DNA of 64,000 nucleotides from Bradyrhizobium sp. CB2312 (GTDB lineage Bacteria > Pseudomonadota > Alphaproteobacteria > Rhizobiales > Xanthobacteraceae), in assembly GCF_029714425.1 (NCBI RefSeq), contig NZ_CP121668.1, positions 1,943,501 through 2,007,500 of the forward strand, read 5' to 3'. Below the pieces are notes generated by a model that was not told the origin of the DNA, did not search any database, and worked only from the letters and a program-made list of their open reading frames with translations. Every line of letters begins with the position of its first letter. Position 1 is the first letter of the stretch. Shown piece after piece: positions 1-64,000 of this stretch. The position numbers were made by a program, and so were the translations under genes.

Positions 1-69
1 GAAACAGCCAGTACGCGCAGCGCCGAACGCGCTGAAGAGGCGCCGATCGCCAGCGTCGTTCTCTGCTGA
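1..69 (+). CDS. possible 3' end of an upstream gene (partial)
   Basis: The first frame is open from the window edge to a TGA at 67-69, giving 22 residues rich in Ala, Glu and Ser. It could be the tail of a gene that begins outside the window. There is too little protein to identify, and frame 2 is also open here, so even the reading frame is uncertain. From 70 to 320 I see no convincing gene; this GC-rich stretch is probably the leader of the DUF736 gene. Confidence 0.25.
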   Translation, partial: ETASTRSAERAEEAPIASVVLC

Positions 70-320
70 TGATTCCGGCGAAGCCCCGATACGGCCTCTC
101 ATTTCGGCGGGTCTAGCGTCGGCCCGGCCTTGGCCTGCAACGGCTCCGCCGACCTTCTTCCCCTGCGGCTGCGCCGCATTCCTCGCGCAGCAAGAAGCTC
201 GGCTACCGCCGTCCTCCGCTGACGCTGCGGTCCTTCGGATGCAGACATCCGGTCCGTCGCTTCTCGCCCGCCATCGAGGCCGCATCGGGCGGCTTCGGAC
301 AACTCTCAGGAGATACGACC

Positions 321-620
321 ATGGCTCAGATCGGCACCTTCACCCGCAGCGAAGACGGCTCTTTCGTCGGCACGATCCGCACTCTCAACATCAACATCAA
401 GGCGACCATTAAGCCCGCCGCTAAGGAGAACGAACGCGCTCCCGACTACCGCGTCACCGCCAACGGCGTCGAACTCGGCGCCGCCTGGAGCAAGGCGGCG
501 AAGGACTCGGGTGCCGAGTACCTCTCGCTCAAACTCGACGATCCGTCCTTCACCGCGCCGGTCTACGCCTCCCTCGTCCAGGGCGACAACGGCGAGCATA
601 AGCTCATCTGGTCGCGATGA
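321..620 (+). CDS. DUF736 family protein (copy 1)
   Basis: This is a 99-residue protein of the DUF736 family, common in rhizobial conjugative elements and of unknown molecular function. It has the family layout: an N-terminal IGTF-x-R stretch, a central V-x-A-NG-x-ELGAAW segment, then the signature YLSLKLDDPSF at about residues 74-84 and a C-terminal LIWSR. The start has AGGAG about 8 bases upstream (308-312). A strong hairpin follows the stop codon. A second, diverged copy lies 140 bases downstream. The family assignment is firm; no biochemical role can be given. Confidence 0.9.
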   Translation: MAQIGTFTRSEDGSFVGTIRTLNINIKATIKPAAKENERAPDYRVTANGVELGAAWSKAAKDSGAEYLSLKLDDPSFTAPVYASLVQGDNGEHKLIWSR

Positions 621-628
621 CCGGCCAA

Positions 629-668
629 GGGCGCTCCGCTTCTCGGCGGGGCGCCCAGCTTTCTTCCT
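629..668 (+). terminator. hairpin terminator after first DUF736 gene
   Basis: GGGCGCTCCGC at 629-639 pairs with GCGGGGCGCCC at 646-656 (11 pairs, one wobble) around a 6-base loop, followed by a pyrimidine-rich stretch. It sits just after the DUF736 stop, as expected for an intrinsic terminator, though the U tract is weak. Confidence 0.5.
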
Positions 669-760
669 CGCCACTTCGCAGCGCGCATAGCGCCTTGACG
701 AGTGGCTCCTCATGTGAGGCCGCGGTGGTCGCGGGCTCGAAACACAACAGGAGAAGTGAC

Positions 761-1081
761 ATGGCTAACATCGGTTCTTTCAAGAAGGTCGGCAACGATT
801 TCCAGGGCGAGATCGTCACTCTGAGCCTGCAGGCCAAGGGCGTCCGCATCGTCGCCGAGACCAATCGCTCCAACGACAATGCTCCCAGCCACCGCATCTA
901 CGTGGGCCGTGCCGAGATCGGGGCCGCCTGGTCGAAGCGCTCCGAGGAGGGCCGCGACTACCTCTCGCTCAAGCTCGACGATCCTTCCTTCAACGCGCCG
1001 ATCTACGCGAACTTGTTCGATGACGAGGGCGGTGAAGGCTACACCCTCCTCTGGTCGCGGCCGCGCAAGAACGGTGAGTAA
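761..1081 (+). CDS. DUF736 family protein (copy 2)
   Basis: This is a second DUF736 protein, 106 residues, sharing with copy 1 the central GAAWSKR and the YLSLKLDDPSF block but differing in most other positions, so it is an old paralogue and not a recent duplication. The chosen ATG at 761 has AGGAG at 749-753; the frame stays open upstream to 617 but the extra residues are not family-like. A GC hairpin follows the stop. Function is unknown; paired DUF736 genes are usual beside ICE regulatory genes in Rhizobiales. Confidence 0.9.
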   Translation: MANIGSFKKVGNDFQGEIVTLSLQAKGVRIVAETNRSNDNAPSHRIYVGRAEIGAAWSKRSEEGRDYLSLKLDDPSFNAPIYANLFDDEGGEGYTLLWSRPRKNGE

Positions 1082-1094
1082 GAGCGCCCACCAA

Positions 1095-1120
1095 GCCCCG
1101 TCCGGTCCGCCGGGCGGGGC
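1095..1120 (+). terminator. hairpin after second DUF736 gene
   Basis: GCCCCGTCCGG at 1095-1105 can pair with CCGGGCGGGGC at 1110-1120 with one mismatch. It lies between the convergent DUF736 and qseC-like genes and could stop transcription; there is no clear U tract. Confidence 0.4.
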
Positions 1121-1144
1121 GCTTCGCCGCAGGCCTGAGGCGGC

Positions 1145-1372
1145 TTACGATTTGCTAAGCCGCGCAACCCTTTTGAGCAGGTCTCCGGGTTCGACCCCTA
1201 ATGCTTCAGCAATTTGCCCGAGGACGGTGACGCTTGCTGATACGTCGCCGCGCTCGATGGCGCCGACATAACGGGCGCTTAAACCCGCACGCTCGGCCAA
1301 CTCCTCCTGCGTCATTTGTAGATCGTGGCGTTTCCGACGCAGGTTCACAGCCATGATCTCTTTGAGATCCAT
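1145..1372 (-). CDS. qseC: QseC-like XRE-family repressor
   Basis: This is a 75-residue single-domain XRE/Cro-type DNA-binding protein: the helix-turn-helix spans about residues 14-56 (MTQEELAERAGLSARYVGAIE). It is divergent from a small DUF2285-type gene, with two perfect palindromes in the gap. The same arrangement occurs in Mesorhizobium ICEMlSymR7A, where QseC represses or activates qseM and its own gene through operators in the shared intergenic region, forming a switch for ICE transfer. The QseC name rests on that gene order, size and the operator pair. XRE membership itself is clear from sequence. It may be a different repressor of the same type. Confidence 0.75.
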   Translation of the reverse strand: MDLKEIMAVNLRRKRHDLQMTQEELAERAGLSARYVGAIERGDVSASVTVLGQIAEALGVEPGDLLKRVARLSKS

Positions 1373-1393
1373 GGCGATATGGGAACTGAGCCG

Positions 1394-1421
1394 GAACGAT
1401 CGTTCTAGGAACGATCGTTCC
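1394..1421. promoter_or_regulatory. tandem palindromic operators in qseC-qseM gap
   Basis: The perfect palindrome GAACGATCGTTC occurs twice, at 1394-1405 and 1409-1420, with centres 15 bases apart; the second extends to GGAACGATCGTTCC. They begin 21 bases upstream of the qseC-like start codon and about 160 bases before the qseM-like start. Exact repetition of a 12-base palindrome next to an XRE gene strongly suggests operators for that repressor. Confidence 0.8.
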
Positions 1422-1582
1422 TATTCGCATCCAAATGTGCTAATGATGATCACGCTATGCGCGGCCGATCTTCGTCGCGTACTTACCGGACGGATTCAAA
1501 AGAAATCCGGGATTCTACCGGGCAACGTGGGTCTAGCTTGCGACCAGACCATGGCGTAGGTTCCTGGCATTCCAAAGTGGGT

Positions 1583-1858
1583 ATGATGCAGAAGCCATCC
1601 CTCGATCCAGACGTGGCGGACAGTGCGCCGAATGAGCCGGCACCGACGGCCTATGACGAACAGCACGTCGTCACGTACATTCGGCTTCTGCAGGCGGAGG
1701 GTGAGGGCGCCGACTGGCGCGAAGTCGCTCGAGTGGTCTTGCATATGGACCCAGAGCGAGAGCCAGATCGTGCGCGGCGCGCATATCAGAGTCATCTTGC
1801 GCGCGCTAAATGGATGACTGAACAGGGCCGCCTACTACGTGGCACCGGCTCGAAATAG
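1583..1858 (+). CDS. qseM: QseM-like DUF2285 antiactivator
   Basis: This is a protein of about 91 residues from the preferred ATG at 1583 (the frame is open back to 1457, but the extra N-terminus is not family-like; the ATG at 1586 is equally possible). The core reads YDEQHVVTYIRLLQAE, then ADWREVARVVLHMDP and RARRAYQSHLARAKWM, which is the small DUF2285-type fold. In ICEMlSymR7A the equivalent small protein QseM binds TraR and FseA and holds ICE transfer off. Position supports this: it is divergent from qseC-like and directly upstream of the FseA-like gene. The name is by family and synteny, not by a direct alignment. Confidence 0.72.
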   Translation: MMQKPSLDPDVADSAPNEPAPTAYDEQHVVTYIRLLQAEGEGADWREVARVVLHMDPEREPDRARRAYQSHLARAKWMTEQGRLLRGTGSK

Positions 1859-2024
1859 AACAGAATCGCCGCCTGGTGACCTGCAGGCAGAACTATTTTC
1901 TTTTGCTGACCGGTGGTCATTCCAGTGCACCACGTGGTGCCAAACTAGGGGCTTCCTACAACCGTCTCGTTCATACCTATTGCGCCGCAATCGTTGTTAG
2001 CAGCGTGCAATGGGGCGCAAGCAA

Positions 2025-2796
2025 ATGCCTGAATTCGACTGGCGGTCGCCAGATTCCTACAAGAGCCTACAAGACGCCGAGATCACCGACATCGCCTGGG
2101 AATGTCTCCGCCGTAACGCCGATTATCAGCGTGAGTACGAGGTGATGATTGCCCGCAGCCAGAATGGCGAAGTGACTGAGGAATTCAGGAGGAAATGGGG
2201 CATCTGCTTTCGCCCATGACCCGCAGAGGTCCTTTGACGAGCAGACGATCTTTTGGGCGCCAGAGGTTTTAGCGGCGGTCGTTCCGGTCAAGGTCGCAGT
2301 GCCTGAAGACGGCGGCGCGCAGTCTCAGCCACTGCTCGACCTTACAGCTGGTCAGGTGCGCCGCGCCGTCGACGGCTGGCACGCGGTGCTGCGCATCGGT
2401 GCGGTAGATCACCGAATCTGGTCCAAGGAGCCGCCGGTGCTCGGCGAGTCATACGCAGCCGAATTGCCGTTTGATGGCGATTTCGACGCGCGCGCATATG
2501 CAGCACGGCGGCTGTGGCGGGCGATGAATGGGCGCGCGCCAGGTCCTGCATTTCATCAACTTTCGAAACAGCGGCGCGAGCGCTTGAGTGCTGCGATCCG
2601 TGCGCTCGATGCGCATAGCGCCGGCAGCAGCTATCGCGTTATCGCCGAAGCGCTGTTCGGCAAGAAGCGTGTTCCCGATCGCGCCTGGAAGACGCATGAT
2701 CTGCGCAATCGAACGGTCCGCCTGGTGCAAGGCGGCCTCGCGTTGATGCGCGGTGGTTACCGCAAGCTTCTGCGGCCAAGGCGTAGGAACGAGTAG
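2025..2796 (+). CDS. fseA: FseA-like ICE transfer activator, two frames joined by +1 frameshift
   Basis: Two overlapping reading frames form one protein. The first (2025-2219; an ATG at 2010 is also possible) carries the DUF6499 motif FDWRSPDSY and WECLRRNADYQREYE, and stops at TGA 2217-2219. The second frame, open from before this point to 2796, carries DUF2285 with SSYRVIAEALFG and GLALMRGGYRKLL. Skipping one base at CGC CCA T GAC gives continuous RPDPQRSFDEQ, about 256 residues. In ICEMlSymR7A the msi172-msi171 pair is fused by programmed +1 ribosomal frameshifting into FseA, activator of excision and transfer. Same domains, frame relation and neighbours here. A plain mutation is the alternative, but the conserved architecture argues for regulated shifting. 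Confidence 0.75.
2211..2220 (+). promoter_or_regulatory. candidate +1 programmed frameshift site
   Basis: The sequence CGCCCATGAC puts a slowly decoded UGA stop directly after a CCA proline codon. Moving forward one base turns TGA into GAC and continues in the DUF2285 frame. This is the only place where DUF6499 and DUF2285 homology join without loss. Confidence 0.6.
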
Positions 2797-2929
2797 CGCA
2801 GCCCCCGAGGGGTACCGAAAATCGTACCCCCTACATTCGGCATCCCCCTCCGAGATCTTGCTCCTCCATGATGACCCCACGCACGCCGGCCTAGCCAAGC
2901 GTCGTGCGCTGTCCTCTTGGAGTCCTCAA

Positions 2930-3211
2930 ATGCCAGATCCGATGGCCGGTCTTCCCCCGCGGTTCCTGCGTACGCCGGAGGCTGCGCGCTATCTTGGCCT
3001 ATCCGGTCGCACGCTTGAGAAGCACCGCACGTACGGTACTGGACCGACGTATCGGAAGATCGGTGGACGCGTCGTCTACGCCGTCGAGGATTTGAAGGCG
3101 TGGGCCGACCGGGGCGCCAAGACGTCGACCTCCGATCCCGGGAAGGGAACCGTGCTGCCGGCCAAGAAGCAGCCGGCCCTGCGTCCCTATGCAGGTCAGG
3201 AACGTCGCTGA
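2930..3211 (+). CDS. rdfS: excisionase-like HTH protein (RdfS-like)
   Basis: This is a 93-residue protein with an AlpA/MerR-type winged helix (LRTPEAARYLGLSGRTLEKH, then Y-KIGGRVVYAVEDLKAW, about residues 11-61), followed by a basic, lysine-rich tail. Such proteins act as recombination directionality factors that bend DNA for ICE excision by the integrase. In ICEMlSymR7A rdfS heads the operon controlled by FseA and is followed by a replication initiator, parA, DUF2840 and traF, which is the order found here. GGAG stands 7 bases before the ATG at 2930; the frame is open further upstream but without family similarity. A transcription regulator of the same fold is the alternative. Confidence 0.7.
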   Translation: MPDPMAGLPPRFLRTPEAARYLGLSGRTLEKHRTYGTGPTYRKIGGRVVYAVEDLKAWADRGAKTSTSDPGKGTVLPAKKQPALRPYAGQERR

Positions 3212-3233
3212 TCGCCGCGTGAGAGCAAGAACC

Positions 3234-4115
3234 ATGCGGCGCAAGCACCCTTCCGAGCGAGAGCAGCTTGAGCTCTTTCGGGCGCTACCCGGCGATCTCG
3301 CGCCGCGCGACGCGCAGGATCTGATGGCCTATCCGTTCTTCTCGCTCGCAAAAACGAAGCGGATCGCGCCGATCGATTTCCGTGCCGGTGCAATCGCCAT
3401 TCGCGTCGAAGCGGTGCCGGAACACGGCATGGCGACCATCTGGGATGCAGACGTTCTGATCTGGGCCGCCTCGCAGATCGTCGAAGCCCGTGACGCCGGC
3501 TTGAAGCCGTCGCGCCTGATGGCTGCAACGCCGTACGAGATTCTGACGTTTGTCGGCCGCGGCACCAGCGCGCGCGACTATGACCGCCTGAAGGCTGGTC
3601 TCGACAGGCTTCAGTCAACGACCGTGCTGACGTCGATCCGCCAGCCGGCAGAACGGCGGCGGCATCGCTTCTCCTGGATCAACGAGTGGAAGGAGACGGC
3701 CGATGCAAATGGTCGGCCATTTGGCCTCGAATTGATTCTGCCTGATTGGTTCTATGCCGGCGTCATCGATGACGCGCTCGTGCTGACGATCGACCGGGCT
3801 TATTTCGATCTGACGGGCGGGCTCGAGCGGTGGCTCTACCGGCTCGTGCGCAAGCACGGCGGCCGGCAGGAGGGCGGCTGGAGTTTTGATCTTGTGCACC
3901 TCCATGCCAAGTCCGGCATCCTCTCGCCGCTCAAGCACTTCGCTTACGACGTCCGTCAAATCGTCCAGCGCCAGACATTGCCCGGCTATCAGCTCGTGCT
4001 CACGCGCGATCCGAACGGCACCGAGCGCCTGAACTTCGCGCCGGCTCCCTTTGATCCCTTAACGGCACGCCTGCGCCGGCGCGATCTCATTCCAAATTCG
4101 GAGGACAACCTGTGA
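3234..4115 (+). CDS. RPA-type replication initiator protein A
   Basis: This is a 293-residue protein of the RPA (replication initiator protein A) family. Recognisable blocks are LMAYPFFSLAK near the start, WDADVLIWAASQI, YDRLKAGLDRLQSTTV and W-YRLVRKHGG. RPA proteins bind iterons at a plasmid-like origin; in ICEs they are thought to support replication of the excised circle. Three direct repeats begin six bases after its stop, fitting that job. The start at 3234 is 22 bases after rdfS, so the two are probably co-transcribed. Replication in this ICE is inferred, not shown. Confidence 0.85.
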   Translation: MRRKHPSEREQLELFRALPGDLAPRDAQDLMAYPFFSLAKTKRIAPIDFRAGAIAIRVEAVPEHGMATIWDADVLIWAASQIVEARDAGLKPSRLMAATPYEILTFVGRGTSARDYDRLKAGLDRLQSTTVLTSIRQPAERRRHRFSWINEWKETADANGRPFGLELILPDWFYAGVIDDALVLTIDRAYFDLTGGLERWLYRLVRKHGGRQEGGWSFDLVHLHAKSGILSPLKHFAYDVRQIVQRQTLPGYQLVLTRDPNGTERLNFAPAPFDPLTARLRRRDLIPNSEDNL

Positions 4116-4120
4116 ATCAG

Positions 4121-4185
4121 CTCGTGCTATCGGGGACCGCAACCCTCGTGCTATCGGGGACCCGATCCTCGTGCTATCGGGGACC
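4121..4185 (+). repeat. three direct repeats (iterons), candidate origin
   Basis: CTCGTGCTATCGGGGACC occurs three times, at 4121-4138, 4145-4162 and 4168-4185. All three copies are identical over 18 bases, with start spacings of 24 and 23 bases, close to two helical turns. Directly behind an RPA initiator gene, these look like iterons. Confidence 0.8.
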
Positions 4186-4230
4186 CGAATCGAGCTTAAG
4201 AGCTTGTTTCTGCGCGCTTTCCGGCCGTCC

Positions 4231-4284
4231 TAACTTTACTAACATACTGACACTAACTTCTTGTTGTGAATCAGTATGTTGTGA
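4231..4284. repeat. AT-rich inverted repeat beside the iterons
   Basis: AACATACTGA (4241-4250) and TCAGTATGTT (4271-4280) form a perfect 10-base inverted repeat around 20 bases, in an AT-rich patch unlike the GC-rich surroundings. It may be a DNA-unwinding or partition site of the origin. The rest of 4285-4702 shows no supported gene; it lies where parA would be expected. Confidence 0.5.
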
Positions 4285-4702
4285 ACAAGTCGGCCGCGCG
4301 TGCAACGAGGATGCCTCATGCATCCACTCTCTCACGCGCAAAGCTTCGCTGCAATACGATTGTTGTCGCCACTGCACGCGCGCGGGCGCGATCGCGCGCA
4401 AATCTTCGCGATCACTGACGTCAACATCATCGCCTGGTGCGCGTCACGTCCTTTTGCAGCAACTCGCTCGTCGAGGAGAACTCGCTAACATCCGTGGTTG
4501 GCACGATGGCCACCACAAGCCGGAATTTGAGGAAAGGGCGGTCAGGCTAACCAGCGCCGTGCTTGATGGCTTCAAACGTTGTCATGAAGCCGCCGGCAAG
4601 AAAAGTTGCGATCTCACCCAAATCCCCGTCTCCTCGGGAGACGCCGCTCCGCCGTGGCGGAAGGAAAAGGCGCGCGTGGGAGCGGCCGGGTCGCTGAGGC
4701 CC

Positions 4703-5752
4703 TTACATCGCCGCAGCGACCCGGCCGCGCTTGCCGCCGGCGCCAAACCGGAACGTCGTGCCATCGATCCAGATCTTGTGCAGCAGCACGGCGAGCGCGC
4801 GCGCCACCGCGGTCGGCGCGCGCTTCAGACCCTTCTTCCTGGCCAGCCGCAGCCCCCACAGCCGCAGCTTAAAGTTCTTATGGATCCGCGTCAGGATCGC
4901 GATCGCCGCCTCGTACAGCATCGCCCGCGTCAGCTCGTCGCCGCATTTGGAGATGCTGCCGATCCGATCGGTCTGGCCCGATTGATAGCGCCGCGGCGTC
5001 AGGCCGAAATGCGCGCCGACATTGGTCGACTTCCTGAATCGCGCCGGATCGTCGACGGTCGCGCGGAAGGTCAGCGCCACGAGTGCGCCAACACCGGGCA
5101 CCGTCATCATCCGCCGCACCGCGCTGTCGCCGCGGGCCGCCGCCAGCACCAGGCGCTGCAGCTTTGCCAGCTGCAGCCGCATCGCGCTTCTAGCGTCCAG
5201 CAACGGTGCGACAATGGGCTCCAGCTCCTTCTTCCCGGCCATGATCTCGCGCACCCGCGCGTCAAAGCGGCCGACCGAGATCTCGCCGACCTTGAGACCG
5301 AACGGGCGCAGCAGGCCACGGATCATGTTCTCCATATCCAGCACCTTGCCGAGCAGGGCCTTGCGTCCGACCAGCAGCGCCCGCAACGTTTGCGCGCCGT
5401 CCGATTTGACATGGACCGCACGGAACCAGCCGGTCCGCATCATCTGGGCGATGCCCTTGGCGTCGTTCCGGTCGGTCTTGTTCAGCATCGCGTTCAGCGC
5501 CGCCTTGGCGTGCCGGGTCTCGATGCAGGTCACGGGGAGGCCCTTTTCAGCGAGCGCCGTGTACAGCCAGGCGCTGTAGGAAAAGGCCTCGAGGCCGACG
5601 CACCGGATGTGAATGCCCCATTCCGCCAAAAACAGCTCGATTGCGTCCGGATCGGTCTCGAGTTTCGTCTCCCGGACGACCTTGCCGTCGCCGTCCACCA
5701 CGCAAACATTCGTCGCCTCCAGCGACACGTCGAGCCCTGCATAGACGTCCAT
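4703..5752 (-). CDS. IS110-family transposase (DEDD)
   Basis: This is a 349-residue IS110-family transposase starting at MDVYAGLDVS; the longer frame to 5818 has no family similarity. The N-terminal DEDD catalytic domain shows GLDVS, GLEAF and NKTDRNDAKG; the C-terminal transposase_20 domain shows VPGVGALVALTF, FGLTPRRYQSG and RIGSISKCGD. IS110 elements lack terminal inverted repeats, so element ends cannot be set. It interrupts the transfer operon between RPA and DUF2840, opposite to the operon, where parA sits in related ICEs. It appears intact. Confidence 0.9.
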   Translation of the reverse strand: MDVYAGLDVSLEATNVCVVDGDGKVVRETKLETDPDAIELFLAEWGIHIRCVGLEAFSYSAWLYTALAEKGLPVTCIETRHAKAALNAMLNKTDRNDAKGIAQMMRTGWFRAVHVKSDGAQTLRALLVGRKALLGKVLDMENMIRGLLRPFGLKVGEISVGRFDARVREIMAGKKELEPIVAPLLDARSAMRLQLAKLQRLVLAAARGDSAVRRMMTVPGVGALVALTFRATVDDPARFRKSTNVGAHFGLTPRRYQSGQTDRIGSISKCGDELTRAMLYEAAIAILTRIHKNFKLRLWGLRLARKKGLKRAPTAVARALAVLLHKIWIDGTTFRFGAGGKRGRVAAAM

Positions 5753-6030
5753 CGTTCGCCTCCACCGCCGACCGCCGGAACGCACCGCGCGTTCCGTTCG
5801 CGAATCGTTGCGAGGCATTTTCGCTGCAGTTTGGCCGCCGAGGGGGCACCGGTCAGTACCCCGGCTAAACAGAAATCCTTCGGATTTCTTCTAACGGACC
5901 AGGCTGGACATCGCATCACAGGCGACTGGCGCCCGCGGGCTGTCATTCCTCCTTTCCGGCATGAGCCGCACAGCTGCTTCACCGGCGCCAATGCTTACGG
6001 CTCCACATTCGCCGTTCCGGGAGCAGCAGC

Positions 6031-6495
6031 ATGAACGACCTCACCGAGGTGGAAGTGCTGTGGCTCGACAAGCGGATCGAGAACCGCATTCGGTTCGGTC
6101 GTATCGTCAAGGAACGGAAGCTCGATCGCCACCGGCGCGTCCTGTCGTTTGCGCCCGGAAGTATCTTTGCTTTCGTTCGCTGGACATCCAATGACTTTGG
6201 AACGGTCATTTCGCGGATCGATATCCTGCGGGCGGTCGCGCCGGGACAGCGCTGCTCCACCGTCCCTTATGTGAAGCCGGGCGGGGAGATCCTGCTCCGT
6301 CTGTCCGGCTGGCCGAAGGTTGAGCGCGTGCTGCAGATGATCGATGCCGTTGAGGCACTCGCCATTGCTCCCGCCGATGTCGCGCCTGATCATTGGCATC
6401 ACGTTCATAACCGTTTGTCCGTCAACGAAAACCCGCGCCCCTACACGAAAGCGCGCCACCAGGCCTGGCTTCACCGGCAGAGGGTAACGCGATGA
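6031..6495 (+). CDS. DUF2840 domain-containing protein
   Basis: This is a 154-residue protein of the DUF2840 family, found almost only in rhizobial and related ICE transfer operons directly before traF. Family features include the N-terminal VEVLWLDKRIE-RIRFG, a central FAPGSIFAFVRW and a C-terminal histidine-containing DHWHHVHNRLSV. Function is unknown. Its stop overlaps the traF start by four bases, so the two are translationally coupled. A leading promoter may have been lost or changed, because an IS110 element lies just upstream. Confidence 0.85.
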   Translation: MNDLTEVEVLWLDKRIENRIRFGRIVKERKLDRHRRVLSFAPGSIFAFVRWTSNDFGTVISRIDILRAVAPGQRCSTVPYVKPGGEILLRLSGWPKVERVLQMIDAVEALAIAPADVAPDHWHHVHNRLSVNENPRPYTKARHQAWLHRQRVTR

Positions 6496-7004
6496 GCGAC
6501 CGCTTGAAGACGCTGGCGGTCACGTTTGGTGCCGCTGCCGCGCTCGCCGCGACAATCGTCCTGGAGCCGCTGCCACTCTACATCTGGAATGCATCGGCAA
6601 GCGTGCCGATCGGTCTCTATCGCCTGCGACCGGCTGAACGCTTCCACGTTACCGAGCTGGTCGCCGTGCAGCCGCCGGAGCCGCTTGCGACATTCCTTGA
6701 CCTTAACGGCTACCTGCCAATCGGCGTCCCCATGCTCAAGCGGGTCCTTGCGCTGCCGGGGCAGACGATCTGCAGAAGCGGGCCCACGATCTCGGTCGAC
6801 GACATTGCAATGGGGGAAGCGCGGGATCGCGACGGCCGCGGCCGGCCGCTGCCGAAATGGCAGGGCTGCCGCGTTGTCGGCGACGGCGAGCTGTTTCTGA
6901 TGAACTGGCAGTCGGACGACTCTCTTGATGGCCGATATTTTGGACTTCTTCCGGCATCTAGCGTGATCGGCCGTGCGATCCCGGTGTGGACGTGGGAGGA
7001 GTGA
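6492..7004 (+). CDS. traF: TraF, S26-type conjugal signal peptidase
   Basis: This is a 170-residue membrane-anchored S26 serine peptidase. After a hydrophobic N-terminal segment (residues about 8-31) come the active-site serine in SVPIGLYRL (Ser37) and the general-base lysine in MLKRVLALPG (Lys83), then GDGELFLMN and DSLDGRYFG blocks. TraF of IncP-type systems cyclises and matures TrbC pilin; here TrbC lies in the same element. It overlaps DUF2840 and is followed by the transglycosylase gene, the standard order of this ICE family. Confidence 0.92.
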   Translation: MSDRLKTLAVTFGAAAALAATIVLEPLPLYIWNASASVPIGLYRLRPAERFHVTELVAVQPPEPLATFLDLNGYLPIGVPMLKRVLALPGQTICRSGPTISVDDIAMGEARDRDGRGRPLPKWQGCRVVGDGELFLMNWQSDDSLDGRYFGLLPASSVIGRAIPVWTWEE

Positions 7005-7114
7005 TCGTGCGCATTCCAAGTGCTCTCCTCGCCATGCTCCAGTTCGATCGGTTGCGGCATCAGTCCTCCGTTTCGATCGATGTCTGCAAGGCTGGCGCGA
7101 GCCAGACCGCGTAT

Positions 7115-7837
7115 ATGAGTCGGTCGGTCACGCGCGTTGGTGCTGTCGTTTCCCTGGTGCTTCTTCTGACCGCGTTCGACAGTTTTGCTATGGCCCAGAG
7201 CGGATCAGCCCCGCAGCCGGCGATCGGTCAGACCGCTCACGCATTTGCCGGTTTCATCAATGAGGCCTCACAACGCTTTGCGATTGCGCCGAACTGGATC
7301 CGGTCAGTCCAAAGCATCGAGAGTGCTGGTGACGTGCACGCCAGATCGCCAAAAGGCGCAATGGGCCTGATGCAAATCATGCCGGCGACTTGGGCGGAAC
7401 TTCGCGAGCGCTACAATCTCGGGAACGACCCCTACGATCCGCGCGACAACATTCTGGCCGGCACAGCCTATTTGCGCGAACTGCTCGATCGGTATGGCTC
7501 GTCTGGCGTGTTTGCCGCGTACAACGCGGGACCATCTCGCTATGAAGAGTATCTCGCAGGAGGTTCTCTGCCAGACGAGACGCGGGCATACGCCGCAAAG
7601 CTTGCAAATCTGCTCGCCGTCGAGCTGCCGCCGACGTGGACCTCCAGCGGACAGTTATCAGCAGCTGGGACGCTATTCGTCACGCGATCCGACCTCATGA
7701 AAACGCACGAGTGGTTGCGAGCGCTTATGCCGTCGAGTGGTGTCGCGATCGCAATCTCGGCGCCCGATGTTTCGCGCATGGTGCCCCGACCTGTTGGTGT
7801 GTTCGTCCCTCGATCGGATGCGGGAGTATCGCAATGA
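7115..7837 (+). CDS. conjugal lytic transglycosylase (SLT domain)
   Basis: This is a 240-residue periplasmic lytic transglycosylase that opens peptidoglycan for the mating channel. An N-terminal signal peptide (residues about 1-28, ending FAMAQ) precedes an SLT domain with catalytic Glu69 in SIESAG, then GAMGLMQIMPATW and FAAYNAGPSRY. I chose the ATG at 7115 because it starts a proper signal peptide; the frame is open to 6986. In ICEMlSymR7A the matching gene is msi107, between traF and the relaxase gene. Confidence 0.87.
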   Translation: MSRSVTRVGAVVSLVLLLTAFDSFAMAQSGSAPQPAIGQTAHAFAGFINEASQRFAIAPNWIRSVQSIESAGDVHARSPKGAMGLMQIMPATWAELRERYNLGNDPYDPRDNILAGTAYLRELLDRYGSSGVFAAYNAGPSRYEEYLAGGSLPDETRAYAAKLANLLAVELPPTWTSSGQLSAAGTLFVTRSDLMKTHEWLRALMPSSGVAIAISAPDVSRMVPRPVGVFVPRSDAGVSQ

Positions 7838-8591
7838 CCAATTGCGCGAGTTCGCAAGTCTTGGCGTGCTTCACCGAGCAGGTGATATGTGCTGATGGCG
7901 TACGGGCGATGCCTTCGGCCCGCGCTCTACTCGTCGCTTCGCTCCTCACCGAGCCACCCTTCGGGTGTCTCGGCCCTTCGGGTAACGATCGCTATCGCAA
8001 GCACTTGGAAGCAGTGGGGGCTTCGCGATTTGGCTGCCAAGTCGCGGCGGCTCTTTCGGGGACCGGTGACCGGGAGACAACGACACAGCATGTTGAGGAG
8101 GGAACGAAATTAGAGATCCGCGCGCGCGGTGAGCGTCCCCTGGCGGGGCCGCGAAACGGGGAATGTCCGCTATCTCTTGCCTGCTGCCGCCCTTCGGGGA
8201 CGAGAGCGCCGGACTGCTTGGACAGCCCTGTTCACGAACCTGATGAAGAGCATGCGACGGCCGAAGTGCTGAACGCGAAGGAACGCATGGACCCCGCCTG
8301 GTGAAGGCCACTGCAACGCGGTGTGGTGACGTTTGTGCGTCGTAGATGGAGGGAAGCAGCGATGCTTATTTTGCGAGGACTCGAGGAAAAACCTAGGAAT
8401 GAGTTGACTTTGCCCGCCCGATTAGGAAGGCGAGATAAAAGAGGCTCGCCGGTCGAACCGCAAGCCATTGGCATGGCTTGGGTTCTGGCGTGCCGGTCGG
8501 TCGGGGCGCGTGCCGCGCCTTGCATTTTGACGAATGCAATCAAAGGCGTTTTCGGCACCATTTGCGCTTTTGATCGTTGGGAGGCTCTGCC
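7838..8591. other. 754-base non-coding region before the relaxase gene, candidate oriT
   Basis: No convincing gene is seen. A hairpin at 7949-7973 pairs CCGAG with CTCGG and ACCC with GGGT around TTC, and a second short CCCTTCGGG follows. In this ICE family the transfer origin lies beside the relaxase gene, so oriT may be here, but I cannot identify a nic site. Confidence 0.4.
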
Positions 8592-10355
8592 GTGAGTGTG
8601 GGCGACAGCGACCTGCGTATTCGGCCTGGGCGCATTCGCAGCACCCGCGCGCCGAAGCAGAAAAGCTTCATCAATCAGGTGCTGAGGGCGGCGAAGAAAG
8701 CAGGACACACCTCGGGTCAGGCTGCGGCCGGGACGCGTTCGGCGGCCTATGGGCGCTCGACCTTTGGCCGCGGTCGGCTGTCTTTTAACCGCGCCAGATT
8801 GTTCAGCCCGACGCGGCGCGTTGTGGTGAAGGCGCGCGTCGTTCGTCACAAAGGGCGAGCCTTCCGTTCAGCACCGCTGACGGCCCATCTCTCATATCTG
8901 AAGCGCGACAGTGTGACCCGGAATGGTGAGCGTGCCGAGATGTTCGATGCCGGCAGCGACCGCGCCGATAGCGCGGCTTTCGCAGAACGTTGCAAGGACG
9001 ACCGTCACCATTTTAGGTTCATCGTCTCGCCGGAGGATGCCGGCGACATGACCGATCTGAAGGCCTTCACCCGCGATCTCGCCAGGCAGATGGAGACTGA
9101 TCTCGGCACGCGGCTCGATTGGGTGGCCGTCGGTCACTGGAATACCGACAACCCCCACGTCCATTTTCTCGTTCGGGGGATAGATGAGGAGGGGGCGGAT
9201 CTCGTCATCTCCCGTGACTATATCAGCCGGGGCCTCCGTTCACGCGCCGAAGAACTGGTCGCGATCGAACTGGGTCCAAAACCGGAACACGATATCCGCA
9301 ATTCGCTCGAGAGGGAAGTCATCGCGGAACGATGGACGCGGCTTGATCGGGAGATCCGGCTGACAGCCGACGAGACCGGCTACATCGATCTTCGCCCAGA
9401 GCATCCCGGCAAGTCCGATCCCGATATCCGGCGCCTGATGGTCGGCCGCCTTCAACACCTGGAGAAGATGGGCCTTGCTGCCTCCGCCGGGCCGGGGGAG
9501 TGGATGGTCGGGCTCGAAGCCGAGCGCAGCTTGCGCGACCTTGGCATGCGCGGCGACATCATCAAGACCATGCACCGCGCCTTTACCGAGCGTGGTGAAG
9601 CGCGCGGCATTGCCGACTTCGTCATCGAGGGTGGACAGCCGACGTCCCAAATCATCGGACGGCTGGTCGGCCGTGGATTGCATGACGAACTGACTGGCGA
9701 GGCCTACGCCTTGATCGACGGAACAGACGGACGTGCACACCACGTGCGCTTCCGCGGGATCGAGGCCTTCGACCACGCACCGCCGGTCGGGGGCATCGTC
9801 GAAGTCCGACGCTTCGGTCAGGCCGGCGATCCGCGGACGACCGTGGTGCTGGCGATCCGCTCTGACCTCGATCTAGCCGAGCAGGTCACCGCGAAGGGCG
9901 CAACCTGGCTCGACCACAGGCTGGTCGAACGCGACCCCATGCCGCTCGCCATGGGCGGATTCGGCCGCGAGACCCGCGACGCCATGGGAGCCCGTACCGA
10001 GCATCTGATCCAGAAGGGCCTGGCACGGCGGCAGGGCCAACGCGTCATCTTGCAGCGGGACCTCCTGAACACGTTGCGCCGGCGTGAGTTGGAGGAGGTG
10101 GCAGCAAAAGTCTCGGCCGACATCGGCTTGCCTCATGTGAACGCCGCCTCTGGGGAGCATGTGGCGGGCACGTATCGCCAGCGGCTGACGCTCGCCTCGG
10201 GACGCTTCGCCATGATCGATAATGGGCTCGGCTTCCAGCTCGTGCCCTGGTCGCGCGAACTCGAGAAGAGGCTCGGCCAACACGTCACCGGTGTCGTGAA
10301 GGACGGCGGTGGTATCGAATGGGGCTTTGGTCGCAAGCGCGACCTCGGCCTCTAG
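8592..10355 (+). CDS. rlxS: RlxS-like DUF3363 relaxase
   Basis: This is a 587-residue relaxase that nicks oriT and leads the strand into the recipient. The start is GTG at 8592 with GGGAGG at 8579-8584. The N-terminal region is basic; the relaxase/mobilisation domain contains the metal-binding histidine triad in HWNTDNPHVHFLV (His182, His189, His191) and RHHFRFIVSPED before it. The remaining two-thirds is the DUF3363 domain. This is the type called RlxS in ICEMlSymR7A. It is followed after 36 bases by traG. Confidence 0.9.
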   Translation: MSVGDSDLRIRPGRIRSTRAPKQKSFINQVLRAAKKAGHTSGQAAAGTRSAAYGRSTFGRGRLSFNRARLFSPTRRVVVKARVVRHKGRAFRSAPLTAHLSYLKRDSVTRNGERAEMFDAGSDRADSAAFAERCKDDRHHFRFIVSPEDAGDMTDLKAFTRDLARQMETDLGTRLDWVAVGHWNTDNPHVHFLVRGIDEEGADLVISRDYISRGLRSRAEELVAIELGPKPEHDIRNSLEREVIAERWTRLDREIRLTADETGYIDLRPEHPGKSDPDIRRLMVGRLQHLEKMGLAASAGPGEWMVGLEAERSLRDLGMRGDIIKTMHRAFTERGEARGIADFVIEGGQPTSQIIGRLVGRGLHDELTGEAYALIDGTDGRAHHVRFRGIEAFDHAPPVGGIVEVRRFGQAGDPRTTVVLAIRSDLDLAEQVTAKGATWLDHRLVERDPMPLAMGGFGRETRDAMGARTEHLIQKGLARRQGQRVILQRDLLNTLRRRELEEVAAKVSADIGLPHVNAASGEHVAGTYRQRLTLASGRFAMIDNGLGFQLVPWSRELEKRLGQHVTGVVKDGGGIEWGFGRKRDLGL

Positions 10356-10391
10356 CAATCTCGCCAATTCAGTTGCGGAAGGACGCTCGGA

Positions 10392-12380
10392 ATGTCCGGA
10401 ACCAAAATCCTCTGGGGACAGGTGATCGTTGTCGGCCTGATCGTCTTGCTGGCCATCTGGGGAGCAACCGAGTGGACGGCCTGGCGACTTGCCTACCAGC
10501 CCGAGCTTGGCCGGCCCTGGTTCGAACTGTTGGGCTTCAAGATCTATTATCCGCCGATCTTCTTCTGGTGGTGGTTCGTCTACGATGCCTACGCGCCTCA
10601 GGTCTTTGTCGAGGGAGCCTTCATCGCGTCGTGGGGGACCTTTGTTTCGATCGCTGTGGCGATCGGCATGTCGGTCTGGCGGGCCCGCGAGGCCAAGAAT
10701 GTCGAGACCTATGGGTCGGCGCGCTGGGCTAATGCGGAAGAGGTTCGAGCGGCCGGACTTCTCGGTCCGGATGGTGTGGTACTGGGCAAGCTCGATCGCG
10801 ACTACCTCCGCCATGATGGGCCGGAGCACGTGTTGTGTTTTGCACCCACCCGTTCAGGTAAGGGCGTTGGCCTCGTTGTCCCATCTCTTCTCGCTTGGCC
10901 GGGTTCGGCCATCGTGCACGATATCAAGGGGGAGAACTGGCAACTGACCGCGGGTTTCCGCTCGCGGCATGGCCGCGTCCTGTTGTTCGACCCAACCAAC
11001 TCGAAATCCTCGGCTTACAATCCGCTTCTCGAGGTCCGGCGCGGGGAATGGGAGGTTCGCGATGTGCAGAACGTCGCCGACGTCCTGGTCGACCCCGAAG
11101 GCTCTCTCGACAAGCGGAATCATTGGGAGAAGACCAGTCATTCGCTCCTGGTCGGCGCTATCCTCCATGTCCTCTATGCCGAGGTGGACAAGACCCTGGC
11201 CGGTGTCGCCGCCTTCCTGTCCGATCCGAAGCGGCCGATCGAGGCGACGCTGAAGGCAATGATGACCACTGCGCACCTTGGCGAGCAGGGCGCCCATCCC
11301 GTGGTCGCCTCGACCGCGCGCGAACTCCTCAACAAATCCGAGAATGAACGCTCCGGCGTCCTGTCCACGGCGATGTCGTTTCTCGGGCTCTACCGCGATC
11401 CCGTGGTGGCCCAGGTGACCTGCCGTTGCGACTGGCGGATTGCCGATCTGATCGCGGACAGCCACCCGACGACTCTTTACCTTGTGGTTCCGCCCTCCGA
11501 TATCTCGCGGACCAAGCCGCTGATCCGTCTGGTGCTGAACCAGATTGGTCGTCGCCTGACTGAAGACCTGCACGCCCGCGACCGTCGGCGTCGAGTCCTG
11601 ATGATGCTCGACGAGTTCCCGGCACTGGGGCGGCTTGATTTCTTCGAGTCCGCGCTCGCCTTCATGGCGGGGTACGGCATCAAGAGCTTCTTGATCGCGC
11701 AGTCGCTCAATCAGATCGAGAAGGCCTATGGGCCCAACAACGCCATCCTCGACAACTGCCACGTTCGCGTCAGTTTTGCGACCAACGACGAGCGGACCGC
11801 CAAGCGGGTGTCCGATGCACTGGGCACCGCGACCGAGATGCGAGCGATGAAGAATTATGCCGGGCACAGATTGAACCCCTGGCTGGGGCACCTGATGGTC
11901 TCGCGCCAGGAGACGGCTAGGCCGCTGCTGACCCCGGGCGAAGTCATGCAGCTTCCGCCGATGGACGAGATCGTCATGGTGGCGGGGACGGCGCCGATCC
12001 GGGCGAAGAAGGTCCGCTACTATGAGGATCGGCGATTCACCGAGCGGGTTTTGCCGCCGCCGGATCCGGCGAGGGCCGGTCGATCCTCGCGAACGGACGG
12101 ATGGTCAGCGCTCGGAGCGCTGGAGCCGACGGGAGGTCCAACTGACAAAGCCGCGGAGGCCGAGAAAGTCACGGCGAACAGCGGACTCCGTCGTGAACCT
12201 GAACTCCCCGATCACGTTGCTATCGTCAGGGAAACAATCGAATCGACACCGGCAGAAGAATTTGCCGCCGTTCTTGACGATGATGAGGATGCTGTCCGCC
12301 AGTCCCGGCTCATACGCCAACAGATGCGCGGTGTCGCCCGTCAAGTCGCCATGGACCCAAATGACGGTATGGAGCTCTGA
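10392..12380 (+). CDS. traG: TraG/VirD4 type IV coupling protein
   Basis: This is a 662-residue inner-membrane ATPase that couples the relaxase-DNA complex to the mating pore. Two N-terminal membrane segments lie at about residues 7-27 and 48-90; a Walker A motif APTRSGKGVG follows at about 151-160 and Walker B LMMLDEF at about 402-408. The C-terminus from about 560 is hydrophilic and variable, as usual. It sits between the relaxase and CopG genes in one operon. Length matches TraG of IncP-like systems. Confidence 0.95.
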   Translation: MSGTKILWGQVIVVGLIVLLAIWGATEWTAWRLAYQPELGRPWFELLGFKIYYPPIFFWWWFVYDAYAPQVFVEGAFIASWGTFVSIAVAIGMSVWRAREAKNVETYGSARWANAEEVRAAGLLGPDGVVLGKLDRDYLRHDGPEHVLCFAPTRSGKGVGLVVPSLLAWPGSAIVHDIKGENWQLTAGFRSRHGRVLLFDPTNSKSSAYNPLLEVRRGEWEVRDVQNVADVLVDPEGSLDKRNHWEKTSHSLLVGAILHVLYAEVDKTLAGVAAFLSDPKRPIEATLKAMMTTAHLGEQGAHPVVASTARELLNKSENERSGVLSTAMSFLGLYRDPVVAQVTCRCDWRIADLIADSHPTTLYLVVPPSDISRTKPLIRLVLNQIGRRLTEDLHARDRRRRVLMMLDEFPALGRLDFFESALAFMAGYGIKSFLIAQSLNQIEKAYGPNNAILDNCHVRVSFATNDERTAKRVSDALGTATEMRAMKNYAGHRLNPWLGHLMVSRQETARPLLTPGEVMQLPPMDEIVMVAGTAPIRAKKVRYYEDRRFTERVLPPPDPARAGRSSRTDGWSALGALEPTGGPTDKAAEAEKVTANSGLRREPELPDHVAIVRETIESTPAEEFAAVLDDDEDAVRQSRLIRQQMRGVARQVAMDPNDGMEL

Positions 12381-12386
12381 GGCGAT

Positions 12387-12812
12387 ATGCGCGACCGGAT
12401 GAATGTCTATTTCCCGCCAGAGCTTCTGAAACAGATCTCGGAGCTTGCCGATCGCAAGAAGCTTTCTCGGTCTGCGATCGTGGAAGCTGCGGTCGCTTCG
12501 TTTCTATCGCCGGACGGCGCTGATCGGCGAGAGGCCGCGTTTACCCGGCGCCTCGACCGGCTGTCGCGTCAGATGCAGAGGCTCGAGCGCGACGTTGGGT
12601 TGACGGCGGAGACCTTGGCTCTGTTCATTCGGTTCTGGCTGACTATTACGCCACCGTTGCCCAACGATGCACAGGCGGCCGCGCAGGCAAAGGGCAGGGA
12701 GCGCTTCGAAGGATTTGTCGAGGCGCTTGGGCGTCGCTTGCAAAAGGGCCAAAGCTTTCTGCGCGAGATTCCGGAAGATATCCGCAGTCAGGAGACGGTT
12801 GACGAAACCTGA
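12387..12812 (+). CDS. CopG/ribbon-helix-helix conjugation accessory protein
   Basis: This is a 141-residue protein starting six bases after traG. Residues about 4-45 form a ribbon-helix-helix (MNVYFPPELLKQISELADRK, then SRSAIVEAAVASFL). The rest has a predicted coiled segment around RLDRLSRQMQRLERDVG and one hydrophobic stretch near LALFIRFWLTI. CopG-type proteins at this position are routine in trb-type ICEs and may regulate the tra/trb genes or assist the relaxosome. The exact role is unknown. Confidence 0.85.
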   Translation: MRDRMNVYFPPELLKQISELADRKKLSRSAIVEAAVASFLSPDGADRREAAFTRRLDRLSRQMQRLERDVGLTAETLALFIRFWLTITPPLPNDAQAAAQAKGRERFEGFVEALGRRLQKGQSFLREIPEDIRSQETVDET

Positions 12813-12840
12813 TTGAACTACGTAGGAAGGCCATTTCGCC

Positions 12841-12868
12841 AGTCCTTCTTTTTCTTCGCTAGCCTACG
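12841..12868 (+). repeat. imperfect 28-base direct repeat, left copy
   Basis: This 28-base stretch beginning AGTCCTTC matches 14330-14357 at 25 of 28 positions. The two copies bracket the MFS transporter gene between copG and trbB. Confidence 0.7.
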
Positions 12869-12946
12869 CCCGCAGCGATTTTGCTAAACTGACGAAAAGC
12901 TGGTCACGCTATCGGCTCGCGCGAGCTGCCAGCAACAGGGGTCAGC

Positions 12947-14275
12947 ATGCAGATTTCAGGGGCATGGCGCCTCACCGCGCGCGTATTTCTCCCGTTTGCG
13001 GTTGGATACTATCTTTCGTATCTGTTTCGAACGATCAACGCTTTGATCGCCAGTCATCTCATCTCGGATGCTGGGCTTGGGGCTGCCGACCTCGGGTTGC
13101 TTACGTCGGTGTATTTCCTGGTGTTCGCGGCGGCTCAGATCCCGGTCGGCATTTTGTTGGATCGCTTTGGTCCGCGCCGCGTCCAGAGTGTTCTGCTCCT
13201 GCTCGCAGCCATCGGCGCGGGAGTGTTCGCGGTATCGACCGACTTCCTGTCACTTTTGATCGCGCGCGCAATGATCGGGCTTGGTGTGGCAGCGGCACTG
13301 ACGGCAGGTCTGAAATCCATCATCCTTTGGTTCCCCAGGGAACGAGTTGCCTTGCTGAACGGCTACATGATCATGCTGGGATCACTTGGAGCGGTGACTG
13401 CTACGGCTCCCATCGAACACCTACTCGCTTGGATGGGGTGGCGGCAGCTCTTTGAGATTCTGGCGGCCGCCACCGGTGCGACGGCCATTCTCATCTATGT
13501 CGCGGTGCCCGAACGAGGCATTGTGCCATCAACAACGCGCGCCACCCTTGGCTCCGTTTTTGCAGATCGTCGCTTTTGGCGAGTGGCCCCATTTTCGGCG
13601 ACTTGCATTGGATCAGCCTGGTCTCTGCAAGGACTGTGGGCATCACCATGGCTGACCGACGTGGAGGGGCTTGATCGCGCAAGTCTCGTAAGACAGCTGT
13701 TCATAATGTCGATCGTTTTGAGCTGCGGCGCCTTGTTGTTCGGGATGACCGTCCATTACGTCAAACGAAGGGGCATCGAGGCGGAGACGGTATTAGCGAC
13801 GGTTGCGGTGCTGTTTATCGCAGCCGAGCTAGCTTTGATCCTGCGAGTGCCTCTGCCGTCCATCTTGCCCTGGTCCGTTGTCGCAATTGCCGGAACGGCA
13901 ACGGTGGTCAGCTTCGCGGTAATAGCAGATTACTTTCCGCCGCAGCTTGCCGGTCGTGCCAACGGCGCCTTGAACGTCTTGCACTTTGGTTGGGCTTTTC
14001 TGGCACAATACGCGACAGGCCTGATCCTTGAGCAATGGACCGCGATCGATGGTCATCGGCCGGTCCAGGCCTATCAAGTCGCGTTCGGCCTCAACGTCGC
14101 ACTGCAGATCGCGGCCTTGGCCTGGTTCGTGCTGCCTTGGCGCCGATCCGTCGCCTCATGGATGAGTTCAATTTCTTTCTTCATGCCTGCTAATATCTCC
14201 GACGCTGTTGAGTCAGTTGGCCTGTATGAGAATTCGGTCGTCCTCCTGCCTGCTGATGACGATGCGGAGTGGTGA
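12947..14275 (+). CDS. MFS transporter inserted in the transfer operon
   Basis: This is a 442-residue major facilitator superfamily permease with about 12 hydrophobic segments. The typical loop 2-3 signature is present as GILLDRFGPRR near residues 66-76. Substrate is unknown; the family includes sugar-acid, organic-acid and drug exporters. It breaks the usual copG-trbB continuity and is flanked by imperfect 28-base direct repeats, so it looks like cargo that arrived separately. The final ~30 residues after the last membrane segment are acidic and unusual. Confidence 0.85.
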   Translation: MQISGAWRLTARVFLPFAVGYYLSYLFRTINALIASHLISDAGLGAADLGLLTSVYFLVFAAAQIPVGILLDRFGPRRVQSVLLLLAAIGAGVFAVSTDFLSLLIARAMIGLGVAAALTAGLKSIILWFPRERVALLNGYMIMLGSLGAVTATAPIEHLLAWMGWRQLFEILAAATGATAILIYVAVPERGIVPSTTRATLGSVFADRRFWRVAPFSATCIGSAWSLQGLWASPWLTDVEGLDRASLVRQLFIMSIVLSCGALLFGMTVHYVKRRGIEAETVLATVAVLFIAAELALILRVPLPSILPWSVVAIAGTATVVSFAVIADYFPPQLAGRANGALNVLHFGWAFLAQYATGLILEQWTAIDGHRPVQAYQVAFGLNVALQIAALAWFVLPWRRSVASWMSSISFFMPANISDAVESVGLYENSVVLLPADDDAEW

Positions 14276-14329
14276 ACAGCAGCTCGCGCTGAGCCAATGC
14301 GACTGAGTAGCCGTCAAATACCAGTTTTC

Positions 14330-14357
14330 AGTCTTTCTTTTTCTACGCCAGCCTACG
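14330..14357 (+). repeat. imperfect 28-base direct repeat, right copy
   Basis: This begins AGTCTTTC and differs from the copy at 12841-12868 at only three positions. It lies 100 bases upstream of the trbB start. Confidence 0.7.
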
Positions 14358-14456
14358 ATCACGGAAAGCGCTTGTTGCGCTAAGTGCATTGGTGCATTTT
14401 CTAATCATCCCCATCTGAGGACGCGCTTTGGGCGTCCTCATTCGTGGGGGCGAGCG

Positions 14457-15419
14457 GTGACAATCCATTCCATTCAATCGGAAGCGAATTCGCGCGGTGC
14501 GCGAATGCTGCGCAGCGCACTTGGCTCTGCGATTGCCGGCTACCTCGAAGACGACGCGATCATCGAGGTGATGCTCAACCCGGATGGACGGCTGTGGGTC
14601 GACCTGTTGTCGAGTGGCCTGATCGACACAGGCGAAACTCTCTCCGCAGCCGATGGCGAGCGCATTGTCCGCCTGGTAGCACATCATGTCGGTGCCGAGG
14701 TGCATGCCGGTGCGCCGAGGGTATCAGCCGAACTACCCGGGACCGGTGAGCGCTTCGAAGGACTCTTACCCCCGGTCGTTGCAGCACCGGCCTTTGCCAT
14801 CCGCAAGCCCGCCGTCGCCGTGTTTACGCTCGACGACTACGTCGCCAGGGGAATCATGACCTCGGAGCAGGCCGAGATCCTGCAGAACGCGGTCGTCGCA
14901 CGGAAGAACATCCTGGTCGCCGGTGGGACATCGACCGGCAAGACAACCCTGACGAATGCGCTTCTGGCCGAGGTGGCGAAGACCTCCGATCGGGTCGTGC
15001 TGATCGAAGACACCCGCGAGCTACAGTGCAGGGCGCCCAATCTCGTTGCGCTGCGGACCAAGGACGGTGTGGCCACGCTGTCGGATCTTGTCCGCTCGTC
15101 CCTCCGACTGCGTCCTGACCGCATTCCGATCGGCGAAGTCCGAGGTGCCGAAGCACTCGACCTGCTCAAGGCCTGGGGCACCGGCCATCCCGGCGGCATC
15201 GGTACCATCCATGCTGGGACTGCGCTCGGTGCGCTGCGGCGGCTCGAGCAACTCATCCAGGAAGCCGTCATCACGGTTCCGCGCGCCCTGATCGCCGAGA
15301 CCATCAACCTCGTCGCCGTCCTTGCGGGCCGCGGCGCCGATCGTCGCCTCGCTGAGCTCGCCCTCGTCACCGGGCTCGGGGCCGCCGGCGACTACAGCCT
15401 TTCAACAGCAGGAGACTGA
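14457..15419 (+). CDS. trbB: TrbB conjugal transfer ATPase
   Basis: This is a 320-residue VirB11-type secretion ATPase energising pilus assembly at the inner membrane. Walker A is [10 protein letters not shown] (about residues 158-167), followed by the Asp box [10 protein letters not shown], and the His box [10 protein letters not shown] near residues 242-251. The start is GTG at 14457. It leads the trb operon; trbC begins two bases after its stop. Family assignment is secure. Confidence 0.95.
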
Positions 15420-15420
15420 C

Positions 15421-15744
15421 ATGCGTCAGCAATTTCGCTTTTTTCGAGGTGCATCGTTGGCCGCCTTCGGCGCGGTGCTTTTGGCGTCGGCGCCGGCGTG
15501 GGCGGCTGGCTCGAACATGCCGTGGGAGCAGCCACTCAATCAGATCTTGCAGTCGGTCGAAGGCCCGGTCGCGAAGATCATCGCCGTCATCATCATCGTC
15601 GTGACCGGGCTCACGCTCGCGTTCGGTGACTCGTCAGGTGGTTTCCGCAGGCTGATCCAGATCGTGTTCGGTCTGTCGATCGCATTTGCCGCCTCGAGCT
15701 TCTTCCTGTCGTTCTTCTCCTTCGGCGGCGGCGTGGTGATCTGA
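15421..15744 (+). CDS. trbC: TrbC prepilin
   Basis: This is a 107-residue VirB2/TrbC pilin precursor. It has a signal peptide (residues about 1-27, ending APAWA), a short mature N-terminus with SNMPWEQPL, and two membrane segments separated by the small polar loop around GDSSGGFRR. It is exported, cleaved and, in IncP systems, cyclised by TraF, which this element also encodes. It overlaps trbD by one base (ATGA-type coupling). Confidence 0.93.
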   Translation: MRQQFRFFRGASLAAFGAVLLASAPAWAAGSNMPWEQPLNQILQSVEGPVAKIIAVIIIVVTGLTLAFGDSSGGFRRLIQIVFGLSIAFAASSFFLSFFSFGGGVVI

Positions 15745-16007
15745 TGGGTGAACTGGTCACAGGCTTTGTCGTGCCCGTTCACCGCGCGCTCACCGAGCCA
15801 ATTCTGATGGGCGGCGCGCCGCGGTCGGTTGCGATCGTGAACGGCACGCTTGCGGCAGCCCTTGAGCTGGGATTGCGGCTCTGGATCGCGGGTCTTGTCC
15901 TCTGGTTCATCGGCCACATGGCCGCCGTCTGGGCCGCCAAGCGCGATCCAGCCTTTGTCGACGTCGTGCGCCGACATCTGCGTATTCCCGGCCATCTCAA
16001 CACCTGA
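15744..16007 (+). CDS. trbD: TrbD, VirB3-like inner-membrane protein
   Basis: This is an 87-residue VirB3-family protein with two close hydrophobic segments (about residues 31-60) after the characteristic VPVHRALTEPILMGGAPR. It anchors the TrbE ATPase at the inner membrane of the mating channel. Length and order match the family. Confidence 0.92.
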   Translation: MGELVTGFVVPVHRALTEPILMGGAPRSVAIVNGTLAAALELGLRLWIAGLVLWFIGHMAAVWAAKRDPAFVDVVRRHLRIPGHLNT

Positions 16008-16017
16008 GCTCGATAAT

Positions 16018-18459
16018 ATGATGAACCTTGCCGAATACCGCCATTCCAACGCGCGTCTTGCCGACTTCCTGCCGTGGGCCGCCTTGGTCGACGAGGGGAT
16101 CATCCTGAACAAGGACGGCTCGTTCCAACGGACGGCGAAGTTCCGGGGACCTGACCTGGATAGCGCAGTGCCGGCTGAACTCGTCGCCGTCGCGGGTCGC
16201 CTGAATAACGCCCTGCGCCGCCTGGGATCTGGTTGGGCAGTCTTCGTTGAGGCGCAACGCCATTTTGCGGGTGCTTATCCGCCGAACACCTTTCCGGATG
16301 TCGCGTCCGCACTGGTCGACGCTGAGCGCCGAGCTCAGTTTGAAGAGGCGGACGCTCACTATGAATCCAGTTACTTCCTCACCTTTCTTTACCTGCCCCC
16401 CGAGGAGGGGGCCGCCAGGGCGGAGCGACTACTCTATGAGGGACGCGATCGGAGCGTTGGAGCCGACGCGCACGAGGTGCTGCGCGGGTTTGTCGATCAA
16501 ACCAACCGCGTACTGCAACTCGTCGAAGGCTTCATGCCCGAATGCGCCTGGCTCGACGATCAGGACACACTGACCTACCTGCACTCGACGATCTCGACCA
16601 AGCGTCACCGCGTTCGGGTGCCCGAAATTCCCATGTACATCGATGCGCTCTTGGCCGACCAGCCGTTGACCGGCGGGCTAGAGCCAATGTTGGGCTCAGC
16701 CAATCTTCGGGTCCTGACGATTGTCGGCTTTCCGGGCGCTACGACCCCGGGGATCCTGGACGACCTGAATCGTCTGCCATTCTCGTATCGGTGGTCGACC
16801 CGGGCAATCATGCTCGACAAGATTGATGCCACCAAGCTTCTGACCAAGATTCGACGGCAGTGGTTCGCCAAGAGAAAGTCGATTGGCGCCATTCTCAAGG
16901 AGGTCATGACGAACGAGGCGTCGACGCTGCTCGATACCGACGCCCACAACAAGGCAATAGATGCCGACGCGGCTTTGCAGGAACTGGGGTCGGATCAGAT
17001 CGGGCAAGCCTTTGTCACTGCAACAATTACCGTCTGGGATCGCGATCCCAATGCTGCCGACGAAAAGCTGAGGTTGGTCGAGAAGGTCCTCCAGGGCCGC
17101 GATTTCACCTGTATGATCGAGACGGTGAACGCCGTTGAAGCGTGGCTCGGCAGTCTGCCCGGGCACGTCTACGCCAATGTGCGGCAGCCGCCGGTATCGA
17201 CCCTCAACCTCGCCCATATGATTCCGATGTCGGCCGTGTGGGCCGGCGAGGCGAGGGATCTGCACTTCAAGGGTCCGCCGCTTCTGTTCGGCAAGACCGA
17301 GGGATCAACGCCGTTCCGATTCTCACTCCACGTCGGCGATGTCGGTCATACCCTCGTGGTGGGGCCGACAGGCGCTGGCAAGTCAGTGCTACTCGCGCTG
17401 ATGGCGCTACAGTTCCGCCGCTATCCGAACTCTCAGGTTTTTGCGTTTGACTTCGGCGGTTCAATCCGGGCGGCCGCGCTCGCCATGAATGGCGACTGGC
17501 ATGATCTCGGCGGTGCGCTGTCTGCCGGAGACGAGAGCCCCGTCGCCCTGCAACCGTTGGCCTGGATCGACGATTCCGTCGAGCGGGGGTGGGCGACGGA
17601 ATGGATCGGCGCGATCCTGGCGCGAGAAAAGCTTGAGATCACCCCGGAGGTCAAGGATCACCTGTGGTCGGCGCTGACGTCTCTTGCCTCGGCGCCGAGG
17701 GAGGAGCGCACCCTCACGGGCCTGTCGGTTCTGCTGCAATCGAACTCCCTGAAACGCGCCTTGCAACCTTATTGCCTCGGCGGTCCATCCGGGCGCTTGC
17801 TCGATGCTGAATTCGAGCGCCTTGGCGAGGCCTCGGTGCAGGCATTCGAGACCGAAGGCTTGATCGGAACGAGTGCTGCGCCGGCCGTGCTGGCGTACCT
17901 CTTCCATCGCATTGGTGATCGTCTCGACGGCCGGCCAACACTCCTGATTGTCGACGAAGGCTGGCTTGCCCTCGATGACGAGGATTTTGCAGGGCAACTC
18001 CGGGAATGGCTGAAGACGCTTCGGAAAAAGAACGCGTCCGTTATCTTCGCCACCCAGTCGCTTTCGGACATTGATGGATCTGCGATCGCGCCGGCCATCA
18101 TCGAAAGCTGCCCAACGCGATTGTTGCTGCCGAACGAACGGGCGATCGAGCCGCAGATCACTGCCATCTACCGCCGCTTCGGCCTCAATGACCGCCAGAT
18201 CGAGCTTCTGAGCCGGGCTACGCCAAAGCGCGACTACTATTGCCAGTCTCGTCGCGGCAACCGGATGTTCGAACTTGGTCTTGGCGAGATTGCGCTCACA
18301 TTTACCGCAGCCTCTTCCAAGACAGACCAGGCTGTCATCACGCAACTCATCGCCGAACATGGAGCCGACGGCTTCGTGCCCGCCTGGCTCCAGCACCGTG
18401 GCGTCGCCTGGGCCCTCGACCTGATCCCCAATCTCGTCAATCTGGAGAAACCGCTATGA
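16018..18459 (+). CDS. trbE: TrbE, VirB4-type ATPase
   Basis: This is an 813-residue VirB4/TrbE ATPase, the largest motor of the mating apparatus. The N-terminal CagE/TrbE/VirB domain is followed by Walker A GPTGAGKSVL at about residue 450 and Walker B LLIVDEGWL near 641-649, with the downstream FATQSLSDI motif. I place the start at tandem ATG codons (16018), since MNLAEYR is the conserved N-terminus; the frame is open further upstream inside trbD. Its 3' end overlaps trbJ by four bases. Confidence 0.95.
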   Translation: MMNLAEYRHSNARLADFLPWAALVDEGIILNKDGSFQRTAKFRGPDLDSAVPAELVAVAGRLNNALRRLGSGWAVFVEAQRHFAGAYPPNTFPDVASALVDAERRAQFEEADAHYESSYFLTFLYLPPEEGAARAERLLYEGRDRSVGADAHEVLRGFVDQTNRVLQLVEGFMPECAWLDDQDTLTYLHSTISTKRHRVRVPEIPMYIDALLADQPLTGGLEPMLGSANLRVLTIVGFPGATTPGILDDLNRLPFSYRWSTRAIMLDKIDATKLLTKIRRQWFAKRKSIGAILKEVMTNEASTLLDTDAHNKAIDADAALQELGSDQIGQAFVTATITVWDRDPNAADEKLRLVEKVLQGRDFTCMIETVNAVEAWLGSLPGHVYANVRQPPVSTLNLAHMIPMSAVWAGEARDLHFKGPPLLFGKTEGSTPFRFSLHVGDVGHTLVVGPTGAGKSVLLALMALQFRRYPNSQVFAFDFGGSIRAAALAMNGDWHDLGGALSAGDESPVALQPLAWIDDSVERGWATEWIGAILAREKLEITPEVKDHLWSALTSLASAPREERTLTGLSVLLQSNSLKRALQPYCLGGPSGRLLDAEFERLGEASVQAFETEGLIGTSAAPAVLAYLFHRIGDRLDGRPTLLIVDEGWLALDDEDFAGQLREWLKTLRKKNASVIFATQSLSDIDGSAIAPAIIESCPTRLLLPNERAIEPQITAIYRRFGLNDRQIELLSRATPKRDYYCQSRRGNRMFELGLGEIALTFTAASSKTDQAVITQLIAEHGADGFVPAWLQHRGVAWALDLIPNLVNLEKPL

Positions 18460-19184
18460 AGCGTCTTGGTCTGTTGGCGGCCGCTGGCACTGTCGCACTA
18501 GTGCTTGGCGTCGCGGTGCCCGCACGGGCGCTGATTGTCTTCGATCCCAACAACTATGTTCAGAACGTCCTGACCGCCGCGCGGGAGCTCCAGCAGATCA
18601 ACAATCAGATCATCTCGTTGCAGAACGAGGCGCAGATGCTCATCAATCAGGCGAAGAACCTGGCAAACCTTCCGTATTCATCGCTGCAGCAACTGCAATC
18701 CTCGATTCAGCGGACCCAGCAATTACTGGGCCAGGCGCAGCGCATTGCCTATGACGTCCAGCAGATCGATCGCGCGTTCTCGACGAACTACGCGCCGGCC
18801 GCTGGAAACCAATCCAGCCAGTTGCTGGTCACCAACGCTCAATCGCGGTGGCAAAATACTTACGCGGCAACACAAGACGCGCTTCGAGTCCAAGCCGGCA
18901 TCGTTGACAATCTCGACACTAACCGCATCCAGACGTCCGCGCTCGTAACGTCAAGCCAAGGCGCTAGCGGCGCTCTGCAGGCAACGCAAGCTGGCAATCA
19001 GATCCTTGCGCTGAACGCGCAGCAGCTCGCCGACCTCACCGCTGTCGTGACGGCGCAAGGCCGGGCGCAGAGTCTTGAATCAGCTCAGCGCGCCTCGGCC
19101 CAGGATCAGGGACGAGAACAACTTCGGCGCTTCCTGACACCTGGGCAGGGCTATCAATCATCCAACGTGCAGATGTTCCACTAA
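18456..19184 (+). CDS. trbJ: TrbJ, VirB5-like pilus tip protein
   Basis: This is a 242-residue periplasmic protein with a signal peptide (ending at about residue 24, VPARA) and a largely helical, glutamine- and asparagine-rich body (AARELQQINNQIISLQNEA). TrbJ/VirB5 proteins are minor pilus components. The start overlaps the trbE stop; the end overlaps trbK by one base. Confidence 0.93.
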   Translation: MKRLGLLAAAGTVALVLGVAVPARALIVFDPNNYVQNVLTAARELQQINNQIISLQNEAQMLINQAKNLANLPYSSLQQLQSSIQRTQQLLGQAQRIAYDVQQIDRAFSTNYAPAAGNQSSQLLVTNAQSRWQNTYAATQDALRVQAGIVDNLDTNRIQTSALVTSSQGASGALQATQAGNQILALNAQQLADLTAVVTAQGRAQSLESAQRASAQDQGREQLRRFLTPGQGYQSSNVQMFH

Positions 19185-19555
19185 TGACCGACTTAAAGGC
19201 ATTCAAGGCTTTGTCGCTGCTTACGACAATCGGCCTAGTAGCCGTCGCTGCCTGCACGATTCAGCTGCGTGGCGGAGACAATTCTCCGCCGACACCGAGG
19301 GCGGAGCAGACGACCGATGCAACCAGCTCAGACCTCGCGCGCTGCCGCGGCGTCACTCCGGAAGAAACAGCGGATTATCGGCAATGTAAGGGCGTTTGGG
19401 CCGAAAACCGGCGACGCTTCTTGGGCAAGAAAGCCGGTGCCGCTGTTCCAGGCCAAGAGAAACCGCCCGTAACGTTGGCGCCCGCCCCAAAAGACCAGAG
19501 CCGGATCCCGCAAGGATATCCGCAACCGGTGACGCCCGAGGCGAGCAAGCCATGA
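19184..19555 (+). CDS. trbK: TrbK-like entry exclusion lipoprotein
   Basis: This is a 123-residue protein with an N-terminal lipobox (VAVAAC, Cys at about residue 24) and the family core RCRGVTPEETADYRQCKGVWAE with two conserved cysteines. The C-terminus is proline-rich. In related systems this position encodes the entry exclusion protein that lowers transfer into cells already carrying the element. It overlaps trbL by four bases. Confidence 0.85.
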   Translation: MTDLKAFKALSLLTTIGLVAVAACTIQLRGGDNSPPTPRAEQTTDATSSDLARCRGVTPEETADYRQCKGVWAENRRRFLGKKAGAAVPGQEKPPVTLAPAPKDQSRIPQGYPQPVTPEASKP

Positions 19556-20781
19556 CGGGTACGGGGATCATCGACCAGTTCTTGGAAACGTTCACGCGTT
19601 ATATCGATAACGGCTTCGGGCTGCTGCGAAGTGACGTCGGATATCTCGCCACGACTCTTGCCGCGATCGACATTACGCTTGCTGCGTTGTTCTGGAGTTG
19701 GGGGCCGGACGAGGACATCATCGCCCGTCTCGTCAAGAAGACGCTCTTTGTGGGCGTCTTTGCCTACCTCATCGGCAACTGGAACAGCTTGGCGCGCATC
19801 GTCTTCGAGAGCTTTGCCGGTCTTGGCTTGAAGGCATCTGGCACAAGTCTCTCCGCGTCGGACTTCCTGCGGCCGGGAAAGATCGCTCAAGTCGGACTCG
19901 ACGCCGGCCGTCCGCTGCTCGACTCGATCTCCAACCTGATGGGCTACATCAGCTTCTTCGAGAATTTCGTCCAGATCGTCGTTCTCCTGTTCGCCTGGGT
20001 CGTGGTGTTGCTCGCCTTCTTCATTCTGGCGATCCAGCTCTTTGTCACCCTGATCGAGTTCAAGCTCACGACGCTTGCCGGCTTCGTGCTCATTCCGTTT
20101 GGCTTGTTTGGCAAGACCGCCTTCGCAGCAGAGCGGATCCTGGGCAATGTCATATCCTCCGGAATCAAAGTCTTGGTCCTGGCCGTCATCGTCGGGATCG
20201 GATCGACCCTGTTCTCGCAGTTCACCGCTGGCTTTGGCGGCAATCAGCCAACCATCGAGGACGCGATGACACTGGTGCTCGCGGCGCTCTCCTTGCTGGG
20301 CCTCGGTATCTTCGGTCCGGGTATTGCAAACGGCCTGGTGTCGGGCGGACCTCAGCTCGGTGCCGGTGCCGCGGTTGGAACGGGCCTTGCTGCCGGTGGC
20401 ATTGTTGCGGCGGGCGCGGGTCTTGCCGCCGGCGGTGTTGGTCTCGCTGGCGGCGCAATTGCTGGGGCCGCGCGCGGCGGGGGCGCCGTCTGGAGTGGAG
20501 CGTCCGCCGCCTATCGAAGCGGAGGCATTGCTGGCGTTGCCGAGGCTGGCGCCTCGGCTGCCATGAGCCCGTTGCGTCGTGCAGCCGCCGCACTCGGCGG
20601 AGGTGGGGAAACCGGTGCGTCGGCCGCGAGCACTTCGGCCGAAGGGCAACCCGATTGGGCGCGACGCATGAAGCGTGCCGAGACTATTCGGCACGGTGCA
20701 TCAGCAGCCGGCCAAGCGGTCCGCTCAGGCGATCATAGTGGCAGCGGCTCATCCGTCGATTTGTCTGAAGGAGAGCGCTGA
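19552..20781 (+). CDS. trbL: TrbL, VirB6-like channel protein
   Basis: This is a 409-residue polytopic inner-membrane protein. About five to six hydrophobic segments lie between residues 25 and 270; the C-terminal third is a Gly/Ala-rich, low-complexity stretch ending in a polar tail. It forms part of the translocation channel. The layout is typical of TrbL, and trbF follows. Confidence 0.94.
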   Translation: MTGTGIIDQFLETFTRYIDNGFGLLRSDVGYLATTLAAIDITLAALFWSWGPDEDIIARLVKKTLFVGVFAYLIGNWNSLARIVFESFAGLGLKASGTSLSASDFLRPGKIAQVGLDAGRPLLDSISNLMGYISFFENFVQIVVLLFAWVVVLLAFFILAIQLFVTLIEFKLTTLAGFVLIPFGLFGKTAFAAERILGNVISSGIKVLVLAVIVGIGSTLFSQFTAGFGGNQPTIEDAMTLVLAALSLLGLGIFGPGIANGLVSGGPQLGAGAAVGTGLAAGGIVAAGAGLAAGGVGLAGGAIAGAARGGGAVWSGASAAYRSGGIAGVAEAGASAAMSPLRRAAAALGGGGETGASAASTSAEGQPDWARRMKRAETIRHGASAAGQAVRSGDHSGSGSSVDLSEGER

Positions 20782-20860
20782 CACCTCACCCTACAGCGCC
20801 TCAAAATCCGAGCCACCGCACGACTTGAAACCGATCACTCGATACCAGGGGCAACCATCG

Positions 20861-21544
20861 ATGTTCAAACGATCATCAGTACACTACGGGCGAATGCCCG
20901 AGCCGACTACGCCTTATCAAAAGGCAGCTCAGGTTTGGGACGAACGCATCGGATCGGCGCGAGTGCAAGCGAAGAACTGGCGCCTGATGGCATTCGGTTG
21001 CTTGATGCTTTCAGTCGGTCTCGCGGGTGGACTTGTCTGGCAATCAAATCAAGGCTCGATCACGCCGTGGGTGGTTGAGGTCGATCATCTTGGAAAGGCC
21101 CAAAGGGTTGCGCCAGCTAACATCGACTATCAGCCGACTGATGCGCAGATTGCCTACCATCTGGCGCGCTTTATCGAGGATGTCAGGAGCCTACCTGCCG
21201 ACGGAATCGTTCTGCGCCAAAACTGGCTTCGGGCCTATGATTTTACAACCGATCGCGGCGCGGCTGCGCTCAACGACTTCGCGCGCAACAACGACCCGTT
21301 CGCAAAGCTGGGTAAGGCGCAAATCTCCGTCGAGGTCTCGAGCGTCATTCGCGCCTCTTCGGAGAGCTTTCGGGTGGCTTGGACCCAGCGCACCTACGAC
21401 AACGGTTCGTTGAGCTCGATTGAGCGCTGGACTGCAATTCTCTCGATCGTCATCGAGACGCCCCGCGACGCCGAACGCCTGCGCAAGAATCCGCTTGGCG
21501 TTTACGTCCGCGCGATCAACTGGTCAAAGGAGTTGAGTCAGTGA
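20861..21544 (+). CDS. trbF: TrbF, VirB8-like bridge protein
   Basis: This is a 227-residue VirB8-family protein: a short cytoplasmic N-terminus (PTPY-like motif EPTTPYQKAAQVWDERIG), one membrane segment at about residues 42-62, and a periplasmic domain ending in the conserved NPLGVYVRAINWSKEL. I chose ATG 20861, where the conserved N-terminus begins. The stop overlaps trbG by four bases. Confidence 0.93.
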   Translation: MFKRSSVHYGRMPEPTTPYQKAAQVWDERIGSARVQAKNWRLMAFGCLMLSVGLAGGLVWQSNQGSITPWVVEVDHLGKAQRVAPANIDYQPTDAQIAYHLARFIEDVRSLPADGIVLRQNWLRAYDFTTDRGAAALNDFARNNDPFAKLGKAQISVEVSSVIRASSESFRVAWTQRTYDNGSLSSIERWTAILSIVIETPRDAERLRKNPLGVYVRAINWSKELSQ

Positions 21545-22563
21545 CCAAGACGCAATTTGACGTTAATTCGAAGCGCAGCAAGCTCAATTCGGCTTGGACC
21601 GTGTTCGTGAACTCGAAGCGTGCAGTTCTGTCCGCTATTCTGCTTTGTCCGTCGGCGCTCGGTGGGTGCGCGACCTACATTCCGCCGGAGATCAGCTATG
21701 ACACCGAAGTGCCACCGCTATCGGCGACGCCGGTGGCTGTCAACGACAGATCGCGATCGCTTCACGTTCCACCCCTCTGGAAGCCCGCTCTCGGCGGCAA
21801 GTCGGGAGAGAAGGAAGATGCTGAACCCGTGAGCCGGGTTGAGACAGCAAATAGCGCAGCCCGGGTCGAACCGCGCAAGCGGGGCTATTTCAACGCGGCG
21901 CAAATCTACGCCTACAGTCCCGGCGCGCTCTATCAGATTTACGCCGCGCCGGGGCAGATCACGGATATCGCGCTCGAGGAGGGAGAACAGTTGACGGGAT
22001 CAGGGCCGATCGCGGCCGGAGATACCGTACGCTGGGTCGTGGGCGATACCGAGAGCGGGAGCGGGGACACACGGCGTGTCCACATCCTGGTCAAGCCGAC
22101 CCGAGCTTCGATCGAGACCAACCTGGTGGTCAATACTGACCGGCGCACCTACCTGATCGAGCTACGCTCCCGCGAGCGGCCATACATGCCATCCGTTGCC
22201 TGGTACTATCCTGAGACGGTACGCGAACGGTCGCGTTCAGCTGCTCTGAAGCCCGTCCTTCCGGATCCGGCGCAGCGAATCTCCCGCTATGCCATCGAAG
22301 GCGACAGTCCTCCCTGGCGGCCGCTCGCAGCATATGACGATGGCCGCAAGGTCTATGTCGAATTCCCGCAAGGCATCGTGCAGGGCGAGATGCCTCCGCT
22401 CTTCGCCATCGGTCCAGACGGCAAGACTGAACTCGTCAACTACCGCGCTTACGGCAACGTATTGATCGTCGATCGGCTATTTGCTGCCGCGGAACTGCGG
22501 CTTGGCGGCGAGCACCAGCAGAAGGTCCGCATTGTTCGGACCGACGGGAGGCCGTCGTCATGA
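21541..22563 (+). CDS. trbG: TrbG, VirB9-like outer-membrane channel protein
   Basis: This is a 340-residue VirB9/TrbG protein of the outer-membrane core complex. After an unusually polar start comes a lipobox-like LGGCATY at about residues 40-46, a proline-rich linker, and the conserved C-terminal domain with RRTYLIELRS and Y-DGRKVYVEFP. The reported start may be upstream of the true one, because the signal-like segment only begins near residue 24. Confidence 0.93.
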   Translation: MTKTQFDVNSKRSKLNSAWTVFVNSKRAVLSAILLCPSALGGCATYIPPEISYDTEVPPLSATPVAVNDRSRSLHVPPLWKPALGGKSGEKEDAEPVSRVETANSAARVEPRKRGYFNAAQIYAYSPGALYQIYAAPGQITDIALEEGEQLTGSGPIAAGDTVRWVVGDTESGSGDTRRVHILVKPTRASIETNLVVNTDRRTYLIELRSRERPYMPSVAWYYPETVRERSRSAALKPVLPDPAQRISRYAIEGDSPPWRPLAAYDDGRKVYVEFPQGIVQGEMPPLFAIGPDGKTELVNYRAYGNVLIVDRLFAAAELRLGGEHQQKVRIVRTDGRPSS

Positions 22564-23765
22564 ACACCCGGAATGGAAACGATCAGGAACAAGCCGCTCC
22601 GCCTGAGACACAAGAGGATCAGTCCAGGAGCTTCCGCTTGAGAGCAGAGCATCCGCGCGTGACGCGATTGTCGCGGAAGATCCTGGCCGGCGGGAGCGCA
22701 GTTGCATTACTTGTCATCGGCGGAGCGGTGCTGTGGTCGCTGCAGAGCAATCATCCACGCAATCAAGCGGCCGATGAGCTTTACAGTACCGACCATCACA
22801 ATGTTGCCGACGGAATTACGATGCTGCCGAAGGACTATGCCGGCGTTCCGCGCCAGCCAATCCCGCAGCTTGGTCCGCCGCTCCCCGGCGACCTTGGTCG
22901 GCCGATCCTTGCCGCTCAGGGCCAGTCACCGGCGATCGGCGCCGATCCGGAGCAGCAGCGCCGGGAACAAGAGACCGAGGCAGCCCGCACCAGCCATTTG
23001 TTCGCTGCGATCAATGGCGGAGCGCGTCCGTCCGCTGCGGCGGTTGAAAACGACCGAGTCACGCCACCGTATGCAACGAGCACTGGCGATGATGGATCTG
23101 CGCAGAACGGCCAGGACCGCAAGCTTGCCTTCGTGAACGCCTCTGTGGACCGCCGAGCGGTAAGCCCTGACCGTATCGCCAAACCCTCTTCACCATACAT
23201 CGTGCAGGCTGGGACGGTGATTTCAGGGGCGCTTATCACCGGGATCCGATCGGACCTTCCAGGCCAAGTGACCGCGCAGGTCATGGAGAACCTTTTTGAC
23301 TCACCGACCGGCCGCTTTCTGCTTGTGCCCCAGGGAGCGCGTCTGATCGGGGTCTACGATAGCCAGGTCGCTTTCGGCCAGTCCCGTGTCCTGCTCGTCT
23401 GGACCCGGTTGATCATGCCGAATGGACGTTCTATCGTTCTCGAGCGGCAGCCTGGCGCTGATGCCGCAGGATATGCAGGCCTCGAAGACCAGGTCGACAA
23501 TCACTGGGGTGAGCTGTTTAAGGCTGCGGCACTGTCCACGTTTCTGGCGGTCGGGACCGAACTGGGAGCCGGCTCTGATACCAACAGCAACGACAGCGCA
23601 ATCATCCAAGCGTTGCGGCACGGCGCCTCGGACTCACTGAACCAGACCGGACAGCAGGTAGTTCGGCGCAGTCTCAACATCCAGCCCACGCTGACCGTGC
23701 GACCTGGTTTCCCGGTTCGTGTTCTCGTCAATCGCGACCTCATACTTGCGCCATATGGAGGATAG
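22560..23765 (+). CDS. trbI: TrbI, VirB10-like energy-sensing channel protein
   Basis: This is a 401-residue VirB10/TrbI protein spanning both membranes. One membrane segment lies at about residues 42-60, followed by a proline-rich region and the conserved C-terminal domain with AGTVISGALITGI, GRFLLVPQGARLIG and GFPVRVLVNRDLIL. It completes the Trb set; the gene order B-C-D-E-J-K-L-F-G-I is that of rhizobial ICEs and Ti plasmid Trb systems, without trbH. Confidence 0.95.
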   Translation: MNTRNGNDQEQAAPPETQEDQSRSFRLRAEHPRVTRLSRKILAGGSAVALLVIGGAVLWSLQSNHPRNQAADELYSTDHHNVADGITMLPKDYAGVPRQPIPQLGPPLPGDLGRPILAAQGQSPAIGADPEQQRREQETEAARTSHLFAAINGGARPSAAAVENDRVTPPYATSTGDDGSAQNGQDRKLAFVNASVDRRAVSPDRIAKPSSPYIVQAGTVISGALITGIRSDLPGQVTAQVMENLFDSPTGRFLLVPQGARLIGVYDSQVAFGQSRVLLVWTRLIMPNGRSIVLERQPGADAAGYAGLEDQVDNHWGELFKAAALSTFLAVGTELGAGSDTNSNDSAIIQALRHGASDSLNQTGQQVVRRSLNIQPTLTVRPGFPVRVLVNRDLILAPYGG

Positions 23766-23767
23766 GG

Positions 23768-24010
23768 ATGCCCAAGCTTAGAATAGGAGAGCTTCCAGAC
23801 GACAAGCCGGTCAAAGTGAGTGCGGAGCTGCCCGCGGCCGTGCATCGTGATCTCATTGCATATGCAGAAGTGCTTACGCGTCAGTGTGGTCAACTGGTCG
23901 GTCCAACTAAACTCATCGCCCCAATGTTGGCGCGCTTTATGGCCGCTGACCGAGAATTTTCTAAACTGAAACGTGAAGGCCACGTACCGGCCACCGGCGA
24001 AGGACAGTGA
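23768..24010 (+). CDS. DUF2274 domain-containing protein
   Basis: This is an 80-residue protein of the DUF2274 family, regularly the last gene of rhizobial trb operons. Key blocks are KLRIGELPDDKPVK and PAAVHRDLIAYAEVLTRQ, then IAPMLARFMAADREF. The pattern suggests a small DNA-binding (ribbon-helix-helix-like) protein, but no function is established. It starts two bases after trbI. No gene is seen between its end and 24,194. Confidence 0.85.
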   Translation: MPKLRIGELPDDKPVKVSAELPAAVHRDLIAYAEVLTRQCGQLVGPTKLIAPMLARFMAADREFSKLKREGHVPATGEGQ

Positions 24011-24194
24011 TGCTCGTGGTTTCCTCGAAGCCGTTGCCCACGCTAAATAGTTGCCAGCACAGCGAAACGCTGCCGAGTTGGCATCAAGAGCTGAGATATG
24101 GCGTCGCAAAGTTCTTCCGAGTTTGCCCCGAAACAGCTCCGATTGCCAATTTTTCCCAGTTTTCAGCGCGGGGCGCGGGGGCGTCGACGTGAAG

Positions 24195-25100
24195 TTATTC
24201 GGTCATCTTTCGCGTTACACTGCTCCGGCCATCGACACTGACAGGCACGTCACCCTCGATCGTGGCCCGACGTACGACGCGATGCTGGTCCCCGTAATCG
24301 TTGACCGCGTAATGCTGCGTTGCGCGGTTATCCCACAGCGCAATATCGCCCTCTAACCAATTCCAACGCACAGTGTTTTCGGGCGCGGTGATGTGAGACT
24401 GGAGCAGATCGAATAGCTTTTGTCCGTCGTATTTGCGGATTCCAATAAAGTGCTTCACCAAGGCGCCGAGCACTAGCGTCCGCTCGCCCGTTTCGGGATG
24501 GACGCGTACGACGGGATGCTCGGTCTCAAAAACCGTTCTGGTGAACACCTCGTCAAAATGTTTCTTGTCGACCTCACGGACCCGCGCGATCCCGGCGTAA
24601 TCGAAGACGTTGCTGTGAACGGCCCATAGGGCCTCGGCAAGCCGTTGTAGCGGCGGCGGCAGACCAAGATAAGCGGCAGCTGTGTTCGACCATACGGTGT
24701 CGCCTCCGAACATTGGCATTACAACGGCCCGCAGGACCAAAATCTTGGGATAGGCGTCGGCGAAGGTCCCATCCGCATGCCAAACGTCGGCACGACCGCC
24801 GCCGCGAGTGGAGTCCAGTTCGAGGAGCGACGCCATCCCTTTGGTAGCACCGAGCATCGGATGTGGCACTAGCTTTCCGAGACGAGCGGCAAAGCGCTCA
24901 TGCTCAGCGTCATTGAGATGTCCTTGATTGCGGAAGAAGATCACCTTGTGCTCGAGCAATAAGCTGTTGATCGCGGCGATCGTGTGGTCCGGTAGGTCGC
25001 CTGATAGCTTGATATTTTTGACTTCGGCACCGATGCGCGCTGCACGTTTCGCAACATCGGTGCTCGGAATGGCGCCTCCGATCAAAGCGTTTGTGCTCAT
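24195..25100 (-). CDS. TauD/TfdA-family 2-oxoglutarate dioxygenase
   Basis: This is a 301-residue non-haem iron, 2-oxoglutarate-dependent dioxygenase. The iron-binding motif is WHADGTF (His108, Asp110) with distal His263 in NRATQHYAV, and the 2-oxoglutarate-binding arginine follows in HRVVRRATI. Members oxidise taurine, alkyl sulfates, phenoxyacetates and similar; the substrate cannot be told from sequence. It stands alone on the minus strand behind the trb operon, with no transporter beside it. It appears complete. Confidence 0.88.
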   Translation of the reverse strand: MSTNALIGGAIPSTDVAKRAARIGAEVKNIKLSGDLPDHTIAAINSLLLEHKVIFFRNQGHLNDAEHERFAARLGKLVPHPMLGATKGMASLLELDSTRGGGRADVWHADGTFADAYPKILVLRAVVMPMFGGDTVWSNTAAAYLGLPPPLQRLAEALWAVHSNVFDYAGIARVREVDKKHFDEVFTRTVFETEHPVVRVHPETGERTLVLGALVKHFIGIRKYDGQKLFDLLQSHITAPENTVRWNWLEGDIALWDNRATQHYAVNDYGDQHRVVRRATIEGDVPVSVDGRSSVTRKMTE

Positions 25101-26008
25101 CTTTGCGTTTCCAAGCCTTTGCAGTTCTTCCTCACCCCTTGGGACAAATGATCTTCAGCAAGCATCGTGCCAAGCAAAACGCAAGTATGTACTCGATCAT
25201 GGGCAGTAAACGAATCGTGGCATTTGGCACGAGTCACTCGAACTGAGCCAGTGGTTGGGCCGAGTGACGAAAGAACTCGCTCACCGAGCCACCCCTTCGA
25301 ATGTCGAATCGCGAAGCGACACCAGGAGCGAGCAAACGGCAGGTCTTGAATGGCAATAGATTATGGTGGTCATGAATTATGTAGTCCGGCCCTGCCGCGC
25401 GGAAGCGCCCCTCGAAAACAAATCATCCCACGATTGATACGTTGACGAGACGAGATTGCGGGCAAGTTCCGTCTCAACTGGCATATCGCTCACTATGACG
25501 ATGACGGTTCTTTCTGGGGACAAATCATTGGCCTGCATATACAAGCGTCGCGGCTCTTGCTTGCTCATGCTCCTAGACTGAGTTGCGCGGCTCGCAACTC
25601 GCTGAGGTGAGTCTCCATTCCAAGTCGTTGTCACTTGTGCGCGAATTGGTTCAACAATGTAATTGCTTCCGGGGGACGAGATGGAGTTTGCAGAGCGTGA
25701 GCATTGCTGCCTCCGCGGCTCTTTTCTGGATTGCTTTGTTTTGAGCAATGGCCATCCCGGGCGGCGCAGGGAGCCGCAGAGTCGAATGGGCTTTCGAAAG
25801 TCTGGACGCTTACTATGCGCGTTGTACTGGACCTGACACAGATTGTGCCTCTGTCAGAATGCGGACAAGTGTCTGCACAGTGCGGCAAGCCCGAGCTGAC
25901 GTTTCCGTTCGTGAATTTCGCGAGTTAATTGATGGCCCGACCGCTGGGGTTCGTGAGAGCTGTAGATGTAAGATGGCTGCGGCGCTGCTGGTCATGCACA
26001 TTTTCGTC
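25101..26008. other. intergenic region with a repeat fragment, no supported gene
   Basis: Nothing here reads as a real gene. At about 25279-25300 a copy of CTCACCGAGCCACCC, also found in the hairpin before the relaxase gene (7945-7959), occurs in a stretch rich in short direct and inverted repeats. Remaining frames are short and without recognisable motifs. Confidence 0.4.
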
Positions 26009-26638
26009 TCAGTCCTGAACCAAGATAAGAGCTGCAACTTCCTGGTCCCGTGCCAGTTTGCTCGCCGCTAGGCCGGTGGCGATACCAATGCGATCAGGCG
26101 TGGGGCGGTTTTGGCTCATCTTGCGTTTGCCTTGGACCATGGTGATAGGGATGCGCACGCCGACGATTTCACGCAACTGGGCGCCGATGAAATCCGCGGG
26201 AGCATCGCTGACGGCCCAGGGCGTCGCACGTGATGTCTCATGGATATTCGTCAGACGCGTCACAACCTCAAGCAGGCGAGTGGGATCCTCGAAGAACTCA
26301 ATCGGCCCATGGGCGTGGACCGCGATGTAATTCCATGTCGGAACCACATGTTCAGCTTGTCGCTTGCTAGGATACCAGGATGGCGTCACATAAGCCTCTG
26401 CGCCAGTAAAGATTGCCAGAGCTTCTCCGATCGGGGCCGTGCGCCATTGCGGATTGCCCTTCGCCAAGTGCCCGTATAGTGCGCCGTGTTCGCCTTCGCT
26501 CTCGTCGAGGAAGAGCGGAAGAGGCGTCGCAAGTGGCCCATCTGATGTCGCTGTGACTAGGTTGGCCAATCGGGCGCAGTGGATTGTCGCTCGAATATTC
26601 TCGATGTCGTCATCTCGAAAGTGGGTTGGTATGTACAT
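26009..26638 (-). CDS. PaiB-family FMN-binding protein
   Basis: This is a 209-residue PaiB-type protein (FMN-binding split-barrel, annotated as negative transcriptional regulator or protease-associated). Family blocks are the N-terminal MYIPTHFR, TPLPLFLD, LYGHLAKGNPQW, AYVTPSWYPSK and VPTWNYIAVHAHG. In Bacillus PaiB is linked to repression of sporulation and degradative genes; in proteobacteria its role is not defined. It is a single gene with nothing co-oriented nearby. It looks full length. Confidence 0.88.
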   Translation of the reverse strand: MYIPTHFRDDDIENIRATIHCARLANLVTATSDGPLATPLPLFLDESEGEHGALYGHLAKGNPQWRTAPIGEALAIFTGAEAYVTPSWYPSKRQAEHVVPTWNYIAVHAHGPIEFFEDPTRLLEVVTRLTNIHETSRATPWAVSDAPADFIGAQLREIVGVRIPITMVQGKRKMSQNRPTPDRIGIATGLAASKLARDQEVAALILVQD

Positions 26639-27829
26639 GAAGGCTCTCCGTTGCAGGTCGTCGAGATAGACGCAAGTCGATATGCGAGAAAACTGTCAGT
26701 TTTAGTCGCTCCCGTAGAGCTTCTCCGCTTCCTCTTTCGACGTGACGGCTTCGGATTTATTTGGGACACGGGCAATTCCACTCAGCCGCTTCAGTGCGTG
26801 AAGCTGCCGTTGGGTTGGTGTTTCCGTAGCTATTATCCTGCGGGCTGAGCCAGGCATCCATGGACCCTCAGAGATCGTACCCCGGCTCGCCTGTATGAAG
26901 CGATCCGGCAGCTGTCCCTCGACCCGTACCGAGTCGGGTTAGGCGAACCAGTCCTTGATCTTGGCAAGATCGACACCGACCTCTAAAGCCGTCTTCATCG
27001 TCTGAACTGCGTCGGTGGGTAGAAGTCGAAGGTGATCGCAACCAACCGGTCATTAAAACACGAGAGTTCCCGTCTATGGTGGACGCCTCGCCCGAGGGCA
27101 ATCGGCCGAGGAGATTGTCGATTCCATCGCTGACGCGCGATCAGGTTGAGGCCGCGACCGAATTCGCCGTAGCGAGGGTGCCCCTATCTCCCGCGGAAGC
27201 TGGCGCTGGCAGAGCTAGCCGGCTTTGGGTTCGATGACGAAGCCGAGGCGGGCGAGGTTGCGCCGCGCCGGATTCCGCAACCGCGTATTTCATCGACGAG
27301 AACGCGGTTCTTGAGTTTGGCAATGGTGCCAACGCGAACGTGCGCAAGTGGCTTGCAACATGGTCCTAGATTAAAGCGCGCTCTGCGCGAGCGCGGCGCC
27401 CCCCGGAACAGGAATTCGCCCGAGGGCATCGCCGTGTGCAGGTTCTCGGTCAGCGAGTGGAACGCACCCAATTGTCCTTCGAGCGAGGTCACGATGGCGA
27501 GCCGAGCAGCGCATCCCGCTGCAGGCCCGTGTTCCGAGACGCGCATGAGGCCAACCAACATAGGCGGATACCCATCTAAAATAGGTTTCCGTATGGTAGC
27601 GCATGGCGACAGAGTTTCCGCATATGTTTTGCGGCACCAGGCGCTTAGCCTAGGAGTCTACTACAAGATTCGGTAGCTGGCTAAAGCCAACTTGACGCCC
27701 TACGGTTCGGTTGCCTTCCCCGCTGCATCATCGACCAACAGAAGTGAACGCAAGCGCACGTAAAGTCGGTGACCGCAGCGCCTGTGGGCACCTTGCGCCC
27801 CTCCATCGCTTAGAGAGTGAAGTGCTACC
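26639..27829. other. degenerate region upstream of the GA operon
   Basis: No intact gene is seen. Around 27060-27180 the plus strand, in broken frames, reads SLTRDQVEAATEFA, reminiscent of a DUF433-type antitoxin C-terminus, so a decayed toxin-antitoxin pair is possible. The GA operon promoter must lie in the right part, but I could not pick out a convincing motif. Confidence 0.3.
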
Positions 27830-29032
27830 GTGTCCGAACAACCCCTGCCGATGCTGCCGATGTGGCGCGTCGATCACATCGAGCCCTCGCCCGAGATGTT
27901 GGCGCTGCGCGCCAACGGTCCGATACACCGCGTGCGTTTCCCGTCTGGGCACGAAGGCTGGTGGGTGACAGGCTACGACGAGGCCAAGGCGGCGCTGTCG
28001 GACGCGGCGTTCCGGCCGGCGGGAATGCCGCCGACGGCGTTCACCCCGGATTCGGTGATTCTTGGTTCGCCGGGGTGGCTCGTGTCGCACGAGGGGGGCG
28101 AGCATGTCCGGTTACGCACGCTCGTCGCGCCGGCCTTCAGCAGCCGCAGGGTGAAGCTGCTGACGCCGCATGTCGAGGCGATCGCTGCGCAGTTGTTCGA
28201 GAACCTGGCGGCCCAGCGCCAGCCCGCCGACTTGCGGCGCCACCTCTCGTTTCCGCTTCCGGCGATGGTCATCAGCGCCCTGATGGGCCTGCTCTATGAG
28301 GATCACGCCTTTTTCGCTCGGCTGTCCGACGAGGTGATGACGCACCAGCATGAAAGCGGCCCGCGCAGGGCGTCGCGCTTGGCCTGGGAAGAACTGCGCG
28401 CCTACATTCGCGACAAGATGCGGGACAAGCGCCAGAATCCGGGCGACAACCTGCTGACGGATCTGCTCGCGGCGGTCGACCAGAGCAAGGCGACCGAGGA
28501 AGAAGCAATCGGCCTGGCGGCAGGCATGCTGGTGGCGGGGCACGAGAGCACCGTCGCGCAGATCGAATGCGGCCTGCTGGCCATGTTCCGCCATCCGCAA
28601 CAGCGCGAACGCCTGGTCGGCGATCCATCCCTGGTGGACAAGGCCGTGGAGGAAATCCTGCGCATGTATCCGCCGGGCGCGGGCTGGGACGGCATCATGC
28701 GCTATCCGAAAACCGACGTGACCATCGCGGGCGTGCATATTCCCGCCGAGAGCAAGGTGCTGGTCGGCCTGCCGGCAACGTCGTTCGATCCTCGCCATTT
28801 CGACGCGCCGGAAATCTTCGACATCGGGCGCCAGGAAAAGCCGCACCTGGCGTTCTCTTACGGTCCGCACTCCTGTATCGGCGGAGAGCTGGCCAGGCTG
28901 GAACTCAAGGCGGTGTTCGGTTCGATCTTCAAGCGCTTTCCCGCGCTGCGCTTGGCCGTCGCGCCCGAACAATTGAAGTTGCGCAAGGAGATCATCACTG
29001 GCGGGTTCGAGGAGTTCCCGGTTTTCTGGTGA
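27830..29032 (+). CDS. cyp112: CYP112 cytochrome P450 of gibberellin biosynthesis
   Basis: This is a 400-residue soluble bacterial P450. It shows the I-helix AGHEST (about residues 237-242), EEILR of the K helix and the haem-binding [11 protein letters not shown] with Cys349. In rhizobia CYP112 is the C-20 oxidase converting GA12 through GA15 and GA24 to GA9. Start is GTG at 27830 with a GAGAGTGAA stretch upstream. It is first of eight genes in the order known for the GA operon, which is why CYP112 and not another P450 is called. No CYP115 gene precedes it. Confidence 0.9.
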
Positions 29033-29124
29033 TGTGCGGACGCCGCTGGGGACGCAATCGTGTCCGCGGTTTGCCGGCGCACCTGCCTGCATCGCTCAGA
29101 TCAGCCAGCCAACAGGTAACGAAG

Positions 29125-30426
29125 ATGGACGTGCAAGAAACCACGGCAGCATGCCGGGACGCGTTCGCCGAACTGGCGTCGCCAGCGTGGATCCACGACC
29201 CTTATCCGTTCATGCGGTGGTTGCGCGAGCACGACCCGGTGCATCGCGCGGCGTCGGGCCTTTTTCTGTTGAGCCGCCACGCCGACATCTACTGGGCCCT
29301 CAAGGCCACGGGCGATGCGTTTCGGGGACCGCCGCCGGGCGAACTGGCGCGCTATTTTCCGCATGCGGCGACCAGCCTGTCGCTCAATCTGCTGGCCTCC
29401 ACGCTAGCGATGAAGGACCCACCGACGCATACGCGTCTGCGGCGGCTGATCTCGCGCGATTTCACCATGGGCCAGATCGACAACCTGCGGCCGAGCATCG
29501 CGCGGATCGTCGAAGCGCGGCTGGACGGCATGACGCCCGCGCTGGAGCGCGGGGAGGCCGTGGACCTGCATCGGGAATTCGCGCTGGCCTTGCCCATACT
29601 GGTCTTCGCCGAACTGTTCGGCATGCCCCAGGACGACATGTTCGGGCTCGCCGCGGGCAACGACGCCATTTTGGAAGGCCTGAGCCCACACGCCAGCGAT
29701 TCCCGGCTCGCCGCGGCGGACGCGGCCAGTGCCAAAGTGAAGGCCTACTTCGGCGCTCTCATACAGCGTAAGCGCACCGATCCGTGCCACGACATCGTGT
29801 CGATGTTGGTCCTCGCACACGACGATGATGCCGACACGCTTTCAGATGCGGAGTTGATCAGCATGTTGTGGGGCATGCTGCTGGGTGGCTTCGTCACCAC
29901 TGCTGCGACCATCGACCATGCGGTCCTGGCGATGCTGGCCTATCCCGAACAGCGGCACTGGCTGCAGGGAGACGCCATGCGGGTGAAGGCATTCGTCGAA
30001 GAGGTCCTGCGTTGCGACGCGCCCGCCATGTTCAGCTCCATTCCGCGTATCGCCCAGCACGACATCGAATTAGGCGGGGTGGTGATCCCGAAGAACGCGG
30101 ACGTGCGCGTGCTGATCGCGTCTGGGAATCGCGATTCCGACGCCTTCGCCGATCCCGACCGCTTCGATCCTTCCCGGTTCTACGGCACTAGTCCCGGCAT
30201 GTCGACCGACGGGAAGATCATGCTGAGCTTCGGCCACGGCATCCACTTCTGCCTCGGTGCGCAACTGGCCCGGGTGCAGTTGGCCGAAAGTTTGCCGCGG
30301 ATTCAGGCGCGCTTGCCCACGCTGGCATTGGCCGAGCTGCCGACCCGGGAGCCCTCCGCATTCCTTAGGACGTTCCGCGCGCTGCCGGTGCGGCTGCATG
30401 CGCAGGGGCTGCGATGCGAGTCTTAG
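29125..30426 (+). CDS. cyp114: CYP114 cytochrome P450 of gibberellin biosynthesis
   Basis: This is a 433-residue P450 with the haem ligand in [12 protein letters not shown] (Cys376), K-helix EEVLR, and I-helix GGFVTT, where the usual acid-alcohol pair is altered. CYP114 together with the adjacent ferredoxin carries out ring contraction of ent-7-hydroxykaurenoic acid to GA12-aldehyde and, with the SDR, on to GA12. I chose the ATG at 29125; the frame is open far upstream but only as a shadow of cyp112. Its 3' end overlaps the ferredoxin gene by 13 bases. Confidence 0.9.
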
Positions 30427-30722
30427 TCGACCAGGATCTGTGCGGAACCAGCGGACAGTGCGCGCTGACGCTACCGGGTATTTTTCGCCAGCGCGAATCG
30501 GACGGCGTGGCCGAAGTGTGCGGGGCGACAGTTCCGCAGGCGCTGCACGCGGCCGTGCGTCTCGCAGCCAGCCAGTGCCCGGTCGCCGCCATTCGGGTCA
30601 TCAGAAGCGAAGCTAGCCGTGAGGAGCGCGCCAGCGCCGACAGTGCGCCTTCTCCAGCGGACGCGGAGCGGCATGCCGCGAGAGACCAACGCAATCCAAG
30701 AGGACACGATGGGACGGTTTGA
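30414..30722 (+). CDS. 3Fe-4S ferredoxin of the GA operon
   Basis: This is a 102-residue ferredoxin supplying electrons to the GA P450s and needed for the CYP114 ring-contraction step. The 3Fe-4S ligands are Cys10, Cys16 and Cys55 (LCGTSGQC and SQCPVAAI); a fourth Cys36 is not in a ligand position. The last ~37 residues are polar and overlap the SDR gene start by 14 bases, so the tail may just reflect overlapping coding. No ferredoxin reductase is present in the window. Confidence 0.87.
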
Positions 30723-31554
30723 AGGCAAGGTGGCCGTGGTGACCGGCGCCGGCGCCGGGATCGGCAAGGCATGCGCCCTCGCAATCGCGCGTGAGGGCGG
30801 CAAAGTGGTGGTCGCCGACATCGATGGTTCGGCGGCCACGGCTTGTACCGCCCAAATCGCGGCCGAGGCGGGCCACGCGCTGGCTCTGGCCATCAACATT
30901 GCCGAGGCGCAGGCTGTGGCAGCGCTGTTCGATGCGGCGGAGCGGCACTTCAGTGCGGTCGATCTCCTGGTGAACAATGCGGGCGCCATGCATCTGACTC
31001 CGCGCGACCGCGCGATCCTCGACCTGGACCTGGCGGTCTGGGATGAGACCATGGCAACCAATCTGCGCGGCACATTGCTCTGCTGCCGGCGGGCCATCCC
31101 TGGGATGATCGCCCGCGGCGGTGGCGCGATTGTCAACATGTCGTCGTGCCAGGGGCTCAGCGGTGACACCACGCTGACGTCCTACGCCGCATCGAAGGCG
31201 GCGATGAACATGCTATCGGCCTCGCTCGCCACCCAGTACGGTCATGCGAAGATCCGCTGCAACGCGGTTGCGCCGGGTCTCATCATGACCGAGCGTCTCC
31301 TGGCCAAGCTGGACGAGTGCATGCAACGGCATCTCCGCCGGCACCAGCTCCTGCCGCGCGTCGGCCGCCCCGAGGACGTGGCCGCGCTGGTGGCGTTCCT
31401 ACTCTCTGACGATGCTGCGTTCATCACCGGCCAAGTGGTGTGCATCGACGGCGGCATGCTGGCGCATGTGCCGACGTACGCCGACGGTGGAAACAGCCGC
31501 GCCGCGCCGCCTTCCGGCGAGACCGCCGAAGCGGCTGCGTCGCCGCGCTGGTGA
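30709..31554 (+). CDS. short-chain dehydrogenase of the GA operon
   Basis: This is a 281-residue classical SDR with the NAD(P)-binding TGAGAGIG (residues 12-19), NNAG (89-92), Ser146 region and catalytic YAASK (Tyr159, Lys163). In the GA pathway it oxidises GA12-aldehyde to GA12. The C-terminal ~30 residues after HVPTYADGG are longer than in standard SDRs. Its TGA overlaps the cyp117 ATG. The start at 30709 fits the conserved N-terminus GKVAVVTGA. Confidence 0.9.
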   Translation: MGRFEGKVAVVTGAGAGIGKACALAIAREGGKVVVADIDGSAATACTAQIAAEAGHALALAINIAEAQAVAALFDAAERHFSAVDLLVNNAGAMHLTPRDRAILDLDLAVWDETMATNLRGTLLCCRRAIPGMIARGGGAIVNMSSCQGLSGDTTLTSYAASKAAMNMLSASLATQYGHAKIRCNAVAPGLIMTERLLAKLDECMQRHLRRHQLLPRVGRPEDVAALVAFLLSDDAAFITGQVVCIDGGMLAHVPTYADGGNSRAAPPSGETAEAAASPRW

Positions 31555-32897
31555 TGGACATGCTGCTCAACCCGCTGAACCGTCGAGATCGGCTGCGGCA
31601 CGACATCCCGGTCGTGCCCGGCGCTTTCCCCTTGGTCGGGCACCTTCCCGCTATCGTCTGCGACCTGCCGCGCCTGCTGCGGCGTGCGGAACGGACGCTG
31701 GGCAGCCACTTTTGGCTGGACTTCGGCCCTGCCGGACACATGGTGACCTGTCTGGATCCGGATGCGATCGCACTGCTCCGCCACAAGGATGTGTCCTCGG
31801 CGCTGATCGAAGATATCGCGCCCGAATTGTTCGGTGGAACGTTGGTCGCCCAGGACGGCGGCGCGCACCGGCAGGCGCGCGGCGCGATCCAGGCGGCGTT
31901 CCTGCCCACGGCGCTGACCCAGGCGGGCATCGGCGAGCTGTTCGCGCCCGTCATCCGGGCGCGGGTGCAGAGGTGGCGCGACCGGGGCGACGTAACCATC
32001 CTGCGCGAAACAGGCGATCTAATGCTCAAACTCATCTTCAGCCTCATGGGAATCCCCGCGCAGGACCTGCCGGAATGGCGTCGCAAGTACCGGCAACTTC
32101 TGCAGTTGATCGTCGCGCCCCCGGTCGACCTGCCCGGACTGCCCTTGCGGCGCGGTCGGGCCGCCCGAGACTGGATCGATGCGCGGTTGCGCGAGTTCGT
32201 TCGCGACGCGCGCGAACATGCCGCGCCCACCGGGTTGATCAACGACATGGTGAGCGCCTTCGACCGGAGCGACGATGCGCTCTCCGATGAGGTCCTAGTC
32301 GCCAATATCCGCTTGCTGCTGCTCGGTGGTCACGACACCACGGCGTCGACTATGGCCTGGATAGTAATCGAGCTGGCGCGGCAGCCTGGGCTGTGGGACG
32401 CTCTGGTCGAGGAGGCGCAACGCGTGGGCGCGGTGCCGACCCGGCACGCGGACTTGGCGCAGTGTCCGGTCGCCGAAGCGCTGTTCCGCGAGACGCTGCG
32501 CATGCATCCGCCGACGCCGCTCCTGGTGCGTCGCGCAGTGCGTGAATTGCGACTCGGCCAACGGCGCATTCCCGCGGGCACCGATCTATGCATCCCGGTG
32601 CTGCATTTCTCGACCTCGGCGCTGCTGTACGAGGCGCCTCATCAGTTTCGCCTGGCGCGGTGGCTGGAACGCACCGAGCCTATCCGGCCGGTGGACATGC
32701 TGCAGTTCGGGACCGGCCCACACGTCTGCATCGGCTACCACCTGGCATGTCTGGAACTGGTGCAGTTCTGCGTCGCCTTGGCGCTGACCATGCACGAGGG
32801 CGGGACGCGGCCGCGGTTGCTGAACGGCGTCGAAAAAGGCCGCCGCTATTACCCGACCGCACATCCGTCCATGACTATCCGCATCGGATTCTCATGA
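31554..32897 (+). CDS. cyp117: CYP117 cytochrome P450 of gibberellin biosynthesis
   Basis: This is a 447-residue P450, with proline-rich N-terminus (IPVVPGAFPLVGHLP), I-helix GGHDTT, K-helix ETLR and haem motif FGTGPHVCIG (Cys392). CYP117 catalyses the first oxidations, ent-kaurene to ent-kaurenoic acid and then 7-hydroxylation. The ATG at 31554 overlaps the SDR stop (ATGA). A 124-base gap separates it from the GGPS gene. Confidence 0.9.
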   Translation: MDMLLNPLNRRDRLRHDIPVVPGAFPLVGHLPAIVCDLPRLLRRAERTLGSHFWLDFGPAGHMVTCLDPDAIALLRHKDVSSALIEDIAPELFGGTLVAQDGGAHRQARGAIQAAFLPTALTQAGIGELFAPVIRARVQRWRDRGDVTILRETGDLMLKLIFSLMGIPAQDLPEWRRKYRQLLQLIVAPPVDLPGLPLRRGRAARDWIDARLREFVRDAREHAAPTGLINDMVSAFDRSDDALSDEVLVANIRLLLLGGHDTTASTMAWIVIELARQPGLWDALVEEAQRVGAVPTRHADLAQCPVAEALFRETLRMHPPTPLLVRRAVRELRLGQRRIPAGTDLCIPVLHFSTSALLYEAPHQFRLARWLERTEPIRPVDMLQFGTGPHVCIGYHLACLELVQFCVALALTMHEGGTRPRLLNGVEKGRRYYPTAHPSMTIRIGFS

Positions 32898-33021
32898 GCT
32901 GGGCATCACATGCCCCTATGGTGAGGCAGGGGCGCTGGCGAGGCGCGGGATTGCTGCACTCGGCGCGCGCTCGGTGCGACGCAGACAACACCGCGGCGGC
33001 TCGCCTGTCAGGGACAAGGAC

Positions 33022-34029
33022 ATGAACAACATGCAGCCCGGTTCTACGCCACAGGATGACAGAAGTGGTGATTCCGCGCTCGGCGGATTGGGCGCGCAGG
33101 CGCGGGGCGCATCCGGCGGGCTGCTGCCCGAGATCTGGATGCATGAGGGCGCAAACCGGATCGAACAGGTGCTGGCGCGTCTTCTCTGCGCCCAACACGA
33201 CGGTGAGACCGAGCTGATGGCGGCGATGCGCTACGCCACCTTGCATGGCGGGAAGCGCACCCGCGGCTTGCTATGTCTGGCTGCCGGCACACTGGCCGAC
33301 GCGCCGGCGCACATGCTCGATGACGTTGGCGCCGCCATCGAGATGATACACGCCTGCACCCTGGTCCACGACGATCTGCCCGCGATGGACGACGACGTGC
33401 TTCGCCGCGGCCTTCCGACCGTGCACGTCAAGTTCGGCGAAGCTACAGCGATCCTGGTCGGGGATGCGCTGCAAGCGCACGCCTTCCTGACCCTGGCGAG
33501 CCTGGACGCGCCGGGCGACAACCGTATCGCGCTCGTGCGCGAACTGGCGCAGGCGGTGTCAGCCGAGGGTGCCGCCGGCGGGCAGGCCTTGGATCTGTCT
33601 CTGGTGGGAAAGCACGTCGAGCTGGACAGGATCGTGGCGATGCACCGGATGAAGAGCGGAGCGCTAGTGCGCGCGTCCGTTCGCATGGGCGCCCTATGCG
33701 CTCTAGCGGAGAATGCCGCGCACGCTGCGCTGTACTGTGCGCTCGATCACTACAGCGCCTGTTTCGGCCTGGCGTTGCAGGTGATCGATGACATTCTCGA
33801 CGTGACAGCGGATGCCGCGACGCTGGGCAAGACCCCCGGCAAGGACGCGGCGGCGCAGAAGCCGACCTGCGCGTCGATCATGGGACTGCAGGCAGCACGC
33901 CAGTTCGCGCTGGATCTGTTGCGCGATGCCGGGGAGGCCATCGCGCCGCTGGGACCGCGTGCGGAACGGTTGGCGCAACTCCTAGAGCGGGCCAACGCGT
34001 ATCTTTTCAAGCACGCGCCATGCGCATGA
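33022..34029 (+). CDS. geranylgeranyl diphosphate synthase of the GA operon
   Basis: This is a 335-residue trans-prenyl transferase making GGPP, the C20 substrate of the GA cyclases. The first Asp-rich motif is DDLPAMDDD (about 117-125) and the second DDILD (256-260); GGKRTR lies at 76-81. I chose ATG 33022 with AAGGA just upstream; this leaves an N-terminal extension of about 35 Gly/Ser-rich residues before the enzyme core. Between this gene and CPS 283 bases (34030-34312) hold no convincing gene. Confidence 0.9.
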   Translation: MNNMQPGSTPQDDRSGDSALGGLGAQARGASGGLLPEIWMHEGANRIEQVLARLLCAQHDGETELMAAMRYATLHGGKRTRGLLCLAAGTLADAPAHMLDDVGAAIEMIHACTLVHDDLPAMDDDVLRRGLPTVHVKFGEATAILVGDALQAHAFLTLASLDAPGDNRIALVRELAQAVSAEGAAGGQALDLSLVGKHVELDRIVAMHRMKSGALVRASVRMGALCALAENAAHAALYCALDHYSACFGLALQVIDDILDVTADAATLGKTPGKDAAAQKPTCASIMGLQAARQFALDLLRDAGEAIAPLGPRAERLAQLLERANAYLFKHAPCA

Positions 34030-34312
34030 GCGCGCCCGTCCGGATGAACACGCCCTCGTGCCGCTGCGATCGACGGCGAGAGATGCTGCACTTTGTCCGA
34101 GTCGCGGTGCCGATCGCAGCGGTTGCCCGCCCCGGCGCACGCGGCGCCCCGCGCGCAAGCCTACGCGGCGGACCGGCGCGAGCATCGGGGACCTCGCCAC
34201 GCCGGAGCAGGGCGGCCGTCCGGCGCTCCCTACGCGACGAGCATGCGGGCGACATGGGCTGCGTCTGCCCGATCCCGGTTCTCTTCAATCGTCTGCATAA
34301 GGAACATCCATC

Positions 34313-36762
<2,450 letters not shown>

Positions 36763-36844
36763 CGTCGCAGGAGGCGCGCCGTGCGCGCGCTGCCGCGGTC
36801 CGGTCCGACGCAACGCCGTGGCCGATGCGACGGATGGAGCGAGC

Positions 36845-37640
36845 ATGAGCAACACCGCTCTGAGCCGGCGCAAGGACGACGATCTGGAGATCGTGTTGGA
36901 TCCGCGACACGACGTGACCTTTGCTGGTTTCGGTCTGCGCATCTTCACTTCCGGCCAAGCGTAGCTGCGTCATCCAATACAGCGGCCGCTCGCGCCGCTA
37001 CACCATTGGCTTGCATGGCGTCTGGACCGCCCAAAAGCCGAGGCAGGAGGCGAAGGTCCAATTGGGGCGTGTCGCACAGAGCGACAATCCCGCGGAGGAA
37101 CGCCAGCTCTGGCAAGGCGATCACCGTCAAGGAGCTCTGCGCTCTTTACCTCAACGATCTGAACGCCGGCCCTATCCTAGGAAAGGGTGGACGGCCGAAG
37201 AAGCCCAGTACCATCATCACCGATACCCGCCGCATTCGAGCGCCATATCATCCCGCTTCTTAGCAGGCGGCGCGTGAGACAAACCAAGGCAGACATCAAA
37301 GGTACTGAAGGATATCATGGCCGGCAAGACGCGAGCCTCGGTCAAGACAAAAAAGCTACGCGGGAAAGTCATTGTTCGCAGTGGCAACGCGGACGGCCGG
37401 GCTTCTTGGCGGCATTCTCACGTACGCCGTCGAGGCGGGAACCATCGCCATCAATCCCTGGTCTGAGAAAACCGGCCAACGTGCGGAGCCGCCGGCTCAG
37501 AGAAGCCGAAATATCGGATAATTGGCGAGATACTGCGAAATAGCAGCAAGAAGGACGGGAAGTACGTCACGACGGCCGACATCATCCGCCAGATAACCGG
37601 CTGTCGGTGGAGCTAGGTGATCGGTCTGATGTGGACCGAG
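36845..37640 (+). pseudogene. frame-broken tyrosine integrase
   Basis: In shifting frames the plus strand encodes pieces of a phage-type integrase with an N-terminal DUF4102-like region: DDDLEIVLDP and FGLRIFTSGQA, then SRRYTIGLHGVWT, AITVKELCALYLNDLNAG, GRPKKPSTIITDT, and later GGILTYAVEAG. At least three frameshifts separate them, and the catalytic C-terminus is mostly lost. It begins 82 bases after the KS stop. It may once have moved the GA operon or its neighbour. Confidence 0.75.
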
Positions 37641-37652
37641 GCCGATAGACGG

Positions 37653-37960
37653 CTAAGGCGGCGACCTTACAGTCCCCCTTCGATCACACGGAAACGAGGG
37701 CGCCCATTTTTGTACGGCGAAACGGCACCGGCGTGCGTTGTATCGGTCACACTGAGCGCGCCTGCAATTTGGGCAGACAAGAAGGTGGGCAATTATCGAT
37801 TCCGGAGTGTCTCGCACCAACTCCGACCGAAACCATCTCATGGTGATCCGACAATTCGGACAGCCCGGGAGTTCGAGGTGCCCGAGCGCGTTCTCTCCCG
37901 CGCGTACTACACGCGGAAAATGCCCCAGCGGGACACTCGGGTAAAGAGCAGACAGCGCCT
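37653..37960 (-). pseudogene. zinc-ribbon protein remnant
   Basis: The minus strand encodes two CPNC motifs (GCPNCRITMRWFRSEL and LLVCPNCRRAQC) about 30 residues apart, as in small treble-clef or zinc-ribbon proteins. The surrounding sequence has no clear start or continuation, so it is taken as the remains of a small gene. The full family was not recognised. Confidence 0.35.
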
Positions 37961-38029
37961 GCAGACGGGCTCGATTGATAAAAAATGATCGCGGCCCTTC
38001 TTGGCTCCGCGGTTCTCCGAGGCAGACAG

Positions 38030-38460
38030 CGCCTCGTCGATCGAATTGCTGACGTGGTCGCCCTCGAACATGACGTTCGATGACATGACGTCCTCGCTGA
38101 CCAGGCGCTGCTAGAGCCGAAAGGTCAGCCCCTTGCACTTCTTCCCAGGTTGTCCTTGGCCTGGAGCAAGAACCGCCGCTCGTCGTCATCGAGATCTTCA
38201 ATCACGGCAAACGCAGCTCGAGCTGCAGCCACGAACGCAACCGACCCGGCGAACCGGTTCACGGCGCTCCGTTTGCTCCCACCTCCACCTTTGTTGAGCT
38301 GCGTCACGGCGAATACGGCGATGCCCAGGCGGTTAGCCATGTCGGCCAACGAGCCAACGGCTCCAGGACTTCCCGGGTCTCGACGTTGCCGTTGCCATCG
38401 CTGCCGCCCATATACGCCGAGATCGGATCGACGATGATCACACTGACAGCGCTTGGCTGC
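38030..38460 (-). pseudogene. AAA_25/RepA-like ATPase remnant
   Basis: Across two frames the minus strand reads VIIVDPISAYMGGSDGN-NVETREVLEPL (Walker B region) and then MANRLGIAVFAVTQLNKGGG, AVNRFAGSVAFVAAARAAF and the DDDERRFLLQAKDNLG end. This matches the RepA-like AAA_25 ATPases found beside integrases in genomic islands. The N-terminal half with Walker A is missing, and at least one frameshift splits the rest. Confidence 0.65.
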
Positions 38461-38761
38461 GCAGAAAACCAGCGCACACCGAGTAATGTGCGCCGACTTT
38501 AGTCATGACAGCGCTGCTAACGTCGCGGCTGCGTCGGTTGATTCCGTATGGGTGTCTGCAACACGACCGACGGCTTTGGTGAGATTTAGCCTGTTTGGAT
38601 TCTTCGACGATTTCGGGCGCCTTCAATTTTCCCGTTCAAAGGATTGGCATGGCGGCCCTCACGCTCGATCTGAAGTTACGTGTAGTGCCTGCGGACGGTC
38701 CAACATTCATAGCCTTCCCCGGTAAGGGCTACGGGCGCCTCATATTTGCTCGGGGCCAACA
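38461..38761. other. short gene-free stretch
   Basis: I see no supported gene or repeat in this 301-base stretch between the ATPase remnant and the next small gene. Confidence 0.3.
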
Positions 38762-39082
38762 TTGTCATCGCAAGAAATTTACACGCCGTCGGTTGCTGCA
38801 GCCGATCGGGATCTGATCTTCGTAGTAATCGAGCGCCACCGCGAGCTGTCCGCGCACTACGATGCGGCGGCGTCGCTTTCGGCTAAGCTCGAGGATGGTG
38901 CCGAATTTGCTGCCGCCGACGAAGTCACCGGCCAAACGAACCTGGCTCTCACGGAGCATGCAAATGTGCTCATTCGGTCGAAGCCAGCCACGATCACGGG
39001 CGTGATCGCTCTGACCAGATACGTCGCCGGCCTGCGGGAATGGGAGCTGCCCGATGATGATGCGTGGTACCCGCAATTCTGA
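38762..39082 (+). CDS. hypothetical protein
   Basis: This is a 106-residue protein that I do not recognise. The first half is helical and charged (RDLIFVVIERHRELSAHYDAAASLSAKLED), then EVTGQTNLALTEHANVLIRSKPATITGVIALTRYVAGL and a C-terminal WELPDDDAWYPQF. Similar small proteins with an ERHR-x-A-x-HD-type start are frequent as unknowns in Bradyrhizobium symbiosis islands. No membrane segment. A good terminator hairpin follows 68 bases after the stop, which supports real transcription. The first residues up to AAADRDLIF may be a later start. Confidence 0.55.
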   Translation: MSSQEIYTPSVAAADRDLIFVVIERHRELSAHYDAAASLSAKLEDGAEFAAADEVTGQTNLALTEHANVLIRSKPATITGVIALTRYVAGLREWELPDDDAWYPQF

Positions 39083-39149
39083 TGGCGCGGACGCAATGAC
39101 GCTCGCGCATGCCATAGGCAATCCGCTTCTCCCGCCCGGGCCAAAGTCG

Positions 39150-39183
39150 AAAACCCCGGTTGGAAGCCGGGATTTTCTTTTTT
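39150..39183 (+). terminator. intrinsic terminator
   Basis: AAAACCCCGG (39150-39159) pairs with CCGGGATTTT (39167-39176) around a 7-base loop, followed by CTTTTTT. It lies downstream of the small gene ending at 39082. Confidence 0.75.
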
Positions 39184-39354
39184 GCTGTTACAGGCACCAA
39201 CTCTCCTAAACCGCCGCGGTGCGGTCAGTAGCGCACCTCCGGATTGAGCCGAATTTGACTTCGGCTTCGTTCCGTCCAACGCTCGATCGTAAGCCGCAGG
39301 TGTCGGTTGGTCTGCGCTCCTGCTCCACCTCAATCGATTGGTGGAGATCTCACG

Positions 39355-40164
39355 TCACATAAAGTCTCCATCCGAATCGGACTCTGGTGAAGGTTCATCA
39401 TCACTCGGCGTTTTGATTTTGGAGAGATACATCGGAGAATTGGTTGCACGTTGCCATTCACCACCCCTGTATCTCCACTGTCTGGACTGGGTGGGATCGA
39501 GTACCATATCATTGTGATCTACATGAACGAAGCCCATTTGTTCTGCACGGGCTCTCGCTTCATCATTGGCAGGACGCCAGTTCACCAGCGGCCGTTCGCC
39601 GTCTTGCTGTAGTTGGTGCTCAAGCAGAATATCGCCGGCGTTGCCGACGAGCGGATGAGCAACCTGAAAATCCACGATTGATGTGACGTCAGTTCGTCCG
39701 GGGAATTGTTCTCGCCACCGTTGGCTGGTGAACTCAGCCGCCATAGGAAATCCGGCTTCCGTTCGTTGGAGGCCGACGCTCCTATTTCCCAGTTGGTAGC
39801 TGTAATATCGCGCGGCATCAGAATCCCTTCGGATCGCGTAACTGCTAGCGACATCCGCGGTGCGCCTGGCTCTTTCGGATACAAATTCTGAGTATTCCTG
39901 CGGATTGCTGGCGATATGATTGATCTCGTCACCATGAAAACTCCTCACCCGTTCCCGGAATTCGGCTTGGTCGATCTCAACAACGGGAGATCTTGAAGTG
40001 AGGTAATAACTCGGCTGCGAGGATGAGCTGGCACCCGAATCCTGCAATCCCATTCTACCGAACGCGTCCGCGAAATAGTCAGCATTCCTGTGCTCCGGGG
40101 AGCTCGCGTAATGATACTCATCAGCGGATGGAGCATCCGACCAATTGTTAATTCGACCGCCCAT
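39355..40164 (-). CDS. nopP: NopP-like type III secreted effector
   Basis: This is a 269-residue protein resembling the NopP effectors of rhizobia: a polar, serine-rich N-terminus (GLQDSGASSSSQPSYY) fit for type III secretion, then the conserved body with RARRTADVASSYAIRRDS, YQLGNRSVGLQRTE, WREQFPGRTDVTSIVDFQVAHPLVGNAGDILLEHQL and VLDPTQS. NopP is injected into legume cells and can decide nodulation compatibility, for example with the soybean Rj2 gene. ATG 40164 has AGGAG 10 bases before it (complement of 40175-40179). A tts-box-like sequence lies upstream. Assignment is from remembered family motifs. Confidence 0.78.
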   Translation of the reverse strand: MGGRINNWSDAPSADEYHYASSPEHRNADYFADAFGRMGLQDSGASSSSQPSYYLTSRSPVVEIDQAEFRERVRSFHGDEINHIASNPQEYSEFVSERARRTADVASSYAIRRDSDAARYYSYQLGNRSVGLQRTEAGFPMAAEFTSQRWREQFPGRTDVTSIVDFQVAHPLVGNAGDILLEHQLQQDGERPLVNWRPANDEARARAEQMGFVHVDHNDMVLDPTQSRQWRYRGGEWQRATNSPMYLSKIKTPSDDEPSPESDSDGDFM

Positions 40165-40221
40165 GGCGACCACACTCCTATGGTTGTTGCATTGTGTTCA
40201 GGTCATTAGACCTGGCGCCGC

Positions 40222-40254
40222 CGATAAGCAGCTTAGCTGTCCGTAAGCTGACGC
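40222..40254 (-). promoter_or_regulatory. tts-box-like element upstream of nopP
   Basis: Read on the minus strand, 40254 down to 40222 holds GTCAGCTTACGGACAGCTAA, close to the TtsI-binding consensus GTCAGCTTnTCGAAAGCTAA. It lies about 70-90 bases before the nopP start, a usual distance for TtsI-driven effector genes. Confidence 0.6.
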
Positions 40255-40757
40255 CGACAATAAACGGAAGGCAAAATTCTCTGATCGGCTTTGTAGCAAC
40301 CGGCTTGCAGGACGCCGGCGAAGACCGCCAGATGCATCTGGGGATGCTCGCTTCGTGGGTCGCTCGAGGCGTAATCACCGCTGCCGGCGGCGGGAACCCG
40401 GCGAAGGGCCGGTCGTCGCGCTTATGTAAATCTCGACATAAGCGGGATTAGGCACACCCCCGTGATTGTGCGCAGCTCGCAGGAACAGGAGCCTGTATCT
40501 ATGGGATTCTCGGACGACGTCCGGCTGGCGAACTGAGCATAATTTCGGTCTTTCCTATGGAGCCTAATCAGCTCGATAGGAGATCAGCATGCAAACCGCC
40601 ACGGCCTCGTGCTTGGGGAGGAGGAGTATTCTTCAACGTTTCGCAATACCAGGAACACTTGCGGCCAGGGCGATATGCGCCGAACACTCAGCGCGACTAC
40701 CCGCCTCGCCGGTTTCCTTTGGCGAACGCCTGGCAGCGAAGCGTGTGACGCTCGAAT
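40255..40757. other. gene-free stretch
   Basis: I see no supported gene between the tts-box-like site and the nuclease fragment. Frames here are short and lack recognisable motifs. Confidence 0.3.
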
Positions 40758-41045
40758 TCATTTCAACATCTGGTTCAGCAGATTGGCCAATCGTGCCGCG
40801 GCAAGCGCAGCCTGATTGCGAGCTACGTTGCGAGCGTTGGTCTCATAATCTCGAGTTAGTTGAACCGGTGTCGTGTCATTCGGGATGGGAGCTGCATAAG
40901 CATTCTGCTTGGCCAGCTCGAAGCTTTCTTGGGCCCAGGTGGCAGGATCGAGAATCTGAGCCTTCGCGGAATCTGGCACGACACCGTTGAATTTGTCCTC
41001 GGCGTCGGTGATCGCTCCGAACACTGGCGAATAGCCGCCGAACAA
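40758..41045 (-). pseudogene. C-terminal fragment of S1/P1 nuclease
   Basis: The 95 residues read as the end of an S1/P1-type nuclease: WAQESFELAKQNAY, then PVQLTRDYETNARNVARNQAALAAARLANLLNQML, which is the typical final helix pair. A full enzyme has about 270-300 residues with an N-terminal metal-binding Trp and several His; these are absent here. The gene is cut at about 41045, beside IS3 and IS110 material. Confidence 0.65.
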
Positions 41046-41109
41046 GCTATCCCAATAAGCATGAAGCAGGATCGTCTCGCCCGTGGCTGGTATGACTTTT
41101 TCTGCGTTA

Positions 41110-41320
41110 CCGCCGCGGCAATGGCGGGTCGACTACAACGATACGCGACCCCACTCGCAACTCGGATGGAAAACACCATCGGAGTTTGCCTTCACCTGCA
41201 ACCCGCGATGGGATCTGGCGCTGCGCTACGCCGATGGCTCCGCACCAGCTCCCGTCGCTACCATCGCCCATTCGGGTAAATCCAACAGCCGGGGCGAACT
41301 CAGGACTGGACAAAACTTGA
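41110..41320 (+). pseudogene. IS3-family OrfB C-terminal remnant
   Basis: The plus strand encodes WRVDYNDTRPHSQLGWKTPSEFA, the usual C-terminal end of an IS3-family transposase (rve domain). Nothing upstream encodes the DDE core, so this is an IS end left beside the IS110 gene. Confidence 0.75.
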
Positions 41321-41402
41321 TGTGGTGGAACGGCCCGCTCCAACAGCATCAAAGTGCTAGAACGTGGTCGTTGTTCGAACGCCACAAAGGAGGGACCGTT
41401 CC

Positions 41403-42455
41403 GTGAAACAGGTTAGCACCATCGGGTTAGATTTGGCCAAGCACGTTTTCCAGGTTCACGGCGCGGATACGGAGGGCTCGCCCGTGTTCAACAGGAAATT
41501 GCGGCGCAGCGAGGTTCTGCGCTTCTTCGAGAAACTGCCACCATGCCTGGTGGGGATGAAAGCCTGCGGTAGCGCCCACTATTGGGCGCGCGAGATCGCA
41601 GCTCTCGGTCATGAGGTGCGGCTTATTCCGCCGGCTTATGTCAAACCCTTCGTAAAGCGAGGCAAAACGGATGCGGCGGACGCAGAGGCCATCAGCGAAG
41701 CGGTGACCCGCAAGACCATGCGCTTCGTCCCGATCAAGACGGCCGAGCAACAGGCTGCCGCGATGGTGCTGAAGACCCGCGCACTTCTAGTGCGGCAGCG
41801 AACGCAGGCGGTCAACGCGTTGCGCGCGCATCTGGCTGAATTGGGCATCATCGCCACCGCTGGCCTGGCAAAGGTTGAGGCGCTGATCGCAATCGTACGG
41901 GATGAGACAGATGCTCGCCTGCCCGCAGCAGCGCGCTTCGCGCTGAGGGCTATTGCCGACGAGATTGAAGCTTCAGCCGACCAAATCGAGAGGCTCGAGC
42001 GCGCGATTGTTGTGGAGACCAAGCACGACGAGGACATGCGTCGGTTGACCACGATACCTGGCGTCGGCGCCATCACGGCGGCGACGATCAAGGCGCTCGT
42101 GCCGGATCCCGGCGGGTTCAAGTCGGCTCGCCACTTTGCCGCCTGGCTCGGATTGACGCCGCGGCCTCATTCAAGCGGAGGCAAAGAGCGACTGGGAGGA
42201 ATATCGAAGATGGGAAATCCGGAACTCCGCTCTCTGCTCGTTGTCGGGGCGACGGCCGTCTTGCGGGTTGTCCGAAACGACGCTCGGGCGCGGCCGTGGC
42301 TGAAGGCGCTTCTCGCCAGACGGCCCTTCAAGGTTGCCGCGGTCGCGCAGGCCAACAAGACGGCGCGGATCATCTGGGCGCTTCTGAACAAGGGCGGGAC
42401 GTACCGACGTCCCGACCCGCTGACTGCCGCGGCCGCCGTCTGCTGGACGCAGTGA
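41403..42455 (+). CDS. IS110-family transposase with altered catalytic residue
   Basis: This is a 350-residue IS110-family transposase. The GTG at 41403 has AAGGAGGGA 7 bases upstream and leads to the conserved STIGLDLAKHVFQ. The DEDD domain shows Asp10 (GLDLAK) and Asp90/Asp93 (GKTDAADAEAI), but the expected Glu in GMEAC is a Lys (GMKACGSAHYW, residue 53). The C-terminal transposase_20 part is whole (TIPGVGAITAATIKA, WLGLTPRPHSSGGK). The Glu-to-Lys change suggests an inactive enzyme. Confidence 0.88.
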   Translation: MKQVSTIGLDLAKHVFQVHGADTEGSPVFNRKLRRSEVLRFFEKLPPCLVGMKACGSAHYWAREIAALGHEVRLIPPAYVKPFVKRGKTDAADAEAISEAVTRKTMRFVPIKTAEQQAAAMVLKTRALLVRQRTQAVNALRAHLAELGIIATAGLAKVEALIAIVRDETDARLPAAARFALRAIADEIEASADQIERLERAIVVETKHDEDMRRLTTIPGVGAITAATIKALVPDPGGFKSARHFAAWLGLTPRPHSSGGKERLGGISKMGNPELRSLLVVGATAVLRVVRNDARARPWLKALLARRPFKVAAVAQANKTARIIWALLNKGGTYRRPDPLTAAAAVCWTQ

Positions 42456-42861
42456 CCGCCAAAGCGATCTGACCGGCGCAGGCCGGCAGAGGGCAAGGTG
42501 CAACAACAGCCGATGAACCCATGGGACGACATCCCGAAACGAGTGAAGCTACTGCCCCCAATGCGCTCAAACGCGTAAACTTGATTTAGCCCCTCGTTCC
42601 GCGGATCTCATCGAGGCCAGCGGCCATGTGCCGCGCGCAAAGGCCGGACATATGACCGCACCGTTCCAATGTGTGAAATCGACTGAAAAAGCTCTTGCCA
42701 CGCGGGCCGTTCCACATATGGGGGCAAGGTCACCCGCGACGTCCTGAAGCATGCGTGAGACGAAGTCCCTATTTCGGCCGGCCACGCGAAGTAGTCGTTG
42801 CAAAGCGTCATGACGCAAGAGTTTCGAATACTCTAGTCATAAATGGTCGAGTTTTCCGGTC
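42456..42861. other. gene-free stretch behind the IS110 gene
   Basis: This is likely the IS110 right flank and unassigned remnants. I see nothing supported here. Confidence 0.3.
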
Positions 42862-43404
42862 TCAAATCATGTCCCATGGCGCTTCCTTGCAATGGTGCGA
42901 TAAGGATGCACCATCAAAGGCAGGGGCTAAACATCTAGCGAACCTGAACCCGCGGTAAGCGCGCCGCAGGCAAGCGGACGACGATCTGCCTGTCCGTGAT
43001 GTCGACGACTCCTTGCGCTTCCTCCCGTCATTGTACCGCAATTCTACCGTCACTCCCGATGCAGATGGGGTAAAGGGCTCAGGCGCAAGGCTGATCCACC
43101 CCTCCCCCAAATTCAGAATGATCGGTCGATCCGCCCGGAGTCGGGCGTCGAGTAGCACCAAGTCCAATCGGAGAGACTGGAGCCGCACGTTGAGCCGTCG
43201 CCGCACGCCATCACGTGGCCAGATACGCAGGCTGTTAGCGAACGTCTCCTTGTTGCCGCCGTGACAAACCTTCCCAAAGATGGGATCGTCGGCAACGATC
43301 GTCGCAGCAGCGCGGAGCGCCCCACAAAATCCCAGGTCGATCTCGCACGAGTAATACCACGTTCCACGGTGATGCGTCTCTACCGCGCTACCAGCAGAGC
43401 ACGC
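42862..43404 (-). pseudogene. unrecognised gene fragment
   Basis: An open minus-strand frame continues from about 43404 to 42862 without a convincing start. It reads GTWYYSCEIDLGFCGALRAA and then ATIVADDPIFGKVCHGGNKE, WPRDGVRRRLNVRLQSLRL and further unremarkable sequence. The regular mix of residues in the first ~100 codons suggests a real gene truncated at its 5' end by IS debris, because its upstream flank is a fragment of an IS21-type end. I do not recognise the family. Confidence 0.4.
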
Positions 43405-43440
43405 TGATCAAAGGAGGCCCTTTTGGACGCCGATGGGAGT
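43389..43440. repeat. fragment matching the 3' end of the IS21 element
   Basis: GCTACCAGCAGAGC and GATCAAAGG followed by CCCTTTTGGA match the end of the istB gene and IS21 terminus at about 61028-61085, with a few changes. It is a leftover of a related IS21 copy. Confidence 0.65.
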
Positions 43441-44071
43441 CCTACCGGCATCGAGCACCCAAGGACCGATGATGCCATATCTAGCGAGAGCGGCTACGAC
43501 ACGTATTCCAGTGGCCATGAGGCATGGTGCCCGCAGGCGTTCGTCGCGCCTGAAGCGACCATGTGTTCGCGCCGTTTTGGTCGATGCCTAGGTCTCACAC
43601 ATGAAGACGAGACGATCCCGGTCGACCTTGTCCTGGCTCTCGCGCAAGCCTCGGCGCCCTTCGAAGCGTCCGGACGGTCTTGCTCTGCGTCATGGGAGTC
43701 TCTTTTTGCGCGTGATCTTGTGACGCTCGAAGAAGCGGCGGATCGTGCCATAGCCAAAGCATAGGCCCTCTTTGCTCAAGCTGTGCCGCAGTTCATCGAT
43801 AGTGCTATCGGGGCGAGGCCTCGAGCACAGCCATGATCGTCGCCCGATGGGCCTCGACCCGGTGCGATTCCCGAGGCCGTTGGGCCTTTGGCAGAGCACC
43901 GCGCCGTGCTCCCGCTCGCGCCTTCGTCATCGGAGTACGCTCGCTGGGCTCACTCCAAAAGCTCGGCAGCCCGCCGTTGTGAAGCGCGCCCTCAATACAG
44001 ACGACCTTGTCCATTCCCAATTCCTGTTTCGGCAGATGGTCGCGGCCCCGCTCCTCCTTCAGCACGCGCAT
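43440..44071 (-). pseudogene. IS630-family transposase remnant
   Basis: The minus strand contains, in broken frames, RESHRVEAHRATIMAVLEA and then STIDELRHSLSKEGLCFGYGTIRRFFERHKITRKK, followed by HDAEQDRPDASKG and HWPLEYV-like ends. This is the usual course of an IS630-family transposase (HTH part, then DDE). Several frameshifts make it non-functional. Confidence 0.7.
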
Positions 44072-44442
44072 AGTAGTTCGTCAGCGCCCGGTTATATCCG
44101 ACGAACAGCGCTCGCTCAGCCTCAATCTTCCACACATCGATCCAGCTATTCGATACCTGCTGCATTGAGCTGCTCCGCGATGCTTTGAAACGACGTCTCA
44201 GAGCTAGCGCCCTCGCGGCGCTCGCTACCAATCGTACGATTTTGCACGCCAATCTACGATCTTCCGCCACCCCGATGGTGGCACCTCGGATAATGGGCAC
44301 GACTGATACGATTGTGAGGATTTATGGAGGCCCGTTTGCTTGGGCGCCGACTTCGATGCGCTGAAGACGCGACCATCGGAGCTCGAGACGCAAAACAGCC
44401 GCACGCTTGGTTGGTTGCGGGCTGCTCGGCTTGACTTCGATA
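44072..44442. other. gene-free or decayed stretch
   Basis: A minus-strand frame around 44072-44200 reads SNSWIDVWKIEAERALFVGYNRALTNYYAR, but I cannot assign it. Nothing else is supported before the LysR gene. Confidence 0.25.
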
Positions 44443-45339
44443 TTAGAGCGAGGAACCCACGGTCGCGCCAGCGAGTTGCGCCACGAGCCAATCCGCGAAG
44501 GCTCGTACCGCAGTTCTCTGTCGGCTGGCGCGCGGGCAGATCAGACGATGGCCGACGTAGCGGATATCGTTGGCTCGCCCTGCGAGCGGCGCAACTAGTC
44601 GCCCGCTCGCCAGTTCGCGTTCGGCCAGGAGCGTTGATTCCAACGCTACTCCCAATCCCTCCGCAGCCGTTGCGATTGCAAGAAAGCTGCGATCGAACCT
44701 CATCCCGTGGAGCGCAGGTGCTTCCAATCCGTTCGCCGTGAACCATTGGTGCCACTGAACCTGCTTCACGTCGGAACGGATAAGGGTTCGATCGAGGAGA
44801 TCGGCAGCATTCCTGATTGACTTTGCAAGCGCCGGGGAGCAGAGCGGGGTGACCGTCTCCTCGGGGAGAGGAACAATTTCGACGCCCTCAGCACGCGGCG
44901 GACCATAGACAATGTCGATATCAAAATCGTCATTGCTGAAACGCGCGTAGTCCGTGTTTGCAGCCAGTCGAACCTCGAGCTTCGGATAGGCGGCGAGAAA
45001 TTGTGCAAGCCGCGGTGCCAACCATTGCGCGGCAAAGCTCGGAGCTGAGTGGACGCGCACCAGTTGCGGTCCGCGCGCGGCGACTTCCTCGAGACCGCGG
45101 CGGAGTTGGTCGAAAGCCGCTCCGGTGTGGCGCATCAGATTCTCGCCGGCTGGCGTGAGCCGCACGGATCGCGCGCTGCGCTCAAACAATACGGTCCGAA
45201 GCGTGTCCTCCAACTTGCGGATGGCATGACTGACCGCGCTGGGCGTCAGGTGAAGCTCATTCGCCGCATCGCGAAATGATCCAGTGCGGGCAGCGGCTTC
45301 AAAGGCGCGAATTGCCGATATCGGAACATTGGACAGCAT
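44443..45339 (-). CDS. LysR-family transcriptional regulator (GcvA-like)
   Basis: This is a 298-residue LysR-type regulator. The winged HTH is at about residues 7-60 (FEAAARTGSFRDAANELHLTPSAVSHAIRKLE), followed by a GcvA-like effector domain. It is divergent from the SDR-transketolase-TRAP operon starting 111 bases away, so it most likely controls that operon in response to its substrate. A T-N11-A palindrome lies in the gap, 9 bases from its own start. Length is normal; it appears intact although it borders IS remains. Confidence 0.9.
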   Translation of the reverse strand: MLSNVPISAIRAFEAAARTGSFRDAANELHLTPSAVSHAIRKLEDTLRTVLFERSARSVRLTPAGENLMRHTGAAFDQLRRGLEEVAARGPQLVRVHSAPSFAAQWLAPRLAQFLAAYPKLEVRLAANTDYARFSNDDFDIDIVYGPPRAEGVEIVPLPEETVTPLCSPALAKSIRNAADLLDRTLIRSDVKQVQWHQWFTANGLEAPALHGMRFDRSFLAIATAAEGLGVALESTLLAERELASGRLVAPLAGRANDIRYVGHRLICPRASRQRTAVRAFADWLVAQLAGATVGSSL

Positions 45340-45347
45340 CCCATAAG

Positions 45348-45360
45348 TGAACCAGATTCA
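45348..45360. promoter_or_regulatory. LysR-type T-N11-A site
   Basis: TGAACCAGATTCA is an inverted repeat (TGAA-N5-TTCA) of the T-N11-A type in the gap between the LysR gene and the SDR operon. It is a candidate binding site for that regulator. Confidence 0.5.
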
Positions 45361-45450
45361 TCGATCCGTGACAACTGTGCGCTTGTCCGTTGCGCGTCCG
45401 CGGTTCATTCCTAGCCGTGCAATGGGAAAAACAATTTGCGGGAGAAACTG

Positions 45451-46188
45451 ATGCTGCTCAGCGGTAAGACGGCCATCATTTCGGGCGCAGCATCGCCGCG
45501 CGGCATCGGGCTTGCCGCGGCACGGCGGTTCGCTGCCGAGGGAGCTCGGGTCGCCATTCTGGACATCGATGCCGACGCTGCAGCATCGCTTGGAAAGTCC
45601 CACATCGGCCTTCGGTGCGACGTCGCCGACAAATCGTCCTGCGAGCAGGCCGTCGCCCGGGTGATCGAGTCCTTCGGCAGCATCGATATTCTGATCAACA
45701 ATGCTGGCATCACCCAACCGGTGAAGCTCTTGGAAATAACGGCGGCCGACTGGGATCGCATCCAGGACGTCAATCTGAAAGGTGTTCTGTTCCTCTCCCA
45801 GGCCGTGATCCCGCACATGCGCGCGCGCAAGTCCGGATCAATCGCCTGCATGTCGTCGGTCTCGGCCCAGCGTGGCGGCGGAATTTTTGGCGGCCCGCAT
45901 TATTCGGCCGCCAAAGCCGGCGTGCTTGGTCTCGCCAAGGCGATGGCCCGTGAATTCGGTCCGGACGGCATCCGCGTCAATTGTGTGACGCCCGGCCTGA
46001 TCGGCACCGATATCACCGCGGGCAAGCTGAGCGACGAGATGAGGGCGAAGATCCTGGAAGGCATTCCGCTCAATCGCCTTGGCACGGCAGAGGATGTCGC
46101 CAGCATCTACACCTTCCTGGCTTCGGATCTTTCCGCCTACGTGACCGGTGCCGTGATCGACGTCAATGGCGGCATGCTCATTCACTGA
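45451..46188 (+). CDS. short-chain dehydrogenase of catabolic operon
   Basis: This is a 245-residue SDR with the NAD(P)-binding region ISGAASPRGIG near residues 9-19, NNAGITQP, and catalytic HYSAAKAG (Tyr and Lys). I chose ATG 45451 with GGGAG at 45440-45444; a TTG at 45436 is in frame. It probably oxidises a sugar alcohol or hydroxy acid feeding the downstream transketolase, but the substrate is not known. It is first in an operon of at least five genes. Confidence 0.87.
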   Translation: MLLSGKTAIISGAASPRGIGLAAARRFAAEGARVAILDIDADAAASLGKSHIGLRCDVADKSSCEQAVARVIESFGSIDILINNAGITQPVKLLEITAADWDRIQDVNLKGVLFLSQAVIPHMRARKSGSIACMSSVSAQRGGGIFGGPHYSAAKAGVLGLAKAMAREFGPDGIRVNCVTPGLIGTDITAGKLSDEMRAKILEGIPLNRLGTAEDVASIYTFLASDLSAYVTGAVIDVNGGMLIH

Positions 46189-46212
46189 GCCAGTAAGATA
46201 AGGTCCAGATCG

Positions 46213-47052
46213 ATGGAAACGCTGACCAACACGCCCAAGCTGGCGGACCGCGCCTACAACATTCGCCGCAATGCGCTGCGCATGGGCGAAGTCCAGGGCC
46301 AGGGCTATATCGCACAGGCGCTGGACATTTCCGACGTCCTCGCCGTGGCCTATTTTCACGCGATGCGCTACCGGCCGGAAGATCCGTCCTGGGACGAACG
46401 CGACCGCTTCCTGCTCTCCAATGGTCACTATGCCATCGCGCTCTACGCGGCTTTGATCGAGGCGGGGATCGTCCCTGAGGAGGAGCTCGAAACCTATGGC
46501 AGCGACGAGAGCCGCCTGCCGATGTCGGGCATGGCCTCCTACACGCCGGGAATGGAAATGTCGGGCGGCTCGCTCGGGCTTGGGCTCAGCATCGCCGTCG
46601 GCATGGGGCTGGGGCTGAAGCGCAAGAAATCCGAGGCGCGGGTGTACACCTTATTCTCGGATGGCGAGCTCGACGAGGGCTCGGTCTGGGAGGCCATCCA
46701 GTCGGCGGGCCACTACAAGCTCGACAATCTGATCGGCATCGTCGACGTCAACAATCAGCAGGCGGATGGTCCTTCGACGCAGGTCATGGCGTTCGAGCCG
46801 CTGGTCGAGAAGCTTCAGGCCTTCGGCTGGTTCGTGCAGCGCATCGACGGCAACGATCTCGATGCCGTGCTTGCGGCGTTCGATGCGGCCAAGTCCCATA
46901 CCGAGACCAAGCCGCGGATGATCGTCGCCGACACGCTGATGGGGAAGGGCGTTCCTTTCCTGGAGCAGCGCGAGAAAAACCATTTCATCCGCGTCGAGCA
47001 GCACGAATGGCAGCTCGCGCTGGCCGCGCTGGAAGCCGGGAGGCAGGTATGA
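46213..47052 (+). CDS. transketolase, N-terminal subunit
   Basis: This is a 279-residue thiamine-diphosphate-binding subunit of a split transketolase. It shows LLSNGHYAIALYAAL, MEMSGGSLGLGLSIAVGM and the ThDP/Mg motif SDGELDEGSVWEA ... NNQQADG. Two-subunit transketolases of this kind occur in sugar catabolic operons (for example apulose-4-phosphate transketolase) and act on unusual ketose phosphates. The next gene encodes the partner; overlap is four bases. Confidence 0.9.
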   Translation: METLTNTPKLADRAYNIRRNALRMGEVQGQGYIAQALDISDVLAVAYFHAMRYRPEDPSWDERDRFLLSNGHYAIALYAALIEAGIVPEEELETYGSDESRLPMSGMASYTPGMEMSGGSLGLGLSIAVGMGLGLKRKKSEARVYTLFSDGELDEGSVWEAIQSAGHYKLDNLIGIVDVNNQQADGPSTQVMAFEPLVEKLQAFGWFVQRIDGNDLDAVLAAFDAAKSHTETKPRMIVADTLMGKGVPFLEQREKNHFIRVEQHEWQLALAALEAGRQV

Positions 47053-48059
47053 AGACCGTGAGATCAGCACCGCAGCCGGGCAAGTCGCGCCTGACAACCT
47101 CGGCGATGATCGCATCGATCGCGGCTGAAGGACAAAAGACGAAGCCGGCGCCCTTTGGACACGCTCTCGTCGAGCTTGCACGCAGCCGCCCTGATGTGGT
47201 CGGCATGACGGCCGATCTCGGCAAATACACCGACCTGCACATCTTCGCGAAGGAATTTCCGGACCGCTATTATCAGATGGGCATGGCCGAGCAGCTTCTG
47301 TTCGGCGCGGCTTCCGGTCTTGCCGCCGAAGGCTTCATGCCGTTCGCGACCACCTACGCCGTGTTCGCCTCGCGGCGCGCCTACGACTTCATTCACCAGA
47401 CGATCGCGGAGGAAGACCGAAACGTGAAGATCGTCTGCGCACTGCCCGGCCTGACTTCGGGCTATGGCCCGAGCCACCAGGCCGCGGAGGATCTCGCACT
47501 ATTTCGCGCGATGCCGAATATGACGGTCATCGATCCCTGCGATGCTCATGAAACCGAGCAGCTGGTGCCCGCCATCGCGACGCATCAGGGGCCGATTTAC
47601 ATGCGCCTGCTGCGTGGTCAGGTGCCCGTCGTGCTGGACGAATATGACTACAAGTTCGAGCTCGGCAAGGCCCAGCTGATCCGTGACGGGAAGGACGTGC
47701 TGATCATCTCATCCGGCATCATGACCATGCGTGCGCTCGAGGCCGTGCAAACTCTGACGAACGACCGCGTCGATATTGCGGTGCTCCACGTTCCGACCAT
47801 CAAGCCGCTCGACGCCGAGACAATCTTGCGTGAGGCAAGCAAGCCGGGCCGCCTTGTCGTCGTTGCCGAAAACCACACGACCATTGGCGGCCTTGGCGAG
47901 GCAATTGCCGCGCTTTTGATGCGTTCGGGCGTTCATCCGCCGTTCCGCCAGATTGCATTGCCGGACGAATTTCTTGACGCCGGCGCACTTCCGACACTGC
48001 ACGACCGCTACGGCATTTCCACCGCAGAGGTCGCAAGGCAGATCAAGCTGTGGCTCTAG
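47049..48059 (+). CDS. transketolase, C-terminal subunit
   Basis: This is a 336-residue pyrimidine-binding and C-terminal part of the split transketolase: VGMTADLGKYTDLHIFAKEFPDRY, MGMAEQLLFGAASGLA, then GYGPSHQAAEDLALFRAMPN and the C-terminal domain with VVVAENHTTIGGLGEA. ATG 47049 overlaps the previous stop. About 30 extra residues stand before the core. With the N-terminal subunit it makes a complete enzyme; the substrate remains open. Confidence 0.9.
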   Translation: MKTVRSAPQPGKSRLTTSAMIASIAAEGQKTKPAPFGHALVELARSRPDVVGMTADLGKYTDLHIFAKEFPDRYYQMGMAEQLLFGAASGLAAEGFMPFATTYAVFASRRAYDFIHQTIAEEDRNVKIVCALPGLTSGYGPSHQAAEDLALFRAMPNMTVIDPCDAHETEQLVPAIATHQGPIYMRLLRGQVPVVLDEYDYKFELGKAQLIRDGKDVLIISSGIMTMRALEAVQTLTNDRVDIAVLHVPTIKPLDAETILREASKPGRLVVVAENHTTIGGLGEAIAALLMRSGVHPPFRQIALPDEFLDAGALPTLHDRYGISTAEVARQIKLWL

Positions 48060-48237
48060 CGCACCAGCACTAAGCGCCAATCAGGCCAAGCCCAAGTGAA
48101 GAGTTACGCCCGCTGCATGTTGCGGCGGGCGAGCGATGGCTCTTGCCCGAATGCGGCTGTCGAGGAGCCCGGAAAGCTGAAAACCAGCGCAGGCTGATGC
48201 AGCCGGCACAACGTCAATACACGATCAGGAGGAAAAC

Positions 48238-49263
48238 ATGACTGTCTCGAAACCTGGACGCGTCAGCCGCCGTTCGCTGTTGCTGGCGGCCAGTGCCGTA
48301 CCTCTCTGCGGGATTCTGACCCGCCCGGTATCTGCCACCGAATTCGTCTACAAGTTCGCGACCGGACAGGATCCGTCCCATCCGGTGAATATCCGGGCGC
48401 AAGAGGCGATCGACCGTATCCGCGAAGCGACCAGCGGCCGGCTGGAGATCAGGCTGTTTCCGGCCAATCAGCTCGGCTCCGACACCGAGCTTCTAACCCA
48501 GGTTCGCAGCGGTGGCGTCGAGTTCTTCAATCAGTCGTCCTCGATCCTTGCCACTCTGGTACCTAGCGCGGGCATCGTGAATACCGGCTTCGCGTTTGCC
48601 GACTACGACAGCGTATGGAAGGCCATGGATGGCGATCTCGGCACCTATATCCGGGCGCAGATTGCCAAGACACCGATCATGGCGGTGTCGAAAGCCTGGG
48701 ACAACGGCTTCCGCCAGGTGACCTCGTCCGGCCGCGAGGTGCGCACGCCGGATGATCTGAAGAATTTCCAGATCCGCGTTCCGCCCGCGCCGCTGCTGAC
48801 CTCGCTGTTCAAGGCCCTCGGCGCCGGACCGACGCCGATCAACTTCAATGAGGTCTATTCCGCGTTGCAGACCAAGGTCGTCGACGGGCAGGAGAACCCG
48901 CTGCCAATCATTGCGACCGCGCGTCTTTATGAAGTCCAGAGCACGTGCAGCCTGACGGGGCACGTCTGGGACGGCTACTGGATCCTCGGCAACAAGCGCG
49001 CCTTCGAGCGCCTGCGCAAGGACGTGCAGGAGATCGTGGCACGCGAGCTTGACCGCTCCGCCATCGATCAGCGCGCCGACATCGCAAAGCTCAGCCAATC
49101 CCTGCGCACTGACCTCTCGGCCAAGGGTCTCAAATTCGTCGACGTCGATCGCACCGCCTTCCGTCAGGCCTTGTCAAAAACCAGCTTCTACGCCGACTGG
49201 AAAGCCAAGTTTGGCGAGGAGGCATGGTCGCAGCTCGAAAAAGCGGCGGGCCGGCTATCATGA
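48238..49263 (+). CDS. TRAP transporter solute-binding protein (DctP)
   Basis: This is a 341-residue DctP-family periplasmic binding protein with a twin-arginine-like signal ([10 protein letters not shown], cleavage near PVSATE), the family blocks [43 protein letters not shown] and [18 protein letters not shown], where the Arg of the conserved RVPPA contacts the carboxylate. It binds an organic or sugar acid. GGAGG stands 7 bases before the ATG. It is followed by the membrane component. Confidence 0.92.
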
Positions 49264-49297
49264 CCAGCATGAGCCATACCCGCATGTCGATGCCGGT

Positions 49298-51152
49298 ATG
49301 GCGGCCGGCGCGTCGCAGGCAGGCCGGCGCAGTTGGGTGATAACGGCGAACACGGTGCTTGGTCATGTCGTCGCGGTCCCGGCAGCACTGCTCGTGCTGG
49401 CGGAGATTGCGGTACTGTCTGCCGGCATCGTGGGTCGATACGTGTTCCGCTCGCCCATCATCTGGTCCGACGAACTCGCGGGCATTCTCTTCCTCTGGCT
49501 CGCCATGTTCGGTTCCGTGATTGCGTTCCAGCGCGGCGAGCACATGCGGATGACCGCGATCGTCGGCGTTCTCAGCGCTGAGGTTCGGACGTTTCTGGAC
49601 GTCGTGGCGGCCGCGGCGTCGCTCGCATTTCTCGTCCTCGTCGTCTGGCCCGCCTATGAATTCGCCGCAGACGAGGCATTCGTCACCACGCCGGCGCTCG
49701 AGATCGTCAATAGCTGGCGTGCGGCGGCTTTGCCGATCGGGATCGGATTGATGCTCATCGCAGCGGTCCTCCGGCTCATCCGCATCGCGAGCCTGCGCAG
49801 CCTGCTGGCGTCCTTGGTGATCGTCGCAGGCATCATCGCGACGTTCGTTGTGCTGGCGCCGATCTTGAAGCCGCTCGGCAATCTGAATCTTCTGATTTTC
49901 TTCGTTGTCGCGGTTGGCGCCATGGTCATCGCGGCCGTGCCGATAGCGTTTGCGTTCGGTCTCGCCACGGTCGGCTATCTCGCCCTGACAACCAGCACGC
50001 CCGACGTGGTGATGATCGGACGAATGGATGAGGGCATGAGCCACCTGATCCTGCTTGCGGTGCCTCTCTTTGTCTTTCTTGGTCTTCTGATCGAGATGAC
50101 CGGCATGGCGCGCGCCATGGTCGGCTTCCTGGCGAGCCTCTTAGGCCACGTGCGCGGTGGATTGCACTACGTGCTGGTCGGGGCGATGTATCTGGTCTCC
50201 GGCATTTCCGGCTCCAAGGCGGCGGACATGGCTGCGGTAGCTCCGGTGTTGTTTCCCGAGATGCGACAGCGGGGAGCCAAGCCAGGCGATCTGGTTGCGC
50301 TTCTCGCGGCAACTGGCGCGCAGACCGAGACGATCCCGCCGTCACTGGTTCTCATCACGATCGGCTCGGTCACCAGCGTTTCGATCTCGGCCCTATTCAC
50401 CGGCGGCTTGCTTCCGGGCGTGGTGCTTGCCGTCATGCTCGCGGCCGTGGTGTGGTGGCGATACCGCCGCGAGGACCTGTCTCACGTCAAGCGGGCGACG
50501 GGGCGGCAGATCGGTCGCGCTTTTGTCATCGCGATACCAGCCATCGCGTTGCCATTCGTGATCCGGACCGCCGTCGTCGAAGGCGTCGCAACGGCAACGG
50601 AGGTCTCGACCATCGGCATCCTGTACTCGGCCTGCGCGGGTCTCTTCATCTACCGCCAGTTCGACTGGCGCCGCATCTATCCGATGCTGGTCGAGACAGC
50701 CTCTCTGTCAGGGGCGATTCTGCTCATCATCGGAGCGGCGACAGGCATGGCCTGGGCGCTGACCCAATCGGGATTTTCTGCCTCTCTGGCCAGGTTCATG
50801 ACCACCCTTCCGGGCGGAGTTCCGGTCTTCCTTGTCGTGACGATCGTGACCTTCGTGATCCTGGGCAGTGTGCTGGAAGGGATTCCTGCCATCGTCCTGT
50901 TCGGTCCGCTCCTGTTCCCGATCGCGCGGCAGGTCGGGTTGCACGATGTCCACTACGCGATGGTCGTCGTTCTCGCCATGGGCATCGGACTGTTCGCGCC
51001 CCCGTTCGGTGTCGGCTATTACGCGGCCTGCGCCATCAGCCGCATCAATCCGGACGAAGGCATGAAGCCCATCGTGGGGCTACATGGTCGCACTCCTGAT
51101 CGGCACACTGATTGTTGCCGCAGTGCCCTGGCTGTCGATCGGCTTCCTTTGA
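49298..51152 (+). CDS. fused TRAP permease DctQM, frameshifted at its end
   Basis: This is a fused small and large TRAP permease: about four membrane segments of DctQ (residues about 13-150), then about twelve of DctM (to residue about 590), including [18 protein letters not shown] and [17 protein letters not shown]. An extra G in the run 51076-51079 throws the frame: after GMKPIVG the native end [15 protein letters not shown], then PWLSIGFL, lies one frame over and stops at TGA 51150-51152, while the uncorrected frame runs on into an aldehyde dehydrogenase piece. An ATG at 49260 overlapping dctP is in another frame, so the 5' end may be shifted too. The start is uncertain. Confidence 0.75.
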
Positions 51153-51898
51153 CAACACGGCCGCGCGCCAGCCGCTCGGCGTGGCTCGCCGGTATCACGC
51201 CCTTCAATTTCCCGGTCATGGTCCTGATGTGGATGTTTCCGGTCGCTCTCGCCTGCGGAAATGCGTTCATTCTGAAGCCTTCTGAGCGCGACCCTTCGGC
51301 GTCGCTCATCATGGCGGAGTGGTTGAAGGAAGCAGGTTTGCCGGACGGCGTGTTCAACGTGGTGCAAGGCGACAAGGAAGCGGTGGATGCGCTGCTGCAT
51401 CACCCGGATATTTCGGCGAACAGCTTCGTGAGCTCCACGCCGATCGCGCAGTACATCTATTCGACGGCCGCGGACACCGGCAAGCGCTGCCAGGCGCTCG
51501 GTGGCGCCAAGAACCATATGATCGTGATGCCCGATGCCGACATGGATCAGGCGGTGGATGCGCTGATGGGGGCCGCCTACGGCTCCGCCGGCGAACGCTG
51601 CATGGCGATCTCGGTTGCTGTGCCCGTCGGCGAGGAGACTGCGGACAGGCTGATCTCCGCGCTCGAACCCAAGGTCAGGGACCTGAAAGTCGGGCCGGGT
51701 ACCGACCGCGAAGCGGAGATGGGGCCCCTCGTCACGAAACAGCACTTGGAGAAGGTCCGGAGCTATATCGATGCCGGTGTCGCAGAGGGCGCAAAGCTGC
51801 TGGTGGACGGACGCAGGTTCAGGCTGCAGGGCTATGAGAATGGCTTCTTCGTGGGCGGTACCCTGTTCGATCAAGCGAGACTAATCGGCGCAGAATAA
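51153..51898 (+). pseudogene. methylmalonate-semialdehyde dehydrogenase fragment
   Basis: About 240 residues match the middle of CoA-acylating methylmalonate-semialdehyde dehydrogenase (MmsA/IolA): [78 protein letters not shown] with the catalytic Cys in GERCM, and [14 protein letters not shown]. Both ends are missing: roughly the first 130 residues and the last 110. A frameshift near 51180 separates an additional QPLGV. The right end stops where IS110 material begins. Confidence 0.85.
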
Positions 51899-52026
51899 GG
51901 CGGAGCTGCACCAAAATTGCGTCAGAGCCAATATTGCAGACGATGACGTAATTGCGGTCGGCGCCCGCGGCCCGAAAGGTCCGCTATCTTCAAGCCTTCC
52001 CGCAATCTCACGAATCGGATGGGACC

Positions 52027-53054
52027 ATGAAGCAATATGTTGGGCTGGATGTCTCGCAAAAAGAAACGTCAGTATGTGTGGTCGACGAAGTAGGCCAGGT
52101 CTTGTTCGAGGGAAAGGCCAAGTCCGACCCGGGGGCGCTCACGGCACTGCTTCGCAAGCGGGCGCCACAGGCGGAGCGCATCGGATTTGAGACCGGGGCG
52201 ATGGCGAGCTGGCTTTGGCATGAACTTCGTAGAGTTGATCTTCCGGTGGTCTGCATCGACGCGCGGCATGCCCACGCGGCTTTGTCCGTGCGCATGAACA
52301 AGAGCGATCAGAATGATGCTCGAGGACTGGCCGAACTGGTGCGAGTTGGCTGGTATCGAGAAGTCAAAGTCAAGAGCGAGGAAAGTCAGAAGATCCGCGC
52401 GATACTCGTCGCGAGATCTCGGCTCGTGGCCATGCGTCGAGATATCGAGAACCAGGTCCGCAGCCTCATCAAAGAATACGGTTTGCTGTTGCACGCGCGA
52501 TCGGACTGCAGTTTCGCAATCAGGTCTGCGAGCTATTGGGCAAAGATCATCAGCTCCTCGGTGTGATCGCGCCGCTTCTGTCGATCCATGAACAGATCTG
52601 CAAGCAGCAAAGCGACTTCGACAACGACGTCCGCCAATTGGCGAAGTCGGATGAGACGACGCGCCGCCTGATGACGGTTCCTGGTGTTGGCGTGGTAACC
52701 GCCTTGACCTTCCGCCATACGATCGACGACCCATCGCGCTTCCGATCGGCATCGAGCGTTGGCGCCTATCTGGTTCTTACACCTCGGCGCAACCAATCTG
52801 GCGGAACTGACATCAATGGCAAAATATCACGATGGGGCGACCGTCTTCTCCGAACTTACCTGTTCGAGGCCGCGACTGTCCTGCTTTATCGAACGAAGAA
52901 ATGTTCCTCGCTCAAGGCCTGGGGAATGAAGCTCGCCAAGAGGATTGGCATGAGGAAGGCGAAGGTCGCCATCGCGCGCAAGATCGCCGTTGTTCTGCAC
53001 TGCATCTGGGGCGACGGCACATCGTTCGACTGGGGCCAGGCGAAGGAAGCCTGA
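52027..53054 (+). pseudogene. IS110-family transposase, frameshifted
   Basis: The gene starts well ([24 protein letters not shown] residues in [15 protein letters not shown] and [10 protein letters not shown]) but shifts frame at about 52500. The second half continues in another frame: [39 protein letters not shown] and the [11 protein letters not shown] end. It belongs to the same subgroup as the element at 4703-5752. One shift separates it from an intact gene. Confidence 0.85.
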
Positions 53055-53758
53055 TCCGATTTTGTAAAGTTCCTGGTCCGGCCTGCCGGACTGGCGATGT
53101 CCCGCTGGGACGGTATTGTGGCGACCTCGTTCATTCGGCTGGTGGCGGCTTGACTGTACTCCGCTGCAGACGTTGAGGCGTCCGACCCGGACATCATCAT
53201 GAGGCGCTGCGCGACCTCGGAAAGGACCATGACCCCAGCGAAGACATCAACCAGCCCGTACGATTCACGCCTGGCCAGCAGAGCATGTATCAGCCGCGCC
53301 CGCGCCGTCTCCGCAACCCCGACCAGCTCCGATGGCGGGGGCGCTACCACCGCGCCATGGGCGAGTTCAGAAATGCAAGCTTGACAACAAACCGCAATTA
53401 AAGGGCCGAATGACACCGCGTAGTGTCGACTGCCCGCGGGGCGGCAAATCTCTTCCTGCCGCATGGTTGTCGCGACACGGCGGCCTTTTTGGTTACCGGC
53501 GCCCGAAGCATCAGTACGAGACCAGCACGAGGGTGGCGACGAACATGCGCCACGGTTCGAGTTGTGGCGAATTCAGCCGCTTTAGTCGGATACTGGGGTT
53601 CGTGGCGCTTCAAAGTAGTCTTCAAGGCTATAGAGCTTAGCGCGCTGCACCTCACAGAGTGCCTCATGCCAAAGATTGGATAAGATATCGCAGGTTCAGC
53701 TGGTGTGGGGAAAGGCGGTAGCGCTCCCCCGCTACCATATCCAGGGGTGTCCGGCCCG
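53055..53758. other. gene-free stretch with IS21-end debris
   Basis: At about 53300-53335 the sequence CGCGCCGTCTCCGCAACCCC followed by GACCAGCTCCGA equals the 3' part of istB at 60991-61022. The remainder shows no supported gene. Confidence 0.5.
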
Positions 53759-55036
53759 GAGACATAGGTCACGGATCGTACCTAAGAGATGGGTGACAAC
53801 CTCGTGCCGAACGGGTTGTCGAGGGGTTGCAGGGTTTTCTGCTCCAGGTCGAAATATCCCAAATCATAGTGCATGAAGCTGACGAGCCAAATGCCGTCGT
53901 CGACCTCCTTGATGCCGAGCTTTTGTCCGGCCAGCACGGTGGAGAGATTGATCCGCTTGCGATGCAGGCAAAGCCGTCCGCAGGCGGTGACGAGTAGCTC
54001 GTGATCGTGGAACGGATAGGTCAGTTCCGGCAGGCCGGCATAGCAGCGCGTTGAGGCCAGGTAGCGCTCGGCAGGGCAGTTCATGTCGAGGGCCTCGTGG
54101 GGACGCTCGGCGTTGAACTCGCGGAGGAACGCGTCGAAGCGCTCCTGCTGCTGCAAGCTATTGGCGCCCGGCGGCCGAGTGGTTTCCTTCTTGAGGGTGA
54201 GGTGCATGCGCTCGTGGCGTCCGTTCTGCTGCGGATGGCCCGGCTTGATGCGCTCGATCGCAATCCCGAGCCGCAGCCACCACACCGAGAGCTTTGAGAG
54301 ATTGAACAAGGCGTTGGGGCTGGCGAAGGGCACGCCGTTGTCGGAGCGGATGGCCAGCGGCAGCCCGCGCTCGCGAAACAGCCGCTCGAAGGCGGCAATG
54401 GCCGGCTCCTCGCGGGTGGAATCGAGCGCGTCGCACAGCAACAGGAAGCGCGAGGCATGGTCCGTGACGGTCAGTGGATAGCAGTAGCGGCCATTGCCGA
54501 GCTTGAACTCGCCTTTGAAGTCGGTGCACCACAGATCATTGGGTACAGCGCCCGCGGACAGCGGCGTGCCGCGCGCGCGGTGGCGCGGCACGCCGCCGCG
54601 TTTGACCAAACCATGGCGATCGAGCACCGCATGAATGGTGCTTTTGGCGGGAAGCCTGACATCGCCGTCGAGCCGCCGGACCAGCAATTCACGGATCTTG
54701 CGCGCGCCCCAGTGCGGCTTCTCGGCTTTGAGGCGGACGATCAGGCCCTCGACTTGCTCCGGGAGCTGATTGGCATAGTGCACCGGCCGCCGCGAGCGAT
54801 CGCTCAGGGCCGCCAACCCCTGTTCCTTGTAGCGATCGAAAATCTTGTAGCCGGTCTTGCGTGATATGCCGAACTCCCGGCAGACGTCCGTCATGGCCTC
54901 CCCGTCCAGCAGACGGGCGACAAAGCGAAGGCGCTCTTCCATCACCGAACTCGCTTTCCACGGCATCCACACCTCCCGCAGAACAAAAGCGGAAAGTGTA
55001 ACCCATGTGTCCGGTACGGACCGTTACCTATCTCTC
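53759..55036. mobile_element. IS481-family insertion sequence
   Basis: An element of about 1.28 kb has imperfect inverted repeats of about 39 bases: 53759-53797 (GAGACATAGGTCACGG...) and, on the other strand, 55036-54998 (GAGAGATAGGTAACGG...). It contains one transposase gene. No clear target duplication was found. Confidence 0.7.
53782..54972 (-). CDS. IS481-family transposase
   Basis: This is a 396-residue DDE transposase. The N-terminal HTH has FGISRKTGYKIFDRYKEQG and a second HTH-like KPHWGARKIRELL. The integrase core shows the DDE triad in WCTDFKGEF, IRSDNGVPF and PQQNGRHERMH. The C-terminus has the typical IS481 tail after FNAERPHEAL. Its stop lies inside the left inverted repeat. It is probably active, since neither frame nor catalytic residues are damaged. 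Confidence 0.92.
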   Translation of the reverse strand: MWMPWKASSVMEERLRFVARLLDGEAMTDVCREFGISRKTGYKIFDRYKEQGLAALSDRSRRPVHYANQLPEQVEGLIVRLKAEKPHWGARKIRELLVRRLDGDVRLPAKSTIHAVLDRHGLVKRGGVPRHRARGTPLSAGAVPNDLWCTDFKGEFKLGNGRYCYPLTVTDHASRFLLLCDALDSTREEPAIAAFERLFRERGLPLAIRSDNGVPFASPNALFNLSKLSVWWLRLGIAIERIKPGHPQQNGRHERMHLTLKKETTRPPGANSLQQQERFDAFLREFNAERPHEALDMNCPAERYLASTRCYAGLPELTYPFHDHELLVTACGRLCLHRKRINLSTVLAGQKLGIKEVDDGIWLVSFMHYDLGYFDLEQKTLQPLDNPFGTRLSPIS

Positions 55037-55120
55037 GGGTCGCTCAGGGTAGCTACCAACCCCGGAAATTCTTCAGCAATTCCAATGAAATCACCGCTTT
55101 CCGCGGTGGCGGCGTGACCT

Positions 55121-56884
55121 GTGTCCCCACGATTGGACACGGTGTTCGAGATGGCTCGTCATGCCTATGTTTGCCGCCGGGACGGCAGATACCTGTTTAG
55201 AGTGCGCCTGCCGGCTTGCCTCATGCCGGCATCCAAGCCAGCGTTTCGGATGAGCCTGCGGACATCCGACCAGAAGTTCGCAGTCCGCCGGGCCGCCCGA
55301 ATTGCGAGCTGGATGATGAGCGTCAAGGCCGCCGAAGATCCGAAGGAGGCGCTGCTGGCCCTGTGGCCACGGCTGCAGGCGTTGGCGATCGAGCCCGTTC
55401 GGGACGAAGCCGATTTCGTCGAGCGACGCGCGTTTCAGTCGACGGCATTTTGCGCCCAATACGCCGTGCGCTCCCAGAATCTCAAGCCCAACGATGTTGT
55501 GCCCGGCTGGGACGAGCACTTCGTGGCGCTGGTTCGAGAGAACAGCCGCGCGTCCAACGCGCTCGAAAAGGCTCGGTCCGTCGAAGGACAATTGGAGCAG
55601 AAGCGCCTGGTGTATGCGCGGGCCAACCAGCCGCTTGTGCTGTCACCGCCGGAAGAGGCGATTCGGATCTTCGGTGCCGAGGCGCCCCTCGTGCCGGTCC
55701 AGCCAGCCCCGGTGCAATCCACCAAGTACGTCCGGCTGAAGATGTCGGAGGTGCTGAGCCGTTTTGTGACCGCCCAGAGAGCCCAGGGGTTCGATGGTCG
55801 TGTGGAGAGTGAGGTCGCTCCGATCGTCACTTTCGTGATCAATCTTCTGAACGATCCCGTGATGCTGGACATCAACGGAGATCACCTCCTGACCATCACC
55901 AAGGAGGTTGCCGAGATTCCGCACCCGAAGGGCTTTGGGCAGGATGAGCGCTCGCTATACTTCCGTTGGTCGGCGGCTCGGGAGAACGGCTGGATGCGCG
56001 AGCGTGACGGACAAGCAGTCCAGCTCAAGCGCGTCAGCCAAACCACCCTCGATGGCAAGTATGCGCCCGGTCTGAACGCATTCTGGAAGTTCGCCGTCGA
56101 CCACTGGTTCGCCTATGGACCGGTCCCGTCCTTCGAATTCGGCACCAAGCTCAACCGTCCGGCGGCGGAGCGGGATGCCTACAATGAAGATGAGGTCCTC
56201 ACCTTCTTCGGCGCAGCTCCCTTCACCGGCTGCAAGAGCATCGCCCATTGCTGGATCTCTGGCCATCAGTACGTTCAGGGTTACTTCTTCTGGGCCAATC
56301 TGATCGAACTGCTCGCCGGCATGCGCCCGAGCGAGATCGCGCAGTTGCGCTGCCGCGATATCCTGGATTTCCGGGGCGAACCGCACTTCCGGTACGCACC
56401 GTTCGCGCCCGACGAGACAGAAAAGCAGCGGTTCGATCCACAGCCCGGTGGAACGCGAGGCAAGACGAACTCGGCCTATCGGTGGATCGCAATCCACCGG
56501 CTGTTGCTCAAGCTGGGCATCATCGAACATCGCAATGCGATTGTGAGTGCCTACCGGCAGGCAAAGATCAAGGAGGCTGCCGGCCGGGATCATCTCTCGG
56601 AAGAGCAACTGGCGGCTATCGAGGACCAGGCTTACGAGCAATGGCTCTTTCCCGACTGGAAGGTCTATGTGAGACCCAAGACTGAGCAAATCATGTGGAG
56701 CCACGTCCTCACCAAGGCGTGCACCTATGGTCTCAAGAAGCTGAAAATTCACCGGCCTGGTCTTTCGAACTATTCGGCGCGTCATGCCTTCAAAGGCATG
56801 ATCGATGATGTTCAGGGCTTGAGCGAACGTTCCCGCAAGGTGATCTTTGGCCATTCGACGAAGGGAAACGTTTCGGACGGGTAA
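55121..56884 (+). pseudogene. site-specific tyrosine recombinase truncated at its C-terminus
   Basis: A 587-codon frame gives a phage-type integrase with DUF6538-like N-terminus (RHAYVCRRDGRYLFRVRLP), a core-binding region, and catalytic arginines and histidines in AGMRPSEIAQLRC, SARHAFKGMIDD and KVIFGHSTKG. The sequence then ends in SDG and a stop instead of continuing to the active-site Tyr, which should lie about 10-15 residues later. So the last ~30 residues are lost at a junction near 56880 and the protein is expected to be inactive. Confidence 0.8.
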
Positions 56885-56898
56885 AGGAGGAAGGAGGG

Positions 56899-58098
56899 AA
56901 AGTTCTCGCAATATTGGACGGCTTTGACAAACCGTTGTCGAACGGCCGCTTAACCCGAAACTTATGGGATCAACTCCGTGAGTTGGCGCTCAAGCCGAGC
57001 CTGAGGCTCGTTACTGCTAGTCGCCGAACGCTACGCGATCTAATCCGCAATCCTGAATCTCAAACCAGCGATTTCTGGGGCATTTTCGACCCGTCACCGG
57101 TGCGCGTTGGGTGTTTTGACGAGAACGACCTTGCAGCATTACTTCATCAGTTGCCGCATCTTAAGCTAACGGGTGGGGCTCAAACCGAGCTCTGGAACGC
57201 CAGCAATGGGTGTCCTGTGATGATGCTCGAGGCGCTAAACTGTCTCTGTGACGAAATCTCCGAGGCTGTCACGGTAACGCCGGAAGTGATGAAATCGTCG
57301 TGTGAAAGCGCCTATCCATACGTTAAGGACAAGATCGATTCGCTTTGGAGGGATTGTTCCCCTCAAGGCCAAGATCTTCTATTTCGAGTCATGGAAGAAG
57401 GTGCGGTACTTCGAACCGGCTCCATCGGCGCTGATGCCGAGAGTCTCATGGACAAGGGTTTCGTCCGGCTGGTTGGAAATAAGGTGCAGGGCGTTAGCCG
57501 ACTTCTAGGAAGATACCTTGAAGAGCAGCCCAATGAGAATAGTGCGCTGCTCCGAATGTTCGGTGATGTCCATTCTTACAACAACAATTTGAAAGCAGCT
57601 TTGGAGCACCGGCTTAGCCAGGTCGAGAATTTGGATGGCGTACTCAATCGGTACCTCAGGCAGGGTGTTGGAGATTTTCCCGAGCATCCCGGAATGTTTC
57701 TTTCGAGCGTCCACGGCATGCTTGAACAAGCGCTTACGCTCATCTGGAAAGCAGAATGCTGGGACACTCAAAAAAATAGGCCGTGGATTCCAAGCGAATG
57801 GTTCTCTCTCTGGCAGCGGAATGAGGAGAAAATCCCAGAGGAATGGAAGACACGCTTCCCGGAGGGAGGCCAGCGGTTGCGCCTGCTCGATCTGATGACC
57901 GGAACGCAGAAGAGCGATCGACTAGCGCGCTGTGCGACCAAAAATACCTACGTGCTAGCGAATGCTTTGCAAGGATTTCGCGATTTTGGCGTTCATCCTA
58001 AGGCGGCTGAGATTGATCTCGGGACTGCCTACGCGGCGCTTCATCTTTGCGTCGAATTGGCGGCGCTGTTGGCAAGGGAGCTTCCGAACTCAAACTAG
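56899..58098 (+). pseudogene. 5'-truncated STAND/AAA-type ATPase
   Basis: The frame starts inside a Walker B segment (VLAILDGFDKPLSNGRL) and continues with the sensor-like LRLVTASRRTLRDL, FWGIFDPSPVRVGCF and a winged-helix and helical tail. It has ~395 residues, but no Walker A or N-terminal effector domain, which would lie upstream where the integrase now is. Such proteins include nucleotide-binding STAND regulators and defence ATPases. A TTG at 56914 is the only in-frame start near; expression is doubtful. Confidence 0.6.
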
Positions 58099-58124
58099 AA
58101 CGTAGGGAGGATGCTTCCCGCTGC

Positions 58125-58487
58125 TCACTTTAGAGCTCCCGCGTTCTTCCTGAAATTGCATTCATAGCATTCGGCCTGAATATTACGGATATCGTCGGTC
58201 CCGCCGTGATAGACTGGGACTATATGACCTTTAGTCCACACCGCTTTGTATCGCGGATCTGGACGCGGGGCGATCGTTGCCCAGGAACGTTTGCGTTCAG
58301 CGCAGGTCGGAGACACAGCGAGTACAGCGCGCCATTCGGATGCCGTGTGCTTTCCGCCGTTCGCGGCGAGGCGCGTGTTGCGACTTCTACCGCGTGCGTT
58401 GCGGCAATCCATGCAGCGGTTCCAGTTATTGAAACGGCCGCCACCGCACTTCGTGCAGATCCTGCCGTCTTCTTTGTCTCTCGACAT
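58125..58487 (-). CDS. HNH endonuclease-like protein
   Basis: This is a 120-residue protein with an N-terminal zinc-binding CTKCGGGRFNNWNRCMDC and an HNH-type core KGHIVPVYHGGTDDIRNIQAECYECN, giving His in GHIVP, Asn in DIRNIQ and a final Cys pair. It is a small nuclease of the restriction or homing kind; the role here is open. Convergent with the ATPase fragment. Confidence 0.75.
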   Translation of the reverse strand: MSRDKEDGRICTKCGGGRFNNWNRCMDCRNARGRSRNTRLAANGGKHTASEWRAVLAVSPTCAERKRSWATIAPRPDPRYKAVWTKGHIVPVYHGGTDDIRNIQAECYECNFRKNAGALK

Positions 58488-58728
58488 AAGTCTCTTCTCG
58501 CAAATCGGATCGGAGGGCCTACTTAGACCTGCGACCGCTTTTGGCGGTTCGTTCCTGGCTGCCCATTAGCAAAAAGTGTTTCGTGACGAAACATTTACTG
58601 CGTTGTGGGAAGAACACAAAGACGAGCGACGGACTGTGTTTCGGCATGGAATAAGGACCCCGTATTCGGGGTAATCGGCATCCAATCGGGACCCCGGGAC
58701 AAGGGTCCACAGTGGCTTCCATCGAGTC

Positions 58729-60246
58729 ATGGAAGCCGAGGTTGGGATGCTGGTGGTGGAGACGATTGGTAAGATCCGTCGCGCCTACTTTGTTGATGGT
58801 CGTCCGATCAAGGCGATCTGCCGAGAACTTGGCGTATCGCGGAAGGTGGTTCGCAAGGTCATTCGTTCTCAAGCGACGGAGTTCCGGTATGAGCGCGAGA
58901 CGCAGCCGCTCCCGAAGATGGGTGCCTGGAGTGCCGAGCTTGACCGGTTGCTGGCAGGGAATGAGAGCAAGTCGGCGCGGGAACGGCTGACGCTGATCCG
59001 TATATTCGAAGAGCTTCGCGGCCTCGGTTATGTCGGCGGCTATGATGCGGTTCGTCGATACGCACGACGGTGGAGCAAGGAACGCGGCACCTCGACAGCG
59101 TCGGCGTATGTGCCGCTGAGCTTTGCACCAGGCGAAGCCTACCAGTTCGACTGGAGCCACGAGGTCGTCCTGCTGAGCGGCACCACAGTGATGGTGAAGG
59201 CTGCTCATGTCCGGCTCTGTCACAGCCGCATGCTGTTCGTGCGGGCCTATCCGCGAGAGACGCAGGAGATGGTGTTCGACGCCCACGACCGGGCGTTCGC
59301 CCTGTTCAAAGGCACCTGCACCCGCGGCATCTACGACAACATGAAGACCGCCGTAGAGACGATCTTCGTCGGTAAAGGCCGTCTCTACAATCGCCGCTTC
59401 CTGCAGATGTGCAGCTACTATCTGGTCGATCCGGTCGCCTGCACGCCGGCGTCGGGCTGGGAGAAGGGGCAGGTCGAGAACCAGGTCGGGCTGGTCCGCG
59501 AACGCTTCTTCACCCCGCGGCTGCGCTTCAAGAACCTCGACGAGTTAAACGCCTGGCTGCTCGACAAATGCATCGCCTACGCCAAGGCTCATCGCCATCC
59601 GGAGCTGACCGATCAGACGATCTGGGACGTGTTCGAAGCCGAGCGCCCCAAACTCGTTCCCTATGCCGGCCGCTTCGACGGCTTCCATGCGGTGACGGCA
59701 TCGGTCTCGAAGACCTGCCTGGTGCGCTTCGACAACAACAAGTACTCCGTCGCAGCCAGCGCAGTCGGACGACCGGTCGAGGTTCAAGCCTATGCCGATC
59801 GTATCGTGATCCGTCAGGATGGGCGCATCGTTGCCGAGCACCCGCGATCCTTTGGCCGCGGCGATACCGTCTACGACCCCTGGCATTATGTGCCGGTGCT
59901 CGCCCGCAAACCCGGCGCCTTGCGCAACGGTGCTCCCTTCAAAGACTGGGTGCTGCCGGCTGCGATCGAGCGGATCCGGCGCAAGCTTGCCAGCACCGAC
60001 GATGGCAATCGGCAGATGGTCGACATCCTCAACGCGGTGCTGACTGACGGTCTGCCCGCGGTGGAAGCGGCCTGTGCCGAAGCGCTCGGTCATGGCGTCC
60101 ATTCCGCCGATGTCGTTCTCAATATCCTGGCCCGTCAACGTGAACCCGCCCCACCGGCCAACATCATGACGCCGGCCGCACTGACACTCCGTCATGCACC
60201 GATCGCCGATTGTGCCCGCTACGACAACCTCCGGAGGACCATCTGA
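58729..60246 (+). CDS. istA: IstA transposase of IS21 family
   Basis: This is a 505-residue IS21-family transposase: N-terminal HTH ([26 protein letters not shown]), the DDE core in [19 protein letters not shown] and [11 protein letters not shown], and the C-terminal MuA-like domain. istB begins one base after, in an overlapping arrangement (TGATGG), indicating translational coupling. It appears complete. Confidence 0.93.
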
Positions 60247-61109
60247 TGGAACGAACCCAAATCTTCGACCTCATGGGCGAACTCAAGCTCTACGGCATGA
60301 AGGCTGCCTTCGACGAGATCATGGCAACTGCCGTCAAGCGCCAGCACGAACCCCAGCGCATTGTCGGCGACCTGCTCAACGCCGAGATCAACGAGAAGCA
60401 AGCCCGCTCGATCAAATACCAGCTCACCATTGCCAAGCTGCCGCTTGCCAAGGACATCGCGGACTTCCAGTTCGACGGCACGCCGATCAATCAAACTCTC
60501 GTCAATGATCTCGCTGGCGGCGGCTTTATCGCCCAGCAACGCAACGTCGTGCTGGTTGGCGGCACCGGCACAGGCAAGACCCATCTGGCCATCGCCATTG
60601 CCAGAAGTTGCATCCGCGATGGTGCTAGAGGACGCTTCTACAACGTCGTCGATCTCGTCAACCGGCTCGAGACCGAGACCCGCAACGGACGGCAGGGACG
60701 GCTCGCTGAGCATCTGACCCGCATGGACTTCATCGTTCTCGACGAGCTGGGCTATCTGCCGTTCGCGCAATCGGGCGGTCAGCTCCTGTTCCATCTCATC
60801 AGCCGGCTCTACGAGCGCACCTCCATCATTGTCACCACCAATCTTGCGTTCGGCGAATGGCCCAGCGTGTTCGGCGATGCCAAAATGACCACCGCGCTAC
60901 TCGACCGATTGACCCATCACTGCGACATCGTTGAGACCGGCAACGACAGTTGGCGCTTCAAAAGCCGCGACGATGTTCAAACAACCCGCGCTCGCGCCGT
61001 CTCCGCAACCCCGACCAGCTCCGACGACCCGAGCGCTACCAGCAGAGCGCGCCGATCAAAGGGGTCCCTTTTGGATGCCGATAGGGGGTCCCAGTCGAAC
61101 GCCGATTGA
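60246..61109 (+). CDS. istB: IstB ATPase helper of IS21 family
   Basis: This is a 287-residue AAA+ IstB/DnaC-like protein that remodels target DNA for IstA. Walker A is [13 protein letters not shown] (about 106-118) and Walker [14 protein letters not shown] near 170. The C-terminal ~45 residues (after FKSRDDVQT) are basic and serine-rich, running to the IS end. ATG 60246 is the conserved start [10 protein letters not shown]. Confidence 0.93.
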
Positions 61110-61126
61110 CAGACTCCTGAGGGGAC

Positions 61127-61900
61127 ATGAGGCGGTACAATAACAACTACTTTGACTTGTTATATTCGCATAGTTTGCGCGTAAGAATGTGCGACGACTT
61201 ATTTGCTTTAACCAGAGCCGAAATGGAAGCATTGGGAAAAGCTCTTGAGACCGATCTCGACGGGCACGAAGAGCCGCTTCGTGCCGCGTTTGCTCTATTT
61301 GCAAACTCGATCGTGGCCGATATTTCGATTGGTCGCCGCCTCCATCTTTCGAACTACCTCTCCGACTTAGCGAAAACGGCGGAACACTTGGTTGATTTGA
61401 TCGAAGAGCCTTCAAATATCTCAGACGAATATCCGCTTGTTCATTACCAGCTGACATCGAACTGGGACAAGGCGAGGTCAAGTTTGAGCAAGGGCCAGCT
61501 TGCGAATTTGGCAAGGGAGCTCAGAAGTTTATTCGACGACGCGACTCGCATTGCAAAGGACCATCCGGCTGAAAAAAGAGCCGCGGGTCGCAAATCGTAT
61601 GCTGCCGCTAGAGAGCTCTTGCTGTCATTGCGGTCGCTTGCGATGCAAGCCGGAGTCGAGCTGTCGAATAATAGAAACCGGGATGCATTCAGGCGCTTCA
61701 AAAGCTTTGCAACGATCGCCATCGGGCTGGCCGCGTCAAAAGGTCGGGATAAGCTTGAGGTGCTCAAACTGCCCGACGAGCTGGACAAAGGTGTGCGCAC
61801 AGCTCTGGGCTGGCAAGAACGCCTCGTTATCCCGCGCCTGAGCTGGCACCTCAGGGAAGCCTTGAAGGAAGAGGATTTGGAGCAAAAATCAAATCTATAA
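61127..61900 (+). CDS. unrecognised helical protein
   Basis: This is a 257-residue protein, apparently all alpha-helical and charged, with no motif I recognise. Blocks such as RAEMEALGKALETDLDGHEEPLRAAFALF and KGQLANLARELRSLFDDATRIAKDH suggest a coiled or TPR-like scaffold. Its codon use is less GC-rich than the neighbours. It begins 16 bases after the IS21 end, with GAGGGGAC before the ATG, so the IS may have replaced its promoter or original start. The next gene encodes a TraD-like ATPase 77 bases on, so the two may act together. Confidence 0.55.
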   Translation: MRRYNNNYFDLLYSHSLRVRMCDDLFALTRAEMEALGKALETDLDGHEEPLRAAFALFANSIVADISIGRRLHLSNYLSDLAKTAEHLVDLIEEPSNISDEYPLVHYQLTSNWDKARSSLSKGQLANLARELRSLFDDATRIAKDHPAEKRAAGRKSYAAARELLLSLRSLAMQAGVELSNNRNRDAFRRFKSFATIAIGLAASKGRDKLEVLKLPDELDKGVRTALGWQERLVIPRLSWHLREALKEEDLEQKSNL

Positions 61901-61976
61901 ATTTGAATTCTGTCCTTAGTTGCTGTGCCGATGAAGAGTATTGCAACCCTCGCGGATATCAAATTGCGAGGCATAG

Positions 61977-63896
61977 ATGGCAGGGCAGACTACGGCAGAC
62001 GGCGTGGGCGAGAGCTCTTTCGAACTGGCGAAGCCGCAGAAGCGCCGCGGCGGCATGGGCCATAACTCCGGGGTCGTCTCTGAGGCCCTGCAGGAAGATC
62101 TTTCGTACGAAACAATCTCGAAGCACCTCTCGTTGGCACAGGTGAAGGTCTCCGAATACGACGCCGCGTGGCGGTCCTGCGCTGCAGAACTTGAGAAGAA
62201 GGGCGCGGAAACGCTGCTGTCCGCGATTCTGTGCGGCGTTCTGGCAACCCTTTGCACTGGTCCCGCCGTTGTTGGAGTTGTCGTTGTTTGGGCGGTGACT
62301 TGGCTGTCCGGGAACGCGCGTTCCGCTTTCCCGGCTCTCGCGCTCGCTAGCCTAGTTGTCTTCGCCGCGACTGCGGCCCGGGTTGAGGTGCCCCATATCT
62401 TGGCAGGCTTTCGATCGTACCTCAAAGCCGTCACGCAATACGGCGCGGCGGGCATCTACAACATATGGATCAGGTCGTTTGCAGAGCCCACAGAATGGCT
62501 GACCAATTTCCCAATCGGTCTGCTCGTCGCGTCGGCCGTTGTTCTACTGCGAGACGCGAGGAAGCGTTCGTTCTCGGCCGAGCTGCTTGCGACGAAATTT
62601 CCCTCCCGCCGCCGAGACGCGCCCCTCGTGCGCCTCCGTCGCTGGTGGCTCTCGCGTCGTCCGCATGTCAAGGGACTTATTACGCTCGGTACTGACCACG
62701 TGACGGGCGCTCGCGTCACCATCGGGGTCACGGCGATGCTGCGTCATACGCTTGCCGTCGGTTCGACCGGAACTGGAAAGACCACCACGATTCGGGTCCT
62801 CGTCGAGGAATGGCTCCGCGCAGGGTTTTCCGTGGTCTTTGTATGTGGAAAGGGAGATTCCACGCTGGCCACCGAGAATTGCGCTCTTGCTGAACGGTTG
62901 GGAGCCGAAACCTACCTCTTCGATGCGAACGATCCCAGCCGCTCGTGCATCTACAATCCGGTCTCATACGGCGACGCGACAAGCCGTGCCAACAGAGTGA
63001 TGGCAATGTCGGATCACAGCGAGCCGTTCTTCTACAAGATTAATCTCGGTGTTGCGCAGACCCTATTTACGGTCCTGGAGGCGATAGGTTTCCGCATCGA
63101 CTTCCTCCAGGTAGCGCGATATCTCGATCTGAAGAGCTTGCTCGTTGCGCTTCGACGCAAGAACTTTGTTAATCGCGAGCACGTTCAGTCGCTTGCAAAT
63201 CAGATCGTCGAACAACAGAAGAACGAGCAACACATCGCGGGCTTGCGAGCAGACATTCGTAATCTATCTCAATCATCTCTGGCGCCGCTTTTCGACACTC
63301 GCGATTCGAATCGAAAAGTCATCGAGCTTGCCCAGGTCCGAGCCGAGAACTCATATGTGCACTTCGTGCTGCCGGCGCTGGCCTATCCGGATTGGACACG
63401 TCAGCTTGGCCGGTTGATCGTCGAGGATATCAAAGCTGCCTCGGCCGTGAACGAAACGCCCTGGCTCATCGTGTTGGACGAGGCCCACAGCTACGCTGCC
63501 GAGAATCTGATTTCCCTTGCGAGCATGGGACGGTCCTTCAATCTCGCACTGGTCATTGGGACGCAGGCCTATGCGCAGCTCCAGAACGTTTCCGCGAAAG
63601 GGCCGCACGCGTCATTCCTCGACGCTTTATTAGCGTCAATCAATTTGCACCTCATTCACGCGCTCAACGCGCCGTCCGACGCGGAGACGGCGGCAGCACT
63701 TATTGGAACGGCGGCCGATCTTGAAGTGACAGCGCAGACGGAAAGTGACCTTCCAAATTCCCTCGGCTCACTCCGATCCGTGCGTTCGTACAAGCACCAC
63801 CCCGACCGGCTGAAGAGTTTGCCCATCGGAGAGGCAATCTTCCTGAACAAAGTCTCCGGAACTGTGTCCCATGTCAAAGTCCGCAAACCAAACTGA
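61977..63896 (+). CDS. TraD/VirD4-like DNA-pumping ATPase
   Basis: This is a 639-residue protein. A polar N-terminus with KRRGGMGHNSG is followed by membrane segments near residues 82-110, 115-125 and 175-190, then an AAA motor domain with Walker A GSTGTGKTTT (about residues 261-270), FVCGKGD, and Walker B WLIVLDEAHSY (about 495-505). This resembles coupling-type proteins of conjugative systems (TraD/TrwB group, with a TraM-like or DUF87-like motor), distinct from the TraG at 10392. It may come from a second mobile element or serve as a defence or transport ATPase. Confidence 0.7.
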   Translation: MAGQTTADGVGESSFELAKPQKRRGGMGHNSGVVSEALQEDLSYETISKHLSLAQVKVSEYDAAWRSCAAELEKKGAETLLSAILCGVLATLCTGPAVVGVVVVWAVTWLSGNARSAFPALALASLVVFAATAARVEVPHILAGFRSYLKAVTQYGAAGIYNIWIRSFAEPTEWLTNFPIGLLVASAVVLLRDARKRSFSAELLATKFPSRRRDAPLVRLRRWWLSRRPHVKGLITLGTDHVTGARVTIGVTAMLRHTLAVGSTGTGKTTTIRVLVEEWLRAGFSVVFVCGKGDSTLATENCALAERLGAETYLFDANDPSRSCIYNPVSYGDATSRANRVMAMSDHSEPFFYKINLGVAQTLFTVLEAIGFRIDFLQVARYLDLKSLLVALRRKNFVNREHVQSLANQIVEQQKNEQHIAGLRADIRNLSQSSLAPLFDTRDSNRKVIELAQVRAENSYVHFVLPALAYPDWTRQLGRLIVEDIKAASAVNETPWLIVLDEAHSYAAENLISLASMGRSFNLALVIGTQAYAQLQNVSAKGPHASFLDALLASINLHLIHALNAPSDAETAAALIGTAADLEVTAQTESDLPNSLGSLRSVRSYKHHPDRLKSLPIGEAIFLNKVSGTVSHVKVRKPN

Positions 63897-63909
63897 AAGG
63901 AACATCAAG

Positions 63910-64000
63910 ATGCGCAGATTTGAGATCGTGAGTACCGCCAAACGTCCGCTGCGGTTCGTGGCGACCCAAATTTTCGGGGGCGATTTCATTGTTATTGGCG
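63910..64000 (+). CDS. start of a gene cut by the window edge
   Basis: ATG 63910 with AAAGGAA 7 bases upstream opens a frame of 30 codons (MRRFEIVSTAKRPLRFVATQ...) that continues beyond the window. It follows the ATPase gene after 13 bases, so the two may form an operon. The product cannot be recognised from this short part. Confidence 0.5.
   Translation, partial: MRRFEIVSTAKRPLRFVATQIFGGDFIVIG

Follow-up and report, generated by a model that had tools for sequence, protein, structure and literature searches.

The closest described system is the activator FseA of ICEMlSymR7A in Mesorhizobium japonicum, a product of the gene pair msi172-msi171. FseA frameshifting was the subject of a 2015 PNAS paper, and a 2022 paper dealt with an epigenetic switch (both as relayed in excerpts of PMC10359603, PMC5882170, PMC11963761, and PMC5009743). 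The excerpt of the 2016 review among these (PMC5009743) places the shift site of the ICE system at UUU, with a Trp codon four codons upstream, and describes UUU_Ynn as prone to +1 shifting in bacteria even without an adjacent stop. Besides, the available part of PMC10359603 states that about 61% of 4709 curated FseA homologues are split by a +1 frame, that the FseA box consists of two inverted hexamers 15 to 16 bp apart, and that QseM binds the DUF6499 domain of Msi172. FseA is absent from the available part of a paper on Bradyrhizobium (PMC11201211).

The split fseA gene and its neighbourhood

The window, that is, the whole 64,000-nucleotide stretch of Bradyrhizobium sp. CB2312 DNA that was analysed, contains at positions 2025 to 2796 two undamaged halves of a gene in frames offset by one base, correctly placed and described in the preliminary description (Table 1). 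The zero frame runs from an ATG at 2025 (or from another ATG at 2010) to a TGA and encodes DUF6499, and the +1 frame meets no stop codon between 2176 and the one at 2794-2796; since the zero frame ends at 2217-2219, any shift must be confined to 2176-2216. Each half alone passed its Pfam cut-off: PF20109 scored 76.7 bits (cut-off, 23.8) in the DUF6499 half, and PF10074 scored 109.8 bits (cut-off, 26.4) in the DUF2285/RovC half. The AWEFLRRN-like motif of the FseA family reads AWECLRRN in this DUF6499, and the family layout is found here as well, namely, a +1 split, a UUU shift codon, and a Trp as the fourth codon 5' of it (TGG GGC ATC TGC TTT C, 2196-2211). Structure prediction gave a single compact, RovC-like fold for the fused product, and the FseA-type product matches RovC (PDB 6xz5), which is itself one chain. 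On sequence grounds, the gene is identified as fseA, a further example of the published +1-frameshifted activator and of a kind already known.

Table 1. Features around fseA and in the transfer region of the window
Feature	Position	Strand	Remark
qseC-like HTH repressor gene	1145..1372	-	PF01381 HTH_3, 53.6 bits; adjoins qseM as in B. guangdongense plasmid (L339)
Palindromic repeat GGAACGATCGTTC, first copy, operator-like (putative QseC site)	1393..1405	.	Between qseC and qseM
Palindromic repeat GGAACGATCGTTC, second, identical copy, operator-like (putative QseC site)	1408..1420	.	
qseM-like lone DUF2285 antiactivator gene	1583..1858	+	phmmer versus solved QseM (7uqt), E 3.4e-16
Perfect 14-bp palindrome GCACCACGTGGTGC 5' of fseA, putative regulator site	1927..1940	.	
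fseA, zero-frame part: DUF6499, AWECLRRN motif	2025..2219	+	Alternative start at 2010
Trp-Gly codons TGG GGC	2196..2201	+	Trp is fourth codon 5' of shift codon, a feature given in PMC5009743 (excerpt)
Proposed slip site UUU_C, tRNA-Phe UUU to UUC	2208..2211	+	TTT in 154/156 anchored split homologues
fseA, +1-frame part: middle domain and DUF2285/RovC DNA-binding domain	2209..2796	+	
Zero-frame stop TGA, apparently selected in Bradyrhizobium	2217..2219	+	9 nt after first T of TTT
FseA-box candidate ACCGAA-N16-TTCGGC upstream of rdfS	2814..2841	.	One mismatch
rdfS-like excisionase gene	2930..3211	+	phmmer versus solved RdfS (8dgl), E 1.1e-10; HTH_17, 36.2 bits
Replication initiator protein A gene (repA)	3237..4115	+	PF10134, 292.6 bits
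Genes for traF-like peptidase, SLT transglycosylase, DUF3363 relaxase, TraG coupling protein	6492..12380	+	
Mating-pair genes: T2SSE-type ATPase (TrbB-like), TrbC, TrbE-like, TrbL, VirB8-type, CagX-type, TrbI	14457..23765	+	

Both domains were detected at 111 distinct Bradyrhizobium loci, and 107 of these have the same +1 offset. The split is thus neither chance nor a sequencing error, and, together with the two Pfam domains, the offset supports the earlier assignment to the FseA family with a programmed +1 frameshift. The loci, which gave 113 domain pairs (two each in L015 and L099), are the best-ranked part of a longer match list (29 plus 80 loci), joined by the copies of the genome itself and a few more, so that weak relatives are under-sampled among them; one and the same stretch of 300 bases of the DUF2285 part belongs to both L013 and L045. 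Anchoring on the Trp codon failed for three of the +1 pairs (L088, L099, and L045), which leaves 104 anchored copies, two of which (L015 and L048) match DUF6499 at its end only. Both matched halves were open in 102 of the 104. Other genera are represented by the 52 copies returned as loci in the homologue searches. All conservation counts come from related sequences, and a tree of 102 genus copies corrects for kinship in part. Two further fseA copies in the same genome are also split, one with TTT C and the other with TTT T.

Single-frame homologues, which the preliminary description had named as counter-evidence, do occur: L013 is a close, intact copy (85% identity) in which one base close to the Trp codon is gone, whereas L323, likewise from Bradyrhizobium, is only distantly related. 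The objection applies in part, with 107 of the 111 loci split; the four exceptions are L013, L014, L016, and L057. It is extremely improbable that the gene is merely decaying through a plain frameshift mutation. Damaged genus copies exist, some keeping the +1 junction and having a later frame change (L014, L016, and L057) and others being split but damaged elsewhere (L015, L059, L061, and L088), but decay would account neither for an identical offset throughout the genus nor for the open halves, and the phase of silent changes described below indicates translation of both frames.

The database records examined here annotate such split genes as two separate proteins, as on the B. guangdongense plasmid, and separate start and end codons, with no frameshift claimed, are given for the Azorhizobium pair rihF1b/rihF1a in the available part of PMC9601964. 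Both would suit a DUF2285 part that has its own start (GTG 2299) and forms a pair with the peptide from the DUF6499 half. For our locus we regard two proteins as highly improbable, because 88 of 103 genus copies have no ATG, GTG, or TTG before +45 from the slip, and a conserved +1 stretch up to an FW motif precedes the starts; this test is weak outside Bradyrhizobium, where a start before +45 is possible in 34 of 51 copies. The compact fold predicted for the fused product and the single chain of RovC likewise argue for one protein.

The reported qseC- and qseM-like neighbours were confirmed by the matches in Table 1; with PF10074, the qseM-like protein scored 23.4 bits, slightly below the cut-off of 26.4. 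Likewise, the proposal of an ICE in Bradyrhizobium is supported by the relaxase, coupling protein, and trb genes in the window. The gene order is two DUF736 genes, the qseC-like gene (minus strand), the twin repeats, the qseM-like gene, fseA, the rdfS-like gene, repA, an IS110 transposase gene, a DUF2840 gene, and then the transfer genes; its section from qseC to repA recurs unchanged on the B. guangdongense plasmid. The IS110-family transposase gene lies at 4703-5818, between repA and the DUF2840 gene. Within the mating-pair stretch, the ORF at 18240-19184 had no Pfam match. Past the trb cluster, 28567-32897 holds possible cargo: two genes for cytochromes P450 and one for a short-chain dehydrogenase. 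As for traR/traI near fseA, no LuxI/LuxR family match was found in the window or the fetched flanks; the genome has two PF00765 and three PF03472 matches, all outside these regions. A second fseA copy in the same genome (L335, G000:C1:3335001-3355000) has a similar downstream layout, and LuxI (3365620) and LuxR (3370726) family matches lie about 25 to 31 kb from it.

The twin 13-bp palindromic repeats at 1393-1420 are spaced 15 bp from start to start. The palindrome GCACCACGTGGTGC has two perfect occurrences in the 9.78-Mb genome, one 5' of each of two fseA copies, and the third copy is without it. Perfect 12- to 16-bp palindromes of this type were present in 71 of 103 genus loci, with the centre 88 to 102 nt before the matched DUF6499 start, and the palindrome at 1927-1940 is likely to be a dedicated regulator site. 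Between fseA and rdfS, the genus has an inverted repeat of the GCCGAA-N15/16-TTCGGC type. Among 93 genus loci, this FseA-box-like repeat was perfect in 44, had one mismatch in 12, and had two to four mismatches in 32; the remaining 5 were without an anchor.

Probable location of the slip

The preliminary description had joined the two frames at CGC CCA T GAC and expected a conserved junction, CGCCCATGAC. Neither proposal was supported. Among the anchored copies, 61 of the 104 from Bradyrhizobium and none of the 52 others have this junction; the site that is kept is TTT C (2208-2211). Counting four codons on from the conserved Trp, TTT stands in 103 of 104 Bradyrhizobium copies and in 51 of the 52 from other genera. 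Of these 154 TTT codons, 153 have a pyrimidine as the next base (148 C and 5 T), and the last one has A. TTT accounts for 41% of the other Phe codons of the same genes in the genus and 26% in other genera. The exceptions are L160 (another genus), which has TTT one codon later, and L143 (Bradyrhizobium), which has TGT.

L143 is a divergent copy with TGT C for TTT C that retains the +1 offset as well as a stop close by; it has either decayed or shifts by another route. It was excluded from the sets of 103 and 102 sequences, so that the invariance of TTT there (no change on the 102-copy tree) results from the choice of copies, the free count being 103 of 104. Similarly, a 27-base pattern from the consensus of the other genera matched at least 119 stretches, 115 of them with a DUF6499 and DUF2285 pair and 110 unique, but this set was chosen by motif and hence is no evidence for TTT conservation. 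TTT also stands at the same place in 3 of 20 unsplit homologues examined, loci mostly picked for looking unsplit, and in L341.

The phase of silent changes bears on the same question. In 32 of the 104 anchored copies of the genus, the CCA codon (2214-2216) gives way to TCA, GCA, ACA, AGC, GGC, TGC, or GAC, and on the 102-copy tree base 2214 changes 14 times and base 2216 once. Upstream of the slip, it is the zero-frame third positions that change often, such as 2201 (23 times). Since the variation at 2214 is silent only in the +1 frame, this frame would already be read at 2212-2214, which places the frame change at or just before TTT C. The slip most probably occurs at UUU_C (2208-2211), a few bases upstream of CGC CCA T GAC. 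The silent-change pattern is a fix of the slip codon from sequence alone, and it independently reproduces the UUU site given in the excerpt of PMC5009743.

A slip at CCA_UGA (2214-2219), prompted by slow termination at UGA C in the manner of RF2, would retain the joint first proposed and would fit both the common place of the zero-frame stop in 101 of 103 Bradyrhizobium copies and the C after the stop in 92 of 102, as at the RF2 site. We rejected this reading as very unlikely, because the pre-stop codon varies in its first base and hardly in its third, which is the pattern of a +1 codon, and because other genera have, in 51 of 52 copies, their first zero-frame stop at a different distance from TTT (15 to 711 nt), with TTT unmoved.

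Among possible stimulators of the slip at UUU_C, RNA structure was examined in four folds near the site, none of which clearly beat shuffled sequences (z, -0.6 to +0.9). A GGGG tract is separated from the slip codon by 7 nt, and +1 stimulators are given as 3 nt away in the excerpt of PMC5009743; the GGGG tally among homologues is biased, as the anchor pattern on Trp demanded TGGGG or TGGA. Just 5' of the Trp codon, 77 of the 104 genus copies carry AGGAGG; since none of the 52 copies outside the genus does, an internal Shine-Dalgarno sequence was rejected as a general stimulator.

The zero-frame stop in Bradyrhizobium

The spacing of 9 nt between the first T of TTT and the stop, nearly constant in the genus as given above, was seen in 1 of 52 copies elsewhere and in 15 of 110 in the pattern-selected set. 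The +1 codon overlapping the stop is CAT in 95 genus copies and CAC in 1, whereas elsewhere in the same genes CAC occurs 308 times and CAT 280 times. Position 2217 is a silent +1 third position and yet is nearly always T, with one change on the 102-copy tree; in four copies the stop is TAA instead of TGA. Furthermore, the residue directly before the stop varies among genus copies. The near-fixed T together with this variable residue argues for selection for an early stop and not for a particular tail, and an early zero-frame stop appears to be selected in the Bradyrhizobium lineage. A constraint on the RNA itself may be an alternative cause of the conservation.

As to its purpose, we think it possible, if rather doubtful, that the selected stop yields a 64- or 69-residue DUF6499 peptide that soaks up QseM, one slip rate then setting both the activator and the anti-inhibitor. 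An abundant peptide of this kind could titrate QseM because of the binding to Msi172 noted in the excerpt of PMC10359603. Alternatively, the stop could leave the remaining message untranslated and damp the downstream rdfS transcript. Polarity, with the early stop tied to a neighbouring rdfS, was considered and rejected, as rdfS comes after fseA in 97 of 102 early-stop genus copies and also in 31 of 51 late-stop copies from other genera, which gives no clear link. The lineage-specific stop offers a clean test of the purpose of the short unshifted product.

Proposed regulation and comparison with known systems

We consider it highly probable that FseA, the master activator of ICE excision, is made here by a minority +1 slip at UUU_C, that the fused protein activates rdfS, and that the QseM-like protein restrains it. 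This reading builds on direct observation of the gene structure, the slip-site conservation, the phase of silent changes, the neighbours, the FseA-box layout, and the predicted compact fold. Most ribosomes would translate DUF6499, add Arg-Pro, and halt at the TGA (2217-2219). A minority would slip +1 at 2208-2211, with the Phe-tRNA shifting from UUU onto UUC, which is no less cognate. They would continue as ...CF-AHDP..., reading Ala-His-Asp-Pro and then the rest of the protein with its DUF2285 DNA-binding domain. In its fused form, FseA would then bind the inverted repeat at 2814-2841 and turn on rdfS, and the QseM-like protein (1583-1858) would restrain FseA by binding DUF6499. The FseA frameshift switch of Mesorhizobium seems to be kept in many Bradyrhizobium copies, with antiactivator and target alongside.

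Like FseA of ICEMlSymR7A, the protein proposed here combines DUF6499 and DUF2285 parts joined by a +1 shift, and its gene adjoins qseM and qseC. The shift codon UUU with a Trp codon fourth 5' of it (PMC5009743, excerpt) and an rdfS target with inverted hexamers 15 to 16 bp apart (PMC10359603, available part) are shared as well. The Mesorhizobium sequences compared, plasmid-borne copies from M. japonicum MAFF303099 (pMLb) and M. loti NZP2037, also have TTT CGC. Unlike in ICEMlSymR7A, qseM, fseA, and rdfS are consecutive on one strand here, and the window has no LuxI/LuxR match. Besides, the proximal hexamer stands 89 to 94 bp before the rdfS ATG, compared with 62 to 67 bp in the logo seen in the available part of PMC10359603, a distance about 27 bp longer. 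RovC differs in being one chain and, according to the same part of that paper, in activating a type VI secretion system and not excision.

RF2 (prfB) resembles our locus, as read here, in having a +1 slip, a nearby stop codon, and a G-rich tract upstream. In RF2, UGA directly follows the slip codon CUU, and a Shine-Dalgarno-like stimulator lies 3 nt away (PMC5009743, excerpt), whereas here the sequence is TTT CGC CCA TGA, with two sense codons between UUU and UGA and with GGGG 7 nt away. Finally, the UUU_CGN +1 sites of influenza PA-X and of plant amalgaviruses, as excerpted sources present them, have the same shift tetranucleotide with CGN as the next codon; they are used by eukaryotic ribosomes in unrelated genes, and the likeness is limited to the site.
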